From positions 1 through 59,324 of the IMG/VR virus record IMGVR_UViG_3300020442_000455: DNA of 59,324 bases. One strand, given 5' to 3'. A program made the position numbers and the translations under genes. The notes below the pieces were generated by a model that had not been told where the DNA came from, did no database searches, and saw nothing but the letters and a program-made list of their open reading frames with translations. The DNA is from a virus. Shown here piece after piece: positions 1-59,324 of the stretch. Position 1 is the first letter of the stretch, and each line of letters opens with the position of its first letter.

Positions 1-53
1 TAGTTACCCAACCCAAGGATGGGTAGGTATATCCTCCACGATTATATAGACAT

Positions 54-78
54 AAAAAAAGGACCCCGAAGGGTCCTT
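54..78 (-). terminator. Intrinsic terminator after gp23
   Basis: On the minus strand an 8-bp perfect stem (AAGGACCC / GGGTCCTT) with a TTCG tetraloop is followed by a run of seven T. It lies about 20 nt past the gp23 stop codon and is oriented to end the head-gene transcript. This is a textbook rho-independent terminator. Confidence 0.93.
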
Positions 79-97
79 GGTAATATGTGAACCGATA

Positions 98-1495
98 TCA
101 CATGAGGTTTGCAACCTGTACTCTTCTGTAGTAACGGTTTGCGTTAGCGGTGAGCGCACCAGAACCTTGAGTAAGACCATTAGCGAATGGGTTAGATACC
201 ATGCCGTAACGAGTCTTGAAGCCAATCTTAGGCTGGAAGGTGTTAGGATTGATAGCGCGGACCATCTGCAGTGGAACGTATGGGCAGTAGAACAGACCAG
301 CGTCATAAGCGTTGGTGCCCTTGTAACCGACGACATAGAAGTGCTTGTCGCTTACGTTTGCAGAGTAAGGATCAACGTAGACCTTGATGCGACCATTCAG
401 AGTACCAACCAGGGTGCTGGAGGTGTCATCAGGGATCAGACCGTTGTTGCCGTTCAGAGCAGGAGCATAATCGAGAACGCCTGCCATAGCAAGAGCGGAC
501 GCCACGTCTGCAGAGCAGATCATGATGTTGCCCTTCCCGCGACGAGTCTCATGCCCGATTGCGTTTGCATCTCTTTCAATCTGGAAGAGAAGACCTTTGA
601 ACTTCTCAACCGACCAGCGACCGTTGGAGTCAACGTCGAGGTCGAATACGCCTGCAGTTGCAGTGTTGTTCTGAGCGCCAGGACGTGCGTTGGTGTACAC
701 AGTACGAACAACTTCACGGTTGATTTCAGCAAGGATCTCAGTAGAGAGGATGTTGCTGAGCTCTTGCTCGGCGTCCAGACCATGAACTGCCTTCAGGTCT
801 TGAGCAAGTTCCAAGCTGTACTCAGCTTTGAGTGCTCTGGACTTAGCGGTCACGGTGACCTTCTCGATCGAGAAGCCCATTTCGCGGAACGCTGTAGATG
901 CGCTGCTATCATCAAGTGCTTCAGCAGTTGATGTTGTCATACCAGTTGCATCACCAGTAACCTCATAAGTGCCAGCAGGGCTGTCATTGAGGAGACCAGG
1001 GTTTGCACCTTCAGCATCGTTGACTGCGCTGGAGGATGCAGTAGGATCGTAGTTGGAGAGACCTGTGCCTGCACCACCAGAGAAACCTGCGTTAGGCTCG
1101 TTGAAGAATGCCTCACGGAAGTCGCCGCTAGTAGCATCGCGCTCGCTGCCATAAGCAGTACGCATTGCAAAGATCAGACCAGTAGGACCAGTCATTGGTT
1201 GTACGCCAGCAATATCATATGCGATAAGCTGAGGCATGGATCTGCGGATCAGGGAGATCAGTACAGGGTCGAAACCTGCAACTGGACCTGTAGCGGTAGC
1301 TGAACCACCGAAACCACCTGTACCAACAGTTTGAACGGTTTCCGAAAGAATCTGTGCTTCCTCGGACAGTGCTTTTTCTTGGTTTTCCAGGATTTGAGCG
1401 ACTACGCCGCGCTTGTGGGAGTCTTCGATTTGTGGAAGAGACTCGTGGTCAAGAACGGGTGCCCACTTTTCCTGGAGTTGTCTTAGATCGGACAT
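98..1495 (-). CDS. 23: Major capsid protein gp23
   Basis: This 465-aa protein is the T4-type major head protein (HK97-like fold) that forms the hexamers of the prohead shell. The N-terminal region is charged and helical, as expected for the propeptide that gp21 removes. LSE tripeptides at residues 43-45 and 50-52 fit the T4 prohead protease consensus (L/I-x-E), and cleavage after E52 would leave a mature start at TVQTVG. The conserved C-terminus is present (NPFANGL, then NRYYRRVQV). It is shorter than T4 gp23 (521 aa). It follows gp22 after a 48-nt gap carrying a near-consensus late promoter and an AAAGGAGT ribosome site, so it can be transcribed on its own. The last gene before an intrinsic terminator, it is probably the most heavily expressed gene here. 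Confidence 0.96.
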   Translation of the reverse strand: MSDLRQLQEKWAPVLDHESLPQIEDSHKRGVVAQILENQEKALSEEAQILSETVQTVGTGGFGGSATATGPVAGFDPVLISLIRRSMPQLIAYDIAGVQPMTGPTGLIFAMRTAYGSERDATSGDFREAFFNEPNAGFSGGAGTGLSNYDPTASSSAVNDAEGANPGLLNDSPAGTYEVTGDATGMTTSTAEALDDSSASTAFREMGFSIEKVTVTAKSRALKAEYSLELAQDLKAVHGLDAEQELSNILSTEILAEINREVVRTVYTNARPGAQNNTATAGVFDLDVDSNGRWSVEKFKGLLFQIERDANAIGHETRRGKGNIMICSADVASALAMAGVLDYAPALNGNNGLIPDDTSSTLVGTLNGRIKVYVDPYSANVSDKHFYVVGYKGTNAYDAGLFYCPYVPLQMVRAINPNTFQPKIGFKTRYGMVSNPFANGLTQGSGALTANANRYYRRVQVANLM

Positions 1496-1523
1496 TTGAA
1501 ATGTTACTCCTTTGAAAAAATGT

Positions 1524-1531
1524 TATTTACA
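1524..1531 (-). promoter_or_regulatory. Near-consensus T4-type late promoter for gp23
   Basis: The minus strand reads TGTAAATA, one mismatch from the T4 late -10 element TATAAATA, about 30 nt upstream of the gp23 ATG and just ahead of an AAAGGAGT ribosome binding site. A separate promoter for the major capsid gene is biologically sensible. Confidence 0.55.
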
Positions 1532-1543
1532 AATAATTACGAA

Positions 1544-2623
1544 TTACTTGGACCAGCGTGCTAGAGCAGCCACATAAGAGCTCATTGCATTATTCGTTGC
1601 TGGTGCTTCTTCTACCAAAGGTTCTGCGTCCTCGGTCACTGTCTCAGTAGTAGATACTGACTCGCGGCGAGTAAAGTAGGATTCCTTGATAGTATTGACT
1701 TTATTTCTAAAGTCTTCTTCACTTTCAAACTCAACACCCTCTGCCAGAGAAGCAAGCTTCTCCTTCTGAGTCTCAGCGAGACCTGCAGCGACTTCGCTCA
1801 CAATACCCATTTTCATATAACCGCCCAACTGCTTATTGAGTTGAACATTGGTGTCGATTTGCTCGTTGAGTTTTGATTCCATCTCATCAAGCTGTTCAGT
1901 CATGCCATCCAGCATGTTGAACTTTTCTTCAGGAACACTGATATTGTGCTCCGTGAAGAGACCTTTTAGACCCTTCATGAAAGACTCTGCAATGTCGTTT
2001 TTGATACCGTGCTCAATGGCGAGTTCGTTCTCGGACATCCATTGTTGAGCAGCATACGACAGATAATCGTCTACTTGAGTGGTCAATTCTTCTTTGAGAT
2101 CAGATACTTGCTTTTCAAGTTCTGCCTCAAATGCTTCTTTTAGTGCTGCAACTTCCTGATTTACCTTAGAAGTTACTGCTGCTTCAAAGATTGTTTTTGC
2201 ACGATCTCTGAATTCTTCGGAGAGCTCTTCACCAGCGACAAGAGCGTCAACATCTTCAGCAAAGTCGTATTCGGCTTCAGTGATTGTTTCTTCTTTGTCA
2301 TCTGTTTCAACCTCGTCAAAGATTTTGGAGGATAGAGCACCAGGCATTGCGCTCGATGCATCAGATGGTTTTGTTTTGAGAGTTTTGTCGCCTTCAACTC
2401 CAACAGCACCAGCTGCTGCAGCACCGAGATTCTTAGTGCCAGCGGCACCTTCCTCGGAATCGTTGCGAGTGCCACCGATCTCTGCATATTTTGCACCAGA
2501 TCTGTCTTGCTTCTCGCCTGCTTTAGCGCCTTTTTTCACAGCCGCATAACCAGTAGCTGCGTCCTCGGAGACTTGCTCCTCAGAGAGATGCGCCTCAAAC
2601 TCTTTGTCAAGGGTTTCGGACAT
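1544..2623 (-). CDS. 22: Prohead core scaffolding protein gp22
   Basis: This 359-aa, highly acidic, Ala/Glu/Lys-rich protein lies between the protease and major capsid genes, the position of the T4 internal scaffold gp22 (269 aa in T4). Such scaffolds guide prohead assembly and are then degraded by gp21. The central part (roughly residues 130-260) is rich in charged heptads and likely coiled coil, with repeated L/I-x-E tripeptides that could be gp21 sites. The open frame extends eight codons further upstream to 2647. I chose the ATG at 2623 because AAAGGAGA lies 7 nt ahead of it, while the upstream ATG has no ribosome site. An exact TATAAATA late promoter lies about 40 nt upstream. Confidence 0.9.
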   Translation of the reverse strand: MSETLDKEFEAHLSEEQVSEDAATGYAAVKKGAKAGEKQDRSGAKYAEIGGTRNDSEEGAAGTKNLGAAAAGAVGVEGDKTLKTKPSDASSAMPGALSSKIFDEVETDDKEETITEAEYDFAEDVDALVAGEELSEEFRDRAKTIFEAAVTSKVNQEVAALKEAFEAELEKQVSDLKEELTTQVDDYLSYAAQQWMSENELAIEHGIKNDIAESFMKGLKGLFTEHNISVPEEKFNMLDGMTEQLDEMESKLNEQIDTNVQLNKQLGGYMKMGIVSEVAAGLAETQKEKLASLAEGVEFESEEDFRNKVNTIKESYFTRRESVSTTETVTEDAEPLVEEAPATNNAMSSYVAALARWSK

Positions 2624-2663
2624 TGGTTGTTCTCCTTTAGTCGGCATTTGCTTTTCTATAGAT

Positions 2664-2671
2664 TATTTATA
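2664..2671 (-). promoter_or_regulatory. Late promoter (TATAAATA) for gp22
   Basis: This is an exact match on the minus strand to the T4 late promoter element. It sits just past the gp21 stop and about 40 nt upstream of the gp22 start. Confidence 0.8.
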
Positions 2672-2673
2672 CT

Positions 2674-3318
2674 TTACAAACTTTGTAGAAACGACTGGAA
2701 CGCGGAAACTTTGCGCTCCTGTAGGTTGATTAGAGTTGCATCATCAATAGTTACTTTGATTTGTGCAACTTCAGACTCCTTCAGGATGCCGTTATCCCAG
2801 ATCCACTCTTTCCCTTCCATGATTCCATCTACAAATGCGTCTGGAGCGGAAGGATCTGCTACGATATCAGCAGCGGTAGCGAGCATAAAGTCGTCCGCGA
2901 CCACTTGATATCCTTCTTTTTTGACTAGCGATCCCATACCGCGTGATGAAACACCCAGTTTGATACCTTCGTCAAGGAGATTCTTTGCGATCTGACCCAT
3001 AGGGGTCGAAAGAATCTTTGCGCGACCAACATAGTTGGTGCCCTCCTTATTTAGTGACAAAATTTTGTGAGAAACTCTGTCGAGGTTGAGATTTGGACCA
3101 TCGGGGTGACCCAACTCACCTAAAGCACGGTCAGTTTTGATGAAAGACTCGCTATATTTCTCGACCTCACGGTCAAGAACCTTCATAGGATACATTCTCC
3201 CATTGCGATTTTTGATTTCGCCTTGGAGGAAAATACCTTCAATGAAGTAATGCTTCTTGCCTTCCTTTTCTTCTGAGAGAAAAGTTACTTCTTCAATCTG
3301 TTCCGAGATCAGTTTCAT
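2674..3318 (-). CDS. 21: Prohead core serine protease gp21
   Basis: At 214 aa this is almost the length of T4 gp21 (212 aa). The family is a herpes-assemblin-like serine protease that matures the prohead by cutting scaffold, core and capsid proteins after L/I-x-E. The catalytic signatures are visible: a His in GELGHP (H71) and the nucleophile motif GVSSRG (S124 or S125). The start overlaps the preceding core-protein gene by 26 nt in another frame, so translation is probably coupled and no separate promoter is apparent. The C-terminal region (KVTIDDATLINLQERK) is typical of the marine T4-like members. Confidence 0.95.
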   Translation of the reverse strand: MKLISEQIEEVTFLSEEKEGKKHYFIEGIFLQGEIKNRNGRMYPMKVLDREVEKYSESFIKTDRALGELGHPDGPNLNLDRVSHKILSLNKEGTNYVGRAKILSTPMGQIAKNLLDEGIKLGVSSRGMGSLVKKEGYQVVADDFMLATAADIVADPSAPDAFVDGIMEGKEWIWDNGILKESEVAQIKVTIDDATLINLQERKVSAFQSFLQSL

Positions 3319-3625
3319 TTTCCGTATCCTGTGCTTGTGTTGTTTCTAGTTCTTCGGTGTCTCCTGGCGGATCATGAGGCATCCGACCATCAACTGTAAC
3401 GTCTTCGGGTGGATCACTACCATCGGGAAGAGAATCAGAGAGTTCATCTGCAACCTCCTGAGCAGTATCATCAAGTTCAAAACCCCATTGTTTTGCGATT
3501 TCGACTTTTTTCTGCTGGATCATATCATATGCTCGGTCCTGAATGGCGTTGCCAACAGAATCGACCGTAGCGGACTTGTCACCCGCGAACACCTTATCAA
3601 CTATATCTTGTGCAAGATCAGACAT
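3293..3625 (-). CDS. Putative prohead core protein (gp67/gp68 position)
   Basis: This is a 110-aa acidic protein between portal gp20 and protease gp21, where T4 carries the small core proteins gp67 and gp68. The N-terminal half is helical and charged (residues 1-60, with MIQQKKVEIAKQWGF). The C-terminal half is a disordered Asp/Glu/Pro tail, as expected for an internal protein that is degraded during maturation. The core role is inferred from position and composition, not from strong sequence identity. A TCTAAATA element upstream could serve it. The end overlaps gp21 by 26 nt. Confidence 0.7.
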   Translation of the reverse strand: MSDLAQDIVDKVFAGDKSATVDSVGNAIQDRAYDMIQQKKVEIAKQWGFELDDTAQEVADELSDSLPDGSDPPEDVTVDGRMPHDPPGDTEELETTQAQDTENETDLGTD

Positions 3626-3647
3626 AATGTTGTCACTCCGTATATAC

Positions 3648-3655
3648 TATTTAGA
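3648..3655 (-). promoter_or_regulatory. Possible late promoter variant (TCTAAATA)
   Basis: This element is one mismatch from TATAAATA on the minus strand and lies 23 nt upstream of the core-protein ATG. It overlaps the end of the portal gene, with CGGAGT between it and the start. It is weaker than the exact copies. Confidence 0.4.
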
Positions 3656-5294
3656 ACTTAGAAATTTTCTTATCTTCCGCGTCGATATCATCTTGCGTGA
3701 AAAGAGGTTCTTCCTCAGGTACTGGATTAGATGGATCCGCCATTCCGCTTTCTCCTTCCATGCCACCACCCATCATTTCACCCATAGGATCATTAGGATC
3801 CTGAATCAAACCTTCCTTCATTTCAGTCTCGATTTGTTTATCGATCTCTAAAATTTCACGGTCAGTCTGTTTGATAACTTGACGACGAATATACTCGATT
3901 GAGAAATATTTACCTACGAATGGATCCATGGTATTTACCATGTTCATCCTCTCGTTCATAATCTCAATTTCCTTGAGTTCAGTGAAGTAGTTATCCGCAA
4001 TGTAATCATATTGGATATGTTCCTTCATCTCATCCCATTCTTCAATGGAGATGATACCTTTCAAGATAAGTTGTGTTTTTAGAAGGTCAGTGAATAGTTC
4101 ACTAAACCTTTTACGCAGTCTCGCAACAAATTTTTGGAACTTTACTTCGTCCCGTGTAATTTCTGCTGCACGACCGATATTGAATGTCTGCTCAGTCTCC
4201 ATACGGGACTCAGGAACATTCAAAGATTTGTAGAGTTTTTTCTGGAAGTATTTGACATCCTCCAGTTCACCCAAGTTTTGACCACCAGGGAGAGTAGTAA
4301 TCTCCGTTCCTCTACCGCCTTCGCGACGAGGTAGCCAAAAATCCTCAAGCATTGACATAAACTTCTTATCGTCTCGGATTTCGCCAGTAGCTGCGTCATA
4401 CACAAGCTTGTTGCGATACCGACCCATAACCTCACGGAGATATTGCTCTGCCTTCTGCTTAGGTAAATTACCCACATCAATGTAGAAAATTCTTCGCTCT
4501 GGAGCACGGGACAACCGATAGATAACAAGTGAGTCTTCAATCATGCGGAGTTGGTTTACCGCCTTGATAGCTTTATGAAGATGTGATAATACCATGTTCT
4601 TATTCAGATCCATGATACCGCTGTTGACATACGATACCGAATCGGCAGCGATCTTCAAACCATTCTGCTGAGGTCCGCCACCAACAGAGTTGAGTGCCTT
4701 CAGACCTTTAGGATGGTATAGAAAATATTCAACAGACTTTTGTGATAGTGCTTCGTCAATGCCAGCGCCTTTTTGAACTGGCTTGTTTTCTACTTCCTTG
4801 ACCTTGCGAATCTTACGAGGATCGATGTAGCGTAGTTCTACAATACCACCGTTAGGATCCTTAGGGTCAATTACCTTATGATAAAACAATCTTCCATCAA
4901 CATACCATCGACGGAAGATTTCATAAGATCGATTCTCAAAATCAAGAAGACGAAGAATCTCATCGAATTCATCGCGGATTAGTCTCTTGATTTTTTCAGA
5001 AACTTTTAGGTTGCTTAGTTCAATTTCAACTGGTACATCATCAAAGTTACCACAGATCGTCTCATTGACGATATCATCTACGGCAGAATCACATTCAGGT
5101 TGGAGAATCATCTCACGATAACGTGAAATAAGTTCCCATTCATTACGGATCTGTCCATCAAAATCGACAGAATAACCATAATGACCACCACCAGCAACAG
5201 GTAGAGTGCCATCTAGATTATCCTTTTGAACGAAAGAAGGTCCCTTGGGGACCTTCTTCGCTCTCTCGATTGAAAATCCAAAGAGTTGAGACAT
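3651..5294 (-). CDS. 20: Portal vertex protein gp20
   Basis: This 547-aa protein matches the T4 gp20 family (524 aa in T4). The family forms the dodecameric ring at the special head vertex through which gp17 pumps DNA and to which the neck attaches. Recognisable segments are the N-terminal GGGHYGYSVDFDG, the helical EWELISRYREM and DSAVDDIVNE, and the central RIFYIDVGNLP with the nearby LREVMGRYRNKLVYD. The C-terminal 60 residues are acidic and Met/Gly/Pro-rich. It begins a transcription unit: an exact TATAAATA lies 26 nt upstream, and the core protein and gp21 follow. Confidence 0.97.
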   Translation of the reverse strand: MSQLFGFSIERAKKVPKGPSFVQKDNLDGTLPVAGGGHYGYSVDFDGQIRNEWELISRYREMILQPECDSAVDDIVNETICGNFDDVPVEIELSNLKVSEKIKRLIRDEFDEILRLLDFENRSYEIFRRWYVDGRLFYHKVIDPKDPNGGIVELRYIDPRKIRKVKEVENKPVQKGAGIDEALSQKSVEYFLYHPKGLKALNSVGGGPQQNGLKIAADSVSYVNSGIMDLNKNMVLSHLHKAIKAVNQLRMIEDSLVIYRLSRAPERRIFYIDVGNLPKQKAEQYLREVMGRYRNKLVYDAATGEIRDDKKFMSMLEDFWLPRREGGRGTEITTLPGGQNLGELEDVKYFQKKLYKSLNVPESRMETEQTFNIGRAAEITRDEVKFQKFVARLRKRFSELFTDLLKTQLILKGIISIEEWDEMKEHIQYDYIADNYFTELKEIEIMNERMNMVNTMDPFVGKYFSIEYIRRQVIKQTDREILEIDKQIETEMKEGLIQDPNDPMGEMMGGGMEGESGMADPSNPVPEEEPLFTQDDIDAEDKKISKF

Positions 5295-5319
5295 TATGTT
5301 ATAGAAGTCCTATCCAGAC

Positions 5320-5327
5320 TATTTATA
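5320..5327 (-). promoter_or_regulatory. Late promoter (TATAAATA) for gp20
   Basis: This is an exact T4-type late element on the minus strand, lying between the gp19 stop and the gp20 start, 26 nt upstream of the ATG. Confidence 0.8.
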
Positions 5328-5337
5328 CGACTTCAGA

Positions 5338-6042
5338 TCAGCGTTGGCGACCACCGCGTGAAGCACCTCTGCGCTCCTTAGGTTGCCAGTATTGTACTTG
5401 CAGTTCAACGGTGAACTCTTCAATAGCATCATTGCTACCGTAATCTACGTCGATTGCGGAGATGTTGCTTGGGAAGACGTTGACGAACTCATAACGTGCG
5501 AGTTCTGCAGTAGTCTTAGGGCTGTTCTTACCACGAGCAGCGCGACCTCTCGATCCGCCAGGACGTGACTTGAAGTTTGCTGCGCCATCACGGGACAGTT
5601 GAACAACTTCCATGTCAGCGAAATAACCCTGAGTATCCTTACGATTACCCAGACCACCGATGGTGGTGAAGTTCTCGTTAGGTGCTTGGATGTTGTTGAA
5701 CCAGGACTCAAATGCGGAACGCAGTGAGAATCCAGTGTCATTCATGATGGTGATAGTCCATGGTTCAAAGGTTCTATCGCCTGCGATTTTCAGGACGCGA
5801 CCTCTGAATGGAACTTCGATAACACCCATCTGGGAAGATGGGAGGTTTGCTGCTCTAACAGTAAATCTACCGAGGTTGGCCAGCTGTGCTGGAGATGCCC
5901 CCAGGTCACGCTTCCTGAGCGCACCTGGGAAACGAAGGATGACTTCAAATAGATTAGGTCTAGCGAAATCACCTCTTACGGCACCCTTGAAAGTATCGAT
6001 AGAACTGTCAGCAGTTTTTCTGCTAACTTTGTTTCTTGCCAT
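5338..6042 (-). CDS. 19: Tail tube protein gp19
   Basis: This 234-aa protein is the contractile-tail inner tube subunit, which polymerises into hexameric rings inside the gp18 sheath. Diagnostic segments are FARPNLFEVILRFPG near residue 25, FRGRVLKIAGDRTFEPW near residue 80, and the C-terminal AIEEFTVELQVQYWQP, the usual beta-rich tube fold. It is longer than T4 gp19 (163 aa); part of the excess is a Gly/Arg/Lys-rich loop around residues 155-175 and a basic Arg/Gly tail. It follows the sheath gene after a 44-nt gap in the same order as T4. Only GGAG-type ribosome sequence and no clear late element precede it, so it is probably cotranscribed with gp18. Confidence 0.95.
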   Translation of the reverse strand: MARNKVSRKTADSSIDTFKGAVRGDFARPNLFEVILRFPGALRKRDLGASPAQLANLGRFTVRAANLPSSQMGVIEVPFRGRVLKIAGDRTFEPWTITIMNDTGFSLRSAFESWFNNIQAPNENFTTIGGLGNRKDTQGYFADMEVVQLSRDGAANFKSRPGGSRGRAARGKNSPKTTAELARYEFVNVFPSNISAIDVDYGSNDAIEEFTVELQVQYWQPKERRGASRGGRQR

Positions 6043-6086
6043 TGTTCTTTATACTCCGATGTTTATTTGATAGTACCTAATCTAGA

Positions 6087-8366
6087 TCAACCTTCGCCTG
6101 CTTCACTGAAAGCAACGCCAGAGCGAGTTGCTGTGAAGGTTAGGGTGATGTAGTTGATGGTTGGAGTTGGTTTGATGAAGATCTCAGCATAGAACTCACC
6201 TCTATCAACAGCATCTTGAGGGTTGTTGGAAGAGTCACACTTGACCAGATAGTCAACGATACCTCTTCTACCTTGTACATCTCTCAGATATGGCTCGACC
6301 AGACCAGTGAAGGATGAACGAGTGATGTCGTCGTTCTGTTCAAAGAGAACAGTTTGTGCTGCATCAGCAATGACATCTTCGATTACGATGAACAGACGAC
6401 GAACGTTGATTCTGTCGAATGCAGAAGCAAATCCTTGTGCAGTCTTATCACCATAGAGGATGGTGCCCTGACCAGGGAAGGTAACCAGTGGGTTGACTCT
6501 CGAAGAATACAGCTTGTCGCGCTGGTCCTTCTTAGGAGAGTATGCAAGTCTGACAGAGTTACGGATGTTACCTCTGTTGAAACCTGCTGGGGAGAACCAA
6601 GGTTCTTCAGTCAGTGCGGTGTCAAGTACGAGACCTGCAACGTCACCGTTACATGGGATGTAGCGGAAGACATCGTTGTACTTGTCGTAGATGTACTTGT
6701 AACCAGAGTCGAATACAGCGTAGTTGGATCCACCTGCTTTGTCGAAGTATTCTACGATTTCTTTAGCGATCTCATCACCATCAGTACGACCAATGATGTT
6801 AGCGCGGAGAGGCGAGAAGAATGCCATGCAATCTTTACGCTGCTCACAGATGCTAATCAGGTGAGTGATCTTCGCCAGACCAGCAGACTCGTTAGGACCT
6901 GCAGGACCAGAGATGATGAAATCAATATCTTGTGATTCAGGATCGTCAACCAGGGAGAATGCAGTGTTCAGATCATCGGAAGTGAACTGATATGCGCTAT
7001 TAGAGATAGCGTAGTCAGCACCACCTACGAAGTCATAGAACAGTGTAGAACCACCGTTGCTACCGTAAGTAGTATCGCCAGAAGGCTCTTCCAGAGATCC
7101 ACGAGTGTTACGAACCAGGTTGAAGTCACGGTTAGCAACCGACAGACCCCAATCACCAGCAGCTGCGCTAGCACCTACGGTGAATACCATTGCAGGATGC
7201 TCACCCCAGAGAACCCAGTTAGAGAACTGCTTGAGGACTTCCTTGTAGTAGTTGGTCTCACCAACTGTGCTACGAGCATCAGAACCTTTAGAAAGACCGA
7301 TGTGCTTCTCTAGCAGAGTATAAGGAGTTCCACTTACACCACCATCATAGTCGAGGACCAGGATGTGGAGTTCGTCGCGGTGACCACCTTTTTCGGTAGC
7401 GTAACGAGTTGTACCAGGACGCTCAGCAACGTTGATCCACTTTTGACCAGGCAGATACTCACGCTCAAGATATTCAATCCGAACGGAAGAAACTGTGACA
7501 GCAGTAGAAGCAGCGTCGTCAACACTATCGCTTGCAGCGAAGTTGATCGAACCCTTGTTAGTTACGGAAAGCAGTTCACGAGCAATACCGCTAGTTGCGA
7601 TGACTGCTGTGTTAGTGCCTTGAGTGACGGTCATACCGTCAGCGATGATACCAGTAACGCCTGCAGTAGGAATACCAATCTCAAGGATCTTCAGATCAGC
7701 GTCCCAAGAGAGAACATCAACTGCTTCGTTAGAACCAGAGATCTCAATGGTAGTGCTAGTTCCAGGAACGAATGTTCCAACAACGGTATCAACGGTGAGT
7801 TTGATTCTGTAGGAGTGTACCTTACCAGCTGCCCCAGATGCTGCAGTCAGTGCATCACCTGAAGTAAATCTCCACTCGTTACCTGAACCAGGTGCGGGCA
7901 GTGCGAGAATTTGGTCTGCTCCTGCATCGGTCAGGAACATACGGACTGAGTTACCGAGGGTTCCTGGGTAACGTACGGCGAATTCCCAATTGTTTGCGGA
8001 AGCAGGTTGCTCGAACGTCTGCTCGTAAACATCGGTATTCTGAATCTTGACTGGTGTCACTGGTGTGGCAGTGCCGTCAGATACAGCATTCTTTAGTGCT
8101 GCTGCGTCTGTACGGATAGTTTTCAGTAGTCCACCATACTGGAGGAACTGGATACCTGAAAACCAGTGCTCATAGTTGTAGTCATCGGGTCCACCGAAAC
8201 GATCTACAACTTCCTGCTCATCGCTGTTCTCGACGACCTCATTTACTGGTCCCCACTTGAAAGGTCCTGCAATCACACCAACGTTGCCCTGTTGGACATC
8301 AAAGTTAGCGGATAGGTCTCTTTCTAGAACAACTACACCAGGAGATAGTTGTGTATTTGCTGGCAT
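6087..8366 (-). CDS. 18: Contractile tail sheath protein gp18
   Basis: This 759-aa protein is the tail sheath subunit, which contracts to drive the tube through the host envelope. The N-terminus SPGVVVLERDLS and the region GVIAGPFKWGPVNEV are characteristic. The C-terminal sheath core carries FNRGNIRNSVRLAYSP, YLRDVQGRRGI and KPTPTINYITLTFTATRSG. The middle (about residues 150-310) is a Thr/Ala/Gly-rich beta segment and accounts for much of the extra length over T4 gp18 (659 aa). An exact TATAAATA promoter lies about 40 nt upstream, with an AGGAG ribosome site in front of the ATG. Confidence 0.97.
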   Translation of the reverse strand: MPANTQLSPGVVVLERDLSANFDVQQGNVGVIAGPFKWGPVNEVVENSDEQEVVDRFGGPDDYNYEHWFSGIQFLQYGGLLKTIRTDAAALKNAVSDGTATPVTPVKIQNTDVYEQTFEQPASANNWEFAVRYPGTLGNSVRMFLTDAGADQILALPAPGSGNEWRFTSGDALTAASGAAGKVHSYRIKLTVDTVVGTFVPGTSTTIEISGSNEAVDVLSWDADLKILEIGIPTAGVTGIIADGMTVTQGTNTAVIATSGIARELLSVTNKGSINFAASDSVDDAASTAVTVSSVRIEYLEREYLPGQKWINVAERPGTTRYATEKGGHRDELHILVLDYDGGVSGTPYTLLEKHIGLSKGSDARSTVGETNYYKEVLKQFSNWVLWGEHPAMVFTVGASAAAGDWGLSVANRDFNLVRNTRGSLEEPSGDTTYGSNGGSTLFYDFVGGADYAISNSAYQFTSDDLNTAFSLVDDPESQDIDFIISGPAGPNESAGLAKITHLISICEQRKDCMAFFSPLRANIIGRTDGDEIAKEIVEYFDKAGGSNYAVFDSGYKYIYDKYNDVFRYIPCNGDVAGLVLDTALTEEPWFSPAGFNRGNIRNSVRLAYSPKKDQRDKLYSSRVNPLVTFPGQGTILYGDKTAQGFASAFDRINVRRLFIVIEDVIADAAQTVLFEQNDDITRSSFTGLVEPYLRDVQGRRGIVDYLVKCDSSNNPQDAVDRGEFYAEIFIKPTPTINYITLTFTATRSGVAFSEAGEG

Positions 8367-8405
8367 GTCTAAAACTCCTAGAAGAATCTTTACAGTTTCT
8401 AGAAA

Positions 8406-8413
8406 TATTTATA
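8406..8413 (-). promoter_or_regulatory. Late promoter (TATAAATA) for gp18
   Basis: This is an exact T4-type late element on the minus strand. It sits in the gap after the gp17 stop, about 40 nt upstream of the gp18 ATG. Confidence 0.8.
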
Positions 8414-8430
8414 AATTGCTATCTTTCAAA

Positions 8431-10083
8431 TCAAGAGAGGTATTCCCACATATACGCACGATCTCCGTATTCGTCCGTATGCCACACTTCTCCCTCTGCA
8501 TCTACGATAACATCAGACCCCAATCCATCATCCATGAATCCGAAAGGTGCCATGTCTTGTTCGATTGCTTCACGCTGATCTTCAAAGATACGTTTCCTAA
8601 TATCATCATCGTGCAGTTCTTTGAAGTAATCAGAGGTAGACAACCATGCAAAAATAACTAGTGACATTGCCAAGTCATCATTACAACCATCCTCTGCTTG
8701 GAACGTCTGCCCCTTTTCAATAAAGGTTGTCAACTCAGAGATGATATCATAGTCTTTGATGATAAGTTTATGTTCCTCAATCAACGCCTTGAGATTGTGG
8801 CATCCTACCTTCTTCACTGCGGTAGACATCTTGACACCCATCTGTGTCTTCTTACCAGAGAATCCTTGACCAACAACTTGACCCGCACGACCCCGCATCG
8901 ATGACATCAATAGGTTCTCATATTCCAAATCAAACTGAATAATATCCGCAACCTGTCCGCCTACATCATTTACTTCAACCAAGATGTACGCATTATTATA
9001 GTTCTTAGCAACATCAATAATAATGTTGGGGAACAGTAGTGGTTTGATTTCGTTATTTCTATATTTTGCTACCAATGTGTATGGTATAGTAGTAGTGTCA
9101 ATAACTACGAAGGCAGAGTAATCCCCAGATACACCCCTAGCAACATCGACAGTAATAACATAATTATGATCAGGTTTCCGATCTTCATATACTGATAGTC
9201 CTTTATTCTGAACAATAGGATCTTCGTAGACCATAGTCCTTAGTATGGTAGGACTGATCAACGTATCAACAGAACCTAGGAATTCACACTCGAACTCAAC
9301 TTTGAACTGTTGTTCTGATGTGTTAGCAATAGTTTGTTCTTTCCACTTGGCATCTCGCCCTGGTACTTCTGACCAATGAACTTCTGTGCTAACGTATTCG
9401 TTCTTACCTCTTTCAGAGTCATGCCACAATTTATAGAACATATTCATCCCGTGTGGCGTAGAGATGATAATAACTTTAGTGGATTTACCAGAAGAGATAG
9501 TAGGATATACAGAGGAGAAGAACTCATCTGCAATGTGATTAGGAACGAACGCAAACTCGTCTAGGAAGATTACGTTGAACGACATACCACGAACAGCAGA
9601 ACTGGACGTAGATGCTGCCATAATTTTAGAACCATTTTCAAGTTCTAGAGATCCTCTGTTCCATTGTACAATACCTTGCTGCAACCACTTCGGTAAGTTT
9701 TCGTAAGATCTTTGTAAACGCTGCAACATTTCACGAGAAGTTGCTGCCTTGTTTGCAAGAATAGCAACGTTTACATTGTCATTGAAGATAACATACCACA
9801 ACAGATATGAGGTAACAATAGTAGACTTACCTGACTGTCGTGGCAGTTTTGCAATATTGAATCTGTTATCATGAAACTTCTCTACCATCTCCTCTTGGAA
9901 ATGATACATGTCAAATGGCACCAGACCTTTGTCCAGTGACACAATCTTCACATAGTTTTTGATGAAGTATACTGGATCATTATAACACTTGGCAAACTCA
10001 GCAATCTGCTCGTTTGTAAATTCAATTGAGGTATTAGCCTTCTTTAGATTGGGATTACCTAGATATACTTCCTGATTACTCAT
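8431..10083 (-). CDS. 17: Terminase large subunit gp17
   Basis: This 550-aa DNA-packaging motor has an N-terminal ATPase and a C-terminal RNase H-like nuclease. The ATPase Walker A is PRQSGKST (residues 81-88). Walker B plus the catalytic carboxylate is VIFLDEF with D175 and E176, followed by the coupling-type segment VIIISTPHG. The nuclease acids are in VITVDVARG (D313), ILVEVND (E370) and GCNDDLAMS (D469/D470), matching the three acidic residues of T4 gp17. It is slightly shorter than T4 gp17 (610 aa). The start overlaps the stop of the upstream nuclease gene by 4 nt (ATGA). It works with gp16 and docks on the gp20 portal. Confidence 0.97.
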   Translation of the reverse strand: MSNQEVYLGNPNLKKANTSIEFTNEQIAEFAKCYNDPVYFIKNYVKIVSLDKGLVPFDMYHFQEEMVEKFHDNRFNIAKLPRQSGKSTIVTSYLLWYVIFNDNVNVAILANKAATSREMLQRLQRSYENLPKWLQQGIVQWNRGSLELENGSKIMAASTSSSAVRGMSFNVIFLDEFAFVPNHIADEFFSSVYPTISSGKSTKVIIISTPHGMNMFYKLWHDSERGKNEYVSTEVHWSEVPGRDAKWKEQTIANTSEQQFKVEFECEFLGSVDTLISPTILRTMVYEDPIVQNKGLSVYEDRKPDHNYVITVDVARGVSGDYSAFVVIDTTTIPYTLVAKYRNNEIKPLLFPNIIIDVAKNYNNAYILVEVNDVGGQVADIIQFDLEYENLLMSSMRGRAGQVVGQGFSGKKTQMGVKMSTAVKKVGCHNLKALIEEHKLIIKDYDIISELTTFIEKGQTFQAEDGCNDDLAMSLVIFAWLSTSDYFKELHDDDIRKRIFEDQREAIEQDMAPFGFMDDGLGSDVIVDAEGEVWHTDEYGDRAYMWEYLS

Positions 10084-10538
10084 ACCATCGTACCGTGTGC
10101 TCTACGAATTTCTCGGAGTTCTTCAAAATTTTTCTGCTTAGTGCCACCATCATATGCCCAAGCATAACCTTCTTCGATCATTGCTTCGTTGAGGGACACA
10201 TCTGCGTCCCCAATGTATAACCAACCAAGAAGACGGCCATACTTGCCGACACCGCCGACAAGTTCAGTACGGATAACAAGATCATCGTCACCAGCCACCG
10301 CTCCTTCCAGTTTCTCCTTGAGCCAGTTGGTTGCTTCAATGCCTAACTCCTTTTCTTCAAGGTCTCTAGTTCTTTTCTCTGGCGTATCAACTCCTGCAAC
10401 TCTAACTCTTTCTTTCTTGTATAGGTCAAACCCAAGATCAATGGTGACATCAATAGTATCACCGTCAAGAACACGATTGATCTCCGTCACTCGGAAGGTG
10501 TAACAACTCTTCCTGCTTGGTGGTGTCATCGCTCCCAT
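10080..10538 (-). CDS. Staphylococcal-nuclease-like (thermonuclease) protein
   Basis: This 152-aa protein is of the SNase/thermonuclease fold, a Ca2+-dependent phosphodiesterase family. The active-site set is complete by alignment to Staphylococcus nuclease: Asp in DGDTID (about 25-30), R46 with D51, T52 and E54 in RVRVAGVDTPE, and R102 in GKYGR. There is no convincing signal peptide, so it probably acts in the infected cell. Start: AAGGAG lies 7 nt before the ATG at 10538. The first 74 nt overlap the preceding membrane-protein gene in another frame, and the end overlaps gp17. Its place beside the terminase suggests a role in DNA processing, host DNA breakdown or packaging; this is inference. 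Confidence 0.9.
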   Translation of the reverse strand: MGAMTPPSRKSCYTFRVTEINRVLDGDTIDVTIDLGFDLYKKERVRVAGVDTPEKRTRDLEEKELGIEATNWLKEKLEGAVAGDDDLVIRTELVGGVGKYGRLLGWLYIGDADVSLNEAMIEEGYAWAYDGGTKQKNFEELREIRRAHGTMV

Positions 10539-10674
10539 CTTCTAACTCCTTGAATGCTAAGCTCATAATGGTATATATGTAATAAGTAACACCCGCTAGA
10601 AGGATGATGAGACACCAGATGATAGACCAGGTGACATCATTTACATCTTCTAACGGGCGTAGAAATAAATTCAT
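10465..10674 (-). CDS. Small single-pass membrane protein
   Basis: This 69-aa protein has one obvious membrane helix at about residues 16-41 (WSIIWCLIILLAG followed by VTYYIYTIM) and an acidic, Asp/Glu-rich C-terminal tail. I do not recognise the family. It overlaps the upstream 69-aa gene by 4 nt and the downstream nuclease by 74 nt, so about a third of its codons are dual coding. It belongs to a string of tiny genes between the gp16 and gp17 loci. Confidence 0.7.
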   Translation of the reverse strand: MNLFLRPLEDVNDVTWSIIWCLIILLAGVTYYIYTIMSLAFKELEDGSDDTTKQEELLHLPSDGDQSCS

Positions 10675-10880
10675 GAGTTGTGGAACTTATCTTCGAGAAT
10701 CATTCTATATAGAGATTCTCTCAAATATCTTAGATGTTCTTGTTCATCTACAGGTCTGGCGGGAGCACCAGGCCAATTTTTGAAAGTTTCTTGTACACAA
10801 TGATGGAGTAGATGTATATCCTCCATCCTTAGTTTGACTTCGTAGTCAAAGTCAATATGTGGTTGGTCTTCTTCGTTCAT
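10671..10880 (-). CDS. Small hypothetical protein, soluble, acidic
   Basis: This 69-aa protein has no membrane segment. It is predicted mostly helical (KLRMEDIHLLHHCVQETFKNW, then HLRYLRESLYRMIL) with a Pro-rich linker (PGAPARPVD). Function is unknown. ATGA-type 4-nt overlaps with both neighbours show it is translated as part of the small-gene operon. Confidence 0.72.
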   Translation of the reverse strand: MNEEDQPHIDFDYEVKLRMEDIHLLHHCVQETFKNWPGAPARPVDEQEHLRYLRESLYRMILEDKFHNS

Positions 10881-11023
10881 GGGTTGTTGGGGTCGATTCC
10901 TAAACTTTTCAGATAATCAGTCCACCATTGAGGATCTTTCTCACATTTCCAATTAGGGACAGGTTCTCCTCTTTCAGAGTAATACTCCTCAAGAGCATCA
11001 TCTATAATCTGTGCGATCTCCAT
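10877..11023 (-). CDS. Small hypothetical protein (48 aa, start revised)
   Basis: The open frame extends back to 11119, but I chose the ATG at 11023. It is preceded by AGGAGG and GAGG purine sequence, and the upstream part would overlap the neighbouring membrane gene by more than 120 nt. The 48-aa product begins MEIAQIIDDALEEYYSE and ends with a Trp-rich helix (QWWTDYLKSLGIDP). Function is unknown. The ribosome site of this gene lies inside the poly-Glu codons of the upstream gene, which may explain that acidic run. A longer product from the first ATG remains possible. Confidence 0.6.
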   Translation of the reverse strand: MEIAQIIDDALEEYYSERGEPVPNWKCEKDPQWWTDYLKSLGIDPNNP

Positions 11024-11207
11024 ATTCCTCTTCCTCCTCATCAACATCCTCATATGGGTTTGCCACAAAGGGTCCTCGTTTGCGTAAAGGTTCTTTTCTG
11101 ACATAATCCTGTTCAGCATTTACGGCAGATATCCATACGGCAAGTTTCATTACTATCCATATTACAGCAATCGGTGAGAGGCACAACAGTAACTTATATG
11201 TCATCAT
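10998..11207 (-). CDS. Small membrane protein with acidic tail
   Basis: This 69-aa protein has an N-terminal hydrophobic segment (residues 3-27, YKLLLCLSPIAVIWIVMKLAV) that could be a membrane anchor, then a charged domain with a DEEEEE run. Two ATGs are adjacent. The second (11204) has the better spacing, 6 nt from GGGAGG. It overlaps the end of the 42-aa gene upstream. No family was recognised. Confidence 0.7.
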   Translation of the reverse strand: MMTYKLLLCLSPIAVIWIVMKLAVWISAVNAEQDYVRKEPLRKRGPFVANPYEDVDEEEEEYGDRTDYR

Positions 11208-11322
11208 CGTCCTCCCAATATCCGTCGAAAGGTTCTTGCATCAATTCTCTGTGTTTCAAAAAATTCATTGCTTGGCGGAGAAGACGCTCATCTTCTTCCG
11301 TGAACTTTTCTTCCTGCTCCAT
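11194..11322 (-). CDS. Tiny acidic ORF, 42 aa
   Basis: A 43-codon frame starts ATG GAG CAG and ends TAA. The product begins MEQEEKFTEEDERLLRQAM, is helical and charged, and ends YWEDDDDI. It fills the 118-nt space between two accepted small genes, starting 3 nt after one stop and overlapping the next start by 14 nt, as tightly packed as the rest of the operon. Its own ribosome site is weak, so translation would depend on coupling. Real coding is likely from context, but the evidence is modest. Confidence 0.55.
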   Translation of the reverse strand: MEQEEKFTEEDERLLRQAMNFLKHRELMQEPFDGYWEDDDDI

Positions 11323-11325
11323 CTA

Positions 11326-11580
11326 TTACAGACCAGGAACACCAGGCATTCCTTGACCAGTAGGCATAGCGCCACCAGTTACTTCAGGGATCTCAGGCAT
11401 TGCCGAGTCAATCATACCAGGAAGAGCACCAGCAATTGCTTCTGCTGCTGCCTTAGCAACACGCTCTTTGACACTCTCAGTGATAGCATCGCGACGGAGA
11501 TAAACAACTGTCCCTCCACCAATGATGCTTGCTGTGCCTAAGAATGATACTATTGCTAGTACATTTATAATTTTTTGCAT
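11326..11580 (-). CDS. Small membrane protein with Gly/Pro-rich tail
   Basis: This 84-aa protein has an N-terminal membrane helix or signal-anchor (residues 4-27, INVLAIVSFLGTASIIGGG) and an amphipathic basic/Ala-rich helix (VKERVAKAAAEAIAGAL). A collagen-like Gly/Pro/Met tail follows (GAMPTGQGMPGVPGL). A signal peptide is an alternative to an anchor. It shares one base with the upstream stop (TAATG). Function is unknown. Confidence 0.72.
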   Translation of the reverse strand: MQKIINVLAIVSFLGTASIIGGGTVVYLRRDAITESVKERVAKAAAEAIAGALPGMIDSAMPEIPEVTGGAMPTGQGMPGVPGL

Positions 11581-11858
11581 TATTCTACTCCGAATTCTGA
11601 ACTGTATCTATCTAGCATTTGGTCAAATCCATCTAGTGATTCCAAACGCTTCGCCCAGGTATCACCTGAGTCTGATCCTTTACATGGGTTGATACATGTA
11701 TGGTCTCCTAATTTATTACATACAAGACCTGCAAGATCATGAGGGTCGCCCTCTTTACCTGTACCACTCCAATAGTGTTGACCATTCAACCATATTGCGC
11801 CGCATTTCGGACATTCCTTCCTATCCAAAGATAAGTCGGACAGTTCTTTGTCAGCCAT
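11580..11858 (-). CDS. Small zinc-ribbon-like protein
   Basis: This 92-aa protein has a clear CxxC (ECPKCG, C16 and C19), followed by H28, H40 and C47 and by C55 and C59. These are enough ligands for one or two zinc sites. The central HYWSGTGKEGDPHD is distinctive but I cannot give it a name. The ATG follows AAAGGAG at good spacing and overlaps the upstream membrane gene by 8 nt. A nucleic-acid or protein-binding role is possible but not shown. Confidence 0.72.
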   Translation of the reverse strand: MADKELSDLSLDRKECPKCGAIWLNGQHYWSGTGKEGDPHDLAGLVCNKLGDHTCINPCKGSDSGDTWAKRLESLDGFDQMLDRYSSEFGVE

Positions 11859-12075
11859 TGTGGGGTTTCTCCTTTGGGAAAACGTGTGCTATGAAGGGTG
11901 TTACGGGAACACCTATACTCTTTTCGAGTTTCCTTCGCAGTGGATACATTCTAACACGAGTCCAACGATATCTTAGTTCGAGATCTAGATATGCGAACAA
12001 TCTCATCGTATTGTCAACCCCTGCATAAGCGAGGAGGAAGACAAATACGATGAGTACCAGATAGAATCCTATCAT
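11851..12075 (-). CDS. Small N-terminally anchored membrane protein
   Basis: This 74-aa protein starts with a hydrophobic segment (residues 2-19, IGFYLVLIVFVFLLAYAG), followed by a strongly basic stretch (RYRWTRVRMYPLRRK). This suggests a single membrane helix with a cytoplasmic basic tail. It follows a 78-nt gap after the DUF3008-like gene that holds an inverted repeat. It leads the small-gene group. No family was recognised and its ribosome site is weak. Confidence 0.68.
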   Translation of the reverse strand: MIGFYLVLIVFVFLLAYAGVDNTMRLFAYLDLELRYRWTRVRMYPLRRKLEKSIGVPVTPFIAHVFPKEKPHNG

Positions 12076-12140
12076 AAGAATGCATCAACTTGATACAGTA
12101 TAACTACTATCTAGGTAAAATGGTGTATACTGTTGTTACA

Positions 12141-12162
12141 AATTGTTGAGATGTCAACAATT
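12141..12162 (-). other. Perfect 9-bp inverted repeat across a stop codon
   Basis: AATTGTTGA and TCAACAATT form a perfect stem around a 4-nt loop. The stop codon of the gene ending at 12154 lies in the stem. The stem is AT-rich and has no T-run after it on the minus strand, so it is not a standard terminator. It could be an RNA processing or stability element, or an operator. Confidence 0.5.
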
Positions 12163-12633
12163 CCATGCCCGCAAAGACTTATTGATCCTGCTATCGGGAT
12201 CACTTGCAGTCTTTTTGGATGTCAATTTCTTTTTCATCCCTTTCATTCTAGCGCAGAAGGATGCGCGACGGGGATTTCCAACCTTCTTGCTAGGTGCTTT
12301 GAGGTCAGATCCTGGATTCTCCTTTTCGTAAGACTTTCGTCCTTTCTCATTGAGTCCACCTTCTGAGTTCTTGCCTGATTTTTTTGTCCAGGCTGCTCCT
12401 TCTTCGACATGTGTGTTTTCGCGTAGATCAGCGCACGATGTCACGAACTCCTCGTATGTTTTCTTTTTCATAGGGAGACCTTTGTGTTTTGTTTTAGCGA
12501 AATCTCTGGCGTCAGCTTTGGAGATGGAGGAAGCAACTTTGGCAACCTCAGGCGAGGGATTTTCCATTTCCCCTTTCTGAGTCGCTCTAACCATCCCAAA
12601 GAAGCGTTGTTGTTTTTTGGATACTGCTGGCAT
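12154..12633 (-). CDS. DUF3008-like / DUF6321-like basic protein
   Basis: This 159-aa, very basic protein has two recognisable parts. Residues 1-55 resemble DUF3008 (MPAVSKKQQRFFGMV, then SKADARDFAKTKHKGLP). Residues 90-159 resemble the DUF6321 family (GLNEKGRKSYEKENPG, KNPRR-like RRASFCARMKGMKKKL, DPDSRINKSLRAW). The function of either family is unknown; the lysine-rich composition suggests nucleic acid binding. It follows the structural protein gene after 4 nt with only a poor ribosome site, so translation is probably coupled. It is found in the terminase unit. Confidence 0.8.
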   Translation of the reverse strand: MPAVSKKQQRFFGMVRATQKGEMENPSPEVAKVASSISKADARDFAKTKHKGLPMKKKTYEEFVTSCADLRENTHVEEGAAWTKKSGKNSEGGLNEKGRKSYEKENPGSDLKAPSKKVGNPRRASFCARMKGMKKKLTSKKTASDPDSRINKSLRAWNC

Positions 12634-12637
12634 GGCA

Positions 12638-13174
12638 TTAGCCTACAATCTCGATCTCTTCGACCGTGATAGCGCCAGAACCTGCAGTAATCTTCACTGC
12701 TCGTTTTACCACTGCTTGATTGCCACTGTAAGCGTATGTATAGTCTGCGGATGCTCCAGAGGAATCAACGTCAGTAGTGATTGTAGTACCAGTAGATGCT
12801 GTTATCTTCTTACCTGCCGTGCCAGCAGATAGGAAGTTACTGTCAATGGCAGGACTTGTGCTGTCATCTTCTACTGCAATAAAGTCTCCTGTAGAGAACG
12901 GGTGTTGGCTCCCAGTCTGTTGGAGGTGCTGCCCAAGAGTATATACAGCAGTAGCAGAATCTGTTGCTTTTACAATTCTTGCTTGACCAACTTTAGCGCC
13001 CGACTTCAGCAAAAGTGCTTCGTCTTGAATGATTTTGATGGCAGGACCGTCATTGAAGGATACGGTGCTGTCAGCAGCAAGGGCAACTACACGGTAGTAT
13101 CCAGTCTTTACAACCTGGTATTCAGTAGCGCCGCCAGCGATATCGTTGGTGTTCAGAACATTGATAACTGTCAT
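12638..13174 (-). CDS. Probable virion structural protein
   Basis: This 178-aa, Thr/Ser/Ala-rich, predicted all-beta protein has no membrane helix and no recognised enzymatic motif. The first 100 residues (YQVVKTGYYRVVALAAD, then TGDFIAVEDD) look like a small beta-sandwich. The rest is a repetitive Thr/Gly segment. Composition and the location between the small terminase and the packaging genes suggest a virion component, but this is inferred. An exact TATAAATA lies 24 nt upstream, inside the end of gp16, so this gene starts its own unit. Confidence 0.65.
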   Translation of the reverse strand: MTVINVLNTNDIAGGATEYQVVKTGYYRVVALAADSTVSFNDGPAIKIIQDEALLLKSGAKVGQARIVKATDSATAVYTLGQHLQQTGSQHPFSTGDFIAVEDDSTSPAIDSNFLSAGTAGKKITASTGTTITTDVDSSGASADYTYAYSGNQAVVKRAVKITAGSGAITVEEIEIVG

Positions 13175-13180
13175 GTCTAG

Positions 13181-13603
13181 TTAGTTTGAATCTGTATTAT
13201 TTATATCCTTTTGCTGTTTTAGTAGTTTTTGTAGTTCTGCTGTACTACCAACAAAGAGTGCATTGGTAGTATTTTGTGTTACTTTCTTCTCTTCAGCGTC
13301 GAGATCCTTCATCTTTTTTTGAAGGTCAATCAACTTATCTGCTGTATCTGCTACGTTTTTGATGAGTTGGCCAGCAACCTCATAAGCACGAGGATGATCT
13401 GACGATCGTGCCACATCAAGTATTCCATCGACTGCTTCCTGCCCTTTCATAACTAGGTTATGTAGTTGGGCACGAGTTACTTCATAGTCTTGTTTTACAT
13501 CCTGGGTTTCGCTTTTCTTCAGCTTAGGTTTCTCAGACTCATACTTTTGAAGTTCTGAAGGTTCTGCGCCAAAGGCATCATTTAGTCCATCGAATGCGCT
13601 CAT
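13181..13603 (-). CDS. 16: Terminase small subunit gp16
   Basis: This 140-aa helical, charged protein lies directly after gp15, as in T4 (gp16 is 164 aa there). The family forms an oligomeric ring that recognises concatemeric DNA and stimulates gp17. The central helices (TRAQLHNLVMKGQEAVDGIL and AYEVAGQLIKNVADTADKLI) form the coiled-coil pair typical of gp16. The N- and C-terminal ends are acidic and Asn/Lys-rich. The start overlaps the gp15 stop by 4 nt (ATGA). Confidence 0.9.
   Translation of the reverse strand: MSAFDGLNDAFGAEPSELQKYESEKPKLKKSETQDVKQDYEVTRAQLHNLVMKGQEAVDGILDVARSSDHPRAYEVAGQLIKNVADTADKLIDLQKKMKDLDAEEKKVTQNTTNALFVGSTAELQKLLKQQKDINNTDSN
13198..13205 (-). promoter_or_regulatory. 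Late promoter (TATAAATA) for the structural/terminase unit
   Basis: This exact T4-type late element on the minus strand lies inside the last codons of gp16, 24 nt upstream of the next ATG. Confidence 0.75.
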
Positions 13604-14436
13604 GTAATCTCCTCGTCAACGCCTGTAGTTGGGTTACGCTTCTTCATATCTGTGAATTCTGCGTACATTTCATTGAATCCAAAATCATCATCAGGATCGA
13701 CGAATGGATCATCTGCTGCTGTAACCGCACCATCTTGGTTGTAGTCAACTGTTGCCTTAGGTGTAGCCTTGTATCGTGTAACACGAGGTGCTGTAACCGT
13801 ATCCACCTTGGCGTATGTATCCACAATGGATTGCTTGATAGGTTGAGCATCCAGTACAGGACCGTAAAGGTAACTCTTGACAGTAAATTGTAGTGTATAT
13901 ACGATAGCGCGACGTGTTGCGAAATTGCCTTCGTAGATATCTTCGTAGTTGATACTGTTTAGCGTGATGGGAATATCACGAATTTCTTCAATAGACTCAA
14001 CTAGTTTGAGTGTGAGATTGAAATGTGGTTGGAAGAATGGTAGAATCTGTTCAAGAATTTGTAATGAGTCATCCTGTGTCTTAGCAATAACACTCAGCGT
14101 GAAACTAAGATTATATGGTACAGGCATAAATGCTGTCTTATGACCCGTGTCACCACCAGTAGGAATATTGATCTTATTAGTAGGAGCAACCTTTCTGCTA
14201 GAGTCATACTCTACAGCACCCATTTCAAATGAAACTCTAGGTAGAGTAATTTGAACCCGTTTGTTAGTAGGGTCTGCATTTTGTTCTAGTCTTGCTAGAA
14301 ACTTATCAGTAGGACCGTAGGCAAGAGGCACTTTCATAACCTCATTGTCACGTCTCAGTTCGATGTTATTGAACAACGTACCGAAAGCAATGACAGTCTT
14401 ACGAATAATTTGATGGTAAAAATATGTGCCTAACAT
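13600..14436 (-). CDS. 15: Tail sheath stabiliser / tail completion protein gp15
   Basis: This 278-aa protein matches T4 gp15 (272 aa), the hexameric ring that caps the sheath and tube and joins tail to neck. Diagnostic N-terminal segments are GTYFYHQIIRKTV and FGTLFNNIELRR; later ones are KVPLAYGPTDKFLARL and ITLPRVSFEM. An unusual feature is a dockerin/EF-hand-type calcium loop near the C-terminus (D231, N233, D235, T239, D242 in VDYNQDGAVTAADD), followed by an acidic stretch. It shares its start base with the gp14 stop and overlaps gp16. Confidence 0.95.
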   Translation of the reverse strand: MLGTYFYHQIIRKTVIAFGTLFNNIELRRDNEVMKVPLAYGPTDKFLARLEQNADPTNKRVQITLPRVSFEMGAVEYDSSRKVAPTNKINIPTGGDTGHKTAFMPVPYNLSFTLSVIAKTQDDSLQILEQILPFFQPHFNLTLKLVESIEEIRDIPITLNSINYEDIYEGNFATRRAIVYTLQFTVKSYLYGPVLDAQPIKQSIVDTYAKVDTVTAPRVTRYKATPKATVDYNQDGAVTAADDPFVDPDDDFGFNEMYAEFTDMKKRNPTTGVDEEIT

Positions 14437-15599
14437 TAGAACGTATCAACTGTTGAACCTGCTTGACCGAAGGGATTACCTTCAGTCCAATCAATAATAT
14501 CATCGTCCAGAGTCTCAAAAGTAGAGTTCTGATCGTATGTACTATTCGTATTATTTAGAGTGTTATAGGACTCAGGACTCCAGAGAGCACCAGATGTCTG
14601 TCCCTGGAGGTATTCTGCCAGAGTAAATGTACCAGAGCGATTGATGATCTCAAGTGCTCTAGTTGCATTATCCCAAGACTTGACCTCTGCATGAATATCC
14701 TTAGGAGACTCTTGGATAGTTACGGTAGGTGCTGAGGTGTAACCAGATCCACCTGCAGTAACTGTAAATCCAGTTACTAGACCAGCATCACTGACTGTGG
14801 CAGTTGCAGTAGCACCTGTTCCGCCACCACCAGAAATGGTAACAGTAGGTGGTAGTGCAGACTTATAGTATTGTCCACCACTAGTAGCGGTCAGAGAAGA
14901 CACAGCATCGCCAGTAATAGCAGCAGTAGCAGTAGCGGTGTAAAGATTACCAATAATGGTTTCACCAACAGAAAAATCACCAGACCCACCAGGATCCATA
15001 ACCAATTTGATGCTGTTAGCAAATGCGGTTTCCACAGCATCAATAGCAGCAACACCAGTATCAATAGACTCATCACTGTATTCAAAGAGTTCACATTGCA
15101 TTTCCCAGACGTAACCCTTTCCTAGTTGATAGAAAGGACGCTCTGCCTCAACAAACTTGATCTCAAAGAGATGTTTGGTGACTGGGAACCAGATTAGATC
15201 TCCCTCATTGGGACGACCTTCTACAGCCAGTGTAACATTGTCGTCAACTTTTTCTGTAAATTTTTTACGGGAGATAACAAAAGTTGTTTTGTCTTCGATG
15301 CGGATTCCAAACTTGCTAAGTAGTTCGCCTTGTCCTTCCCATCCCTCAACATTATTGACATATGCTCGGCATTGGTAGGCGGAATCAAAAGAAGACTCTT
15401 GAATTTCATTGAGTACATCATCGGAGGTAACACGGGTCCTAGGTACATAATAGATGTCCTGCCCGTAAATTTCAATAGATTCGACGATAAGATTCTCAAA
15501 GAACACCTGCTCCTGGTCAGAACCATTGATGTTGATCCGACAGGAACTATTGTAGTCCGACTGTATGCAGTTGTTGGCAGGTGAATTTGAGTATGTCAT
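14436..15599 (-). CDS. 14: Neck protein gp14 with inserted beta-repeats
   Basis: This 387-aa head-completion/neck protein is markedly longer than T4 gp14 (256 aa). The conserved core (residues 30-180) shows QVFFENLIVESIEIYGQDI, YVPRTRV, GDLIWFPVTKHLFEIKFVE and GYVWEMQCELFEYS. Residues about 231-296 are an inserted Gly-rich beta-repeat pair (PTVTISGGGGTGATATATV, GGSGYTSAPTVTI) of the type found in the tail proteins of this window. The C-terminal NPFGQAG end returns to the family pattern. The gene overlaps gp13 by 4 nt and gp15 by 1 nt. Confidence 0.94.
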   Translation of the reverse strand: MTYSNSPANNCIQSDYNSSCRININGSDQEQVFFENLIVESIEIYGQDIYYVPRTRVTSDDVLNEIQESSFDSAYQCRAYVNNVEGWEGQGELLSKFGIRIEDKTTFVISRKKFTEKVDDNVTLAVEGRPNEGDLIWFPVTKHLFEIKFVEAERPFYQLGKGYVWEMQCELFEYSDESIDTGVAAIDAVETAFANSIKLVMDPGGSGDFSVGETIIGNLYTATATAAITGDAVSSLTATSGGQYYKSALPPTVTISGGGGTGATATATVSDAGLVTGFTVTAGGSGYTSAPTVTIQESPKDIHAEVKSWDNATRALEIINRSGTFTLAEYLQGQTSGALWSPESYNTLNNTNSTYDQNSTFETLDDDIIDWTEGNPFGQAGSTVDTF

Positions 15600-16402
15600 C
15601 CGACGAGATCCATTGGAGGTAGTTCATATCTGCTATGGAGTTCCTGAATAAGGACCTCCTTCTTATTACGACCGTCTTCTAGAATTTGACGACCGTTTAG
15701 TGTGACGCCACCCAGCATTTGGACGCCATCATACTTACTTAGGTTTTGACCCCACTGCTGCTGGAACAGTGCTTCGGTATAACCTTTCAACCATTCATTA
15801 TTATATGCGCCAGTGTGTACTTCTGGATCAACACCAAACGAACCATCAACCAGAATGTATTGACCTACTTGTAGTTCAGTCCAGTCAAAATCTAGATGTA
15901 GTCTGTTTTCATGAATGGTCCATCTCACTCTACGATTCTGAGAGGAGTTGGTAACCCAGTCCAGAGTCTCAAGATATTGAGATGTCATATAGTAATGTAG
16001 GATCTGACCATGAGTGAAATTGTAGATATCATTCAGGAAGATCTGATACTTGATATTGAAAATATTACCAGGAACTACACTGCTAGGTCCAACGCTTGTA
16101 TAGACATGATTGATACCCAGAGTGTTGGGTGGCATATCAATATAGTTGTCAAGTTTTGACCAGTTAGTACCAGAAATTGCCGAAGAACTAGACGCTGCGG
16201 TCTTCATTGCTTCAGTAACTTCGATCCGTACAAAGTTTTGGGAAGAACCTTCATAGTGAAACTCTTGCCAATGATAGATCGCCTCTTGGATCAGGTCATC
16301 TAGTTGCTCATCGCATACGTTGATGTCGATTGCGGGATAACCTAATCTACGAAGGCAGTAATTTTTTAGTTCTGTTGCCGAAGCAGGTCTAGTTGCTGAC
16401 AT
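15596..16402 (-). CDS. 13: Neck protein gp13
   Basis: This 268-aa protein is the gp13 head-completion/neck subunit that binds the portal after packaging (309 aa in T4). Characteristic segments are ELKNYCLRRLGYPAIDINV, CDEQLDDLIQEAIYHWQEFH and, near the C-terminus, EWLKGYTEALFQQQWGQNL with LGGVTLNGRQI. It starts 6 nt after the fibre stop codon and ends in a 4-nt overlap with gp14, so it is expressed from the fibre promoter. Confidence 0.95.
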   Translation of the reverse strand: MSATRPASATELKNYCLRRLGYPAIDINVCDEQLDDLIQEAIYHWQEFHYEGSSQNFVRIEVTEAMKTAASSSSAISGTNWSKLDNYIDMPPNTLGINHVYTSVGPSSVVPGNIFNIKYQIFLNDIYNFTHGQILHYYMTSQYLETLDWVTNSSQNRRVRWTIHENRLHLDFDWTELQVGQYILVDGSFGVDPEVHTGAYNNEWLKGYTEALFQQQWGQNLSKYDGVQMLGGVTLNGRQILEDGRNKKEVLIQELHSRYELPPMDLVG

Positions 16403-16408
16403 TTTTTA

Positions 16409-19400
16409 TCAAGCGAATGATTGGACAGTTAGGGTAGTAACATCATTAGCACTGACGACTTCTCCAACTTTGAAGAATCCATCAACGGTATCAAGAGTAA
16501 TCTGGTTAGTACCAAGAGCAGTAATAACACCAGTAGTGCCGCTGGTTGCACCTGTGACAGTAGCACCGACTTCCATCGTTGTGATGTCAGACAGAGTGAA
16601 TGTTGCATTAGTGAATACCGTTGCAACATCGATAGTACCACCGCTACCAGTCATTCCACCAGCACCAGATGGTTGAACGATGGTGATAGTGTCACCGATT
16701 GCATAACCAGATCCTGCAGTATTGACAGTAACACCAGTAATAAGACCAGACGGCGTGGATGCTGTAATATCTACAGTAAGACCAGTACCAGAACCAGTTG
16801 TGGTTGTTGCCAAACCAGTTGCGGTAGCATAGTTAGCACCAGCAACCAAAGAACCGAAGTCAAACGCTTCAACACCACCAGCATTAGGGTTGGTAATTGT
16901 GATCGTATCAGTAATCAGATAATCACTGCCACCAGCATTGACGGTAACTGCAGTAATAGCACCAGACGCATTGACTGTAGTATCAACTGTCAGTCCAGAA
17001 CCAGTGCCACCCGTTGTAGCAACAGCGGTTCCAGCGGTAAAACCACCAAGACCAGTTGCTGACATAGCGCCAGCAGTTACGACTGCACCAGGTGTAGGAT
17101 CACCTGACAGGTTCAGGGTCAGAGTGGTAGTAGTTGCAAGGTTGTTGAGCATTGCTTGAAGTTGAGCGAATGCGTTATCAAGTTTTGCCTGAACTCTTGC
17201 TTCTGTGTAGTAGAGGTTAGTACCCTCAGACAGATTAGTTGTAGATGCTGCAGCGAGTTTGGTATCGAAAGATGCCTCAGCACGAGCATCAGTATAGTAA
17301 AGGTTGGTAGAACCTTCAGACAGATCATCTGTATCTGCAGCAGCGAGTTTGGTATCGAAGTCTGCATTTGCTCTGGTAGATGTGTAGTAAAGGTTAGTAG
17401 AACCTTCAGACAGATCATCTGTAGTTGCTGCTGCGATACGAGCATCAGCGCGAGCATCTGTGTAATACAGATTTGTACCTTCTGCCAGATCGCCAGTATC
17501 TTTGGTTGCAAGTTGCGTATCGAAACGTGCATTTGTATAGAAGATATTTGTACTACCTTCAGTGATGTTGTCGGTATCAATATCTACCTGGGTTACAGAC
17601 AACTCACCAGCACCACTCAGTTCAATACCTGTACCATATGTGAAGTGGGTACGAGATCTAGCGGCGGTTGTAAAGAGGTTAGTAGAACCTTCAGTAATAT
17701 TGTCAGTATTGATGTCTGCTTGAGTAGCACTCAAGGTCAACATGTTACCTGCATCATCATAGGTGGCAGTAATACCTGTACCACCAACGATCAGTGCAGC
17801 AACACGATCATCAACACGCTCATTTGTGAAGTAGAGGTTTGTACCCTCAGTCAGATCAGCAGTGTCATGGTTTGCAATGCTAGAAACCTGACCAGTTACA
17901 TCACCAATAACACCACCAGTTGCTGTGATTGCACCAGTGAATGCAGAGGTTCCAGTTACGGTGAGGTTTGCACTCAGAGTTGTGTTACCTGTGACACCCA
18001 GAGTACCGCCGACAGATGCGTTAGCAGTTACATCCAGGTCTGCACTTGCAGTTACATTGCCAGTTACACCCAGGGTTCCACCAATAGTTGCATTAGAAGT
18101 AACTGCCAGTGTGCTACCCAAAGTTGTAGCGCCATCAGCATTCAGTGTGCTTGCGGTGGAAACAGCACCAGTTGTGCCATTTACAGTGAAGTTACTGGAA
18201 TCTACTGCAATACCGCCATTAGCATTCAGAAGACCTGTAAGAGTGCTAACACCAGTTACACCAAGTGTACCACCAATTGTTGCATTTCCACTGACAGTAG
18301 AGGTCACCATGGTGATCTCATTAGATGCAAAGTCACCACTTCCGTCTCTCAGGACCAGGTTATTTGCTGCGTTCGTGCTAGCAGAAAGAATGTTGATTGT
18401 TGGATTGCCAGAAACACCATCACCATTAGTGACTGTGACACCAGAACCAGATACAGGAGAGGTTACCAGTGTGCGCTGAGCATAGGTGTTAGCAGCAGTT
18501 CTGCTTACGAAACCTGTACCAGACATTGCTGCCAGACCATCCATGTCTGCATCATCAAACGTGGTAGTCAGAGTTACGTTCTGAGAACCATCGAAGGATA
18601 CAGTTGCATTGACAACACCGTCGATAGTGACAGTGCGTGCAGTACGAAGAGCATCAGCGGTTGTAGCATTACCTTGAATACCTGCGCTAGCACCGATACC
18701 GTTGTTGACAGTAATCTGATTAGCGGAGAAGTTACCACTATTTCTAACAACAACAGAAGCACCAGTAGTATCAGTGCTGCTTGTCGTTAGACCATCTAGC
18801 AGATCAGCGTTCAGGTTATTGACCTTAGCGTTAGATGCAACAACGAAAGGTGGAACACCAGTTGCAGTAGAAACAATTTGACCATCAACAGTCAGATCAC
18901 CATTGATAATTGCATCAGCATCAACGTCAAGGATTTGACCACTGCCAGTCAGGTGTAGTTGATTTGCTCTCAGGTTGCCATCAGTACCACCAAATACTTC
19001 GCTACTATTTGTAGCAGAGGTTAGGAATACAAACTCGGAAGCAGAATCATCATATCCGAAGAAACCTAGAGCAGCAGCAGAACCTGTGTGATAACGGAAC
19101 TCAATACCACGGTCTTTGTTATCATCCGAGGCAGGAGCAGTGTCACCACCAAGAGTAAAGATCGGATCGTCGATAGTAACAGTAGTGCTGTTGACTGTTG
19201 TAGTTGAACCATTTACAGTCAGGTCACCACCAACGACAAGGTTGTTATGGAACTCGCCATTACCAGTGCTGTTATCAACACTAAATGCAGCACGAGTATT
19301 AGAATTATCGTAAACGTAGAAATCACCACCGATGTATGCATTCTTACTGACTCTTAGACCACCAGCAGTGGTAAGAGATACAGCAGCATCACCATAAGAA

Positions 19401-22400
19401 GTGATATCGTTTGTATTTTCAACAGTTACAATACCAGAGATATTAGCACTGTTGTTGAGGTCCAGAGCATTGGTCATCTCTGTAGCACCGTGGACTCTCA
19501 GAGCACCACCGACAGAAAGGTTCTTATCAATACCTGCACCACCAGTGACTCTTAGAGCACCGTCGTTAGAGTGTGAACCAGTTACAGTCTGCTGAGAAGA
19601 AGCAGTCAGTGAGGTTACACCAGTTACACCTAAAGTGTTTGTGATGTTAGAAGCACCACTGATGTTGACTGTACCAGCAATGACTGTGTTGCCATTGTCT
19701 GTATCTACAGTGAACTTATCTACACCAGAACCATTTTGGATTGCAAACTCTTCATTAGCAGCGTTGATGATTAGAGTGTCAAAGATAGTTGTTTGACCGT
19801 CCACAACCAAAGTGCTATTGAAATCAACGGCACCATCAACATTGAGAGTTTGATCAAAGTCAACGCCGTTAGTGACGTTGAGCGTGTTTGTGATTGTTGT
19901 CGCATCATCTACATCTAGAGTACCAGCAATAACTGTGTTGCCATTATCGGAATCAACTGTAAAGGCATCAGTACCATTCTGTGCCTCAATGGTGAACATC
20001 AAGTTGTCACCGTTGATAGTTACATTGTTTTGGAATGTAGCATTACCATCAACATTTAGTGTGTTATCTAAGTCAACTGCACCAGTTACATTCAAGGTGT
20101 CATCAATCGTAGATGCACCTTCAACGTTCAGTGTACCTTGGATATCAGTGTTACCAGATGCACCCAGGACAGAGAACTTGACAGTATCACCAGAGTTTTC
20201 CTTACCAACGAACAGACCTTCACCTGAACCAGTACCACCAACATGGAGGGTAGTTCCAATACCAGCACCACCATAACATCTCAGGTTAGAGGTGCCATGA
20301 CGTGCATAGTTAGGAGTATATTGTGCAGAAGTACCAGTACGGAACTTATATCGAACCTGCAGGTAGTTCTGTCTGTTGTAAACCTCACTGACGCTTTCTT
20401 TCTGAACAACCTGACCGTTTACATAAACGTCAGAGTTGAACATGAAGTTACCTTCAATATATCCACCACCGTCGAATCGGAATGCACCATAGTCATTGTT
20501 CTGAATCTCATAGATACCAGTGCCGCTGTTTAGTGCAATATCTGGTTCTGCAGTGCTTTCAAGATATGTAAATCCAGAAACGTTGATAGCATTATTGAGA
20601 TCTAGAGCACCAGTTAGAGTAGTGTCTCCAGTTACACCCAGAGTACCTGCGATAGCAGTATTACCAGAAGCAGCAACAACGTTGAACTTATTGGTATTGA
20701 TATTCAGGTTGTTAGTAATATCAACTACACCATGGAACGATGCGTTACCTGTAGTGCTCTGTAGTTGAATACGTTGTGTGCCAGAACCATTGTTCAGTTG
20801 CAGAACCTTGGAAGCACCTTGGATGACAATGTTGTCATCATGAAGAGTTGTACCGTGAACAGTAAGGTTAGTGTCAATGTCAACACTACCACCAATGTTT
20901 ACGTCATCACCAATACCAGCACCACCAGCAACTACCAGGTCGCCAGTTGTATTGGAAGTAGAATTTGTATTAGTAGTAAGTTTTAGGTTACCTGCGAGAA
21001 TACCTGCATCAGTACCACTGAAGACTTCGGAAGTATTGGTAGCGTCGTAGTAGAATGCATATCCACCAACGTGTCCCCCGAGATCAGTATACGAATCATC
21101 GTAACCAAAGAAGCCTCTACGCGCTTGAGAATCATAGTATCTGAACTCGATGCCACGATCAAGGTTATCGTCAGCAACTGGATCAGTATCACCACCAAGA
21201 GTAATGATTGGGTCGTCCACCTGAAGGGTTGTAGAGTTGACCGTCGTTGTGGTGCCGTCAACCTGTAGATCACCCCAAACTCTGACGGTTCCAGTAACCG
21301 CCCTATCATCACCAGGATCAAGGTTGAGGGTCGCATTGGTAGTAGCAATGTAGTTTTCTTGGAATCTTGCATCCTCTACATGTACTTTACCAGCAGCATC
21401 GGTTGCGCTGATTTGTACAGTGTCGTCAGCTGTAATTACAATGTTGGAACTTCCTGCACCAGCATTTGTTGCCAGAATATTGAGATTTCTAGGTGTTGCA
21501 ACATTCTGAGTATGACTTATGGTGAAGTGACCAGATCCATACTTATCAATGATTTGATCAACAGCGCCATCCAGATCGATATTGGGATCAGAATAATAGG
21601 AACGGACGTTGACATCAATCTCACCAGCGCCACTGTCCCCTGTATTATTAGCGCCAAACAGAAGATTGCCGCTCGTATCATTGATTTTGATATAGTTGAG
21701 ATAATTGAATCCTCTGTATCCAGTGGTTGCAGTAAGTTCTTGATCAAGTTCAAAATCTTCTTTTGTATTTCCATCTGCAAAAGAGACTCTATTATTTTGT
21801 AGTTGGGTGTTATCTACACCTAACGCGGCGATGGTAACGTGCCCGTTGCTGTCAACGTCGAAATCTTCCTGTGCAAAACTAGCCAGTCCCTTCTGTTCTG
21901 TTGCTTCAGCCGCGAGGTAGCGCCATCCTCCACTATCACCACTGGTATGAGTAGGAGCACCAGCACCAGCACTGATTGATTCATATGCTTGGTAAACTTT
22001 CGATGCATTCTGGATGATTGCATATCTAGAATAAGCAGTAGCTCCATCATAGTTAGCATACTTACTACCTTCTGTAGCGGTAGCAATAGGCACATTTGTA
22101 GCACTTTGCAGACGACCCCTGTCGTCAACAGTGAATTTGACTGCGTTTACGGTCTCAGTACCGAAAGGTTCGCCGTTTACTCCGTTAGCAGATACTGACG
22201 TTAGGGATTCAGTATTGTAATCGCCATCAACAACTGTAGTAGTTGCCAAATCAATTTGTGGGTTACCAGCAGTACCAGAACCGTTACTTACAACGATCTG
22301 CCCTGCGGTAGAAAGAATACTTCTAGTTGTCCAGTTACCATCACCAATACGAATGGAGATACCAGTAGAGGTGAGACCTGCGACAGCATTTAGGTCATTA

Positions 22401-22933
22401 TCATATGGTTGAGCACCAGTACCTTCAATACTAGTTGCCAGACCATAATCTTGAATAGTTGTTGGATTAGAGGCGTTGGTTACTCTACCCTTAGCATCAA
22501 CGGTTACACGAGTGTATGTACCTTCTGCTGGGGTTTGTCCGTAGTGAGGGAGGGAAGGAAGTTCTTGTAGTTCGGCAGCAAGGTTTAGGTTTTGAGAACC
22601 ATCAAAAGTGCCTGAGGCGACGACATCTTGAGTAAGTTGAACCTGGCGAACGTTAGCTAGTCGTGATGCCGTAGATGCATTACCGATAACTGTAGCAGTA
22701 ATTGTACCTGCTTGGAAGTTACCATCAGCGTCACGCTGAACGAGGGAGTTTGCCGTGTTAGCAACGGATTCAACTGGTCTCTCATACGCTAGAGAGTTCC
22801 ACGCAGTAGAACCGTCACCAATCTTGATCCTTCCCGAATCAAGGTCGATACCGACTTCACCTTGTGCCAGTGTTGGGTTTGCGTTTCTCCACTCTTGAGA
22901 ACCGCCCCTTCTAAGTTGGATTCTATTTGCCAT
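16409..22933 (-). CDS. Giant tail fibre protein with Mtd-type N-terminus
   Basis: This 2174-aa fibre lies in the gp12/wac position. Residues 1-52 resemble the major tropism determinant N-terminal domain (RRGGSQEWRNANPTLAQGE, KIGDGSTAWNSL), which attaches fibres to the baseplate. The shaft is built of short beta-repeats with TLNVDG/TLGVTG motifs. A roughly 95-residue module occurs twice (about 555-650 and 1235-1330), each with DPI.TLGGD, DRGIEFRY and GFFGYDDS. Residues 1698-1921 hold seven copies of an EGSTNLYYT-type repeat. The last 230 residues contain Gly-rich GSGY-type beta-repeats. Host recognition is the likely role. It has its own exact late promoter and sits directly after a terminator. 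Confidence 0.85.
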   Translation of the reverse strand: MANRIQLRRGGSQEWRNANPTLAQGEVGIDLDSGRIKIGDGSTAWNSLAYERPVESVANTANSLVQRDADGNFQAGTITATVIGNASTASRLANVRQVQLTQDVVASGTFDGSQNLNLAAELQELPSLPHYGQTPAEGTYTRVTVDAKGRVTNASNPTTIQDYGLATSIEGTGAQPYDNDLNAVAGLTSTGISIRIGDGNWTTRSILSTAGQIVVSNGSGTAGNPQIDLATTTVVDGDYNTESLTSVSANGVNGEPFGTETVNAVKFTVDDRGRLQSATNVPIATATEGSKYANYDGATAYSRYAIIQNASKVYQAYESISAGAGAPTHTSGDSGGWRYLAAEATEQKGLASFAQEDFDVDSNGHVTIAALGVDNTQLQNNRVSFADGNTKEDFELDQELTATTGYRGFNYLNYIKINDTSGNLLFGANNTGDSGAGEIDVNVRSYYSDPNIDLDGAVDQIIDKYGSGHFTISHTQNVATPRNLNILATNAGAGSSNIVITADDTVQISATDAAGKVHVEDARFQENYIATTNATLNLDPGDDRAVTGTVRVWGDLQVDGTTTTVNSTTLQVDDPIITLGGDTDPVADDNLDRGIEFRYYDSQARRGFFGYDDSYTDLGGHVGGYAFYYDATNTSEVFSGTDAGILAGNLKLTTNTNSTSNTTGDLVVAGGAGIGDDVNIGGSVDIDTNLTVHGTTLHDDNIVIQGASKVLQLNNGSGTQRIQLQSTTGNASFHGVVDITNNLNINTNKFNVVAASGNTAIAGTLGVTGDTTLTGALDLNNAINVSGFTYLESTAEPDIALNSGTGIYEIQNNDYGAFRFDGGGYIEGNFMFNSDVYVNGQVVQKESVSEVYNRQNYLQVRYKFRTGTSAQYTPNYARHGTSNLRCYGGAGIGTTLHVGGTGSGEGLFVGKENSGDTVKFSVLGASGNTDIQGTLNVEGASTIDDTLNVTGAVDLDNTLNVDGNATFQNNVTINGDNLMFTIEAQNGTDAFTVDSDNGNTVIAGTLDVDDATTITNTLNVTNGVDFDQTLNVDGAVDFNSTLVVDGQTTIFDTLIINAANEEFAIQNGSGVDKFTVDTDNGNTVIAGTVNISGASNITNTLGVTGVTSLTASSQQTVTGSHSNDGALRVTGGAGIDKNLSVGGALRVHGATEMTNALDLNNSANISGIVTVENTNDITSYGDAAVSLTTAGGLRVSKNAYIGGDFYVYDNSNTRAAFSVDNSTGNGEFHNNLVVGGDLTVNGSTTTVNSTTVTIDDPIFTLGGDTAPASDDNKDRGIEFRYHTGSAAALGFFGYDDSASEFVFLTSATNSSEVFGGTDGNLRANQLHLTGSGQILDVDADAIINGDLTVDGQIVSTATGVPPFVVASNAKVNNLNADLLDGLTTSSTDTTGASVVVRNSGNFSANQITVNNGIGASAGIQGNATTADALRTARTVTIDGVVNATVSFDGSQNVTLTTTFDDADMDGLAAMSGTGFVSRTAANTYAQRTLVTSPVSGSGVTVTNGDGVSGNPTINILSASTNAANNLVLRDGSGDFASNEITMVTSTVSGNATIGGTLGVTGVSTLTGLLNANGGIAVDSSNFTVNGTTGAVSTASTLNADGATTLGSTLAVTSNATIGGTLGVTGNVTASADLDVTANASVGGTLGVTGNTTLSANLTVTGTSAFTGAITATGGVIGDVTGQVSSIANHDTADLTEGTNLYFTNERVDDRVAALIVGGTGITATYDDAGNMLTLSATQADINTDNITEGSTNLFTTAARSRTHFTYGTGIELSGAGELSVTQVDIDTDNITEGSTNIFYTNARFDTQLATKDTGDLAEGTNLYYTDARADARIAAATTDDLSEGSTNLYYTSTRANADFDTKLAAADTDDLSEGSTNLYYTDARAEASFDTKLAAASTTNLSEGTNLYYTEARVQAKLDNAFAQLQAMLNNLATTTTLTLNLSGDPTPGAVVTAGAMSATGLGGFTAGTAVATTGGTGSGLTVDTTVNASGAITAVTVNAGGSDYLITDTITITNPNAGGVEAFDFGSLVAGANYATATGLATTTTGSGTGLTVDITASTPSGLITGVTVNTAGSGYAIGDTITIVQPSGAGGMTGSGGTIDVATVFTNATFTLSDITTMEVGATVTGATSGTTGVITALGTNQITLDTVDGFFKVGEVVSANDVTTLTVQSFA
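17160..17870 (-). repeat. Seven tandem EGSTNLYYT-type coding repeats
   Basis: Seven copies of a 20-30-residue unit (L/I-S/T-EG-(S)TNLYYT-xxR) occur in tandem in the fibre gene. Several are nearly identical at the DNA level, for example the shared runs around 17210-17268, 17299-17356 and 17389-17440. Such direct repeats can gain or lose units by recombination. Confidence 0.85.
18953..19228 (-). repeat. Fibre duplicated module, copy 2
   Basis: This is the second copy of the module with TTTVNSTTVTIDDP, TLGGD, DRGIEFRY and GFFGYDDS. It is diverged from the copy at 20980-21271 but collinear with it. Confidence 0.8.
20980..21271 (-). repeat. Fibre duplicated module, copy 1
   Basis: This is the first copy of the module with TTTVNSTTLQVDDP, TLGGD, DRGIEFRY and GFFGYDDS. 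It contains a short Gly/Tyr insertion (LGGHVGGYAF) that the second copy lacks. Confidence 0.8.
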
Positions 22934-22968
22934 TTGCTATCACAACTACGGATAAATTGCCTCTGAGT

Positions 22969-22976
22969 TATTTATA
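22969..22976 (-). promoter_or_regulatory. Late promoter (TATAAATA) for the fibre-gp16 unit
   Basis: This exact T4-type late element on the minus strand lies between the upstream terminator and the fibre ATG, which is 36 nt away. Confidence 0.85.
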
Positions 22977-22981
22977 TCAAT

Positions 22982-23005
22982 AAAAAAGAGGGGCAAGTGC
23001 CCCTC
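22982..23005 (-). terminator. Intrinsic terminator ending the gp8 unit
   Basis: On the minus strand a GC-rich stem GAGGGGC / GCCCCTC with a 4-nt loop is followed by six T. It lies 5 nt past the stop of the coiled-coil gene. The fibre promoter follows immediately. Confidence 0.93.
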
Positions 23006-23010
23006 GCCAT

Positions 23011-23244
23011 TTATTCTACTGTCACTTCATCAACTTCGTCTGGAGGATGTGACATAGTTTCCTGTTCTTCCTGACTATCGAGATAGTAGGATAGTGCTTC
23101 GATTGCACCTAGGAGTTTCAATGCAACGCCTTCATTATCTCGAATCTGCTGAGCGAGTTTCTTGTTCTCATTCTGCAAATTCTCAAGACGCTCTTGAAAT
23201 TGCTTACGCATGTCTTCTTGAGACACCTTTTCTTCGACTGACAT
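23011..23244 (-). CDS. Small coiled-coil protein
   Basis: This 77-aa protein is highly charged. Residues 5-55 form a probable coiled coil (MRKQFQERLENLQNENKKL, then LKLLGAIEALSYYLD) followed by an acidic tail. No family name was recognised. It sits 3 nt after the other coiled-coil gene and just before a terminator, at the end of the gp8 unit. A role as a tail-fibre accessory or chaperone is possible from position only. Confidence 0.75.
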   Translation of the reverse strand: MSVEEKVSQEDMRKQFQERLENLQNENKKLAQQIRDNEGVALKLLGAIEALSYYLDSQEEQETMSHPPDEVDEVTVE

Positions 23245-23247
23245 AAT

Positions 23248-23484
23248 TTAGACCTTTGATTGTTTTACTAACGTTAGTAGGAGAGACTTGATCTCACCTA
23301 GTTCAGATTTTAGCATGGTTACGTCGTCTTGTAAACCATCGATGGTATCTTCACGTTCACGATCTTTTTGAACAGCAGCCATGTACTGATCATAAGTCGA
23401 TGCATTCGTTAGGGATATCTCACCGTTAGGACCCCGACTATAGTCAAGGTCCGATTCAACACGCTTGGCTTTGCTCCAATCCAT
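23248..23484 (-). CDS. Small protein with C-terminal coiled coil
   Basis: This 78-aa protein begins MDWSKAKRVESDLDYSRGP and has a long C-terminal helix with heptad leucines/isoleucines (DTIDGLQDDVTMLKSEL, IKSLLLTLVKQ). Its start shares one base with the stop of the 2462-aa gene. I know of similarly placed small proteins in cyanophage tail operons but not of their function. Formation of a hetero-coil with the next gene is conceivable. Confidence 0.75.
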   Translation of the reverse strand: MDWSKAKRVESDLDYSRGPNGEISLTNASTYDQYMAAVQKDREREDTIDGLQDDVTMLKSELGEIKSLLLTLVKQSKV

Positions 23485-26400
23485 TATACTGCAAGTGCGA
23501 TTGCTCTAAAGTCCTTGATGATTGGTGTTAGCGACTGGTTAGGAGATCTCATGACTAGTTTGATTTGGTATTGATCAAACTTCAGTCCATCAATTTCATA
23601 ACTATACTCTCTGAACTCACGGTATACCGTGGTTCCAGGTACGCTAGAACCTTCCGTTGGGAAAGCGGTGAACGTAGACTCTTCGAGAGAATCGGCGCTA
23701 CCAACAGGACGTACTCTATATAGAGGAATAATTTCAGTGCCATCTGGACGAGAAGCAGCAAAGATCAACTTGATAGATCCAGACTTGTTAGCAAGGTTAG
23801 CAATCTTAGTAATATAAACTGCATCATGCCCATCCTCATCAGCAGACAGTGCTGTATCTTTATCAGTTGGATTGTTGATTCTGTTCATCGTTGTAACGAT
23901 AGAACTTCTATCCAAGTCAACATAAGGAGTGATATATTCGTTTTCACTATCCATCGTTAGTTCCATACGGAACGACTTAGCACCACTCAGTTCGTTCTGT
24001 TCGTTGATCACAGATGCAATCATTCTAGGAGAATCGAAGTAGTTGTTGTTATCAAGGATAATGTTTTGATACTGACCATCGTTGACGAAAGACTCTTGGT
24101 CAATGTTCAACTGATTGCCATCACCAATAGAAGAACCTGTGATTACATTGACACGAGCATCAATAGTAGTTCCTGGTAAAGTTAGTTTGGATACGGATGG
24201 AGAGATCAAATCGAACTGCACGTTTTGTGTAGCACTTGCACCAACACCACCGCCAACAATACCGTTAGTAGCGACAACTGGCATGGACAGTTCATAAGAA
24301 TCCAACGTTGGATTCATAATAGACGTGTGTGTCTTATTGATATTGATTAGTGGAATGCCGTCAAGGTTGTAGCACTCGACAATAGCACCTTCAGAGAATG
24401 CTTGAGCAGATGTACCGTCAAGTTCTCTACCACCAGATGTTAGAAGTGTAATTTCCTTTCCGTTCGCACTAATTGCAGAGTATGCCATGATCTCTTCTGC
24501 AATGAACGTACGAGGGTCTAGAGGTTCTCCAGTAATGGTGATACCTCTACCAACATTCTTTTGTAGTTCTTCACTACGAACTCTAATATAACCAGGGTTA
24601 GTTGCACTAATTGCCTGACCATTGATAAACTTATGGAAAGCAGATGCATCATCAACTGCAAGAGTTGTATCATCTACACCAATAGAGTTTGTAAGAGCAG
24701 TAGCATCAATCTCAGAACGAACGTTAGAAATAGTAACGTTGTTGCGAGTGTCATGCATACAGTGATTAGAATGTCTGACTCGGATCTTTCTCTGTTCTGA
24801 TGTATAGATCACAGCAGATGCTGGATATGCTCTCAGTAGAGCACCACTATTTGTCATGTCACCTGCATAGGTAGGAGCAGATGCAATAGTAGAAGTATCC
24901 ATCGATGCAGTACCATTGATAGTAGTGTATACATCAATAGATTCACCGTTTGCAAATGTCAGGTTATTAGTACCAATCGTTACAAACTTGACTGCAATAT
25001 CACCATGGGTATTTTCTTGACCACTTACTGTAGAAGCAGTAAAGGATACAATCTCAGCAACAGAGTTAGTTGCGTTTCTAATGTATCTACCTGGTTGGTA
25101 TTGAGAGTTATCCGCAGCACCAGAGATAGAAATTGTAGTAGTGGACTTAGAACTCGTAATCTCTTCGTTCTGTAGGAAACTACCAGTAATATCAGTAACA
25201 GTAACTACAGTTCCTGCTGCTGCCTCAACAACTTTCTTGACAGTACCTACTGCCTGTAGAAGTGTGTTGACACCAGTACCAGTGATTTGGTGAATTCTAG
25301 AACCAATGGTAAATGGTACTGCAGCAAGGTTTAGTGTTAGTTCCTGATCAGGTTTGAATGTTGTAATAGAGTTACGACCCAAATTCAATACACCTGTATT
25401 ACCTGCTGCCAAAGCACCATTGTTGAATACCATCTTAGATTGCATTCCAATGTTGAACTTAGCAAGGTAAGCAGAGAACTTGAGATCTTCATACTGATCA
25501 GCAGTCCAAGTAGATGCGTTCTGAGACTTGAATAGAACACCAGCATAAGGTTGTTCAGAAATAGTTCTGTTCTCAGTAATATCTTCTCCACCCATTCTAG
25601 ATACCCAAACCTGATATTCGTTCGAGTCGGACAGTAGAACAAAGCAGTATTCAACAGATTGCTGTAGATATACAGGAGATTGGAATGTAAACTTAGTAGG
25701 AACAGCTGCAGTTTCTGACAACTGAACATCACCAGGCATCAACGTAACGTCAGAGAATGGAAGAATTCTCTTAGTTGGGTAACCATTCTCCATAGCACGA
25801 ATCTGACAGGAGATAGGAATACGATCATCCTTTGTGAAGAAGAACACATCGAACGATGTTACAAAACAACCACCTGGTTTATCGATGATGAAGGATTGTG
25901 CCAGAGGGTCATACCAACCAATCTGACGAATCTCTTCTCTTGTACCGAAGATTGTCTGTTCTTCAGTTACAGTATCGCGAACAACTTCAGCATTACGAAC
26001 TGCAAGGATGTTTTCCTGAACAGTCTGTAGAACACCAGTTGCTGTATATGTGGTCTCTGCAGACGATGCAACAGCGCCAGTAATACGAGAGTCAGTATCA
26101 GAAGTAGTCAATCTGATTGTTCTAGTACCTGTACCCCAACGTGGGTTGGTGTCAGTATCAGGACTTGGAATAAAGAAAGATGCATGAAGGTTACCAGATC
26201 TGTCAGACATCAGACGACGATCTTTTACAACAGCACGACCACCAGAAGAACCAATTAGGACTTCACCGACTTCGATATTACCAAATGCATCACCAGATAC
26301 CTGTGCTGCCATTGCCGTAGTGTCAATGTTCAGGTATGGAGTAGTAGAACCATAGGTGGTAGGAAGTTCGCTATCATCATATGGATTGAATTCCATATCA

Positions 26401-29400
26401 GCGTTAGGTGCCATAACAACTAGACGACAACCAGAAGTTTGACCAATGACAGTTTCACCAATAACAAATGGTGTGTCATTACTTCTAGTATCCTGTGTGC
26501 TATCTTTTACAATCTCGATCAATTTTGGTGTGACATAGTTAGTAAATGTCTTACCATCAAAGAATGCATAGAATCTAGTTCTAGGCTTCAGACGAGCAAC
26601 ATCCATCTTGACGTTTCTAGAACGAATCCAAGGAATTGCTGTACTGGAAAGAATAGAGTCGCCAAGAGATTCATGGTCAATTCTAGGAACGACCTGGGTT
26701 CTAACACCAGTACGCTGTTGAGTTTCTTGAGTTTGAATGATAGTTCTTTCGTTGACACGACGAAGACCTTTACCACCCCAAACCCATGGTGCAGGAGAAC
26801 GACCAACGTCTTCTGCCAACCAGTTAGGTTGACGGAATTGCTCAGTTCTCAGAACTTCACCATCACCTTGCCATGTAGTTCTCCAAGCATTCCACTGAAT
26901 AGGTAGGAAACCATTTTGGTCTGTACCCATTTCTCTACGGGTAGCCTCGAAGTTACCTTCAATAGTTCTAATGTTTGCAGGTTCTCTAACAGTATCTACC
27001 CAATCATCAGTTGCAGGTAGAAGATCAACACGACCAATATAGGTGAAAACGTTGAATGGGTTGACGTTTACAACCTTAGAAGCAAATGGTTGGTTGATGA
27101 TAAGTTCTTCAACATAAGGAAGAGTTACCAACTGACCAGTCTTTTGAACATTACTGGAAGCAGTTGTGTTCCACTCCATTGCAACGTTAGTTGTATAGTG
27201 TGCAGGACGGCAATGTCCAGCAGCAAAATCTAGAGATGCATTATAGTCAGGATGAGATGTATCAGACTTATCATGAGTTGTAAAGTCATCTACAATAAAA
27301 CCATTTTTCAAACGGTCCTTACCATTTGCATCGAGAATCTTAGTGTTTGCAGTATCAGATTCAAGTAGAGATAGTGCAGTGTAGTATTCAACGCTGCTGA
27401 GACGCTTATCAAGAGTACCGATGTCACGCATCGTATAACGACGATTGTCTTCATGAGTAACGAATACGTCTTGCTGAGGATCGAAACCATAAGGTTTCAA
27501 TGTCATTGTTGCCAGGTGCATTGCATTGTCAATGCTATCTGGTTCTTGTGGTTCTTCCTCAGATTTACCAGGAACAATTTGGAACTTGCCTTCTGGAGTC
27601 AAGAATAGTTTATCAATTCTAGGAAGATAGAAGTCATAGTCGCAACGGAAGTTAGAATTGATTTTAGGAATATCAATAACGGTTGCACCACTACCATCTT
27701 GGAATAGACGTGACTTGAAGTCGAGAGTAGAACAGTCAAGATATGCTGGAGAAGCAATACTACCAGCACCAGAGTATCTTGCTTGAGCAGCAGGACGGAA
27801 ATCTAGAACATCAGTCAGAGTCTGAGTTTGCTGGAAGAATGGAATGTCGTAGTAAGAAAGATCAGAATAGGATTCACCACTGAAATAATCACCAGTTGTT
27901 TGATGCTGGAGATAATCAAAGATAACTAGAAGTTTTCTGAGAGCAGGTGATCTCTGTGGTTTTCTTACAATCTTAGAAGTATCATAGAAGTAACCTTTCT
28001 GGTTTTGATCCAGATAATAATCATCGGTTACAACTTTAGATCCTTGAACAATAGCACTAGCATCATCATTGATCAGTGCAGTAATAGCAGTATTACTGCT
28101 GTCAAAACCACTAATGGTTTCACCAGTGATGAAGGTGCCATTGATTGCAATGTAATTTAGTTTTAGTGTTGATGTTGTAAACGCAACAACCTTACCTTTT
28201 GCACCAGAAGTCTTACCTGTAATAATTGTACCAGGTTCAAAGAATGTTGGTTCAGCAATAGTAAGTGATGGAACAACAGGATCGTTGGAGTCAAGAGATT
28301 CATAGACAGCGTGAAGTTGGAATGCATCCGAGATACCCAGAGACATTTCTTGGTCTTGGATGCGGTTGCCATACAAATGAGTATACTGCAAACCGAACAA
28401 AGGTGTGTCTTTGTTCTCAATAGTTCTCCACATTTTGTTGACGACCATCTTACGGAGGGTCTTCAGTTTCTTTTGGACAACGTTCTTAGAAATAGTTGCA
28501 GTCAGTTTACATAGAGTTGCGTTAGCACCGACAGCGACAGTTAGAGTATTACCATTTGTAATCTGTGCATCACCTTGGGTAGATCCAGATGTGACAGATC
28601 CACTAACACCAACATCATTCAAAGAAACTTGTGCTCCAACTTCTCCAGCACTACCAGAGGCAGTAAGAGTAAGTTGATACTCTTCATCATCGATAGCAAC
28701 AAACTGCTCGTTTGTACCTAGAGTGATAACGAACGTACCATTAGATACAGAAATAGCATCATAGGTTCTACGAACAATCATCGACTCGTCAGAAATCGAC
28801 TTGATATACTTCTTAGGCATGTTGCTGAACAAATCAGCATTCTCTTGCCCAAGCAACTGTGCTCTATTACGAACAACAACAGTATAAGTATCGGCAGTAA
28901 CTGAACCACCACCTGCACTTACTTTTACAACCTGGTTGATACCATCGAAGATAGTTGTACCAGATCCAGAAGTTGTAAAGTTAGTAGGGTTGACATAATT
29001 GACAACCAGATAATTAGTCTCGTCAAAGTATAGAAGATCGCCTGCCCTCAAATCTCTAACAAGGTTAGAATTGAATCCAGTGATCGTACCAGCACCAGAG
29101 TCATAGGTGAACGTATCACCCTCAATTGCCAGAAAATCATCTAGGATAATGTCTGCAGTACACTCAATGTTTGCTGGTGTAACTTCATCTTTACAGACAA
29201 AAGATCTTGCATCAGAGAATTCGTAGGTATATGAGAAGGTGAGAGTTCCTTTGGAAATACCATCAATAAAAACTTCTTCACCATCTCTAAAGTTACCTCT
29301 CAGTGAATAGGTATTGAGATGTGTTGCACCAGTTTGATCTGCAACGATGATAGCAGTTGCTCTACTTTCAGCACCAGTGATCTGAGAACCTTGTAGAACA

Positions 29401-30872
29401 TCAGTAGACGCATTGACCTGAAGAACGGTCAACATCTGAACGTCAAAGACATTTACGTTATATCTGTCATCATCTGTACCGTATGAGGTATCCGTACCAG
29501 TGGAATCATGCTCCATTGCCAATGCACGGCAATAACCAATCAGGTTTGCAGGAGAGTCTGGAACAACACCATCAGTAGTAATAGCACGGTCGTATAGTTC
29601 CATGACCTGATACGCATTGGTAACGCTACCAGATCCTGTGAAGTTAGGGAAACCCCAAACATTGTTTGCTTGGAAATTGTTACCAGTGTAGAAAGGAACA
29701 ATTTGGTTTTGCTTTGCCTTAGTCTCTCTTGGTTTAGGGAAGTCTATAAACTGAGAAACCAGGGTTTCAATCTGACTACCACGAACATAGTCAATACCAG
29801 GGGTAACTTCTGCAGTATACAGATCATCAGATGCAAGGTTACCAGATCTGGTAGTTTCACCAGGATCATAGACACCATTGATACCTGGTCTTAGATCATC
29901 ATTCAGACAATCTCTAACTGTGACCCTGTGATTCTTGACAGAATAATCGCCATGAGTGTCATACGTTCTCTTAGCGAGTGCTTTCTCAAGTTCGTTATAT
30001 GCAGTTCTTTGTACCAGTTTCTCAACCTTAGAGTTTCTGATACGAAGAAGTTCAATAAAATTCTTATCGGACTCATCATCAATTAGTTTCTTGATGAGAG
30101 TAGTTGTAATTTTGAAACGGTGAGCACCAGGTGCAGAATAGTTAGATGTGCCTGCTGCGTTATCGTTCAGGGAGTCATCATCCTCAGATGTGATAATAGA
30201 CTCAGTAACTTCTAGACCAACTCTATAAGAAGGATTACTTCCATACTGGTCAAGTAGAATGTACTGCTTAGGAACGTCTACAAAGTAACCACGAATGAAA
30301 TATACACCATCCTCAATATATGCTGCAGATCCTTTCTGCAATGCATTAGAAGGAAGAAGTTGTGCGAATGGAGAACCAGTCTCAATCAGAGTGGTTCCAA
30401 ATGTAATATCAACGTCTGTAATCAACTGTTCGTTGTTTTCAAACGTCTGGAGAGTACCTTCTGTACCACCAGACTCAACATACTTGACATACAGAGTGGC
30501 GTAACCGTTGTCAGAAGTAGTTGCGGGAATACTATACAGGACTTTTGCTTTTACCCCAGTGTTGAGACCTGTAATCAGTTTACCATCCAGCTGAGTTCTA
30601 TACGACTCAACCGTAGCACCTAGGAAACTTGCTTGAAGTTGGATACAATCGACTTTTGTATCATAACCAATCTGACCAGGGATGATCATTGTGCCATCCT
30701 TGAACAGATTCGTACCCATGCTCTCGACCTGATTTTGCAGGATCGATTGCATCGACGTTAGTTCTCTTGCCTGAATTGGGAACCCAGGACGGAACAGAAC
30801 CTTATAGAAGTTCTTGTTCTTATCAAAGTCGTCGTAATAAGGTGTAACGTTGAGGTTAGTATTCTGGGGCAT
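23484..30872 (-). CDS. Giant virion structural protein, DUF4815-type N-terminus
   Basis: This 2462-aa protein has an N-terminal domain resembling DUF4815: NVTPYYDDFDKNKNFYKVLF, RPGFPIQARELT, then GVYFIRGYFVDVPKQ, ILLDQYGSNPSYRVGL and DDSLNDNAAGTSNYSAPGA. The middle is a long series of beta modules, including GD(T)I.G.TSGA-type and VDDASAF-type units. The C-terminal segment (YEIDGLKFDQYQIKLVM, IKDFRAIALAV) is typical of marine T4-like tail proteins. It occupies the place of T4 gp9-gp11 and is probably a peripheral baseplate or fibre-anchoring protein. It starts 4 nt after gp8. Confidence 0.85.
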   Translation of the reverse strand: MPQNTNLNVTPYYDDFDKNKNFYKVLFRPGFPIQARELTSMQSILQNQVESMGTNLFKDGTMIIPGQIGYDTKVDCIQLQASFLGATVESYRTQLDGKLITGLNTGVKAKVLYSIPATTSDNGYATLYVKYVESGGTEGTLQTFENNEQLITDVDITFGTTLIETGSPFAQLLPSNALQKGSAAYIEDGVYFIRGYFVDVPKQYILLDQYGSNPSYRVGLEVTESIITSEDDDSLNDNAAGTSNYSAPGAHRFKITTTLIKKLIDDESDKNFIELLRIRNSKVEKLVQRTAYNELEKALAKRTYDTHGDYSVKNHRVTVRDCLNDDLRPGINGVYDPGETTRSGNLASDDLYTAEVTPGIDYVRGSQIETLVSQFIDFPKPRETKAKQNQIVPFYTGNNFQANNVWGFPNFTGSGSVTNAYQVMELYDRAITTDGVVPDSPANLIGYCRALAMEHDSTGTDTSYGTDDDRYNVNVFDVQMLTVLQVNASTDVLQGSQITGAESRATAIIVADQTGATHLNTYSLRGNFRDGEEVFIDGISKGTLTFSYTYEFSDARSFVCKDEVTPANIECTADIILDDFLAIEGDTFTYDSGAGTITGFNSNLVRDLRAGDLLYFDETNYLVVNYVNPTNFTTSGSGTTIFDGINQVVKVSAGGGSVTADTYTVVVRNRAQLLGQENADLFSNMPKKYIKSISDESMIVRRTYDAISVSNGTFVITLGTNEQFVAIDDEEYQLTLTASGSAGEVGAQVSLNDVGVSGSVTSGSTQGDAQITNGNTLTVAVGANATLCKLTATISKNVVQKKLKTLRKMVVNKMWRTIENKDTPLFGLQYTHLYGNRIQDQEMSLGISDAFQLHAVYESLDSNDPVVPSLTIAEPTFFEPGTIITGKTSGAKGKVVAFTTSTLKLNYIAINGTFITGETISGFDSSNTAITALINDDASAIVQGSKVVTDDYYLDQNQKGYFYDTSKIVRKPQRSPALRKLLVIFDYLQHQTTGDYFSGESYSDLSYYDIPFFQQTQTLTDVLDFRPAAQARYSGAGSIASPAYLDCSTLDFKSRLFQDGSGATVIDIPKINSNFRCDYDFYLPRIDKLFLTPEGKFQIVPGKSEEEPQEPDSIDNAMHLATMTLKPYGFDPQQDVFVTHEDNRRYTMRDIGTLDKRLSSVEYYTALSLLESDTANTKILDANGKDRLKNGFIVDDFTTHDKSDTSHPDYNASLDFAAGHCRPAHYTTNVAMEWNTTASSNVQKTGQLVTLPYVEELIINQPFASKVVNVNPFNVFTYIGRVDLLPATDDWVDTVREPANIRTIEGNFEATRREMGTDQNGFLPIQWNAWRTTWQGDGEVLRTEQFRQPNWLAEDVGRSPAPWVWGGKGLRRVNERTIIQTQETQQRTGVRTQVVPRIDHESLGDSILSSTAIPWIRSRNVKMDVARLKPRTRFYAFFDGKTFTNYVTPKLIEIVKDSTQDTRSNDTPFVIGETVIGQTSGCRLVVMAPNADMEFNPYDDSELPTTYGSTTPYLNIDTTAMAAQVSGDAFGNIEVGEVLIGSSGGRAVVKDRRLMSDRSGNLHASFFIPSPDTDTNPRWGTGTRTIRLTTSDTDSRITGAVASSAETTYTATGVLQTVQENILAVRNAEVVRDTVTEEQTIFGTREEIRQIGWYDPLAQSFIIDKPGGCFVTSFDVFFFTKDDRIPISCQIRAMENGYPTKRILPFSDVTLMPGDVQLSETAAVPTKFTFQSPVYLQQSVEYCFVLLSDSNEYQVWVSRMGGEDITENRTISEQPYAGVLFKSQNASTWTADQYEDLKFSAYLAKFNIGMQSKMVFNNGALAAGNTGVLNLGRNSITTFKPDQELTLNLAAVPFTIGSRIHQITGTGVNTLLQAVGTVKKVVEAAAGTVVTVTDITGSFLQNEEITSSKSTTTISISGAADNSQYQPGRYIRNATNSVAEIVSFTASTVSGQENTHGDIAVKFVTIGTNNLTFANGESIDVYTTINGTASMDTSTIASAPTYAGDMTNSGALLRAYPASAVIYTSEQRKIRVRHSNHCMHDTRNNVTISNVRSEIDATALTNSIGVDDTTLAVDDASAFHKFINGQAISATNPGYIRVRSEELQKNVGRGITITGEPLDPRTFIAEEIMAYSAISANGKEITLLTSGGRELDGTSAQAFSEGAIVECYNLDGIPLININKTHTSIMNPTLDSYELSMPVVATNGIVGGGVGASATQNVQFDLISPSVSKLTLPGTTIDARVNVITGSSIGDGNQLNIDQESFVNDGQYQNIILDNNNYFDSPRMIASVINEQNELSGAKSFRMELTMDSENEYITPYVDLDRSSIVTTMNRINNPTDKDTALSADEDGHDAVYITKIANLANKSGSIKLIFAASRPDGTEIIPLYRVRPVGSADSLEESTFTAFPTEGSSVPGTTVYREFREYSYEIDGLKFDQYQIKLVMRSPNQSLTPIIKDFRAIALAV

Positions 30873-30876
30873 CTCT

Positions 30877-32409
30877 TTAGAACTCGATTACGATTTTGAT
30901 ATCTTCGATCTGGTCGCTTGCACGACTAATGGACCTTCTATTATCTAGGTAAATAATTTCACCCGTGTTGAAGGAAACCTCAGGTTTTGCATAACCTGCG
31001 GTAAATCTCATACCCAAATCATACTCAGTGTTGTTGATAACACGAGAGGATGTATTAGGCACTGATGGGAAGTTGATGTCAGGTTCAGCTGAAGAACCAG
31101 ATGACGCACCCTGAATAGAGTTAGACCCATCAAACTCATTTAGGGAACCAGTAACTTCAGGGAAGATACCGTCAACTCTGTTCTGATAATATTTCAGAAC
31201 TTTAGTCGTAGCGTTCCAAGAGATTACTCTCGCTCTCGATGTAACCGAAGAACCACCGACAGTACGAGTTTGTGTAATAATTTCATCAGGCAAGAAGTTG
31301 CCTTGGAAAGTAGGTGAGAAGATAACTGCTCTAGTTGTAGAAGATGTTAGGTCAGACAACAATTCGGTAGTACCGAAGCGTAGTGGGTTGACCACAAGAC
31401 CGACACGACGATAGTCGTTATCTACAGGGAAGTCACCAGCACCTTCATCATAAGACAGTTTTGCGTTGATCATGACACGGTATGCACCGAGTTCGATGAT
31501 AGAGTCAAAACCATGACCACCAGGAGGTGGAATAATAACGTCAATCTGTGCAGCAGCACCAGTACCAATACCAGAGATAGCGTCAACGCTAATCTTTCCA
31601 AAGGTATAACCAGTACCACCAGAAGTTACAGTTGCAGAGATGATCTTACCACCATCAACAACAATAGAAACACGACCACCAACACCGTCACCAGCAATAG
31701 CAACGTTGTCGTAAGTGCCGTTGTTGTAACCAGAACCAGAAGAAGTGATGACAACAGTGTCAACCTCACCAACAACTGCGTTAGTTTTCACTGAGGTGTT
31801 TGTGAAAACTGGCATATATTCGTTCGAGAAGAACTTTAGAACCTGTGCCACTGGGATGGTGTACATGTACTTCCAACGATAACCATCAGCAGTAGTGATG
31901 ATAGAAGTAGAAGTACCAGTTGGTTCGATAGTTGATGGTTTTCCGTTAGGATCCGAGGGCGACGTGCCATTGTAAATACACTTATAGACTTGATAGTTCG
32001 TGTTGACGACGTAAAAGTCTGCATCATATAGTTTAGTAGCACCAGATGCTGCCGTGTTAGTTGGCGAGTAATCGTGGCGATACATGTCATATGTGAAACC
32101 GAGACCACCAGTGGTTTGTTCAGGTGGAGTCCAGTCGATACGACGAACGACTTGAATAGTATCCGATGCCAAGATTCTCTTCATAGAGATCATGTCATCG
32201 TAAGAATCTGAAAACTGGTCAAAAGCATCAATTGCTTGTGGTGGGGAGTTTTCGTTATCCCAAGACTGTGGTCTGCCGATGAACACATACAAACGGTCCC
32301 TACTGGAACCAGCATCCGCATCGGACTGAGTGGAGTCTGGTCCCTCAAGTGCTTTGATGAACTTCTTTGCAGAGAAGATTCTAAATTGATCTGTTAGTAG
32401 GGCTGACAT
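30877..32409 (-). CDS. 8: Baseplate wedge protein gp8 with inserted beta-repeats
   Basis: This 510-aa protein matches T4 gp8 (334 aa) over both ends. The N-terminal part shows the family pattern LYVFIGRPQSWDNEN and VVRRIDW, then STIEP and DGYRWKYMYTIPVAQ with NEYMPVF. The C-terminal end GEIIYLDNRRSI, with IEDIKIVIEF, parallels the T4 gp8 terminus. Between them, residues about 215-295 are an inserted Gly-rich beta-repeat pair (SSGSGYNNG, SGGTGYTFG) absent from T4 gp8. An exact TATAAATA lies 25 nt upstream, so gp8 starts a new unit shared with the 2462-aa protein and two coiled-coil proteins. Confidence 0.88.
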   Translation of the reverse strand: MSALLTDQFRIFSAKKFIKALEGPDSTQSDADAGSSRDRLYVFIGRPQSWDNENSPPQAIDAFDQFSDSYDDMISMKRILASDTIQVVRRIDWTPPEQTTGGLGFTYDMYRHDYSPTNTAASGATKLYDADFYVVNTNYQVYKCIYNGTSPSDPNGKPSTIEPTGTSTSIITTADGYRWKYMYTIPVAQVLKFFSNEYMPVFTNTSVKTNAVVGEVDTVVITSSGSGYNNGTYDNVAIAGDGVGGRVSIVVDGGKIISATVTSGGTGYTFGKISVDAISGIGTGAAAQIDVIIPPPGGHGFDSIIELGAYRVMINAKLSYDEGAGDFPVDNDYRRVGLVVNPLRFGTTELLSDLTSSTTRAVIFSPTFQGNFLPDEIITQTRTVGGSSVTSRARVISWNATTKVLKYYQNRVDGIFPEVTGSLNEFDGSNSIQGASSGSSAEPDINFPSVPNTSSRVINNTEYDLGMRFTAGYAKPEVSFNTGEIIYLDNRRSISRASDQIEDIKIVIEF

Positions 32410-32433
32410 TAGTTAGAACTTTCCTTCGTTACT

Positions 32434-32441
32434 TATTTATA
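32434..32441 (-). promoter_or_regulatory. Late promoter (TATAAATA) for gp8
   Basis: This exact T4-type late element on the minus strand sits directly after the stop of the 1185-aa gene, 25 nt upstream of gp8. Confidence 0.8.
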
Positions 32442-32444
32442 GTG

Positions 32445-35400
32445 TTATGAGAACTCGTTTCTGATAAGGTTATCGTATTGGATATCCTTGACCCTCCATC
32501 GAGCACCATTATTACCGACAATTTCCTCACCGCCTAAGATTGCCTCAAGAACGGCACCTTGTCCTGTGGTATCACCTACAGCATTAGTTACTGTAATTGT
32601 TGGGTGTAAATTGAATGAATTATCTACACTCTGTACATAACCATAACCTTCAGTCGTCATGTTGATAGACTGAATTTGGTCACCTGATGCAGTCATGGTT
32701 GCTGTTGCTACAGCAGAAACACCTGTCGCAGTCGTTTCAATACCGATCGTAGGTGTCGCAGTGTAGTTTGTACCAGGATTGACAATCTTCATATCAATAA
32801 TGCTACCATTCTTAGAGAAGGTATAGAAACTACCGTTAGTTCCAAGGTTTACATTACCAGTATTGAATGGCGTAATGTTACGGACAACTAGTTCTCTCGT
32901 AGCATTATTCCAAGATGTCACAGTAGCAACAATACCAGACTCAGATCCTGTTACAATTTCATCAACAAAGAAGTTTTGATTATTGGTATATCTACCATCC
33001 AAAACAATAGTCAATGTAGCAGTGTGGTCGATACCATCACCCAGAGCACCTGCAGTATCAATCCTAGCAATCTTCAGAGGGTTGCTGGTGTCATTGATAG
33101 TATCACCAACTTGGAACAGAGTGGTATTCTGACCACCGACAGTTTCTTCAATACCATACAATGAACTGAAAATACCACCATCTAGAGAAATTTGGTTCTC
33201 ATAGGCAGTACCAGTATTATCTAGATCTGGGATGTCATCATCATTATCATCCACATAAGCAGTATTTAGCAGAACTTGCTGTGGAACAACCTTTGTATTG
33301 TAGATAGGATCACCAACAAACAATGGAATACTCTCACCAATAACTTCTTCTGTTGTGTGTGGAAGACTAGATTGACCTGCAGAATCTGCAACCCCTGCAT
33401 CAAATGCAATAGTCAATTCTTCTGAAGATGGAATACCAGCATCAATAAATGCCAGATCATCAACTTCAAACTTGACAAATAGTTCTCTAGTTGAAGGAAT
33501 CCAATCATATACTTTAGCAATCTTATTACTAGAGTTATCTACTCTTCTAATAATCTTATCGCCAACTTTGAAAGTATATGTTGAGATACCTTCAGTGTTA
33601 TTTTGTCCAGAGTCTAGAATAACACGCTGATCAAATCTAAAGTTAGTACCTCTAATACAACCAGTAAATCTTCCCTTTTCTTTACCAGTGTATCTAACAA
33701 TCTCTCTACCAAGAATAAATGTGCCTGATCCATCAAATGCATCAGTATTATCAACAAAGATATTAGTATCTGTTGGTTGAGCAGACGATGCCAAACCACA
33801 GAAGTTATAGTCAACAGAGTTGAATGCTTGACGATTTCTAACCTTTCTCTTCAGGTTTACCAGTTTAGTAAAGATGATATTAGGTACTTCAGTATACCCA
33901 GCACCAGGATCTTCGACAATAACTTCGGTAACTTTACCCTGACTAATAACTGCTCGTGCTTTAGCACCAGTTCCTCTACCACCATCAATCAAAACATATG
34001 GTGCTTCAGTATAGAACTGACCACCATCATCAACATCAATTCTTGTGATCTTACCAGTCTTATCAACGTATGCAGCACCAGTAGCATCATTACCGCCACC
34101 ACCAATAAATGCAAGAGAAACTGCACTATTGTGATAGTCTCTGCCAGGTTGGATCAAAGATAGACCAGTAACAGTCTGGGTAACAGCGTTACCAATAGCA
34201 CCAGAACCTTCTCCACCAAGGATCTCAACCCTAGCAGATCCAAAATATCCATCACCATTAGACTTCATATTGACGTACTGAAGTGATCCTGCTGGATACT
34301 GTACGTTACCTTGACTGTCTAAAACTTCTGTTTCATATAGGACTGCTTCTGCCTTTGCACCTCTAGGAGAATCTAGATCTGCTGCAGGTAAAGTGTCGCC
34401 TGGTTTATATTCTTTACCGAAGAATCTAGGACCAACACCATATGGATATGCAGGATCACCACCTGCATCGATAGTCATAAAATAGGCATAAGTGCCATTA
34501 GGATACTCTGGGGTGACACAGTATCTACCATTGAAATCATCTAGATCAGCATTAGTGCTGTCATAGATGTAATCTTGGATAAATGTACCAGACTCATATC
34601 CATCAATAACAAGACGCTCTGCCATGTTTGCATGGTAATAGCAGAAATAATAAAGAATGATAGGTGCCTCTACAGGAACAGTAATTTCAATCCTTCTTAG
34701 AGTTGCACCATTGAAGTTAGCCCGATAGTTGTCATAGCTAACTTCTACATTTTCAATGAAATATCTTACACCCTGTTGCCAGACAGCTGCATGGTTTTCT
34801 ACAACCTGACTAGGAAGGTGCCAACCCTGAGCTGTGCTACTACCAAATACAGAAAATAGAATTGGGTGTCCAGTGTTAGTAGCATCATCTTGATTGAAGA
34901 CGTATGTACTGCCCCGCTCAAGATTCAAGAATGGTTTTTCGGTGTTGCTATATCCACCGCCAGTTACATAATATCTGTTACCTGCACCTGTTGTTTGTGC
35001 TGGTGCAACGGTAATTGTATAAGTTGTTGAAGAAGGTGTTACTACCTGTTCTCTAGTAGCATCAACTTCATTACCTGCTTTGACTCTATAACCTGTACGA
35101 ATTCTACTAACAGCAGATGGAATTAGAGGATCAGTAAATCCATATGGTCCATAGATTGGATATCCATCATAAGAAATACCTAAAATTTTACTATGACCAT
35201 TAGCATGACGAGAGTTATCGCCAGAAAAATTGCTATCTTTATAGTATGGAGCAACTGTAAATACACTAGCTGCTTGAGAAAAAGCACTGATTACATTTGC
35301 TGAGTTGTAATAATACTTTCCTATATCTGTGGGTTCTCTAGTTGTAGAACCATCATAAGGATCTTGACCCAAAATAGTTGGAGTCTTGACCATATCATAA

Positions 35401-36002
35401 CTATAGTTTGCGTACGCAGGAATACCTGGTGGCAAATCTAGATAGTCTGGAGTATGAAGTTCGACGCCATTTGCCATGATACCGACAACGGTATCTTCTT
35501 GAATGGTTCTTGCTTCTGTAGAGGGTACTTCCTTACCACCTCTATAGATGAATGTATGATCGTAATTTTGTGCATATACAATACCAGTAGCACTGTATGG
35601 TGCTGGATCAGGCAAATTATTACTAGTTACTCTAAATCTGTCATACTCAGTAAAAGTTGCTGCAGTGACAGATGTATTACTAGATACCCAAATCTCTTTA
35701 GGGTCAAACGTACTAACAACGGTGACAGAATCCTGTCTAGGTGTAATCTCAACCCTAAGAGGATCGTAACCCTTTCCAGATGCTAAAACTCTAATATAGG
35801 TAATCTTTCCAGCATCCTCATCAATAAAAGGATATAGAATCGCTTCCTCATCTGGTGTGCCACAATTATCCACAACCAGTCTAGGTGGATCGGTAGGATC
35901 ATATCCTGAACCTCCATCTACAACTTCTACCGATACTATGCCGAAATCTTCATTGAAAATTGGATTTAGTACCGCACCAGATCCAGGAACCGTTCTTGCC
36001 AT
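32445..36002 (-). CDS. Virion protein: YHYH domain interrupted by a cupredoxin-like domain
   Basis: This 1185-aa protein opens with Gly-rich beta-repeats (DGGSGYDP, ASGKGYDP). Residues about 230-290 match the first half of a YHYH domain (NGHSKILGISYDGYPIYGPY). Its second half (FIQDYIYD, NGRYCVTPEYPNGTYAYF) resumes only at residue 474. Between them, residues 325-466 form a cupredoxin-like unit: LERGSTYVFNQ, TGHPILFS with H379, and LYYFCYYHANMAE with C454, H457 and M460. More GSGY repeats follow, then an EIVRYTGKEKGRF-type module, a TSP3-like acidic run (DDNDDDIPDLDN) and further beta modules. The literal YHYH tetrad is absent. It probably sits at the baseplate periphery; no T4 counterpart. Confidence 0.8.
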   Translation of the reverse strand: MARTVPGSGAVLNPIFNEDFGIVSVEVVDGGSGYDPTDPPRLVVDNCGTPDEEAILYPFIDEDAGKITYIRVLASGKGYDPLRVEITPRQDSVTVVSTFDPKEIWVSSNTSVTAATFTEYDRFRVTSNNLPDPAPYSATGIVYAQNYDHTFIYRGGKEVPSTEARTIQEDTVVGIMANGVELHTPDYLDLPPGIPAYANYSYDMVKTPTILGQDPYDGSTTREPTDIGKYYYNSANVISAFSQAASVFTVAPYYKDSNFSGDNSRHANGHSKILGISYDGYPIYGPYGFTDPLIPSAVSRIRTGYRVKAGNEVDATREQVVTPSSTTYTITVAPAQTTGAGNRYYVTGGGYSNTEKPFLNLERGSTYVFNQDDATNTGHPILFSVFGSSTAQGWHLPSQVVENHAAVWQQGVRYFIENVEVSYDNYRANFNGATLRRIEITVPVEAPIILYYFCYYHANMAERLVIDGYESGTFIQDYIYDSTNADLDDFNGRYCVTPEYPNGTYAYFMTIDAGGDPAYPYGVGPRFFGKEYKPGDTLPAADLDSPRGAKAEAVLYETEVLDSQGNVQYPAGSLQYVNMKSNGDGYFGSARVEILGGEGSGAIGNAVTQTVTGLSLIQPGRDYHNSAVSLAFIGGGGNDATGAAYVDKTGKITRIDVDDGGQFYTEAPYVLIDGGRGTGAKARAVISQGKVTEVIVEDPGAGYTEVPNIIFTKLVNLKRKVRNRQAFNSVDYNFCGLASSAQPTDTNIFVDNTDAFDGSGTFILGREIVRYTGKEKGRFTGCIRGTNFRFDQRVILDSGQNNTEGISTYTFKVGDKIIRRVDNSSNKIAKVYDWIPSTRELFVKFEVDDLAFIDAGIPSSEELTIAFDAGVADSAGQSSLPHTTEEVIGESIPLFVGDPIYNTKVVPQQVLLNTAYVDDNDDDIPDLDNTGTAYENQISLDGGIFSSLYGIEETVGGQNTTLFQVGDTINDTSNPLKIARIDTAGALGDGIDHTATLTIVLDGRYTNNQNFFVDEIVTGSESGIVATVTSWNNATRELVVRNITPFNTGNVNLGTNGSFYTFSKNGSIIDMKIVNPGTNYTATPTIGIETTATGVSAVATATMTASGDQIQSINMTTEGYGYVQSVDNSFNLHPTITVTNAVGDTTGQGAVLEAILGGEEIVGNNGARWRVKDIQYDNLIRNEFS

Positions 36003-36011
36003 ATTACCTTA

Positions 36012-37247
36012 TTATTTGATTAGTAGCGTCCCAGCCATGTTTGTGTGAATAGTACACTGATAATATAGAGTGTTAGGTGCGCTATGAGGCACCGTAAAGA
36101 TCTGAGTAGCAGTCTGACTACCAGATACACCTAGTGTCCACTGCGCTCCAGAGAGACCCTGTGTGGACTGGAATCTGAATGGGTGGTTAGAACCAGCATT
36201 ATTCACAAAGATATATGTGAATCCACGATACAGATGCAATGTTGGGTCATCTGCTTGTGCTTGCCCAGGTCCTTCAATCAGATAAGAGTTATTATTCAAA
36301 CCAACAGAGATGATATACCAAATAGTTGGAGATGGTTGATTGACCCATGCAGCAGTTGCACCATTACCTTGAGGATCATACGTTAGAGCATCACCTCTAG
36401 AAACACTGGTGAAGTTTACATCAGTCAGCTCAGACAACTCGAAATTGCCGTCTACGTTGACAGTAAGAGTATCACCAGAAATTGCAGTAGTAACATTGGT
36501 GCCACCAGCGACAGTCAAAGTATCTGTAGGACTATCAGTAGTAGTGGATCCAGTGTCAGCAGCAATTGTTGACCATAGGTTTTGTGTTGCAGCACCTGCA
36601 GCATCATCACCAGGAATGAATTTAGTTCCATCCCATTTCAATACTTGGTTTAGTGTAGGGGCATTAGTAGTAATATCAACATCAGTTAGTTCGTCAATAC
36701 TACTATAGTTTGTAACTAGATCTGCTGTGATATCACCAGTTCCACCACCTGCACTAAGATGCACTTTAGGTTTTCTGTCACCATTCACCGTGAAGAAATA
36801 ACCTTTATTACTTGCTAGAGTTGGCGCGGCACCAACCGTAGCATATTCATTCTTATATGCAATGCTACCAGAGAACTGTGCTTGTCCAGTGGATCCATCA
36901 AAAACAGCAGTTTGACCACCATATGATAGAGATACGTCTCCAACACCATCAGGAACCAAATTGATTGAGTTGCCACCTGTACTAATAATATTGAAGTTAT
37001 TAGTATTGAGTGTTGAGGTTAGGTTTGAGAAGTGTTGTGGTACAAAATCACTTCCATTCCAACGCAACACATGACCAGTAGCAGCACCTGATGTGTTTAC
37101 TACAAGTTGAGATCCATTACCGAGTGCGCTATACACCTCAGTAAAGTTGTCGTTTAGTTTATCAGCACCTGCCCGCAGAGAGTCACCAGTACCATCGTTG
37201 GCCTGTGTGCCAATACTGACAAGTTGTTTTCCAGTTCCGTAGGGCAT
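36012..37247 (-). CDS. Fibre-like protein with C-terminal cupredoxin-like domain
   Basis: This 411-aa protein starts with a segment common in cyanophage fibres (GTQANDGTGDSLRAGADKLN, NFTEVYSAL). A repetitive beta region follows (LTDVDI and LTVAGG motifs). Residues 310-411 form a cupredoxin-like domain: LYRGFTYIFVNN, SNHPFRF with H355, FTVPHSAPNTLYYQC, and the cluster C398-x2-H401-x2-M404. This His/Cys/His/Met set resembles type-1 copper ligands, though C-x2-H-x2-M spacing is tighter than in plastocyanin. An AATAAATA element lies 20 nt upstream. It lies between the YHYH-esterase and YHYH-cupredoxin genes. Confidence 0.78.
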   Translation of the reverse strand: MPYGTGKQLVSIGTQANDGTGDSLRAGADKLNDNFTEVYSALGNGSQLVVNTSGAATGHVLRWNGSDFVPQHFSNLTSTLNTNNFNIISTGGNSINLVPDGVGDVSLSYGGQTAVFDGSTGQAQFSGSIAYKNEYATVGAAPTLASNKGYFFTVNGDRKPKVHLSAGGGTGDITADLVTNYSSIDELTDVDITTNAPTLNQVLKWDGTKFIPGDDAAGAATQNLWSTIAADTGSTTTDSPTDTLTVAGGTNVTTAISGDTLTVNVDGNFELSELTDVNFTSVSRGDALTYDPQGNGATAAWVNQPSPTIWYIISVGLNNNSYLIEGPGQAQADDPTLHLYRGFTYIFVNNAGSNHPFRFQSTQGLSGAQWTLGVSGSQTATQIFTVPHSAPNTLYYQCTIHTNMAGTLLIK

Positions 37248-37265
37248 CGGTCTCTATTTTTTAGT

Positions 37266-37273
37266 TATTTATT
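37266..37273 (-). promoter_or_regulatory. Possible late promoter variant (AATAAATA)
   Basis: This element is one mismatch from TATAAATA on the minus strand, about 20 nt upstream of the 411-aa gene, overlapping the stop of the preceding gene. Confidence 0.4.
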
Positions 37274-38999
37274 AGGAAAGTGTTGTACCGTTTGTATTGA
37301 ACCACTCTGTAATTGCAGCAGTAAGTCCAACATTCAAACTATGACCAGCATTACTGGACAAATGTACAACTTGATTATTCAAGTATGACCACTTAGTCAC
37401 ACCAGAGTAATTGAAATATTGGGATCCATCTTCAGTTTGAAGAACTGCCCCAGTCCACCCCTGACTAACAGCAAACAAGAATGCACTGTCTCTAGCAGGA
37501 AGGAATACAGCACCTCCTGGTCCTGGTCCAGAAGAACCAGAGTAAGGTACGGTAGTATCATTGGCATTGTTTGCCTGCAGTAGTCTACGACCTGTTGGAG
37601 GAACTACTGTTGTATCATAACCATAATTTAGAACATCAGTAGATGTATTCTCATGATTAGATGGTCGATAGAACTGACCACCTCTATGTTGCTGGTTGTG
37701 AATCTGAGAAACTATAATACCAAATAGATCCAGACTCTCATCTGGAATCTCTGCAAATGCTCTAGCAACTAGAGCACCACCATTTGATGTTCCTAACAAT
37801 CTAATCTTATCTAGGGCTACATTTGCATATCCCTTCAGACTTGTAATTAGATCTGTCAACATTTCAATATCTGGAGCATCACTCTCATTGATAATGTTCC
37901 AGGAATTTTGATATCCTGTCGGTGCTACTAGAATGTGACCTGTCAGATGTTGCTGCCAGAACGTAATTTCATTAGCGCCATTACCACCATTACCATGCAA
38001 TAGAATTGCAACTGGTTTCACTCCTGGTCCTGCAGGAACATGAATATTTACTGGATAAGTAAATGATCCCTGACTCCAAGTTTTTGTGATTGTAAGGTCG
38101 GTTTCGTTAGTTAGAGGTGCTGGTGGTGTTGGTGGAGGACCTCCAACTGGTCTCTGTTCTTTAGTTGTATTGCCGAAGATATATGGATATACTGGACGGT
38201 TTTGTTTATCTAGTGTAAGAAAATACGCATATGTACCGTCTGGATATTCTGGTGTGAAACAAAATCTACCATTATGAATATCTAAAGAACCAAGATTCTC
38301 TACAAATTCATAGTCTTGAATGTATGTACCAGCAGGAATATCAGCATAAACTGAACCTCTGTTTGCAACAGGTGAAGGGAATGCTCTATAAGAACTCTTC
38401 ATTCTTACTACTGGAGACAATCTATCTCCAGGGTTTTTGTAAGAGAATGGTCCATACACAGGATACCCATCATAACAAAACCCAACAATCTTGGAGTGAC
38501 CATCTGGGTGTCTAAAATAGTCACCTTTATAGTTACTCTCGTTATAGTATGTGTTGGATGCGATAAGTTTAGATCCCCAGCAGTTTACTAGGAAAGATCC
38601 AGAATGATAATGATATGATCCATCCTGTTCAGGATGACCGCCACACGCATCTACACCGTAAGTATTTTCATTATATACGGCATTGTATGTAAATCCTGCA
38701 GGGGGTTGTACCTCAGAACCTGGTAAAGGACCAGGTGCTGCAGAGGGGTTGAAAAATGGAACACCATTTAGGGCAATACCTTGGGGACCAAGAGTAGTTG
38801 CTTGAGGATTTGATGTGTTTGTACCCGCTCTCAGTGCAAAAACTACATCCGTAGATTGTGGTTGGATAGTGTTTGGATTGCCAGGGAATAAACCAGAACC
38901 CAATGGGGTTCCATACAAAGCAGGATCAGGTCGCCCATCAGTGACGACCCGCAACTGGTTTGATCCTTGTATTGTTGCGGTAGTTGTTGATACTGCCAT
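37272..38999 (-). CDS. YHYH domain fused to an alpha/beta-hydrolase (PHB depolymerase/esterase type)
   Basis: This 575-aa two-domain protein has no T4 counterpart. Residues 100-275 are a complete YHYH domain: YHYH at 129-132, DGHSKIVGFCYDGYPVYGPF, FCFTPEYPDGTYAYFLTLD and VYPY. A Pro-rich linker (288-295) follows. Residues 300-575 look like an esterase of the PHB-depolymerase/feruloyl-esterase (CE1) group. They show the oxyanion loop LLHGNGGNG (335-340), nucleophile elbow GTSNGG (S405) preceded by VALDKIRLL, catalytic Asp in NANDTTVPYSG (D481) and His in NAGHSLN (H553). It starts 25 nt after gp7, with GAGGAT as ribosome site and a CCTAAATA element upstream. A virion enzyme acting on a host surface ester is plausible; substrate unknown. 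Confidence 0.85.
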   Translation of the reverse strand: MAVSTTTATIQGSNQLRVVTDGRPDPALYGTPLGSGLFPGNPNTIQPQSTDVVFALRAGTNTSNPQATTLGPQGIALNGVPFFNPSAAPGPLPGSEVQPPAGFTYNAVYNENTYGVDACGGHPEQDGSYHYHSGSFLVNCWGSKLIASNTYYNESNYKGDYFRHPDGHSKIVGFCYDGYPVYGPFSYKNPGDRLSPVVRMKSSYRAFPSPVANRGSVYADIPAGTYIQDYEFVENLGSLDIHNGRFCFTPEYPDGTYAYFLTLDKQNRPVYPYIFGNTTKEQRPVGGPPPTPPAPLTNETDLTITKTWSQGSFTYPVNIHVPAGPGVKPVAILLHGNGGNGANEITFWQQHLTGHILVAPTGYQNSWNIINESDAPDIEMLTDLITSLKGYANVALDKIRLLGTSNGGALVARAFAEIPDESLDLFGIIVSQIHNQQHRGGQFYRPSNHENTSTDVLNYGYDTTVVPPTGRRLLQANNANDTTVPYSGSSGPGPGGAVFLPARDSAFLFAVSQGWTGAVLQTEDGSQYFNYSGVTKWSYLNNQVVHLSSNAGHSLNVGLTAAITEWFNTNGTTLS

Positions 39000-39024
39000 T
39001 TCTGAAAACTATCCTCAGGTATAT

Positions 39025-42000
39025 TTAGGTGCTACTAGAGGACCATATATTTGTTGCCACATAACCAGACAGGTTGTAAACAGTTGATGGAGGAACTGTT
39101 TCGAGTTCTTCGATCGCCGTACCACCCGATGTTGCACCAGAGATGCCACTACCAGCGGTTGTACCGCCACTTGTAGTGTTCGTGTTATCATTGACACCTA
39201 ATTGCTCTTCCGTCTCTGTTACAATCCCGCTACCTACGCCTCCAGCACCCAGAGCATCAATCACTGGTGTTGGTGTAGCATCTGCAGGATAGATTGAAAG
39301 GTTAGGAGCAACGTAATTGTCATCCACAACACTCTGAACCTCAACTTCAGGATATTTGTAACCACTTCCTCTATTAGTAAGTTCGATACGCTCAACACCA
39401 ACCAGAGCCTTGATATTTGCATTATCACCTGTGGTGGAATCAATACGAACTAGTGGGCGACTAGTGTATCCAGAACCACCTGCGGTTACTCTTGCTTCAC
39501 GAATAGAACCGATTGTCAAACCTTGTGTTGGGTCAACAGATGCTGCAGCATCCTTACCAAAGACAGATCCTAGATAATCGAATGTGATGAGCGAGTTGGA
39601 AGATTCGATAACAGCAACCTCTCTATCCTCGGTCTCACCTTGGATGTCAATGAAGTCACCAGGTTCGATTGGTGGAATAACAATCTCAGCGTCAACGTCT
39701 GCCTCAGAACCAACATAGGAGAACGCTACAAATGTAGATCCTACGCGAGGAACTTCAGCAAAGATGATTCTAGAACCAACCAAGTTGAATGCGACTCCAG
39801 GTTCCTGAATAACACCATTGAGCGAGACGATAATGTTGTTCTCTGGACGTACAACACTGGACTGTACACCATCCGTCAACGTCAGTGAGTAGAATGTGCC
39901 ACTACGACGTAGGTTGAAGGACTGACGTAAGGAGTCAAACTCGAACGAGATATCATCGAGTTGTCTGAGTTTACCAAGATAGACGCCCACGAAAGATGCG
40001 CCAACCTCAGGTGCCTCTTGGAATTGAATGTTATCGGAGAATGCTGTGTATGCATTATCAGAACCAGGAGGTTGCAGAATACCATTGATGAAGATCAGCA
40101 TGTGACCTTCTGGGTCTGGGAAGTATGGAGTACCGTTTGCAGTGGTTAGTTTGAAGGTAGTTTGTACACTATCAAATCCACGGAAGGAACGCTTGACACG
40201 AGCCTTGAGTTCAACGACAGTTTGTACCTGTGCTCTATATCCACCGCGTGCTTTGAGTGTTTCGCGAGAAGACCAGGTGCCACGAATGTCTTCGAGGAAG
40301 ACTCTCTTGGAAAGACCGATGGTCTTGATGTCTACAACGCGAGCAGCTGCATTGCCTGTTACTGGTAGTGAAGTTGTAATGATAGCATAACCAACTGGGA
40401 ACTCACCTTCGACTGGACCGTAGTAAGCAAAACCATCACCATTATTGAAAGTACCCAAATAAGGTTGAGCGTAAATATAACCATTATCTAGATCAACTTC
40501 AGTGATAACTGCACGTCTGTTAGTATCTTTGACACCACCAGAAACACCATACAGAATGCCACCTTGAGCAAATTGATTGAGATTACCTTGTACTGTAACG
40601 CCATAGCGTACATAACCATCAGAAACAATTCTCTCACCAACGTTGAGTTCTAGACCAGCAAACTGGTTGATATCAACATACAAACGAGAAGACTCTGGAT
40701 AGACAACCGAAGTTGTTTCAAATGGTCCTACAAGAGAATCTGTGTCAACAGTTAGTTTACCACCAGTGTTAGAAAGAACTGCTGCTTCAGACTTGATAAA
40801 TGCAGTAGTATCTGCTCTATTACCACTAGTATATCCTTTGAAGTTTACACCGTCCACGAAAGATCCCTGTAGACCAATCAAGTGTAGACGAGGTGTGATA
40901 GCATCTACAGTTGCGTAAGCACCATCATTGGAAACTACGATATCTGCAGCTGCCCATGTACCACCAGTTACAACTACATCCAAGTAACTGAAGTTTTCAT
41001 CAGACCAGAAGGAGTAAATTGTACCCGTTACAGCAGTGTCGCCTTGCTTCTGTACAGTATCATTGAGGATAAATGGTCCATCATTGATATTGCTAATTCT
41101 CATTCTGAGATAAGTAGTGGCAATTTCTGCTTCGTTGACATTATATTGTTTGACCTCAACAGTATTGTCAGAAAGAAGACCATAGATGAAACTAGACTGC
41201 CTAATTTCACCACCCAAAGGTACAGGAACATTTCTAGTACCGAAGGTCTTAGTCTGTAGTGTGATATTGTTCTGTCTACTGACGGTAGTGTAGTAGAGAT
41301 TATTAGTAAGTTGATTTTCGTATAGATCGACTAGAGCAGTAACAACAGTTTGTGCATTTGCTGCAGTATAACGAGCTGCGAGAGTTGCATCGGTGAAGGA
41401 GAGGAATGTAGTGATTGGAGAAGGTGTGACCAACCCTTGTGCCAGAGCAAGTCTCATATACTCATCCAATTCCTCCAGAATATAACTTCTGATATTCAGA
41501 CTGTTATCTGGGAAGAACGATGTGCCACCTTGTGCTTCATAAACATCTAGATCACCTCTGTTTAGTTTGGCACCCCACATGTAAACACCATCAGTGCCAT
41601 TACCTGCAGTGTTAGTAGAACCATTAGATGTACCGTATGCTTTCAAGTTGAGGCTAGAAACACCGAATGGAATGTCAGCAGTGATAAATGCTCTATACCA
41701 ACCACCACCTTGTGGGAATACCCCTGTCGCGACAGGAACAATACCTGCAGAGTTGACAGAGAATGGATTACCATTCGTTAGGTCGATAGTAAAGAACACA
41801 TAGTTATTTCCGTCCCAATCCAAACGAATTCTTGCTCTGTCGTTTCCACCTGCTTTGAAGAAGATGGAGAATGTATAACGCTGAGCTGAGATGTCAACAC
41901 CCTCGTCAAAAGAGTTAGCATCAGAGTCAAACGTGACGTTATCGCGATCGAACGTAGTGTAAGCAGTAAGAACATAAGATCTGCTGAGAGCCTTATCGTT

Positions 42001-45000
42001 AGCATTATTTGCTGGGATGATAAGATCAGCAGTTGTCGTTCCGTCAGGAGCAGTTGCAGAGTTAGCAGTTACTGTAATGTCGGTAGAAGTAGCAGCGTTC
42101 CAAGTACCACTAGTGAACTCTTCAGTTTGGTTTGCAGGGATCAAGTTCAGACCAGCAGACAGATCAGAAGATACATTCAATGATCTGATGCTATTCAGAG
42201 TCTGAGTGTTGTTGATTGCAGTGCTAGCAGGGTTGGTAGAGATATCAGTCAGTACCATATCATGGATGACATCATCAACTACCTGTTCGATAAAGGAATC
42301 GAATGTAGTATTCCAAGCTGTGCTACCCCACTGGTTGATAACATCTTGTTCAATTTCAGTATTATAGTAGTTCTTATTGAACAGAATCATCTGTGCTGCA
42401 GCACGACCAGGGTCACCACCAGGTGCTAGAGTCGCGAGCATTACAGTGAACAGGTTGTCAATGCTACTTTGTACATCAGCACAATCAGAAGCGGAATAGT
42501 TACCACCAGCACCACTTTGATCGTGTGTGATAGTTGTATCTACAAAAGCTTCGCGAGTTGTATATTGAGCAACATAGTGATCATTGGACAACTGAATGTT
42601 GTTAGAGGTTTGTAGTAGGTTCGCGACTGCTTTCTTAGCAAGGAATTGAACTTGTTCAAATGCGTATAAAGTAGCAGTCAGTTGATCCTCAACATGCAAA
42701 ATCTCTAGTTGAGAATTCAGATATTCCTCAACAGCTCTCAGAGAACTATTGTTACCACCTGTTAGGAGGTCAGCAATGACAGCTTCCAGGATAATACCTG
42801 CGTCACGGATACACTTATTTCTACCGTCAACACTACCACCAGGATAAGTAAACGCTTGATATTGAACACCGTTAGAGAGTTGATAGAAGAATTCTTCTTC
42901 CATCAAACCAATTGCCTCTTCAGTGATGTACTGTTTGTTGAACTTGAGTAGATCAGCAGCATCAACATATCTGTCACCAACAGGAGAGATGATGGTGTTC
43001 ATGTTTGTAATCAAGTTGTCAATTGTTGTCTTGACGTTTGCACAATTACCAGCATCTTGAGTAATACCAATATCAGAGATGACAATAGCATCGGTATATT
43101 GAGTTACTGCTTCCAGATCTCCAGTAATAGCAAGTTTTGCCATCTCACCCAGAGTCTCATGTGCGAACAATGACGCATAGAGTTGTAGACGAACATGTTG
43201 AATTTCATCATTCTGTCCGAGATAGAACTTAGCACCCTCAGTGGTGTACTTATTACCACCAAACTTCAAGTCTTTGATGATTGCATTGAGTAGTAGAGTC
43301 AGGTCAGTCTTACAACGATCTGTACCTGCACCAGTGCCATCACCGTTTCTTGGCATCTCAGTTGCCAGAGATGGATAGCGAGCAAGCATTCTACCTGCAG
43401 TTTCATCAACAATCGCCTCAGTATTGATCTCAATCAGATCAGCAGCATCGATGTATCTGTAACGGCTGTCAGGATAAATTTCATTGACATAGAAGTAATC
43501 ATTGACAGTATCTACAGCGCGAACTGTAAGATCATCAGAACGATATGCGTAAACCTTACCACCTGCCCATGCGTATGTTGGTACAGTTCTAGTAATAGTT
43601 CCAAGGTAATCAACTGCAACTGCGTTAGGATCTGCAACTAGTTCAGCAGCAGAAACATATGCCTGATCAAGAGTATTAGTAATAATCAGGATAAGGTTGT
43701 CCATTGCAGTAGCAACGTCAGCACAATAAGGAGAAGAACTATCAGTGGTGATTGTATTATCAACCACTTGAGTCAATCCATGATCACCCTGAATAGTTAC
43801 GGTATCACGTCTCATGACTTCCTTGGCAATTGTATTTGCCATATCGATTGCCCAGATCGTCTCTGCCTCTTCACCAACGATGTGGTTCAAAGTAATTGGA
43901 GTCACGCTACGGTTTACATACTGTGCAGCAGCGTCCCAAATATAAGCGTTACCACCATTTCTAACGTCACTCAGTAGAGCAGTTACAATTAGTTTAGTAT
44001 CAAGAGTGCATTGTGCATGGTTAGGATGTGTTCTAGTAACCTGCGAGATAGAAGAAGGATAGTTAGCAGCATCGTTACCATCAGGATCCATAACGGTATC
44101 TGTGACAATCTTCATCAGAGTGTCGATGGATGCCATTTGATCCACACAACCACCAAACAGATAAGTGATTGTAGCATCAGTAGTTTGAGTCAAACCATGA
44201 CTACCACTGATAGTTACTGTGGTGTTATTGATAACTTGCTTAGCGATGTCTCTTGCTTGGTTGAAGACATTGACGGAATCAGTCTCATTACCAGACAAGT
44301 GTTGAATTGTAGTACCGTTGGTATACAGTTCTGCAGCATCCCAAGTCTTAGAGTTGAAACCATACTTCAGGTTGTACGCGATGTTACGAACAACATCTTT
44401 TACGTCGTCAATACAATCTGCAGCGGTAGTTCCTCCAGGAGGAGTTGGGTTGACTCTCTCATATGCCTCATTAGCAATGAAGTTCAGGTTAGAAAGAATT
44501 AGGTCATGTGCATCAGCACCTTTGTTATTAGCAACAGGGGCAGGAATGTGAAGACGTGGGAAGTTACGATCCATACGATATACTGCCTCAGCAGCAATCA
44601 GATCGATATTAGATTCTACCTGATTAGCAGCATCATAGAATCTGAACTTGATTCCAGAGTTGACAAACTCATTACCCTGTGTCCAGGTAGCGGCACCAGA
44701 CCAGTCAAGAGTAGTGGTAGCGTCAAACTCTCTTTCAAAATGTAGAAGTAGTTTGATACCAGCAACACCCTGGTAAATACCCGTGCTAGGAGTAAAGTTA
44801 GAACTATATGTCGTATCCGTGCGGATCATGACCTCATCGATCTTGCCAATGAAACCAGATGTTCCATCATATGCAGTACCGACTGTAACTGCTTTAGCAG
44901 GGTATGACGTATTGTCTGTACCATTACCACGGTTTACACCATCAATAAACAGTGCTCCATTGTTAGATGCTCGACTATATGCAATGTGATACCAAGAACC

Positions 45001-48000
45001 TGCAGAAAGTGGGGCAGCAGCAGCATTAGCGACTGTAGCGCCATTGACTTCAACTGTAACTACAGCGTTATCGATGTAAATTCTAACTGCCGTATCTGGT
45101 GCAGAAGCACGCATGTCTAGGATAGTTACCTGACCTGTTAGAGATGCAGTCTCTGGATAGATCCAACATTCAGTGATGAAACCATTTGTACCGAATGCAA
45201 AATCGGAACTAGATGGAACAACAGCGTTACATCCAGCAGTTCCATCTAGTGTCAAGGAAGAAAGGCCGAACTTAGGACCAGTTGTGCCAAGAGTAGCAGT
45301 TCCCGCAAGAGTTACAGTATGATATTCTTCACCAGTTGCAGTACCACGACCAGTCTTTCCAAGATAGATGACCTTCTCACCAGCGTTATAACCAAGAACT
45401 TCTGCTTTTGCGTTCTCGGATCTAATAATTTGACCTGCGCTAAAGAATCCATCACCCTCAAAATCAGACAGTGCCAACTGTCTCAATTGTGCAGTTTCTC
45501 CTACAGCAAGAGGACCAGATTCATTGCCATATTCAAATCTGTAGTTGCGAATATTCTCTCCAGCTACTAGTGGATTGGTAGCATTGTTATATTCTAGAAC
45601 ATAGTTGTTTACAGATTCGCCTCCAGGGAAGTTAGAATCGAACGATACTAAGTTTGTAGCGAAGTCATTGATCTGGATTTGAGAATCTGCAACGTTATCC
45701 AAGACAACGTTTGGATATGTTGCGTTGGAGATTCTATTGAACAGAAGACCGAAGAATGTAGAACCTTCGGAAATAACAACTTCAGGAATAGATGTATTTG
45801 TAACTTCATCAGTATAGATGAAGGATCTTGTAATAAACGATACAACACCAGAAGAGAGTCCGACAATAATATCATACTGTGCAATCTCAAGAAGACCAGG
45901 TGTAGACTGATATGTACCTGTTGTCTTACTGATAGACAGATCTTGAGTAACCTCAACAACTGTGCTGTATACAGGACCACCTTCTTGCTGTTGTGCAGGT
46001 GCAGTACCAGACTGACCTCTAAGGACAGTCAGAATTGTTGATTCTGTAGTGGTTTGTACGTTACTAACCTCAAAAATCTCAGAACCAAACTGATACTTGA
46101 CTCCATTGACAAATGTACCAGCTGGTGGTGGTGCAGGTGCCTGTGTAGTAGAACCGTAAGAAATAACCTCAACGGTAGTAGAACCAGTACCAATAGTATA
46201 TCTTAGTTTAGCAATAGGAGATTGCTGACCAACAGATAGGTTGATTTCTTCAATTTTTGCCTTCTCACCACCCAAGTTGGTGATTGTTTCACCAAACGCA
46301 AACAGGTGATCGTTACTATCAGCACCATCCTTCAGTTGAGTAACGGTACTCAAGATACCTAGGAAACCAGTTGCAGATACAGAGAATGTCTCACCAACTT
46401 GATAACCAGCTTCTGTAGCAGTAGATTCTTGCAGACCACCATTAGTAGTCAACGCAGTATCTGCTAGACCATTCCAAATAACATCGATACTATTACCAGA
46501 GGTTCTAATGACAGTACCTCTCCAACCAGTAGTCAGACCAACAATAGTATTACCTAGAGTTGGGAAAATGCCAGAGACATTGCTGAAATCTAGTCTGTAT
46601 ACAGTAAGGAAGTCAATTTCGATATTTGCATAACGAACCATTGCTGCTGGTTGTGGTGGTTCAGCAAAGACAATGTTGCTACCCTGAATGCTAAAGGATG
46701 TTCCTGGGTTCTGTACAACACCATTCAGAACAATCATCATCTGGTCAGCAGATGCAGAGACACCTTCTTGGTTGACTGCTAGTGGGAACGAGATTCTCTC
46801 ACCATCAAACAAGTTGGAAATATCATCCAAACGCTGTACAGAAGATGTTAGAATGTTCTCTGAAGAGGTCAGTCTTCTTTGACGGAACAGAACTTCAGTA
46901 TTGTTATACTGAGTATAGATTGGTTCTACCAGAGCAAAGTTCTGGATGTTAGGTACAACTGTAGCATCAGACAAGTTGACAGACTTAGTAAGTTCAAAGT
47001 CAGTCTTTCTATTCTCAATAAGTGTCTGTTCACTGAGGTTCAGTTCACCGAACAGTTTGAAACCTGCAGGGTGGCAGTTAGTTGTAACCAGTTCTCTCCA
47101 GTTATCAATGGATACGGAAGATTGAACAACATAGGAGAACGACTGATAGAAGTAAGAATCCTGTACTTTCTGAATAATTTCGGATAGTTTACCAACATCA
47201 TCGACAAATTGACCAGTAGTTCTAGTAATAGAGTCAATGTCAAGAACACCACGAGCAGTAGATAGGTCTGCAATAATACCAGAAGACTTAGAGATCTTAC
47301 CAGTGATCTTTTCATTTAGTTCAAAGACTCCAGTATAATCTACAAGTTTGAGTAGTCTAGGTCCGACCAACCAACCATCGTTCTCAGAAACATAACCAAT
47401 CGCAGTTGGATTGTTTACATCTTCACCTTGATAAATTTCTTCTCCTGCTAGGAATTCGCCAGTACCAACATTTGCCTCTGCAGCACCACCGAAGGAATCG
47501 GTTAGCAGAATTTGACGACCAGAACCAGCATTCACAAAGGTTAGTGCATCACCAAGTTCTGCGTTATTAGAAGTAATAGCGAGTTTTAGTTGATCATCCT
47601 CTAGGGAGTTTGCACTACCAGTGATAGCATAGTATGTGGTAGAAGCATTCAGTGTGCCAGTTGCACCAGCAGCGATTGGGAATGCTGCCTCATCATCACC
47701 ATCATCTTGAGATTGAAGTTGTACTTGCGATCCGTTGGCAATACCATGTGGATATGAGAACTGCAGAAGACCCAAATCAAGGTTTACAACATAGTTGAAC
47801 GAGGACTTCAGAGAAACAACTGGTTCGGAAGAATAACCTGCTCCAGGATCTTTGACAAAGATCTGATCGATACGACCATTCTTGATAGTTGCCTCAGCAA
47901 TAGCACCTGCACCGCCACCACCTTCAATGATGACAGTAGGAGGTTGTGAATATCCAGAACCAGGATCTGTAACAGTAATGCTACGCAGAACACTAGTATT

Positions 48001-51000
48001 GATCAACTGAGCGTTGATTGGGAAAGTAATTTCAGGACGTAGAGTATAATCATGTGGATAGTCATAACCGAAGTTGTTGTTCTTCAGTTTCTTGATCTTA
48101 CCGACATTAGCACCTTTGGTGAAGATAGAAGCACCAGAACCAAAAGGAGGAATCTCTACTTCCAGTTGAGCACCAGAACCAGTCAAACCAGGACCGAGAA
48201 TATCTGGAATTGCTTCAATGTCAATAGTTGCTGTAGTATATCCCTTACCAGCACTGGTAATAATTACACTACTAATTTGACCTGGGATGGTTTCTCCTTC
48301 TGCATCCTCACCATCAGTAACCGTGATTTGTACAAGACCGCCGTCACCGTCACCTTGAATAGGTACGCTATAATAAACACCAACCTTATATTCAGTACCA
48401 GGTTCGACAATATTGACACGCTCAATCTTTCTACTAGAAATGATGTTGCTAACGATAGGTAGTTTCCTATAGAATCCACCAGGGTTGACAATACGAATGT
48501 TACCAATTTGTCCAACTACAGAAGTTGCAGATGTAGTATAAGAAGATTGATTGACATTTGCAGCACCTTCAGGTTCATTTGCTAGAGGGAACTTGATAAC
48601 ATCTGGCCCACGAGTAATTGTAGCACCAGCCAAGATACCAACTGTAAACTCACCAAGATAAGGAGAATCAACAACGTCGAGATAAGCGTTTTCATTTACA
48701 GGAGAGTTAGCTCCAATTCTAGATGGATCGAAGTAGTAAGAGATGTTTGTAATCTCAGGTTGAGTAACTCTGAATGCTACCGTAGCACCAGTTCCTCCAG
48801 GAAGACCAGTTCTTAGAATAGAGTTGAATGAATACTCTAGTTTGTTCAGGTTATCCTTGGAGAAGGATAAGAAGTATCCATTCATTGAAGTATGACTTAC
48901 ATCAAACTCATACTGGTGACCATAATACATTTTGATGACTGGAGACTTAGCATAAACCTCAACAGCGCCATAGTTACTGTCAGCAGGATTAGATTGAGCG
49001 ACAGCAGGTAGTTTGTATACAAATTCTTTAGTGCCAATAACTCTATCGACTGGGAAAGAACCATCATACTCATCAATCTGTACAGAATTCACTGTTCTGC
49101 TTGGGTTACCTTCCACAAACAGCATGTCTCCAGCAGACAGATAATGTCTGTTGCTAGTAACAACATATACATCATCAGTTCTAATGGCAGCTGTTGGTTT
49201 GATAACCTTCTCAAGAGTACAGAACAAGGTTGCTTTAGTTACACCAGTGATACCACTAATAGTAATATCAGTCAGAGAAGTATTGTTATATGCAATAGGA
49301 AGAACCGTTCCAGTTAGAGGAGGTGTTGCAGGAACTTCAGGAATAGAAATAACAGAACCCTTTACATATGCTGCGGATCCAGACACCTCATCAATTCTTA
49401 GAGAATAATAAGGAATTGCTGCTTCGCCAGTAGATACGTTATAGAATCTAGCAAATTGGTCAAGTGTACCACCAGAGTAAGATACTGTAGACATATCAAA
49501 CTGGAATGTACCAGGGGTTGATGCGGTTACCTGTGGGAACTCAAATTGTTTGATTTGATTGACATCATTAGGTACAGGACCAGTGATATCAAGACCTTCC
49601 TCATCAAACTGAGTTGTAGAAAGTTCATAGTTGCCTGCAAGATCATCCGACCAATCGTTATTATTGATCGCAACATATACCCAGTTGTTTGGTTTGTCTA
49701 CACTAACAATATAAGCACTATTGATAAATGTACCAGCAGTTAGATTGTTATTGACTAGAGTAGAACGATTTCTCAATTCTAGTTTGGTCTTAGCAGTAAA
49801 ATCTGCAGGTTGATTTAGAGACAGACGTAGAATATTGTCAATCTTGACAGTATTTTGCTGTTTGATGAAGAACTTACCAAGGACAGATGCAGTTACCTTG
49901 ACTTTAGCAGATCCTGGTGCTGGAACAGTTGCAGTTCTAGAAGACCAGATATCATTAGCATATGTGGATGCAAATCCATCAAGAAGATTAGTTACGTTGG
50001 AATTATCGAAATCTAGTAGTTGTAAACCACTAGAACCAAGTGTCCAGTTACCAAGAGATACTGAAGTTAGTGAAGTTGGTATAGTAAACGAAGTGGTTGC
50101 AGTTCTAGTAAACTCAAATCCACTGAAATTGGAACCTAGGTTTGGATGCTGACCAAGACGGGCAGAATCATTGTTTTTATCAATCTTGAGTTGAACGCCG
50201 ATATAAGGGATATCATCATTCTTATAAAGATATGTTCCTCTGGTAGTTGCATTACCCAACCAGTTGAGATCAGTAAATGCATAGTTCTCAGATGTAGACG
50301 ATCCTAGATCGCTAGGCATCGTGAAACTAGTAATTGATCTGTTTCTTAGTTTGATGTAGTTGTAAGAACCACTAAATTGTAGAGTAGCTTCAAATACACC
50401 AGAAGAAGCAATACCAGGAACGTTACCAAAGTAGAGGTTTCTATTAGCATTAGAGACATTAGTAGTGTTACCAGTGATGGACTCAGTGCCATTGAAGAAT
50501 ACTTTGAAGTTATCGCCAGTTCTAACAAGTGCAACATGATGCCATCTATCTTCAAGGAACTGTGCAGCAGGACCTGTCAGAGGAGATACACTATTCAGTG
50601 CCTGAGTGTTATTTGCAGCATACAACTCAAGTCTCTTAGTGCTCTGATCAATCATGAGCATGATGCCGCCATTTAGTTCAGCACCCTCAGTAATCGCAAC
50701 TAGAACATGATTTGTCTGACTATTGTTAGTAGATCTAGCAGAAGGTAGGAATGCAAAGAACTCTAGAGTGAAATCTTTACCATCACCAAATGCATCCTGT
50801 AGAGCATAGGTAGAGTTATCCCAAAGAAGATATGTTGGAGCGTAGGAACCAGAACCGCTAGATTCTTTTCCATACAGTTTCAATCTATTAGAATTGACTG
50901 CACCAGAGGTATTTGTCTGAGTTAGTGTAGGAGTATCAGTTGTAGATGCTGTAAAGGTATCACTTCTATCAACAATTGGGTTTGCAGCAGAATCAACAAA

Positions 51001-54000
51001 CTCAAGAACAAATTCATTTCTATTCCAGAAGGATTGACCAGAAATGTATACATCACCAGAATTATCAACTGCACCAGCAAACGCAGCAACGCCATCAGCA
51101 CCAGATGCCATGACATTCTTACTATGCTTAGTAATCTTACCATCATAACCAAACTTATAAACATCTACACGCTTACCTTCTGGTTTATCAATAGTTACTA
51201 GAACATTACACTCACCGAAGATATCAACACCCAATCCAGTGATAGATGCAATTGTAGTGGACGTAATATCAATAATTGGATGTCTGTAGTTCCAAATCTC
51301 AGTAGCGTCGATATCAAACTTCGCCAACCAAATAGCATTGACGTATTGTTGTGTTTTGTCATATAGACCAGCAGTTACAACAAATTCATCAAATTCATTG
51401 AGAGAGAATGATAGATCTTTGAACCAGTTTGCAACATGAGTGTATTCCTTAGTCCAAACCGAAGTAATACCGAATGCTTCAACCTCAAACTTAGCAATAG
51501 CAAATGTAGTATCAGTGGAAGATGCATTAGGAGCAATTTCCATCAAAGCGTAGATAAACTGATCTTTTACGATGATATCTACTACTCTCTCAGTTTTATC
51601 GGTAGAAGACAGTTTTCTCTTGGTGACAAACTCACCAGTATCACTCATCAGAGCAATATAAGCATCATCTGGGTATGCAGAGTTAGTATTAGTATAACCA
51701 CCAATTACAAAGCGGTTATCGCTGTATTGTACAATTTTATTGACATAATCAGCACGAGTAGCACCAGAGATACCACCAATACCCTTCTGGAATCCTAGAG
51801 ACGCAGAAAGACCGTCTGCTGCCTCATCAAAACGGCAGAAGATGATATCTGGGTTGTACAGGTTCTGAATAGTTGCATTTGGCGTAGTTTCGCCTACAAC
51901 ATAGATTCTGTTGTTGTAATATGCAAGACTCTTGAATGTGCAGGACTTTACACCACCAGAAGCAGGAGAACTGGATGAATATGTCTTCTCCCATTGCTTG
52001 GCACCAGTTGCAGACATCTTAGCAACAAAACCACAAGTTTCGCCAGAAGCATTTAGAGTCTCACCACAAATATAGGTAACTTTGCTGTCTGTGACTAGAG
52101 TATCATTGATTCTTGCCCATTTTTGATTATCAATAGACGTAATGTAATAATCAGTCTTCTTGAGAATCTGTGGATGAGAAACGATGATTCTAGGATCACT
52201 AGTAAAATTAGAACCAGAGTTCAGAATATTGAATTCGTTGATAGCACCTGTTGTAGGGTTGATTACAGGTTGAATGACAGCAGAATTGCCATCACCGTCA
52301 ATTTGAACCTCAATAGGTACATCATCGTTGTATCCAGTACCAGTTTGAGTGACAGTTAGTCTTTCAATACCATCAACGACACGAACTTTGAGTCTCTTAT
52401 TAGAATCGTCTAGTTGTGCATTATATCCTACTTGGACCTTATCGCCAATATTGATTTCATGTGGGTCAGCAGTTGTGATAACACCATAAGGAGTATCATT
52501 GATAGTTTCAAAGTTATATGATGAGATAGTCTTACCACGGATAGTAGAAACAACCGCAGATGCTCCAGAACCATCAGTATCAGTATTATCAAAGATCAAT
52601 CTATCATTGACCTGATAGTTAGCACCAGGGTTTTCAACAATAAAACCAGTTACCTTAGCATCTTCAAATTTAGTTGTAGTTTCAACTTCAATATCAACTC
52701 TAGAGTCAATACTGACTTTAGGGAAGTAATCAAACAGTTCTAGTTTAGATTCTTCTAGAATCTGATTAGGTTCTGTAATTTCAGTACCACTGATAACACC
52801 ATCACCATTATCATCCATTGGTTCAAACAACAGTTGAAGTCCATCTTCAGTGGTCAGACTGTCAGTTTCAACGTTTGGAGAACGCTCAACATCAATATCA
52901 ACATTCTCGTATGGATCACGGAATCTAATAACACCTTCTGGAATGTTTTGCTGTACAGCATCTCTATTCAAGTTCCAAGTATCAACAATAGAGTTGTACG
53001 ATGGTCCTAGAATATATGGGAATTGTGGAATACCATTTTCAGATGCATCAATAGTAACAAAATATGCGTAAGTGCCATCTGGATACTCAGGTGTCTTACA
53101 GAAACGACCATTGTACTGGTCAAGATCCCCAAGACCAAAAACATATTCGTAGTCTTCAATAAACTGACCTGCCGCATTTACTGCAAGTGGAGGTCCAGAT
53201 GTACGAACTGGGTCTGTGTTAGTAAGAGAGTTATATACCAGTTCACTCTTCAGTCTGTAACTTGTAACAACACGTTGGATCTCAGAACCCTGGTCAGTAG
53301 GATCATCATAACCATATGGACCATAAATTGGGTTACCATCAAATGCCCAACCAATAATAGGAGAGTGTTCTACATTTTCGCTTTCAGTTAGAGCACCAAC
53401 AGCACTAGAAATGATATTATCACCAAGAACGTATCTTAGACGTTGTGGGTTGGATAGATGACCATATTCACCACCATACTGATTATTATATCCAGAGAAC
53501 ACGCCACCATTAGCTGCATCAGTTTCTGCAGTCTCTCTAAGGTTATAAGTCCACTGGAATACTTCAGAATCAAATTCAGCACCTTCACCAACAGATACTA
53601 GGTCAATAGTTGTAGTACCTTGAGTGTAAGCAATACCTTTGTTTAGAATTTGGATACTAGTAACACGACCAGCATTTTCACCGTCAGTATCGATAACAGC
53701 ACGAGCTACAGCACCGAAACCAGAACCACCAATGATAACATTAGGTGCTGTGGTGTAACCTTGACCAGCATTGATAACAGCAATGGAGATGATACGACCA
53801 TTGTTGACAATTGCCTGTGCAACAGCACCTGTACCAGAACTTAGGGTGATAATTGGTTTAGATGTATAATCTTGACCACCATTAGATACGTTGACCTGTT
53901 TGATAGGACCACGAACCTTCGCCTCAGCAGTAGCACCAGATCCACCGCCACCAGAAATGGTGATAACAGGTCTAGAGGTATATCCTGTACCAGGAGAGGT

Positions 54001-57000
54001 AACCAGGATCTGCGATACTCTACCTTGAGTAACAATAGCAGTTGCAGCAGCGCCAACACCACCACCACCGACAATAGAAACTAGAGGAACTTTTGTATAA
54101 CCACTACCTTGATCGATAACTTCGATCTCAGTCAAAGAACCGTCAATAACAACTTTTGCTTTTGCATCAGTACCACTCTGCCCTGCAACAGTGCTAATTG
54201 TCATCACAGGAGGATTATCAGCATCATAATCAGAACCTGCTTTAGTTACACTAATAGAGGTAACTGGACCATAAGTCATCTTCTCCGTAGACTTATAAGA
54301 CCAAACTGAGACACCGTTTACAAATGTACCTACAGGACCAGGACTAATATTAGTCTTAGTCGAAATAGTCTCAACATTCAGAGGGAATCTATTGAGTTTT
54401 CTCTGGTTACCAGGAATCAGTGCAGAAGCACCGAAAGGACCGATATTATAGTTTGGTAGACCAGTAGATGCAATATAAACGTAATTGTCGTTGAAGAACG
54501 TGTTTTGAATATTGGTAGTGTAATACTTGATCTGATTGAAGATGTTCTCTTCATCTGACTTACCCTTGTTTAGGTCAATCGATGCAAGAATTGTACCCTG
54601 AGGTGGAATATTACCAGTATCAGTTAGAGTTTCGTATTGGAACTCTTTCTTATTAGTTTTGTTGATTGCAATGACTTGGAACTGACCATTGTAGACAACT
54701 GGGTTTGCACCATAGATGGTAACATTGTCACCAACCAACAAACCATGATCTACATCAGTATATGCAGTAGCAACTCTAGAATCACCTTGAATGCTAGTGA
54801 TACCAACGAGTTTCTTGACGTTATAGACCCAGGAGTCTAGTTGTGGACGCTCTCCAGTAGAACCTAACTTAGATACGGTGAGTTTGTCACCAGACAGATA
54901 GTAAGACCCAGTATCTGTGAGTACAGTAGAACCTGCTTCAGCAATACCCAGAATCTCAAGTTGTACTTCGTTTGGTGTTCCTTTGTTTGCATATAGTTGG
55001 AAATTCGACTTGACTTGTGTGCCAGCATCCCAATCTTCGACAACACCATTCACAGAACGAGTACATTCGATGAACTGGTTCAGAGACTTCTCTTTATAAC
55101 GAATGAGTTCGTTACCAACGATAATTTCACCGTTTCTCTCTGGCCAACCGACTGTGGAGTCTACAGTAATGATACCATCAGTTGCATTGATTGCTTCAAC
55201 CAGCAATGTTTTGTAAGGAATGGAGAACTTGCCACCAATCGTTTCTGGAGCAAGAATCAACTCATAAATCGTATATTCAGAAGTCTGGATGGTCAAATAG
55301 TTTTCAACCAGTGCCTGTGCATACTTTACAGTACCGTCAACAGGATCTGCTTCTTGAATAACCAAAGAATCTCGTAGATCTTCTGGACTACCGTTCAGAA
55401 TGATAGTACGAACAATAGTATCAACCGACCAGGTAGCATCTGATGGTTTGATGATTTGTTCTCTAGGATATTCAACATCTACCTGCTCACCATACAAAAT
55501 TTTGAATAGGTATGCAATCGCTTGAGATGTACCCTTACTTTGGTAAAAATCGCGAATATTTTTGATGACATTGTTGACATCAATCTTAGCAAAGTCCAAA
55601 TATGGCAGATCAGGCATAAACTGATCCACGAACTTGGTAAGCATCTTCTTGAGGAAGAGACCATCAAGACAATCTGCTTTAGATGCTTCATCTACAGTAT
55701 GTGCTACTGCAGTGCTAGATTGTCTAAATTTTAGGTTGCCGAGACTATCAAATCCTATCGGACCCGCAACACCCCTTGCACAACCTTCAAACTGCGACTT
55801 AGAAAAGTCTCTACCTGATTCAATAATTTCAAAACCAGTAATACCACTAAAACTAATTTCAACAGAAGCTTTAGCTTCAGGAGGTCGCTGAATATAGACA
55901 GTCGGTGGGTTAGCTGCGTCATACCCCGAACCAAAGTTGGTGATATTGATGTCAGTGATCTCACCATTGAAAATGGACGCTGTTGCAGTTGCACCTGCAC
56001 CTCCGATAGAATTTCCAGCACCATCCTTGCGATTATCAACGATATAGATTGATGGTACGTCTACAAATCCGACACCACCACTCAAAATGTCAATTGCAAT
56101 GACGCGACCCAGGTTGTCCACACGGACTTCCAGAATTTGTGCTTGTGTTGGGTCAATTATAGCAATTCTAGGAGCAACTAGATATCCTCTGCCAGGATTG
56201 TTTACAGTTACACTGTTTACCTTACCATCAGAGTCAATAGTTGTTGTAATCTGCGCCTGAATAGGATCAGGACCCGTAGGTTCGTCAACATAGACGATAG
56301 GTGCTACGGAATATCCTTGACCAGGTGTTAGAAGACTTACGCTGCCAGGTACAATTTCTCCACTAGAAACAGTACAGGTAGAAATAGTTGCGCCGCCTGG
56401 GTCAATGAAAGAGACTCTAGGAGTTACAGTATAGTTAGATCCAGATGACAATAGATCTAGAGCAGTAACAGATCCGTCTTCTACAGTTGCTTTGATTTTT
56501 GCTGTAGTGCCAGATTCGGAATCTTCTACAACAACTGTAGGTGGATTGGTGCTAGAATAACCTCTACCACCATCAAGTAGTCTCATTTTACTGACACCAC
56601 TGACAGAAGCTACCGCAGTAGCGCCAAATCCGCCGCCACCACCAATAGTAACTTTTGGTGGGTTTTGAATTCTATATCCAGATCCAGCGTCCTTGACAAG
56701 GATACGACTTACTTGACCGTTGTCAATTTCAGTAATTGCTGCAGCACCACTACCAAAAGAAGGGATTGGCGCTTCTAGAGATAGAATATGGCAAGTATCA
56801 TACTCTGGTGGCGCATTTTTGAAAATAATTGTGCTCTCGTAGATCGAATAATCTACATTTGGCGTCAAAAGACGGTTTTCTTGAATAACAAGAGTGTATT
56901 CTGTGATAACAGGACGATATGGTACAGGGGTAGTATTGCCATTAGTCCGTGATAGCGCAAATTCTCTGTTAGCGCCATTGAATTGAGCTTGGATACTATC

Positions 57001-57666
57001 AAGAGTAATGATAGTGTTCTGTGCAAAACCCTTGAGATAGAAAATGTAAGTATTACCAATGCTATCAGAAGGAGTTGCTGTTCTAGGTGCCTGAGTGAAA
57101 ACAATATCAGTTCCGTCAACTGTGTAGTCTACACCAGGAATCAGAACGTCTTCATAGGTCGCAACAACCAAATGCTCCGCAGTTGGAGGAGAAATAGGTT
57201 GATCTCCGCTTTTTAGTGGAAATCTTACGGTACTAGAATCAAAATCATTGAACAAATTTACTAGTTCAATCCACTTTCCACGGAAAGTGTCGTAACTAAT
57301 ACCATCAGTGATAGCAACATTAGGTGATTTTGTCGCCTTTTCATAAAAGATGATCTCATCACCAATCTTGATTGTACCATTATTCTCAACAAACCCGTAT
57401 ACGTCCTCTACAACAATAGTAGTGTCCGTAGCAGAGATGTCTTCAAGAATATAAGCACCACCTTCTAGAAGGCGAAGATCATATTCATCAATGTCAAGAT
57501 AATTAGCAAGATTGTTTAGAATATTATAGCTCAGACCAGTCTTCTCTTGAGACTTGTAGTAATACTCAAGAAAGGTTACAAACTGATGATGATCTCTGTC
57601 AATAAATTCTGGAACCTGCTGCTTGATAGCGCGGGATACCTTATTGACTTCTATATTTCTTGCCAT
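39025..57666 (-). CDS. 7: Giant gp7-like baseplate wedge protein
   Basis: This is a single uninterrupted frame of 6213 codons between gp6 and the gp8 region, the gp7 position (T4 gp7 is 1032 aa). Two blocks resemble the T4 gp7 C-terminus: RDFYQSKGTSQAIAYLFKIL near residue 700 and WRELVTTNCHPAGFKLFGE near residue 3530. In T4 the equivalent blocks lie roughly 120 residues apart. Other parts in order: N-terminal helical domain (1-66), beta-repeats (300-620 and 1130-1366), YHYH-like domain (1433-1549), EF-hand loop (1618-1629), beta-propeller-like region (1835-2240), LamG-like domain (2259-2461), beta-repeats (3050-3290), second LamG-like domain (4112-4311), four Cys-paired helical repeats (4340-5146), a CBM-like jelly roll (5167-5375) and NGVxQxPG modules at the C-terminus. 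Confidence 0.82.
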   Translation of the reverse strand: MARNIEVNKVSRAIKQQVPEFIDRDHHQFVTFLEYYYKSQEKTGLSYNILNNLANYLDIDEYDLRLLEGGAYILEDISATDTTIVVEDVYGFVENNGTIKIGDEIIFYEKATKSPNVAITDGISYDTFRGKWIELVNLFNDFDSSTVRFPLKSGDQPISPPTAEHLVVATYEDVLIPGVDYTVDGTDIVFTQAPRTATPSDSIGNTYIFYLKGFAQNTIITLDSIQAQFNGANREFALSRTNGNTTPVPYRPVITEYTLVIQENRLLTPNVDYSIYESTIIFKNAPPEYDTCHILSLEAPIPSFGSGAAAITEIDNGQVSRILVKDAGSGYRIQNPPKVTIGGGGGFGATAVASVSGVSKMRLLDGGRGYSSTNPPTVVVEDSESGTTAKIKATVEDGSVTALDLLSSGSNYTVTPRVSFIDPGGATISTCTVSSGEIVPGSVSLLTPGQGYSVAPIVYVDEPTGPDPIQAQITTTIDSDGKVNSVTVNNPGRGYLVAPRIAIIDPTQAQILEVRVDNLGRVIAIDILSGGVGFVDVPSIYIVDNRKDGAGNSIGGAGATATASIFNGEITDINITNFGSGYDAANPPTVYIQRPPEAKASVEISFSGITGFEIIESGRDFSKSQFEGCARGVAGPIGFDSLGNLKFRQSSTAVAHTVDEASKADCLDGLFLKKMLTKFVDQFMPDLPYLDFAKIDVNNVIKNIRDFYQSKGTSQAIAYLFKILYGEQVDVEYPREQIIKPSDATWSVDTIVRTIILNGSPEDLRDSLVIQEADPVDGTVKYAQALVENYLTIQTSEYTIYELILAPETIGGKFSIPYKTLLVEAINATDGIITVDSTVGWPERNGEIIVGNELIRYKEKSLNQFIECTRSVNGVVEDWDAGTQVKSNFQLYANKGTPNEVQLEILGIAEAGSTVLTDTGSYYLSGDKLTVSKLGSTGERPQLDSWVYNVKKLVGITSIQGDSRVATAYTDVDHGLLVGDNVTIYGANPVVYNGQFQVIAINKTNKKEFQYETLTDTGNIPPQGTILASIDLNKGKSDEENIFNQIKYYTTNIQNTFFNDNYVYIASTGLPNYNIGPFGASALIPGNQRKLNRFPLNVETISTKTNISPGPVGTFVNGVSVWSYKSTEKMTYGPVTSISVTKAGSDYDADNPPVMTISTVAGQSGTDAKAKVVIDGSLTEIEVIDQGSGYTKVPLVSIVGGGGVGAAATAIVTQGRVSQILVTSPGTGYTSRPVITISGGGGSGATAEAKVRGPIKQVNVSNGGQDYTSKPIITLSSGTGAVAQAIVNNGRIISIAVINAGQGYTTAPNVIIGGSGFGAVARAVIDTDGENAGRVTSIQILNKGIAYTQGTTTIDLVSVGEGAEFDSEVFQWTYNLRETAETDAANGGVFSGYNNQYGGEYGHLSNPQRLRYVLGDNIISSAVGALTESENVEHSPIIGWAFDGNPIYGPYGYDDPTDQGSEIQRVVTSYRLKSELVYNSLTNTDPVRTSGPPLAVNAAGQFIEDYEYVFGLGDLDQYNGRFCKTPEYPDGTYAYFVTIDASENGIPQFPYILGPSYNSIVDTWNLNRDAVQQNIPEGVIRFRDPYENVDIDVERSPNVETDSLTTEDGLQLLFEPMDDNGDGVISGTEITEPNQILEESKLELFDYFPKVSIDSRVDIEVETTTKFEDAKVTGFIVENPGANYQVNDRLIFDNTDTDGSGASAVVSTIRGKTISSYNFETINDTPYGVITTADPHEINIGDKVQVGYNAQLDDSNKRLKVRVVDGIERLTVTQTGTGYNDDVPIEVQIDGDGNSAVIQPVINPTTGAINEFNILNSGSNFTSDPRIIVSHPQILKKTDYYITSIDNQKWARINDTLVTDSKVTYICGETLNASGETCGFVAKMSATGAKQWEKTYSSSSPASGGVKSCTFKSLAYYNNRIYVVGETTPNATIQNLYNPDIIFCRFDEAADGLSASLGFQKGIGGISGATRADYVNKIVQYSDNRFVIGGYTNTNSAYPDDAYIALMSDTGEFVTKRKLSSTDKTERVVDIIVKDQFIYALMEIAPNASSTDTTFAIAKFEVEAFGITSVWTKEYTHVANWFKDLSFSLNEFDEFVVTAGLYDKTQQYVNAIWLAKFDIDATEIWNYRHPIIDITSTTIASITGLGVDIFGECNVLVTIDKPEGKRVDVYKFGYDGKITKHSKNVMASGADGVAAFAGAVDNSGDVYISGQSFWNRNEFVLEFVDSAANPIVDRSDTFTASTTDTPTLTQTNTSGAVNSNRLKLYGKESSGSGSYAPTYLLWDNSTYALQDAFGDGKDFTLEFFAFLPSARSTNNSQTNHVLVAITEGAELNGGIMLMIDQSTKRLELYAANNTQALNSVSPLTGPAAQFLEDRWHHVALVRTGDNFKVFFNGTESITGNTTNVSNANRNLYFGNVPGIASSGVFEATLQFSGSYNYIKLRNRSITSFTMPSDLGSSTSENYAFTDLNWLGNATTRGTYLYKNDDIPYIGVQLKIDKNNDSARLGQHPNLGSNFSGFEFTRTATTSFTIPTSLTSVSLGNWTLGSSGLQLLDFDNSNVTNLLDGFASTYANDIWSSRTATVPAPGSAKVKVTASVLGKFFIKQQNTVKIDNILRLSLNQPADFTAKTKLELRNRSTLVNNNLTAGTFINSAYIVSVDKPNNWVYVAINNNDWSDDLAGNYELSTTQFDEEGLDITGPVPNDVNQIKQFEFPQVTASTPGTFQFDMSTVSYSGGTLDQFARFYNVSTGEAAIPYYSLRIDEVSGSAAYVKGSVISIPEVPATPPLTGTVLPIAYNNTSLTDITISGITGVTKATLFCTLEKVIKPTAAIRTDDVYVVTSNRHYLSAGDMLFVEGNPSRTVNSVQIDEYDGSFPVDRVIGTKEFVYKLPAVAQSNPADSNYGAVEVYAKSPVIKMYYGHQYEFDVSHTSMNGYFLSFSKDNLNKLEYSFNSILRTGLPGGTGATVAFRVTQPEITNISYYFDPSRIGANSPVNENAYLDVVDSPYLGEFTVGILAGATITRGPDVIKFPLANEPEGAANVNQSSYTTSATSVVGQIGNIRIVNPGGFYRKLPIVSNIISSRKIERVNIVEPGTEYKVGVYYSVPIQGDGDGGLVQITVTDGEDAEGETIPGQISSVIITSAGKGYTTATIDIEAIPDILGPGLTGSGAQLEVEIPPFGSGASIFTKGANVGKIKKLKNNNFGYDYPHDYTLRPEITFPINAQLINTSVLRSITVTDPGSGYSQPPTVIIEGGGGAGAIAEATIKNGRIDQIFVKDPGAGYSSEPVVSLKSSFNYVVNLDLGLLQFSYPHGIANGSQVQLQSQDDGDDEAAFPIAAGATGTLNASTTYYAITGSANSLEDDQLKLAITSNNAELGDALTFVNAGSGRQILLTDSFGGAAEANVGTGEFLAGEEIYQGEDVNNPTAIGYVSENDGWLVGPRLLKLVDYTGVFELNEKITGKISKSSGIIADLSTARGVLDIDSITRTTGQFVDDVGKLSEIIQKVQDSYFYQSFSYVVQSSVSIDNWRELVTTNCHPAGFKLFGELNLSEQTLIENRKTDFELTKSVNLSDATVVPNIQNFALVEPIYTQYNNTEVLFRQRRLTSSENILTSSVQRLDDISNLFDGERISFPLAVNQEGVSASADQMMIVLNGVVQNPGTSFSIQGSNIVFAEPPQPAAMVRYANIEIDFLTVYRLDFSNVSGIFPTLGNTIVGLTTGWRGTVIRTSGNSIDVIWNGLADTALTTNGGLQESTATEAGYQVGETFSVSATGFLGILSTVTQLKDGADSNDHLFAFGETITNLGGEKAKIEEINLSVGQQSPIAKLRYTIGTGSTTVEVISYGSTTQAPAPPPAGTFVNGVKYQFGSEIFEVSNVQTTTESTILTVLRGQSGTAPAQQQEGGPVYSTVVEVTQDLSISKTTGTYQSTPGLLEIAQYDIIVGLSSGVVSFITRSFIYTDEVTNTSIPEVVISEGSTFFGLLFNRISNATYPNVVLDNVADSQIQINDFATNLVSFDSNFPGGESVNNYVLEYNNATNPLVAGENIRNYRFEYGNESGPLAVGETAQLRQLALSDFEGDGFFSAGQIIRSENAKAEVLGYNAGEKVIYLGKTGRGTATGEEYHTVTLAGTATLGTTGPKFGLSSLTLDGTAGCNAVVPSSSDFAFGTNGFITECWIYPETASLTGQVTILDMRASAPDTAVRIYIDNAVVTVEVNGATVANAAAAPLSAGSWYHIAYSRASNNGALFIDGVNRGNGTDNTSYPAKAVTVGTAYDGTSGFIGKIDEVMIRTDTTYSSNFTPSTGIYQGVAGIKLLLHFEREFDATTTLDWSGAATWTQGNEFVNSGIKFRFYDAANQVESNIDLIAAEAVYRMDRNFPRLHIPAPVANNKGADAHDLILSNLNFIANEAYERVNPTPPGGTTAADCIDDVKDVVRNIAYNLKYGFNSKTWDAAELYTNGTTIQHLSGNETDSVNVFNQARDIAKQVINNTTVTISGSHGLTQTTDATITYLFGGCVDQMASIDTLMKIVTDTVMDPDGNDAANYPSSISQVTRTHPNHAQCTLDTKLIVTALLSDVRNGGNAYIWDAAAQYVNRSVTPITLNHIVGEEAETIWAIDMANTIAKEVMRRDTVTIQGDHGLTQVVDNTITTDSSSPYCADVATAMDNLILIITNTLDQAYVSAAELVADPNAVAVDYLGTITRTVPTYAWAGGKVYAYRSDDLTVRAVDTVNDYFYVNEIYPDSRYRYIDAADLIEINTEAIVDETAGRMLARYPSLATEMPRNGDGTGAGTDRCKTDLTLLLNAIIKDLKFGGNKYTTEGAKFYLGQNDEIQHVRLQLYASLFAHETLGEMAKLAITGDLEAVTQYTDAIVISDIGITQDAGNCANVKTTIDNLITNMNTIISPVGDRYVDAADLLKFNKQYITEEAIGLMEEEFFYQLSNGVQYQAFTYPGGSVDGRNKCIRDAGIILEAVIADLLTGGNNSSLRAVEEYLNSQLEILHVEDQLTATLYAFEQVQFLAKKAVANLLQTSNNIQLSNDHYVAQYTTREAFVDTTITHDQSGAGGNYSASDCADVQSSIDNLFTVMLATLAPGGDPGRAAAQMILFNKNYYNTEIEQDVINQWGSTAWNTTFDSFIEQVVDDVIHDMVLTDISTNPASTAINNTQTLNSIRSLNVSSDLSAGLNLIPANQTEEFTSGTWNAATSTDITVTANSATAPDGTTTADLIIPANNANDKALSRSYVLTAYTTFDRDNVTFDSDANSFDEGVDISAQRYTFSIFFKAGGNDRARIRLDWDGNNYVFFTIDLTNGNPFSVNSAGIVPVATGVFPQGGGWYRAFITADIPFGVSSLNLKAYGTSNGSTNTAGNGTDGVYMWGAKLNRGDLDVYEAQGGTSFFPDNSLNIRSYILEELDEYMRLALAQGLVTPSPITTFLSFTDATLAARYTAANAQTVVTALVDLYENQLTNNLYYTTVSRQNNITLQTKTFGTRNVPVPLGGEIRQSSFIYGLLSDNTVEVKQYNVNEAEIATTYLRMRISNINDGPFILNDTVQKQGDTAVTGTIYSFWSDENFSYLDVVVTGGTWAAADIVVSNDGAYATVDAITPRLHLIGLQGSFVDGVNFKGYTSGNRADTTAFIKSEAAVLSNTGGKLTVDTDSLVGPFETTSVVYPESSRLYVDINQFAGLELNVGERIVSDGYVRYGVTVQGNLNQFAQGGILYGVSGGVKDTNRRAVITEVDLDNGYIYAQPYLGTFNNGDGFAYYGPVEGEFPVGYAIITTSLPVTGNAAARVVDIKTIGLSKRVFLEDIRGTWSSRETLKARGGYRAQVQTVVELKARVKRSFRGFDSVQTTFKLTTANGTPYFPDPEGHMLIFINGILQPPGSDNAYTAFSDNIQFQEAPEVGASFVGVYLGKLRQLDDISFEFDSLRQSFNLRRSGTFYSLTLTDGVQSSVVRPENNIIVSLNGVIQEPGVAFNLVGSRIIFAEVPRVGSTFVAFSYVGSEADVDAEIVIPPIEPGDFIDIQGETEDREVAVIESSNSLITFDYLGSVFGKDAAASVDPTQGLTIGSIREARVTAGGSGYTSRPLVRIDSTTGDNANIKALVGVERIELTNRGSGYKYPEVEVQSVVDDNYVAPNLSIYPADATPTPVIDALGAGGVGSGIVTETEEQLGVNDNTNTTSGGTTAGSGISGATSGGTAIEELETVPPSTVYNLSGYVATNIWSSSST
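42240..44660 (-). repeat. Tandem alpha-helical Cys-paired protein repeats
   Basis: Four and a partial fifth repeat of about 170-200 residues occur within the gp7-like protein. Each unit has a start like YIDAADLIEIN, a first Cys in a C-x2-D context (DRCKTDL, NKCIRDA), a GGN motif (DLKFGGN, DLLTGGN), an IQHV-like strand, and a second Cys before a helix such as CADVQSSIDNL. The DNA is diverged but the protein pattern is regular. Confidence 0.75.
47800..48520 (-). repeat. Gly-rich GSGY beta-repeats, cluster 3
   Basis: This region codes for repeated units of the form V-x-x-x-G-x-G-Y-x-x-x-P-x-V-x-I followed by GGGG-type turns (DPGSGYSQPPTVIIEGGGG, DPGAGYSSEPVVSL), here with an Asp-rich linker (GDGDGGLVQITVTDGED). 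Confidence 0.75.
53580..54270 (-). repeat. Gly-rich GSGY beta-repeats, cluster 2
   Basis: About six consecutive units of roughly 30-35 residues each end in a GxGY turn and a strand of the form P-x-V/I-x-I. The most regular are GSGYTKVPLVSIVGGGGVG, GTGYTSRPVITISGGGGSG and GQGYTTAPNVIIGG. A solenoid or beta-helix is likely. Confidence 0.8.
55800..56760 (-). repeat. Gly-rich GSGY beta-repeats, cluster 1
   Basis: About nine units run between the N-terminal part of the gp7-like protein and its first gp7 block. Examples are GSGYRIQNPPKVTIGGGGG, GRGYSSTNPPTVVVED and GRGYLVAPRIAIIDP. They have the same pattern as the units inserted in gp8 and gp14. Confidence 0.8.
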
Positions 57667-57690
57667 TCGTCCTTTTAGTCTGAATTTGTA

Positions 57691-59324
57691 TTATGAGAAG
57701 CAACCACCTGTCTCTGTTACCGAAGGACCATCAATGATAGGAATACCAGTGATACCACCAGGAACAGTAGTATAATCGCCAGGATCGAAACTATTTAGAG
57801 GGATTTGAGGAGGTAGTGGGGTGCCAATAATAGACACTGTAACTGGAGGTTGTGGGAAGACCACAATCGTACCAGGAGTTGTTGGACTAATAGCATACCC
57901 GTTAGCAGGAATCGCCATAACAGGAACATTGAGTTGTAGGTCAGAAGACTGCCATGGAGTACCATCAGGACCCGTTACAGTGTCTCCACCCGCTCCTAGA
58001 CCCGTTCCAGGCGTTCCAGACCCTGCTGCGCCTGTAGCAGTAGGAACATTGCCTCCGTCGCCTACAATGGCAACAGGACCGATTGTGACTTTACCTGTAT
58101 CGTAGTTGATCGTGCCAAACTTGGTATTTGTAATCTTTTTGGTGTTGCCGTCTTTGTAGAAGGTGTAGATTCCGCCAGAACCATCATCTTCAAAGAAATA
58201 TGGAACACCAGGATCATCACCAGGATAATATGGACCACCTAAGATAACAGGTTCCTTCTTACACTCAATTTCGTTGCCATCGCCATCAGTAACTGTCTGA
58301 CTTGGTTTTGAATCGAACAGTGGAATACCAAATTCCACAACTTCTTCGTTTGTCAGGTTAGTAACAGGTTTGATGTACTTCAGAACCGTAGTTTGGACAC
58401 TAACTGCTTGAATTGATGGATCTGCCAAGGATACCGCTCTAACAAGAGCAGAGTTTTGGTAAGATCCGCCAAAATTGTTCAAACCTGTCTGATCTGCGTA
58501 TTCTGCAAGTGCATCATCAATTTTTGCTTGAATTTCCGAGTTTACAAGTGCAGTCTTATTAGGATCGTATGTAGTAAAGATCTTAGTAGTGACAAACAAC
58601 TCATCTGGATCAACAATATTGGTTTCAATTGCCGCCATAGAGTATTTTTGCAGATTCTTAGCGATTTCTGCTTTTGTTGCATTGTTTAGTGCAGTGCCTG
58701 TCTTGGTTTTCAGTGCAATGAACACTTTTCCATAAACAGGGGGTGATAACTTGTCTCCACCGTACGCTACAGCAGAATCTGTGTTACCATAGACTTTCTT
58801 GACCAGTGTTTCGTAGTCTCTAGTGGTAACTGCGCGGTTTTGTGTCGCATAATACCGTGGTGCGGTATATTTGATCGATTCTACCGTTTCGCGAGGTGCT
58901 CCAGACTGAGATGTCTCCTTTACCTCAACTACAATCTCAGTACCAGCGTAAATTTCGGGACATGAGTCCTCAACTTCACCTACAAAGGTGAATTCTCTAA
59001 TATCATTTGCATCTTCACCGTTGCTAACCAAGTATTCTAGTGTAACAACCTCACCATCAGACAATCCTCTACCAATGACACCATCACCGAAGAATACTTC
59101 GTAACGCATGTCTTCACTTTCATTGATATAGTAAATCCGTGATGTATTATCAAGTTCCGTAATAATATCAACTCTATTATAGGTATCCACCTGAGTTGAC
59201 TGTTCGTTTGGTCGGACAGACACTCTCAAAGTGCTAATGTCCGCGTCTTCATTGGGGATAAGGTATCTTTGACGCTCAAATGTGTCTACAGTATACTCAT
59301 AATCAACAGCAGAACCTTCGTATA
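57691..59324 (-). CDS. 6: Baseplate wedge protein gp6 (5' end outside window)
   Basis: This C-terminal fragment of gp6, the wedge protein that forms the inner baseplate ring, comprises at least 543 residues. The frame stays open to the window edge, and the upstream codons read on as gp6 (YEGSAVDYEYTVDTFERQRY), so the TTG at 59229 is not a start. Conserved gp6-family segments are RYEVFFGDGVIGRGLSDGE, YTAPRYYATQNRAVTTRDYE, VYGNTDSAVAYGGD and PPVYGKVFIALKTK (the gpJ/gp47-like core), then NFGGSYQNSALVRA. The final 150 residues are a Gly/Pro/Thr-rich extension (GAAGSGTPGTGLGAGGD) not known to me from T4 gp6. A 24-nt gap with AAAAGGACG precedes the gp7-like gene. Confidence 0.92.
   Translation of the reverse strand, partial: YEGSAVDYEYTVDTFERQRYLIPNEDADISTLRVSVRPNEQSTQVDTYNRVDIITELDNTSRIYYINESEDMRYEVFFGDGVIGRGLSDGEVVTLEYLVSNGEDANDIREFTFVGEVEDSCPEIYAGTEIVVEVKETSQSGAPRETVESIKYTAPRYYATQNRAVTTRDYETLVKKVYGNTDSAVAYGGDKLSPPVYGKVFIALKTKTGTALNNATKAEIAKNLQKYSMAAIETNIVDPDELFVTTKIFTTYDPNKTALVNSEIQAKIDDALAEYADQTGLNNFGGSYQNSALVRAVSLADPSIQAVSVQTTVLKYIKPVTNLTNEEVVEFGIPLFDSKPSQTVTDGDGNEIECKKEPVILGGPYYPGDDPGVPYFFEDDGSGGIYTFYKDGNTKKITNTKFGTINYDTGKVTIGPVAIVGDGGNVPTATGAAGSGTPGTGLGAGGDTVTGPDGTPWQSSDLQLNVPVMAIPANGYAISPTTPGTIVVFPQPPVTVSIIGTPLPPQIPLNSFDPGDYTTVPGGITGIPIIDGPSVTETGGCFS

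Follow-up and report, generated by a model that had tools for sequence, protein, structure and literature searches.

What would a phage do with an esterase encoded among its baseplate genes? The question is raised by a 59,324-bp viral fragment from IMG/VR, the whole of which was analyzed here and is called the window. At 37272..38999 on the minus strand it encodes a 575-residue protein in which a YHYH domain is joined through a proline-rich linker to an alpha/beta-hydrolase. An earlier note had described this fusion and named its motifs, giving no strand; the ORF proved to be real, every motif could be located, and the plus strand across the same interval is full of stops. The protein belongs to phrog_2576 (E=4.6e-272, 905 bits; residues 1-575 aligned to profile positions 1-587) and has full-length homologues. 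That family is already catalogued, function-less, and cultured cyanophages of at least three genera carry it.

Architecture of the protein and its YHYH domain

Residues 60-265 (38205..38822; all parts of the protein lie on the minus strand) form the YHYH domain, which matches PF14240 with E=4.6e-41 and 141.3 bits against a gathering cut-off of 25. The literal YHYH motif pointed out in the earlier note is present at residues 129-132 (38604..38615), but the conserved core lies elsewhere. H130 and H132 vary across the wider family, whereas H164, H168 and D177 of the stretch H164-x-D-G-H168 ... D177 (38469..38510) are invariant in all 106 distinct YHYH domains and are candidate metal ligands; D166 is mostly kept. 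The window holds two other YHYH copies, one within a giant ORF (39025-57666) and one within a baseplate wedge ORF (32445-36002). Both are degenerate, the wedge copy reading YYYN in place of YHYH and carrying N in place of D166. The domain also occurs in the baseplate proteins of phrog_708 and phrog_2885.

YHYH has been predicted to be a Zn-dependent, tail-associated hydrolase (PMC7824862), and a second paper lists it, likewise as a prediction, with domains that pelagimyophages and cyanomyophages may use in recognition (PMC7029224). Should the former prediction be right, the fusion would be a two-enzyme protein. Full-length structure prediction from 19 sequences yielded a usable esterase and a poor YHYH half with pLDDT <50, for which reason we make no claim about the YHYH fold. 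A sequence search found no solved YHYH-domain structure, and an alignment that pooled sequences having either YHYH or the esterase alone misaligned the two domains and was left out of the modelling. The linker, VGGPPPTPPAPL, spans residues about 284-296 (38112..38150) and marks the point at which esterase-less relatives stop; the remainder, residues 297-575 (37275..38111), is the CE1-like esterase domain.

Fold and catalytic triad of the hydrolase

Searched as a single sequence, the hydrolase has no Pfam match above cut-off (best E=0.12, Chlorophyllase); the evidence for this half of the protein is structural and comparative. An AlphaFold2 model of residues 293-575, for which 80 phage and bacterial sequences were aligned, reached a pLDDT of 97.1 and a pTM of 0.94, and structure comparison of this model returned Z scores of 17-25 to many members of the alpha/beta-hydrolase superfamily. 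The top VIA-align match was acetyl xylan esterase B of A. oryzae (9j07; Z 24.7, rmsd 2.9, 246 residues). Feruloyl esterase 8jh8 (Z 22.4), AXE 5x6s (Z 21.0), the PHB depolymerases 9byu (Z 21.1) and 8daj (Z 20.9), and the thioesterases and carboxylesterases 5syn (Z 21.1), 1fj2 (Z 20.5) and 1auo (Z 20.0) were among the further matches. Structural similarity to CE1 enzymes (9j07, 8jh8, 5x6s) thus extends across the whole catalytic domain. With the A. oryzae enzyme the domain shares its fold over nearly the whole length, with the G-x-S-N-G-G elbow and the catalytic-Asp motif in register; it differs in sequence (16% identity) and in falling below every curated profile. Moreover, CE1 acetyl xylan and feruloyl esterases are secreted alone, whereas the window's domain is mounted on a phage protein.

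Curated profiles do not name the hydrolase: with the window's domain as query no Pfam profile passes its cut-off, and NCBIfam offers a single match, short-chain PHA depolymerase NF050058, at 26.8 bits against a cut-off of 150. The profile esterase_phb (TIGR01840) was not reported for the window's protein (P0001). Other phage esterase domains gave only weak E-values against Pfam, and the A3 profile reached 9j07 only weakly (E=3e-4). The earlier note had considered a storage polymer as one possible substrate; since the closest structures also include acetyl xylan and feruloyl esterases, and the PHA-depolymerase score falls so far short, that idea is left without support.

The catalytic residues occupy the places expected of the superfamily. 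In the model, the predicted nucleophile S405 (G-T-S-N-G-G; 37785..37787; model residue 113) sits between strand 394-404 (model 102-112) and helix 406-417 (model 114-125). The predicted catalytic acid D481 (NANDTTVP; 37557..37559; model residue 189) is in the loop just after strand 472-478 (model 180-186), and the predicted catalytic H553 (NAGHS; 37341..37343; model residue 261) is in the loop between strand 544-549 (model 252-257) and the last helix. By the model's secondary structure these positions follow beta5, beta7 and beta8, the canonical alpha/beta-hydrolase topology. Judged from topology and superposition, the atoms of the three residues would be expected to converge, and the earlier note's view of a CE1- or PHB-depolymerase-like protein with a complete triad is borne out by the predicted fold.

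Comparative evidence points the same way. When phage and bacterial kin are aligned (129 rows), aspartate is found at position 481 in 127 of 129 rows, serine at 405 in 123 of the 127 rows with a residue there, and histidine at 553 in all 126 such rows. Of about 127 relatives from phages and bacteria, nearly all thus show the triad conservation expected of the superfamily, and S405, D481 and H553 are invariant across all fusion proteins of the window's kind. The oxyanion-loop HG noted earlier is present at residues 335-336, with H335 (37995..37997) kept in 126 of 129 rows, but G336 is not conserved among relatives (HGN, HGA, HGS, HDD, HPN). Pairwise dN/dS lies at 0.14-0.25 in the esterase and at 0.05-0.17 in YHYH, rough figures because several pairs are highly divergent at synonymous sites, and indicates purifying selection on both halves.

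The esterase serine has been replaced in another phage group, by aspartate in three sequences and by glycine in one, so the domain can persist without it. A side observation concerns phage loci in which a membrane protein of the SbmA/BacA family (PF05992; E about 1e-116 for both of those scanned) is encoded between the YHYH and esterase-baseplate genes (L070:5519-6541, L196, L197, L200, L202); the serine is lost in four of these five (D, D, D, G). Where aspartate stands in for the nucleophile (G-F-D-T-G; L070:6765-7583 and about 6007-6834 in L200 and L202), the triad Asp and His are kept. Such domains may be either dead enzymes or Asp-nucleophile hydrolases as in dehalogenases.

Genomic setting and occurrence

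The gene lies in a baseplate operon. Upstream is a giant ORF of 6213 residues at the gp7 position (39025..57666), which contains one of the degenerate YHYH copies; downstream follow a gp9-like baseplate wedge tail-fibre connector (36012..37247; phrog_677 E=3.4e-158, T4_gp9_10_N E=6.1e-08), the baseplate wedge subunit of phrog_708 with the second degenerate YHYH copy (32445..36002) and the gp8 baseplate wedge (30877..32409; PF09215 E=2.9e-17, T4 gp8 structure match 8e-09), all on the minus strand. A VrlC-type protein of 2462 residues (23484-30872), named from its S-ShM2 homologue, comes next. Placing the gene between gp7 and gp8, as the earlier note did, is therefore loosely right as regards the operon, but its direct neighbors are the giant ORF and gp9, with gp8 two genes further on. 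S-ShM2, S-SSM4 and ACG-2014d all have the order giant ORF, YHYH(-esterase), gp9, wedge, gp8, VrlC-type. The giant ORF, a single reading frame, fills about a third of the window, and its S-ShM2 homologue is annotated 'structural protein'.

A CTAAATA element (39022..39028, minus strand) begins about 28 nt upstream of the start codon, and each of the 15 homologous loci inspected has (C/A)TAAATA ahead of this gene. Within the window, TAAATA occurs at -50 to -18 of 9 of the 22 listed gene starts, against 0.17 expected from random placements; CTAAATA alone shows no enrichment over the whole window (6 against 8.5 expected). T4-type late promoters have the form TATAAATA, and the element fits a promoter of this type.

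The slot between the giant ORF and gp9 does not always carry an esterase. Among the 31 rows of the sampled tree it holds YHYH with esterase in 13, YHYH alone in 11 and YHYH with an Ig-like tail in 7, the Ig label resting on P-RSM6-like tails judged by eye. In one case (L026) the YHYH domain is 82% identical to the window's and the protein stops where the linker starts, and on the YHYH tree the starred branches require that the esterase was gained or lost at least three times.

Of phage-collection records, 456 match the 575-residue protein somewhere and 63 do so across at least 80% of it. The esterase alone, used as query, retrieves 65 records, the additional two being ACG-2014h; a plasmid search gave no match. 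Surveying other marine phages for the fusion recovered it end to end in S-RIM14, S-ShM2 and S-SSM2 (72% identity), S-SSM4 and S-SSM6b (54%) and ACG-2014d (50%). The phrog_2576 proteins of S-ShM2, S-RIM14, S-SSM4 and ACG-2014d share gene position and catalytic residues with the window's and show no difference in kind, but their records, which speak of 'YHYH domain-containing' or 'hypothetical' proteins, annotate no esterase, and in S-RIM14, S-SSM4 and ACG-2014d the protein is labeled 'hypothetical'. Our literature search found no paper on a YHYH-esterase protein of the phrog_2576 type; PMC3037559 mentions a cyanophage carboxylesterase in six genomes.

Proposed function and alternatives

We propose, with moderate confidence, that the gene encodes a late, baseplate-associated YHYH protein carrying a working CE1-like serine esterase that removes acyl groups from a host-surface glycan at adsorption. 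Following late expression, the YHYH domain would attach the protein to the virion baseplate. S405 would serve as nucleophile, with D481 and H553 completing the triad of a working serine esterase. At adsorption the enzyme would take acyl groups off a host-surface glycan or exopolymer, O-acetyl or similar esters being the most likely, and the deacylated surface would allow the baseplate and fibres to reach the receptor. This is the best-supported reading of the ORF, its domains and fold, triad conservation, purifying selection, the operon, the promoter-like element and repeated scaffold fusion, from which we infer incorporation into virions, exposure at their surface, catalytic activity and an acylated host glycan as substrate. 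To be set against it, the fold family spans acetyl, feruloyl, PHB and thioester hydrolases, and the oxyanion glycine varies. Since many close relatives, such as that of L026, keep the YHYH gene without the esterase, esterase activity would be dispensable for the baseplate itself.

Virion-associated esterases and deacetylases of the SGNH type sit on the tailspikes of other phages. They resemble the window's protein in the role proposed here, glycan deacylation at adsorption, and differ in fold and in their trimeric tailspike setting as opposed to a baseplate YHYH protein. The virion proteome reported in the accessible part of Sullivan 2010 (PMC3037559) is that of S-SM1, which does not carry the fusion, compared with S-PM2 and Syn9. 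A deacylating role would suggest a function for phrog_2576, and it bears on how T4-like cyanophages, most of whose baseplate-operon proteins lack a functional annotation, get past the outer layers of Synechococcus and Prochlorococcus cells, with possible chemical editing of the host surface. Cultured phages carry the esterase, its triad intact, at a fixed place in the operon, and close relatives naturally lack it.

It could be argued that the domain binds rather than cuts, the esterase fold acting as a carbohydrate- or lipid-binding recognition module in which catalysis is incidental. The turnover of presence and absence at one slot resembles that of recognition modules, Ig-like tails stand at the equivalent place in other lineages (P-RSM6, L078, L090), and the four serine-less sequences of the other phage group would be accommodated readily. 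However, the invariance of the triad in fusions of the window's kind and its presence in nearly all the bacterial enzymes would not be expected of a pure binding module, and we regard this reading as unlikely.

Alternatively, the hydrolase may act on acyl groups of lipid or protein, its target being an outer-membrane lipid, a lipoprotein or an acylated S-layer protein. Acyl-protein thioesterases and carboxylesterases do follow closely in the fold ranking, but the best-covering matches are polysaccharide esterases and PHB depolymerases, aligned over 246 and 235 residues as against about 195 for the thioesterases, which leaves such a target doubtful in our view.

A late hydrolase that is not part of the virion, working in the cell or lysate on a storage polyester or a released acylated polymer, appears improbable. 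PHB depolymerases are among the structure matches, and the sole NCBIfam match, though far below its cut-off, is to a PHA depolymerase; nonetheless, the domain is fused to YHYH, itself a domain of baseplate proteins, its gene falls within a conserved baseplate order, and its kin are fused to other baseplate scaffolds. Marine picocyanobacteria are not known to store PHB.

Finally, that the protein is the gp7 baseplate wedge initiator, as the GenBank name of S-ShM2 ADO97705.1 has it, is scarcely credible: the remaining full-length records among the matches listed call the homologue 'hypothetical', and the protein consists of YHYH and an alpha/beta-hydrolase. No gp7 family is found among the Pfam and PHROG matches and no profile backs the name, although gp7 is reported to be very divergent among T4-like phages (PMC3037559).

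The esterase as a movable module

The deacylating esterase proposed above is found on more than one kind of protein. In one scaffold, seen in another set of viral contigs, YHYH has a gene of its own; next, immediately or with a single gene in between, comes the gene of a baseplate-fibre protein of ~1165 residues that carries the esterase near its N terminus with He_PIG-containing sequence behind (L184 and many others). In another, esterase and YHYH are parts of one long fibre protein (L229-L232, L235, L237-L239, L160), with the order esterase then YHYH in L160. A further scaffold, found in ACG-2014h, L218, L227 and L234, is without YHYH: in these proteins of ~975-990 residues the esterase lies in the second half, behind an N-terminal subtilase (PF00082 in ACG-2014h and L218), and in ACG-2014h and L218 it is followed by a cupredoxin-like tail.

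In the esterase tree, built by a quick method and leaving several forks open, the window's kind and the subtilase (S8) kind fall together (SH-aLRT 98); the baseplate-fibre kinds make up a second set, whose closest neighbors are a few bacterial sequences. The ACG-2014h protein (AHB80591.1, phrog_9158) shares the esterase subfamily at 45% identity, and its kind (L218, L227, L234) groups with the window's; it differs in that a subtilase-cupredoxin scaffold replaces YHYH.

Bacterial kin are 35-50% identical over the domain and come mostly from marine or aquatic Bacteroidota, Planctomycetota (Phycisphaerae) and Verrucomicrobiota (Opitutia), among others. These secreted esterases (L095-L174) share the triad motifs, and their function, too, is a prediction; some bear secretion or other tails in place of phage domains. 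Por secretion tails were seen in two of those scanned and a weak dockerin-like match in one, in keeping with an extracellular site of action.

The esterase comes, goes or changes place among close relatives and so looks like a mobile, swappable module for work on the host surface. That it turns up on four scaffolds suggests that what marine phages exchange in host recognition includes enzyme cassettes as well as fibres. It is tempting to go further, and we offer this as a speculative possibility: the fusion may be a two-enzyme baseplate tool, a metal-dependent YHYH hydrolase and a CE1-like esterase acting on one acylated surface polymer of marine picocyanobacteria, drawn from a mobile cassette pool that was taken by marine T4-like phages from the secreted enzymes of particle-degrading bacteria and is plugged into different baseplate proteins, tracking host surface chemistry. 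In the literature searched we found no account of a baseplate-operon YHYH protein bearing a CE1-like alpha/beta-hydrolase, or of such modular traffic among marine T4-like phages.

Two observations accompany these scaffolds. The 335-kb contig L160, which encodes an esterase-YHYH-baseplate protein, is binned as Candidatus Neomarinimicrobiota and is probably a misbinned large phage or prophage. Cupredoxin-like tails are not confined to the subtilase scaffold: they occur at the end of the gp9-like ORF (36012-37247) and inside the wedge ORF (32445-36002), as well as in the ACG-2014h protein (L012:4270-7194), where subtilase PF00082 (E=1.5e-20) and a CE1-like esterase share the chain. The putative type-1 copper ligand pattern in these baseplate-operon proteins, NHPF ... 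C-x2-H-x2-M, gives 43 distinct matches when the ORFs of the window and of the retrieved loci are searched, whereas shuffled ORFs give none.
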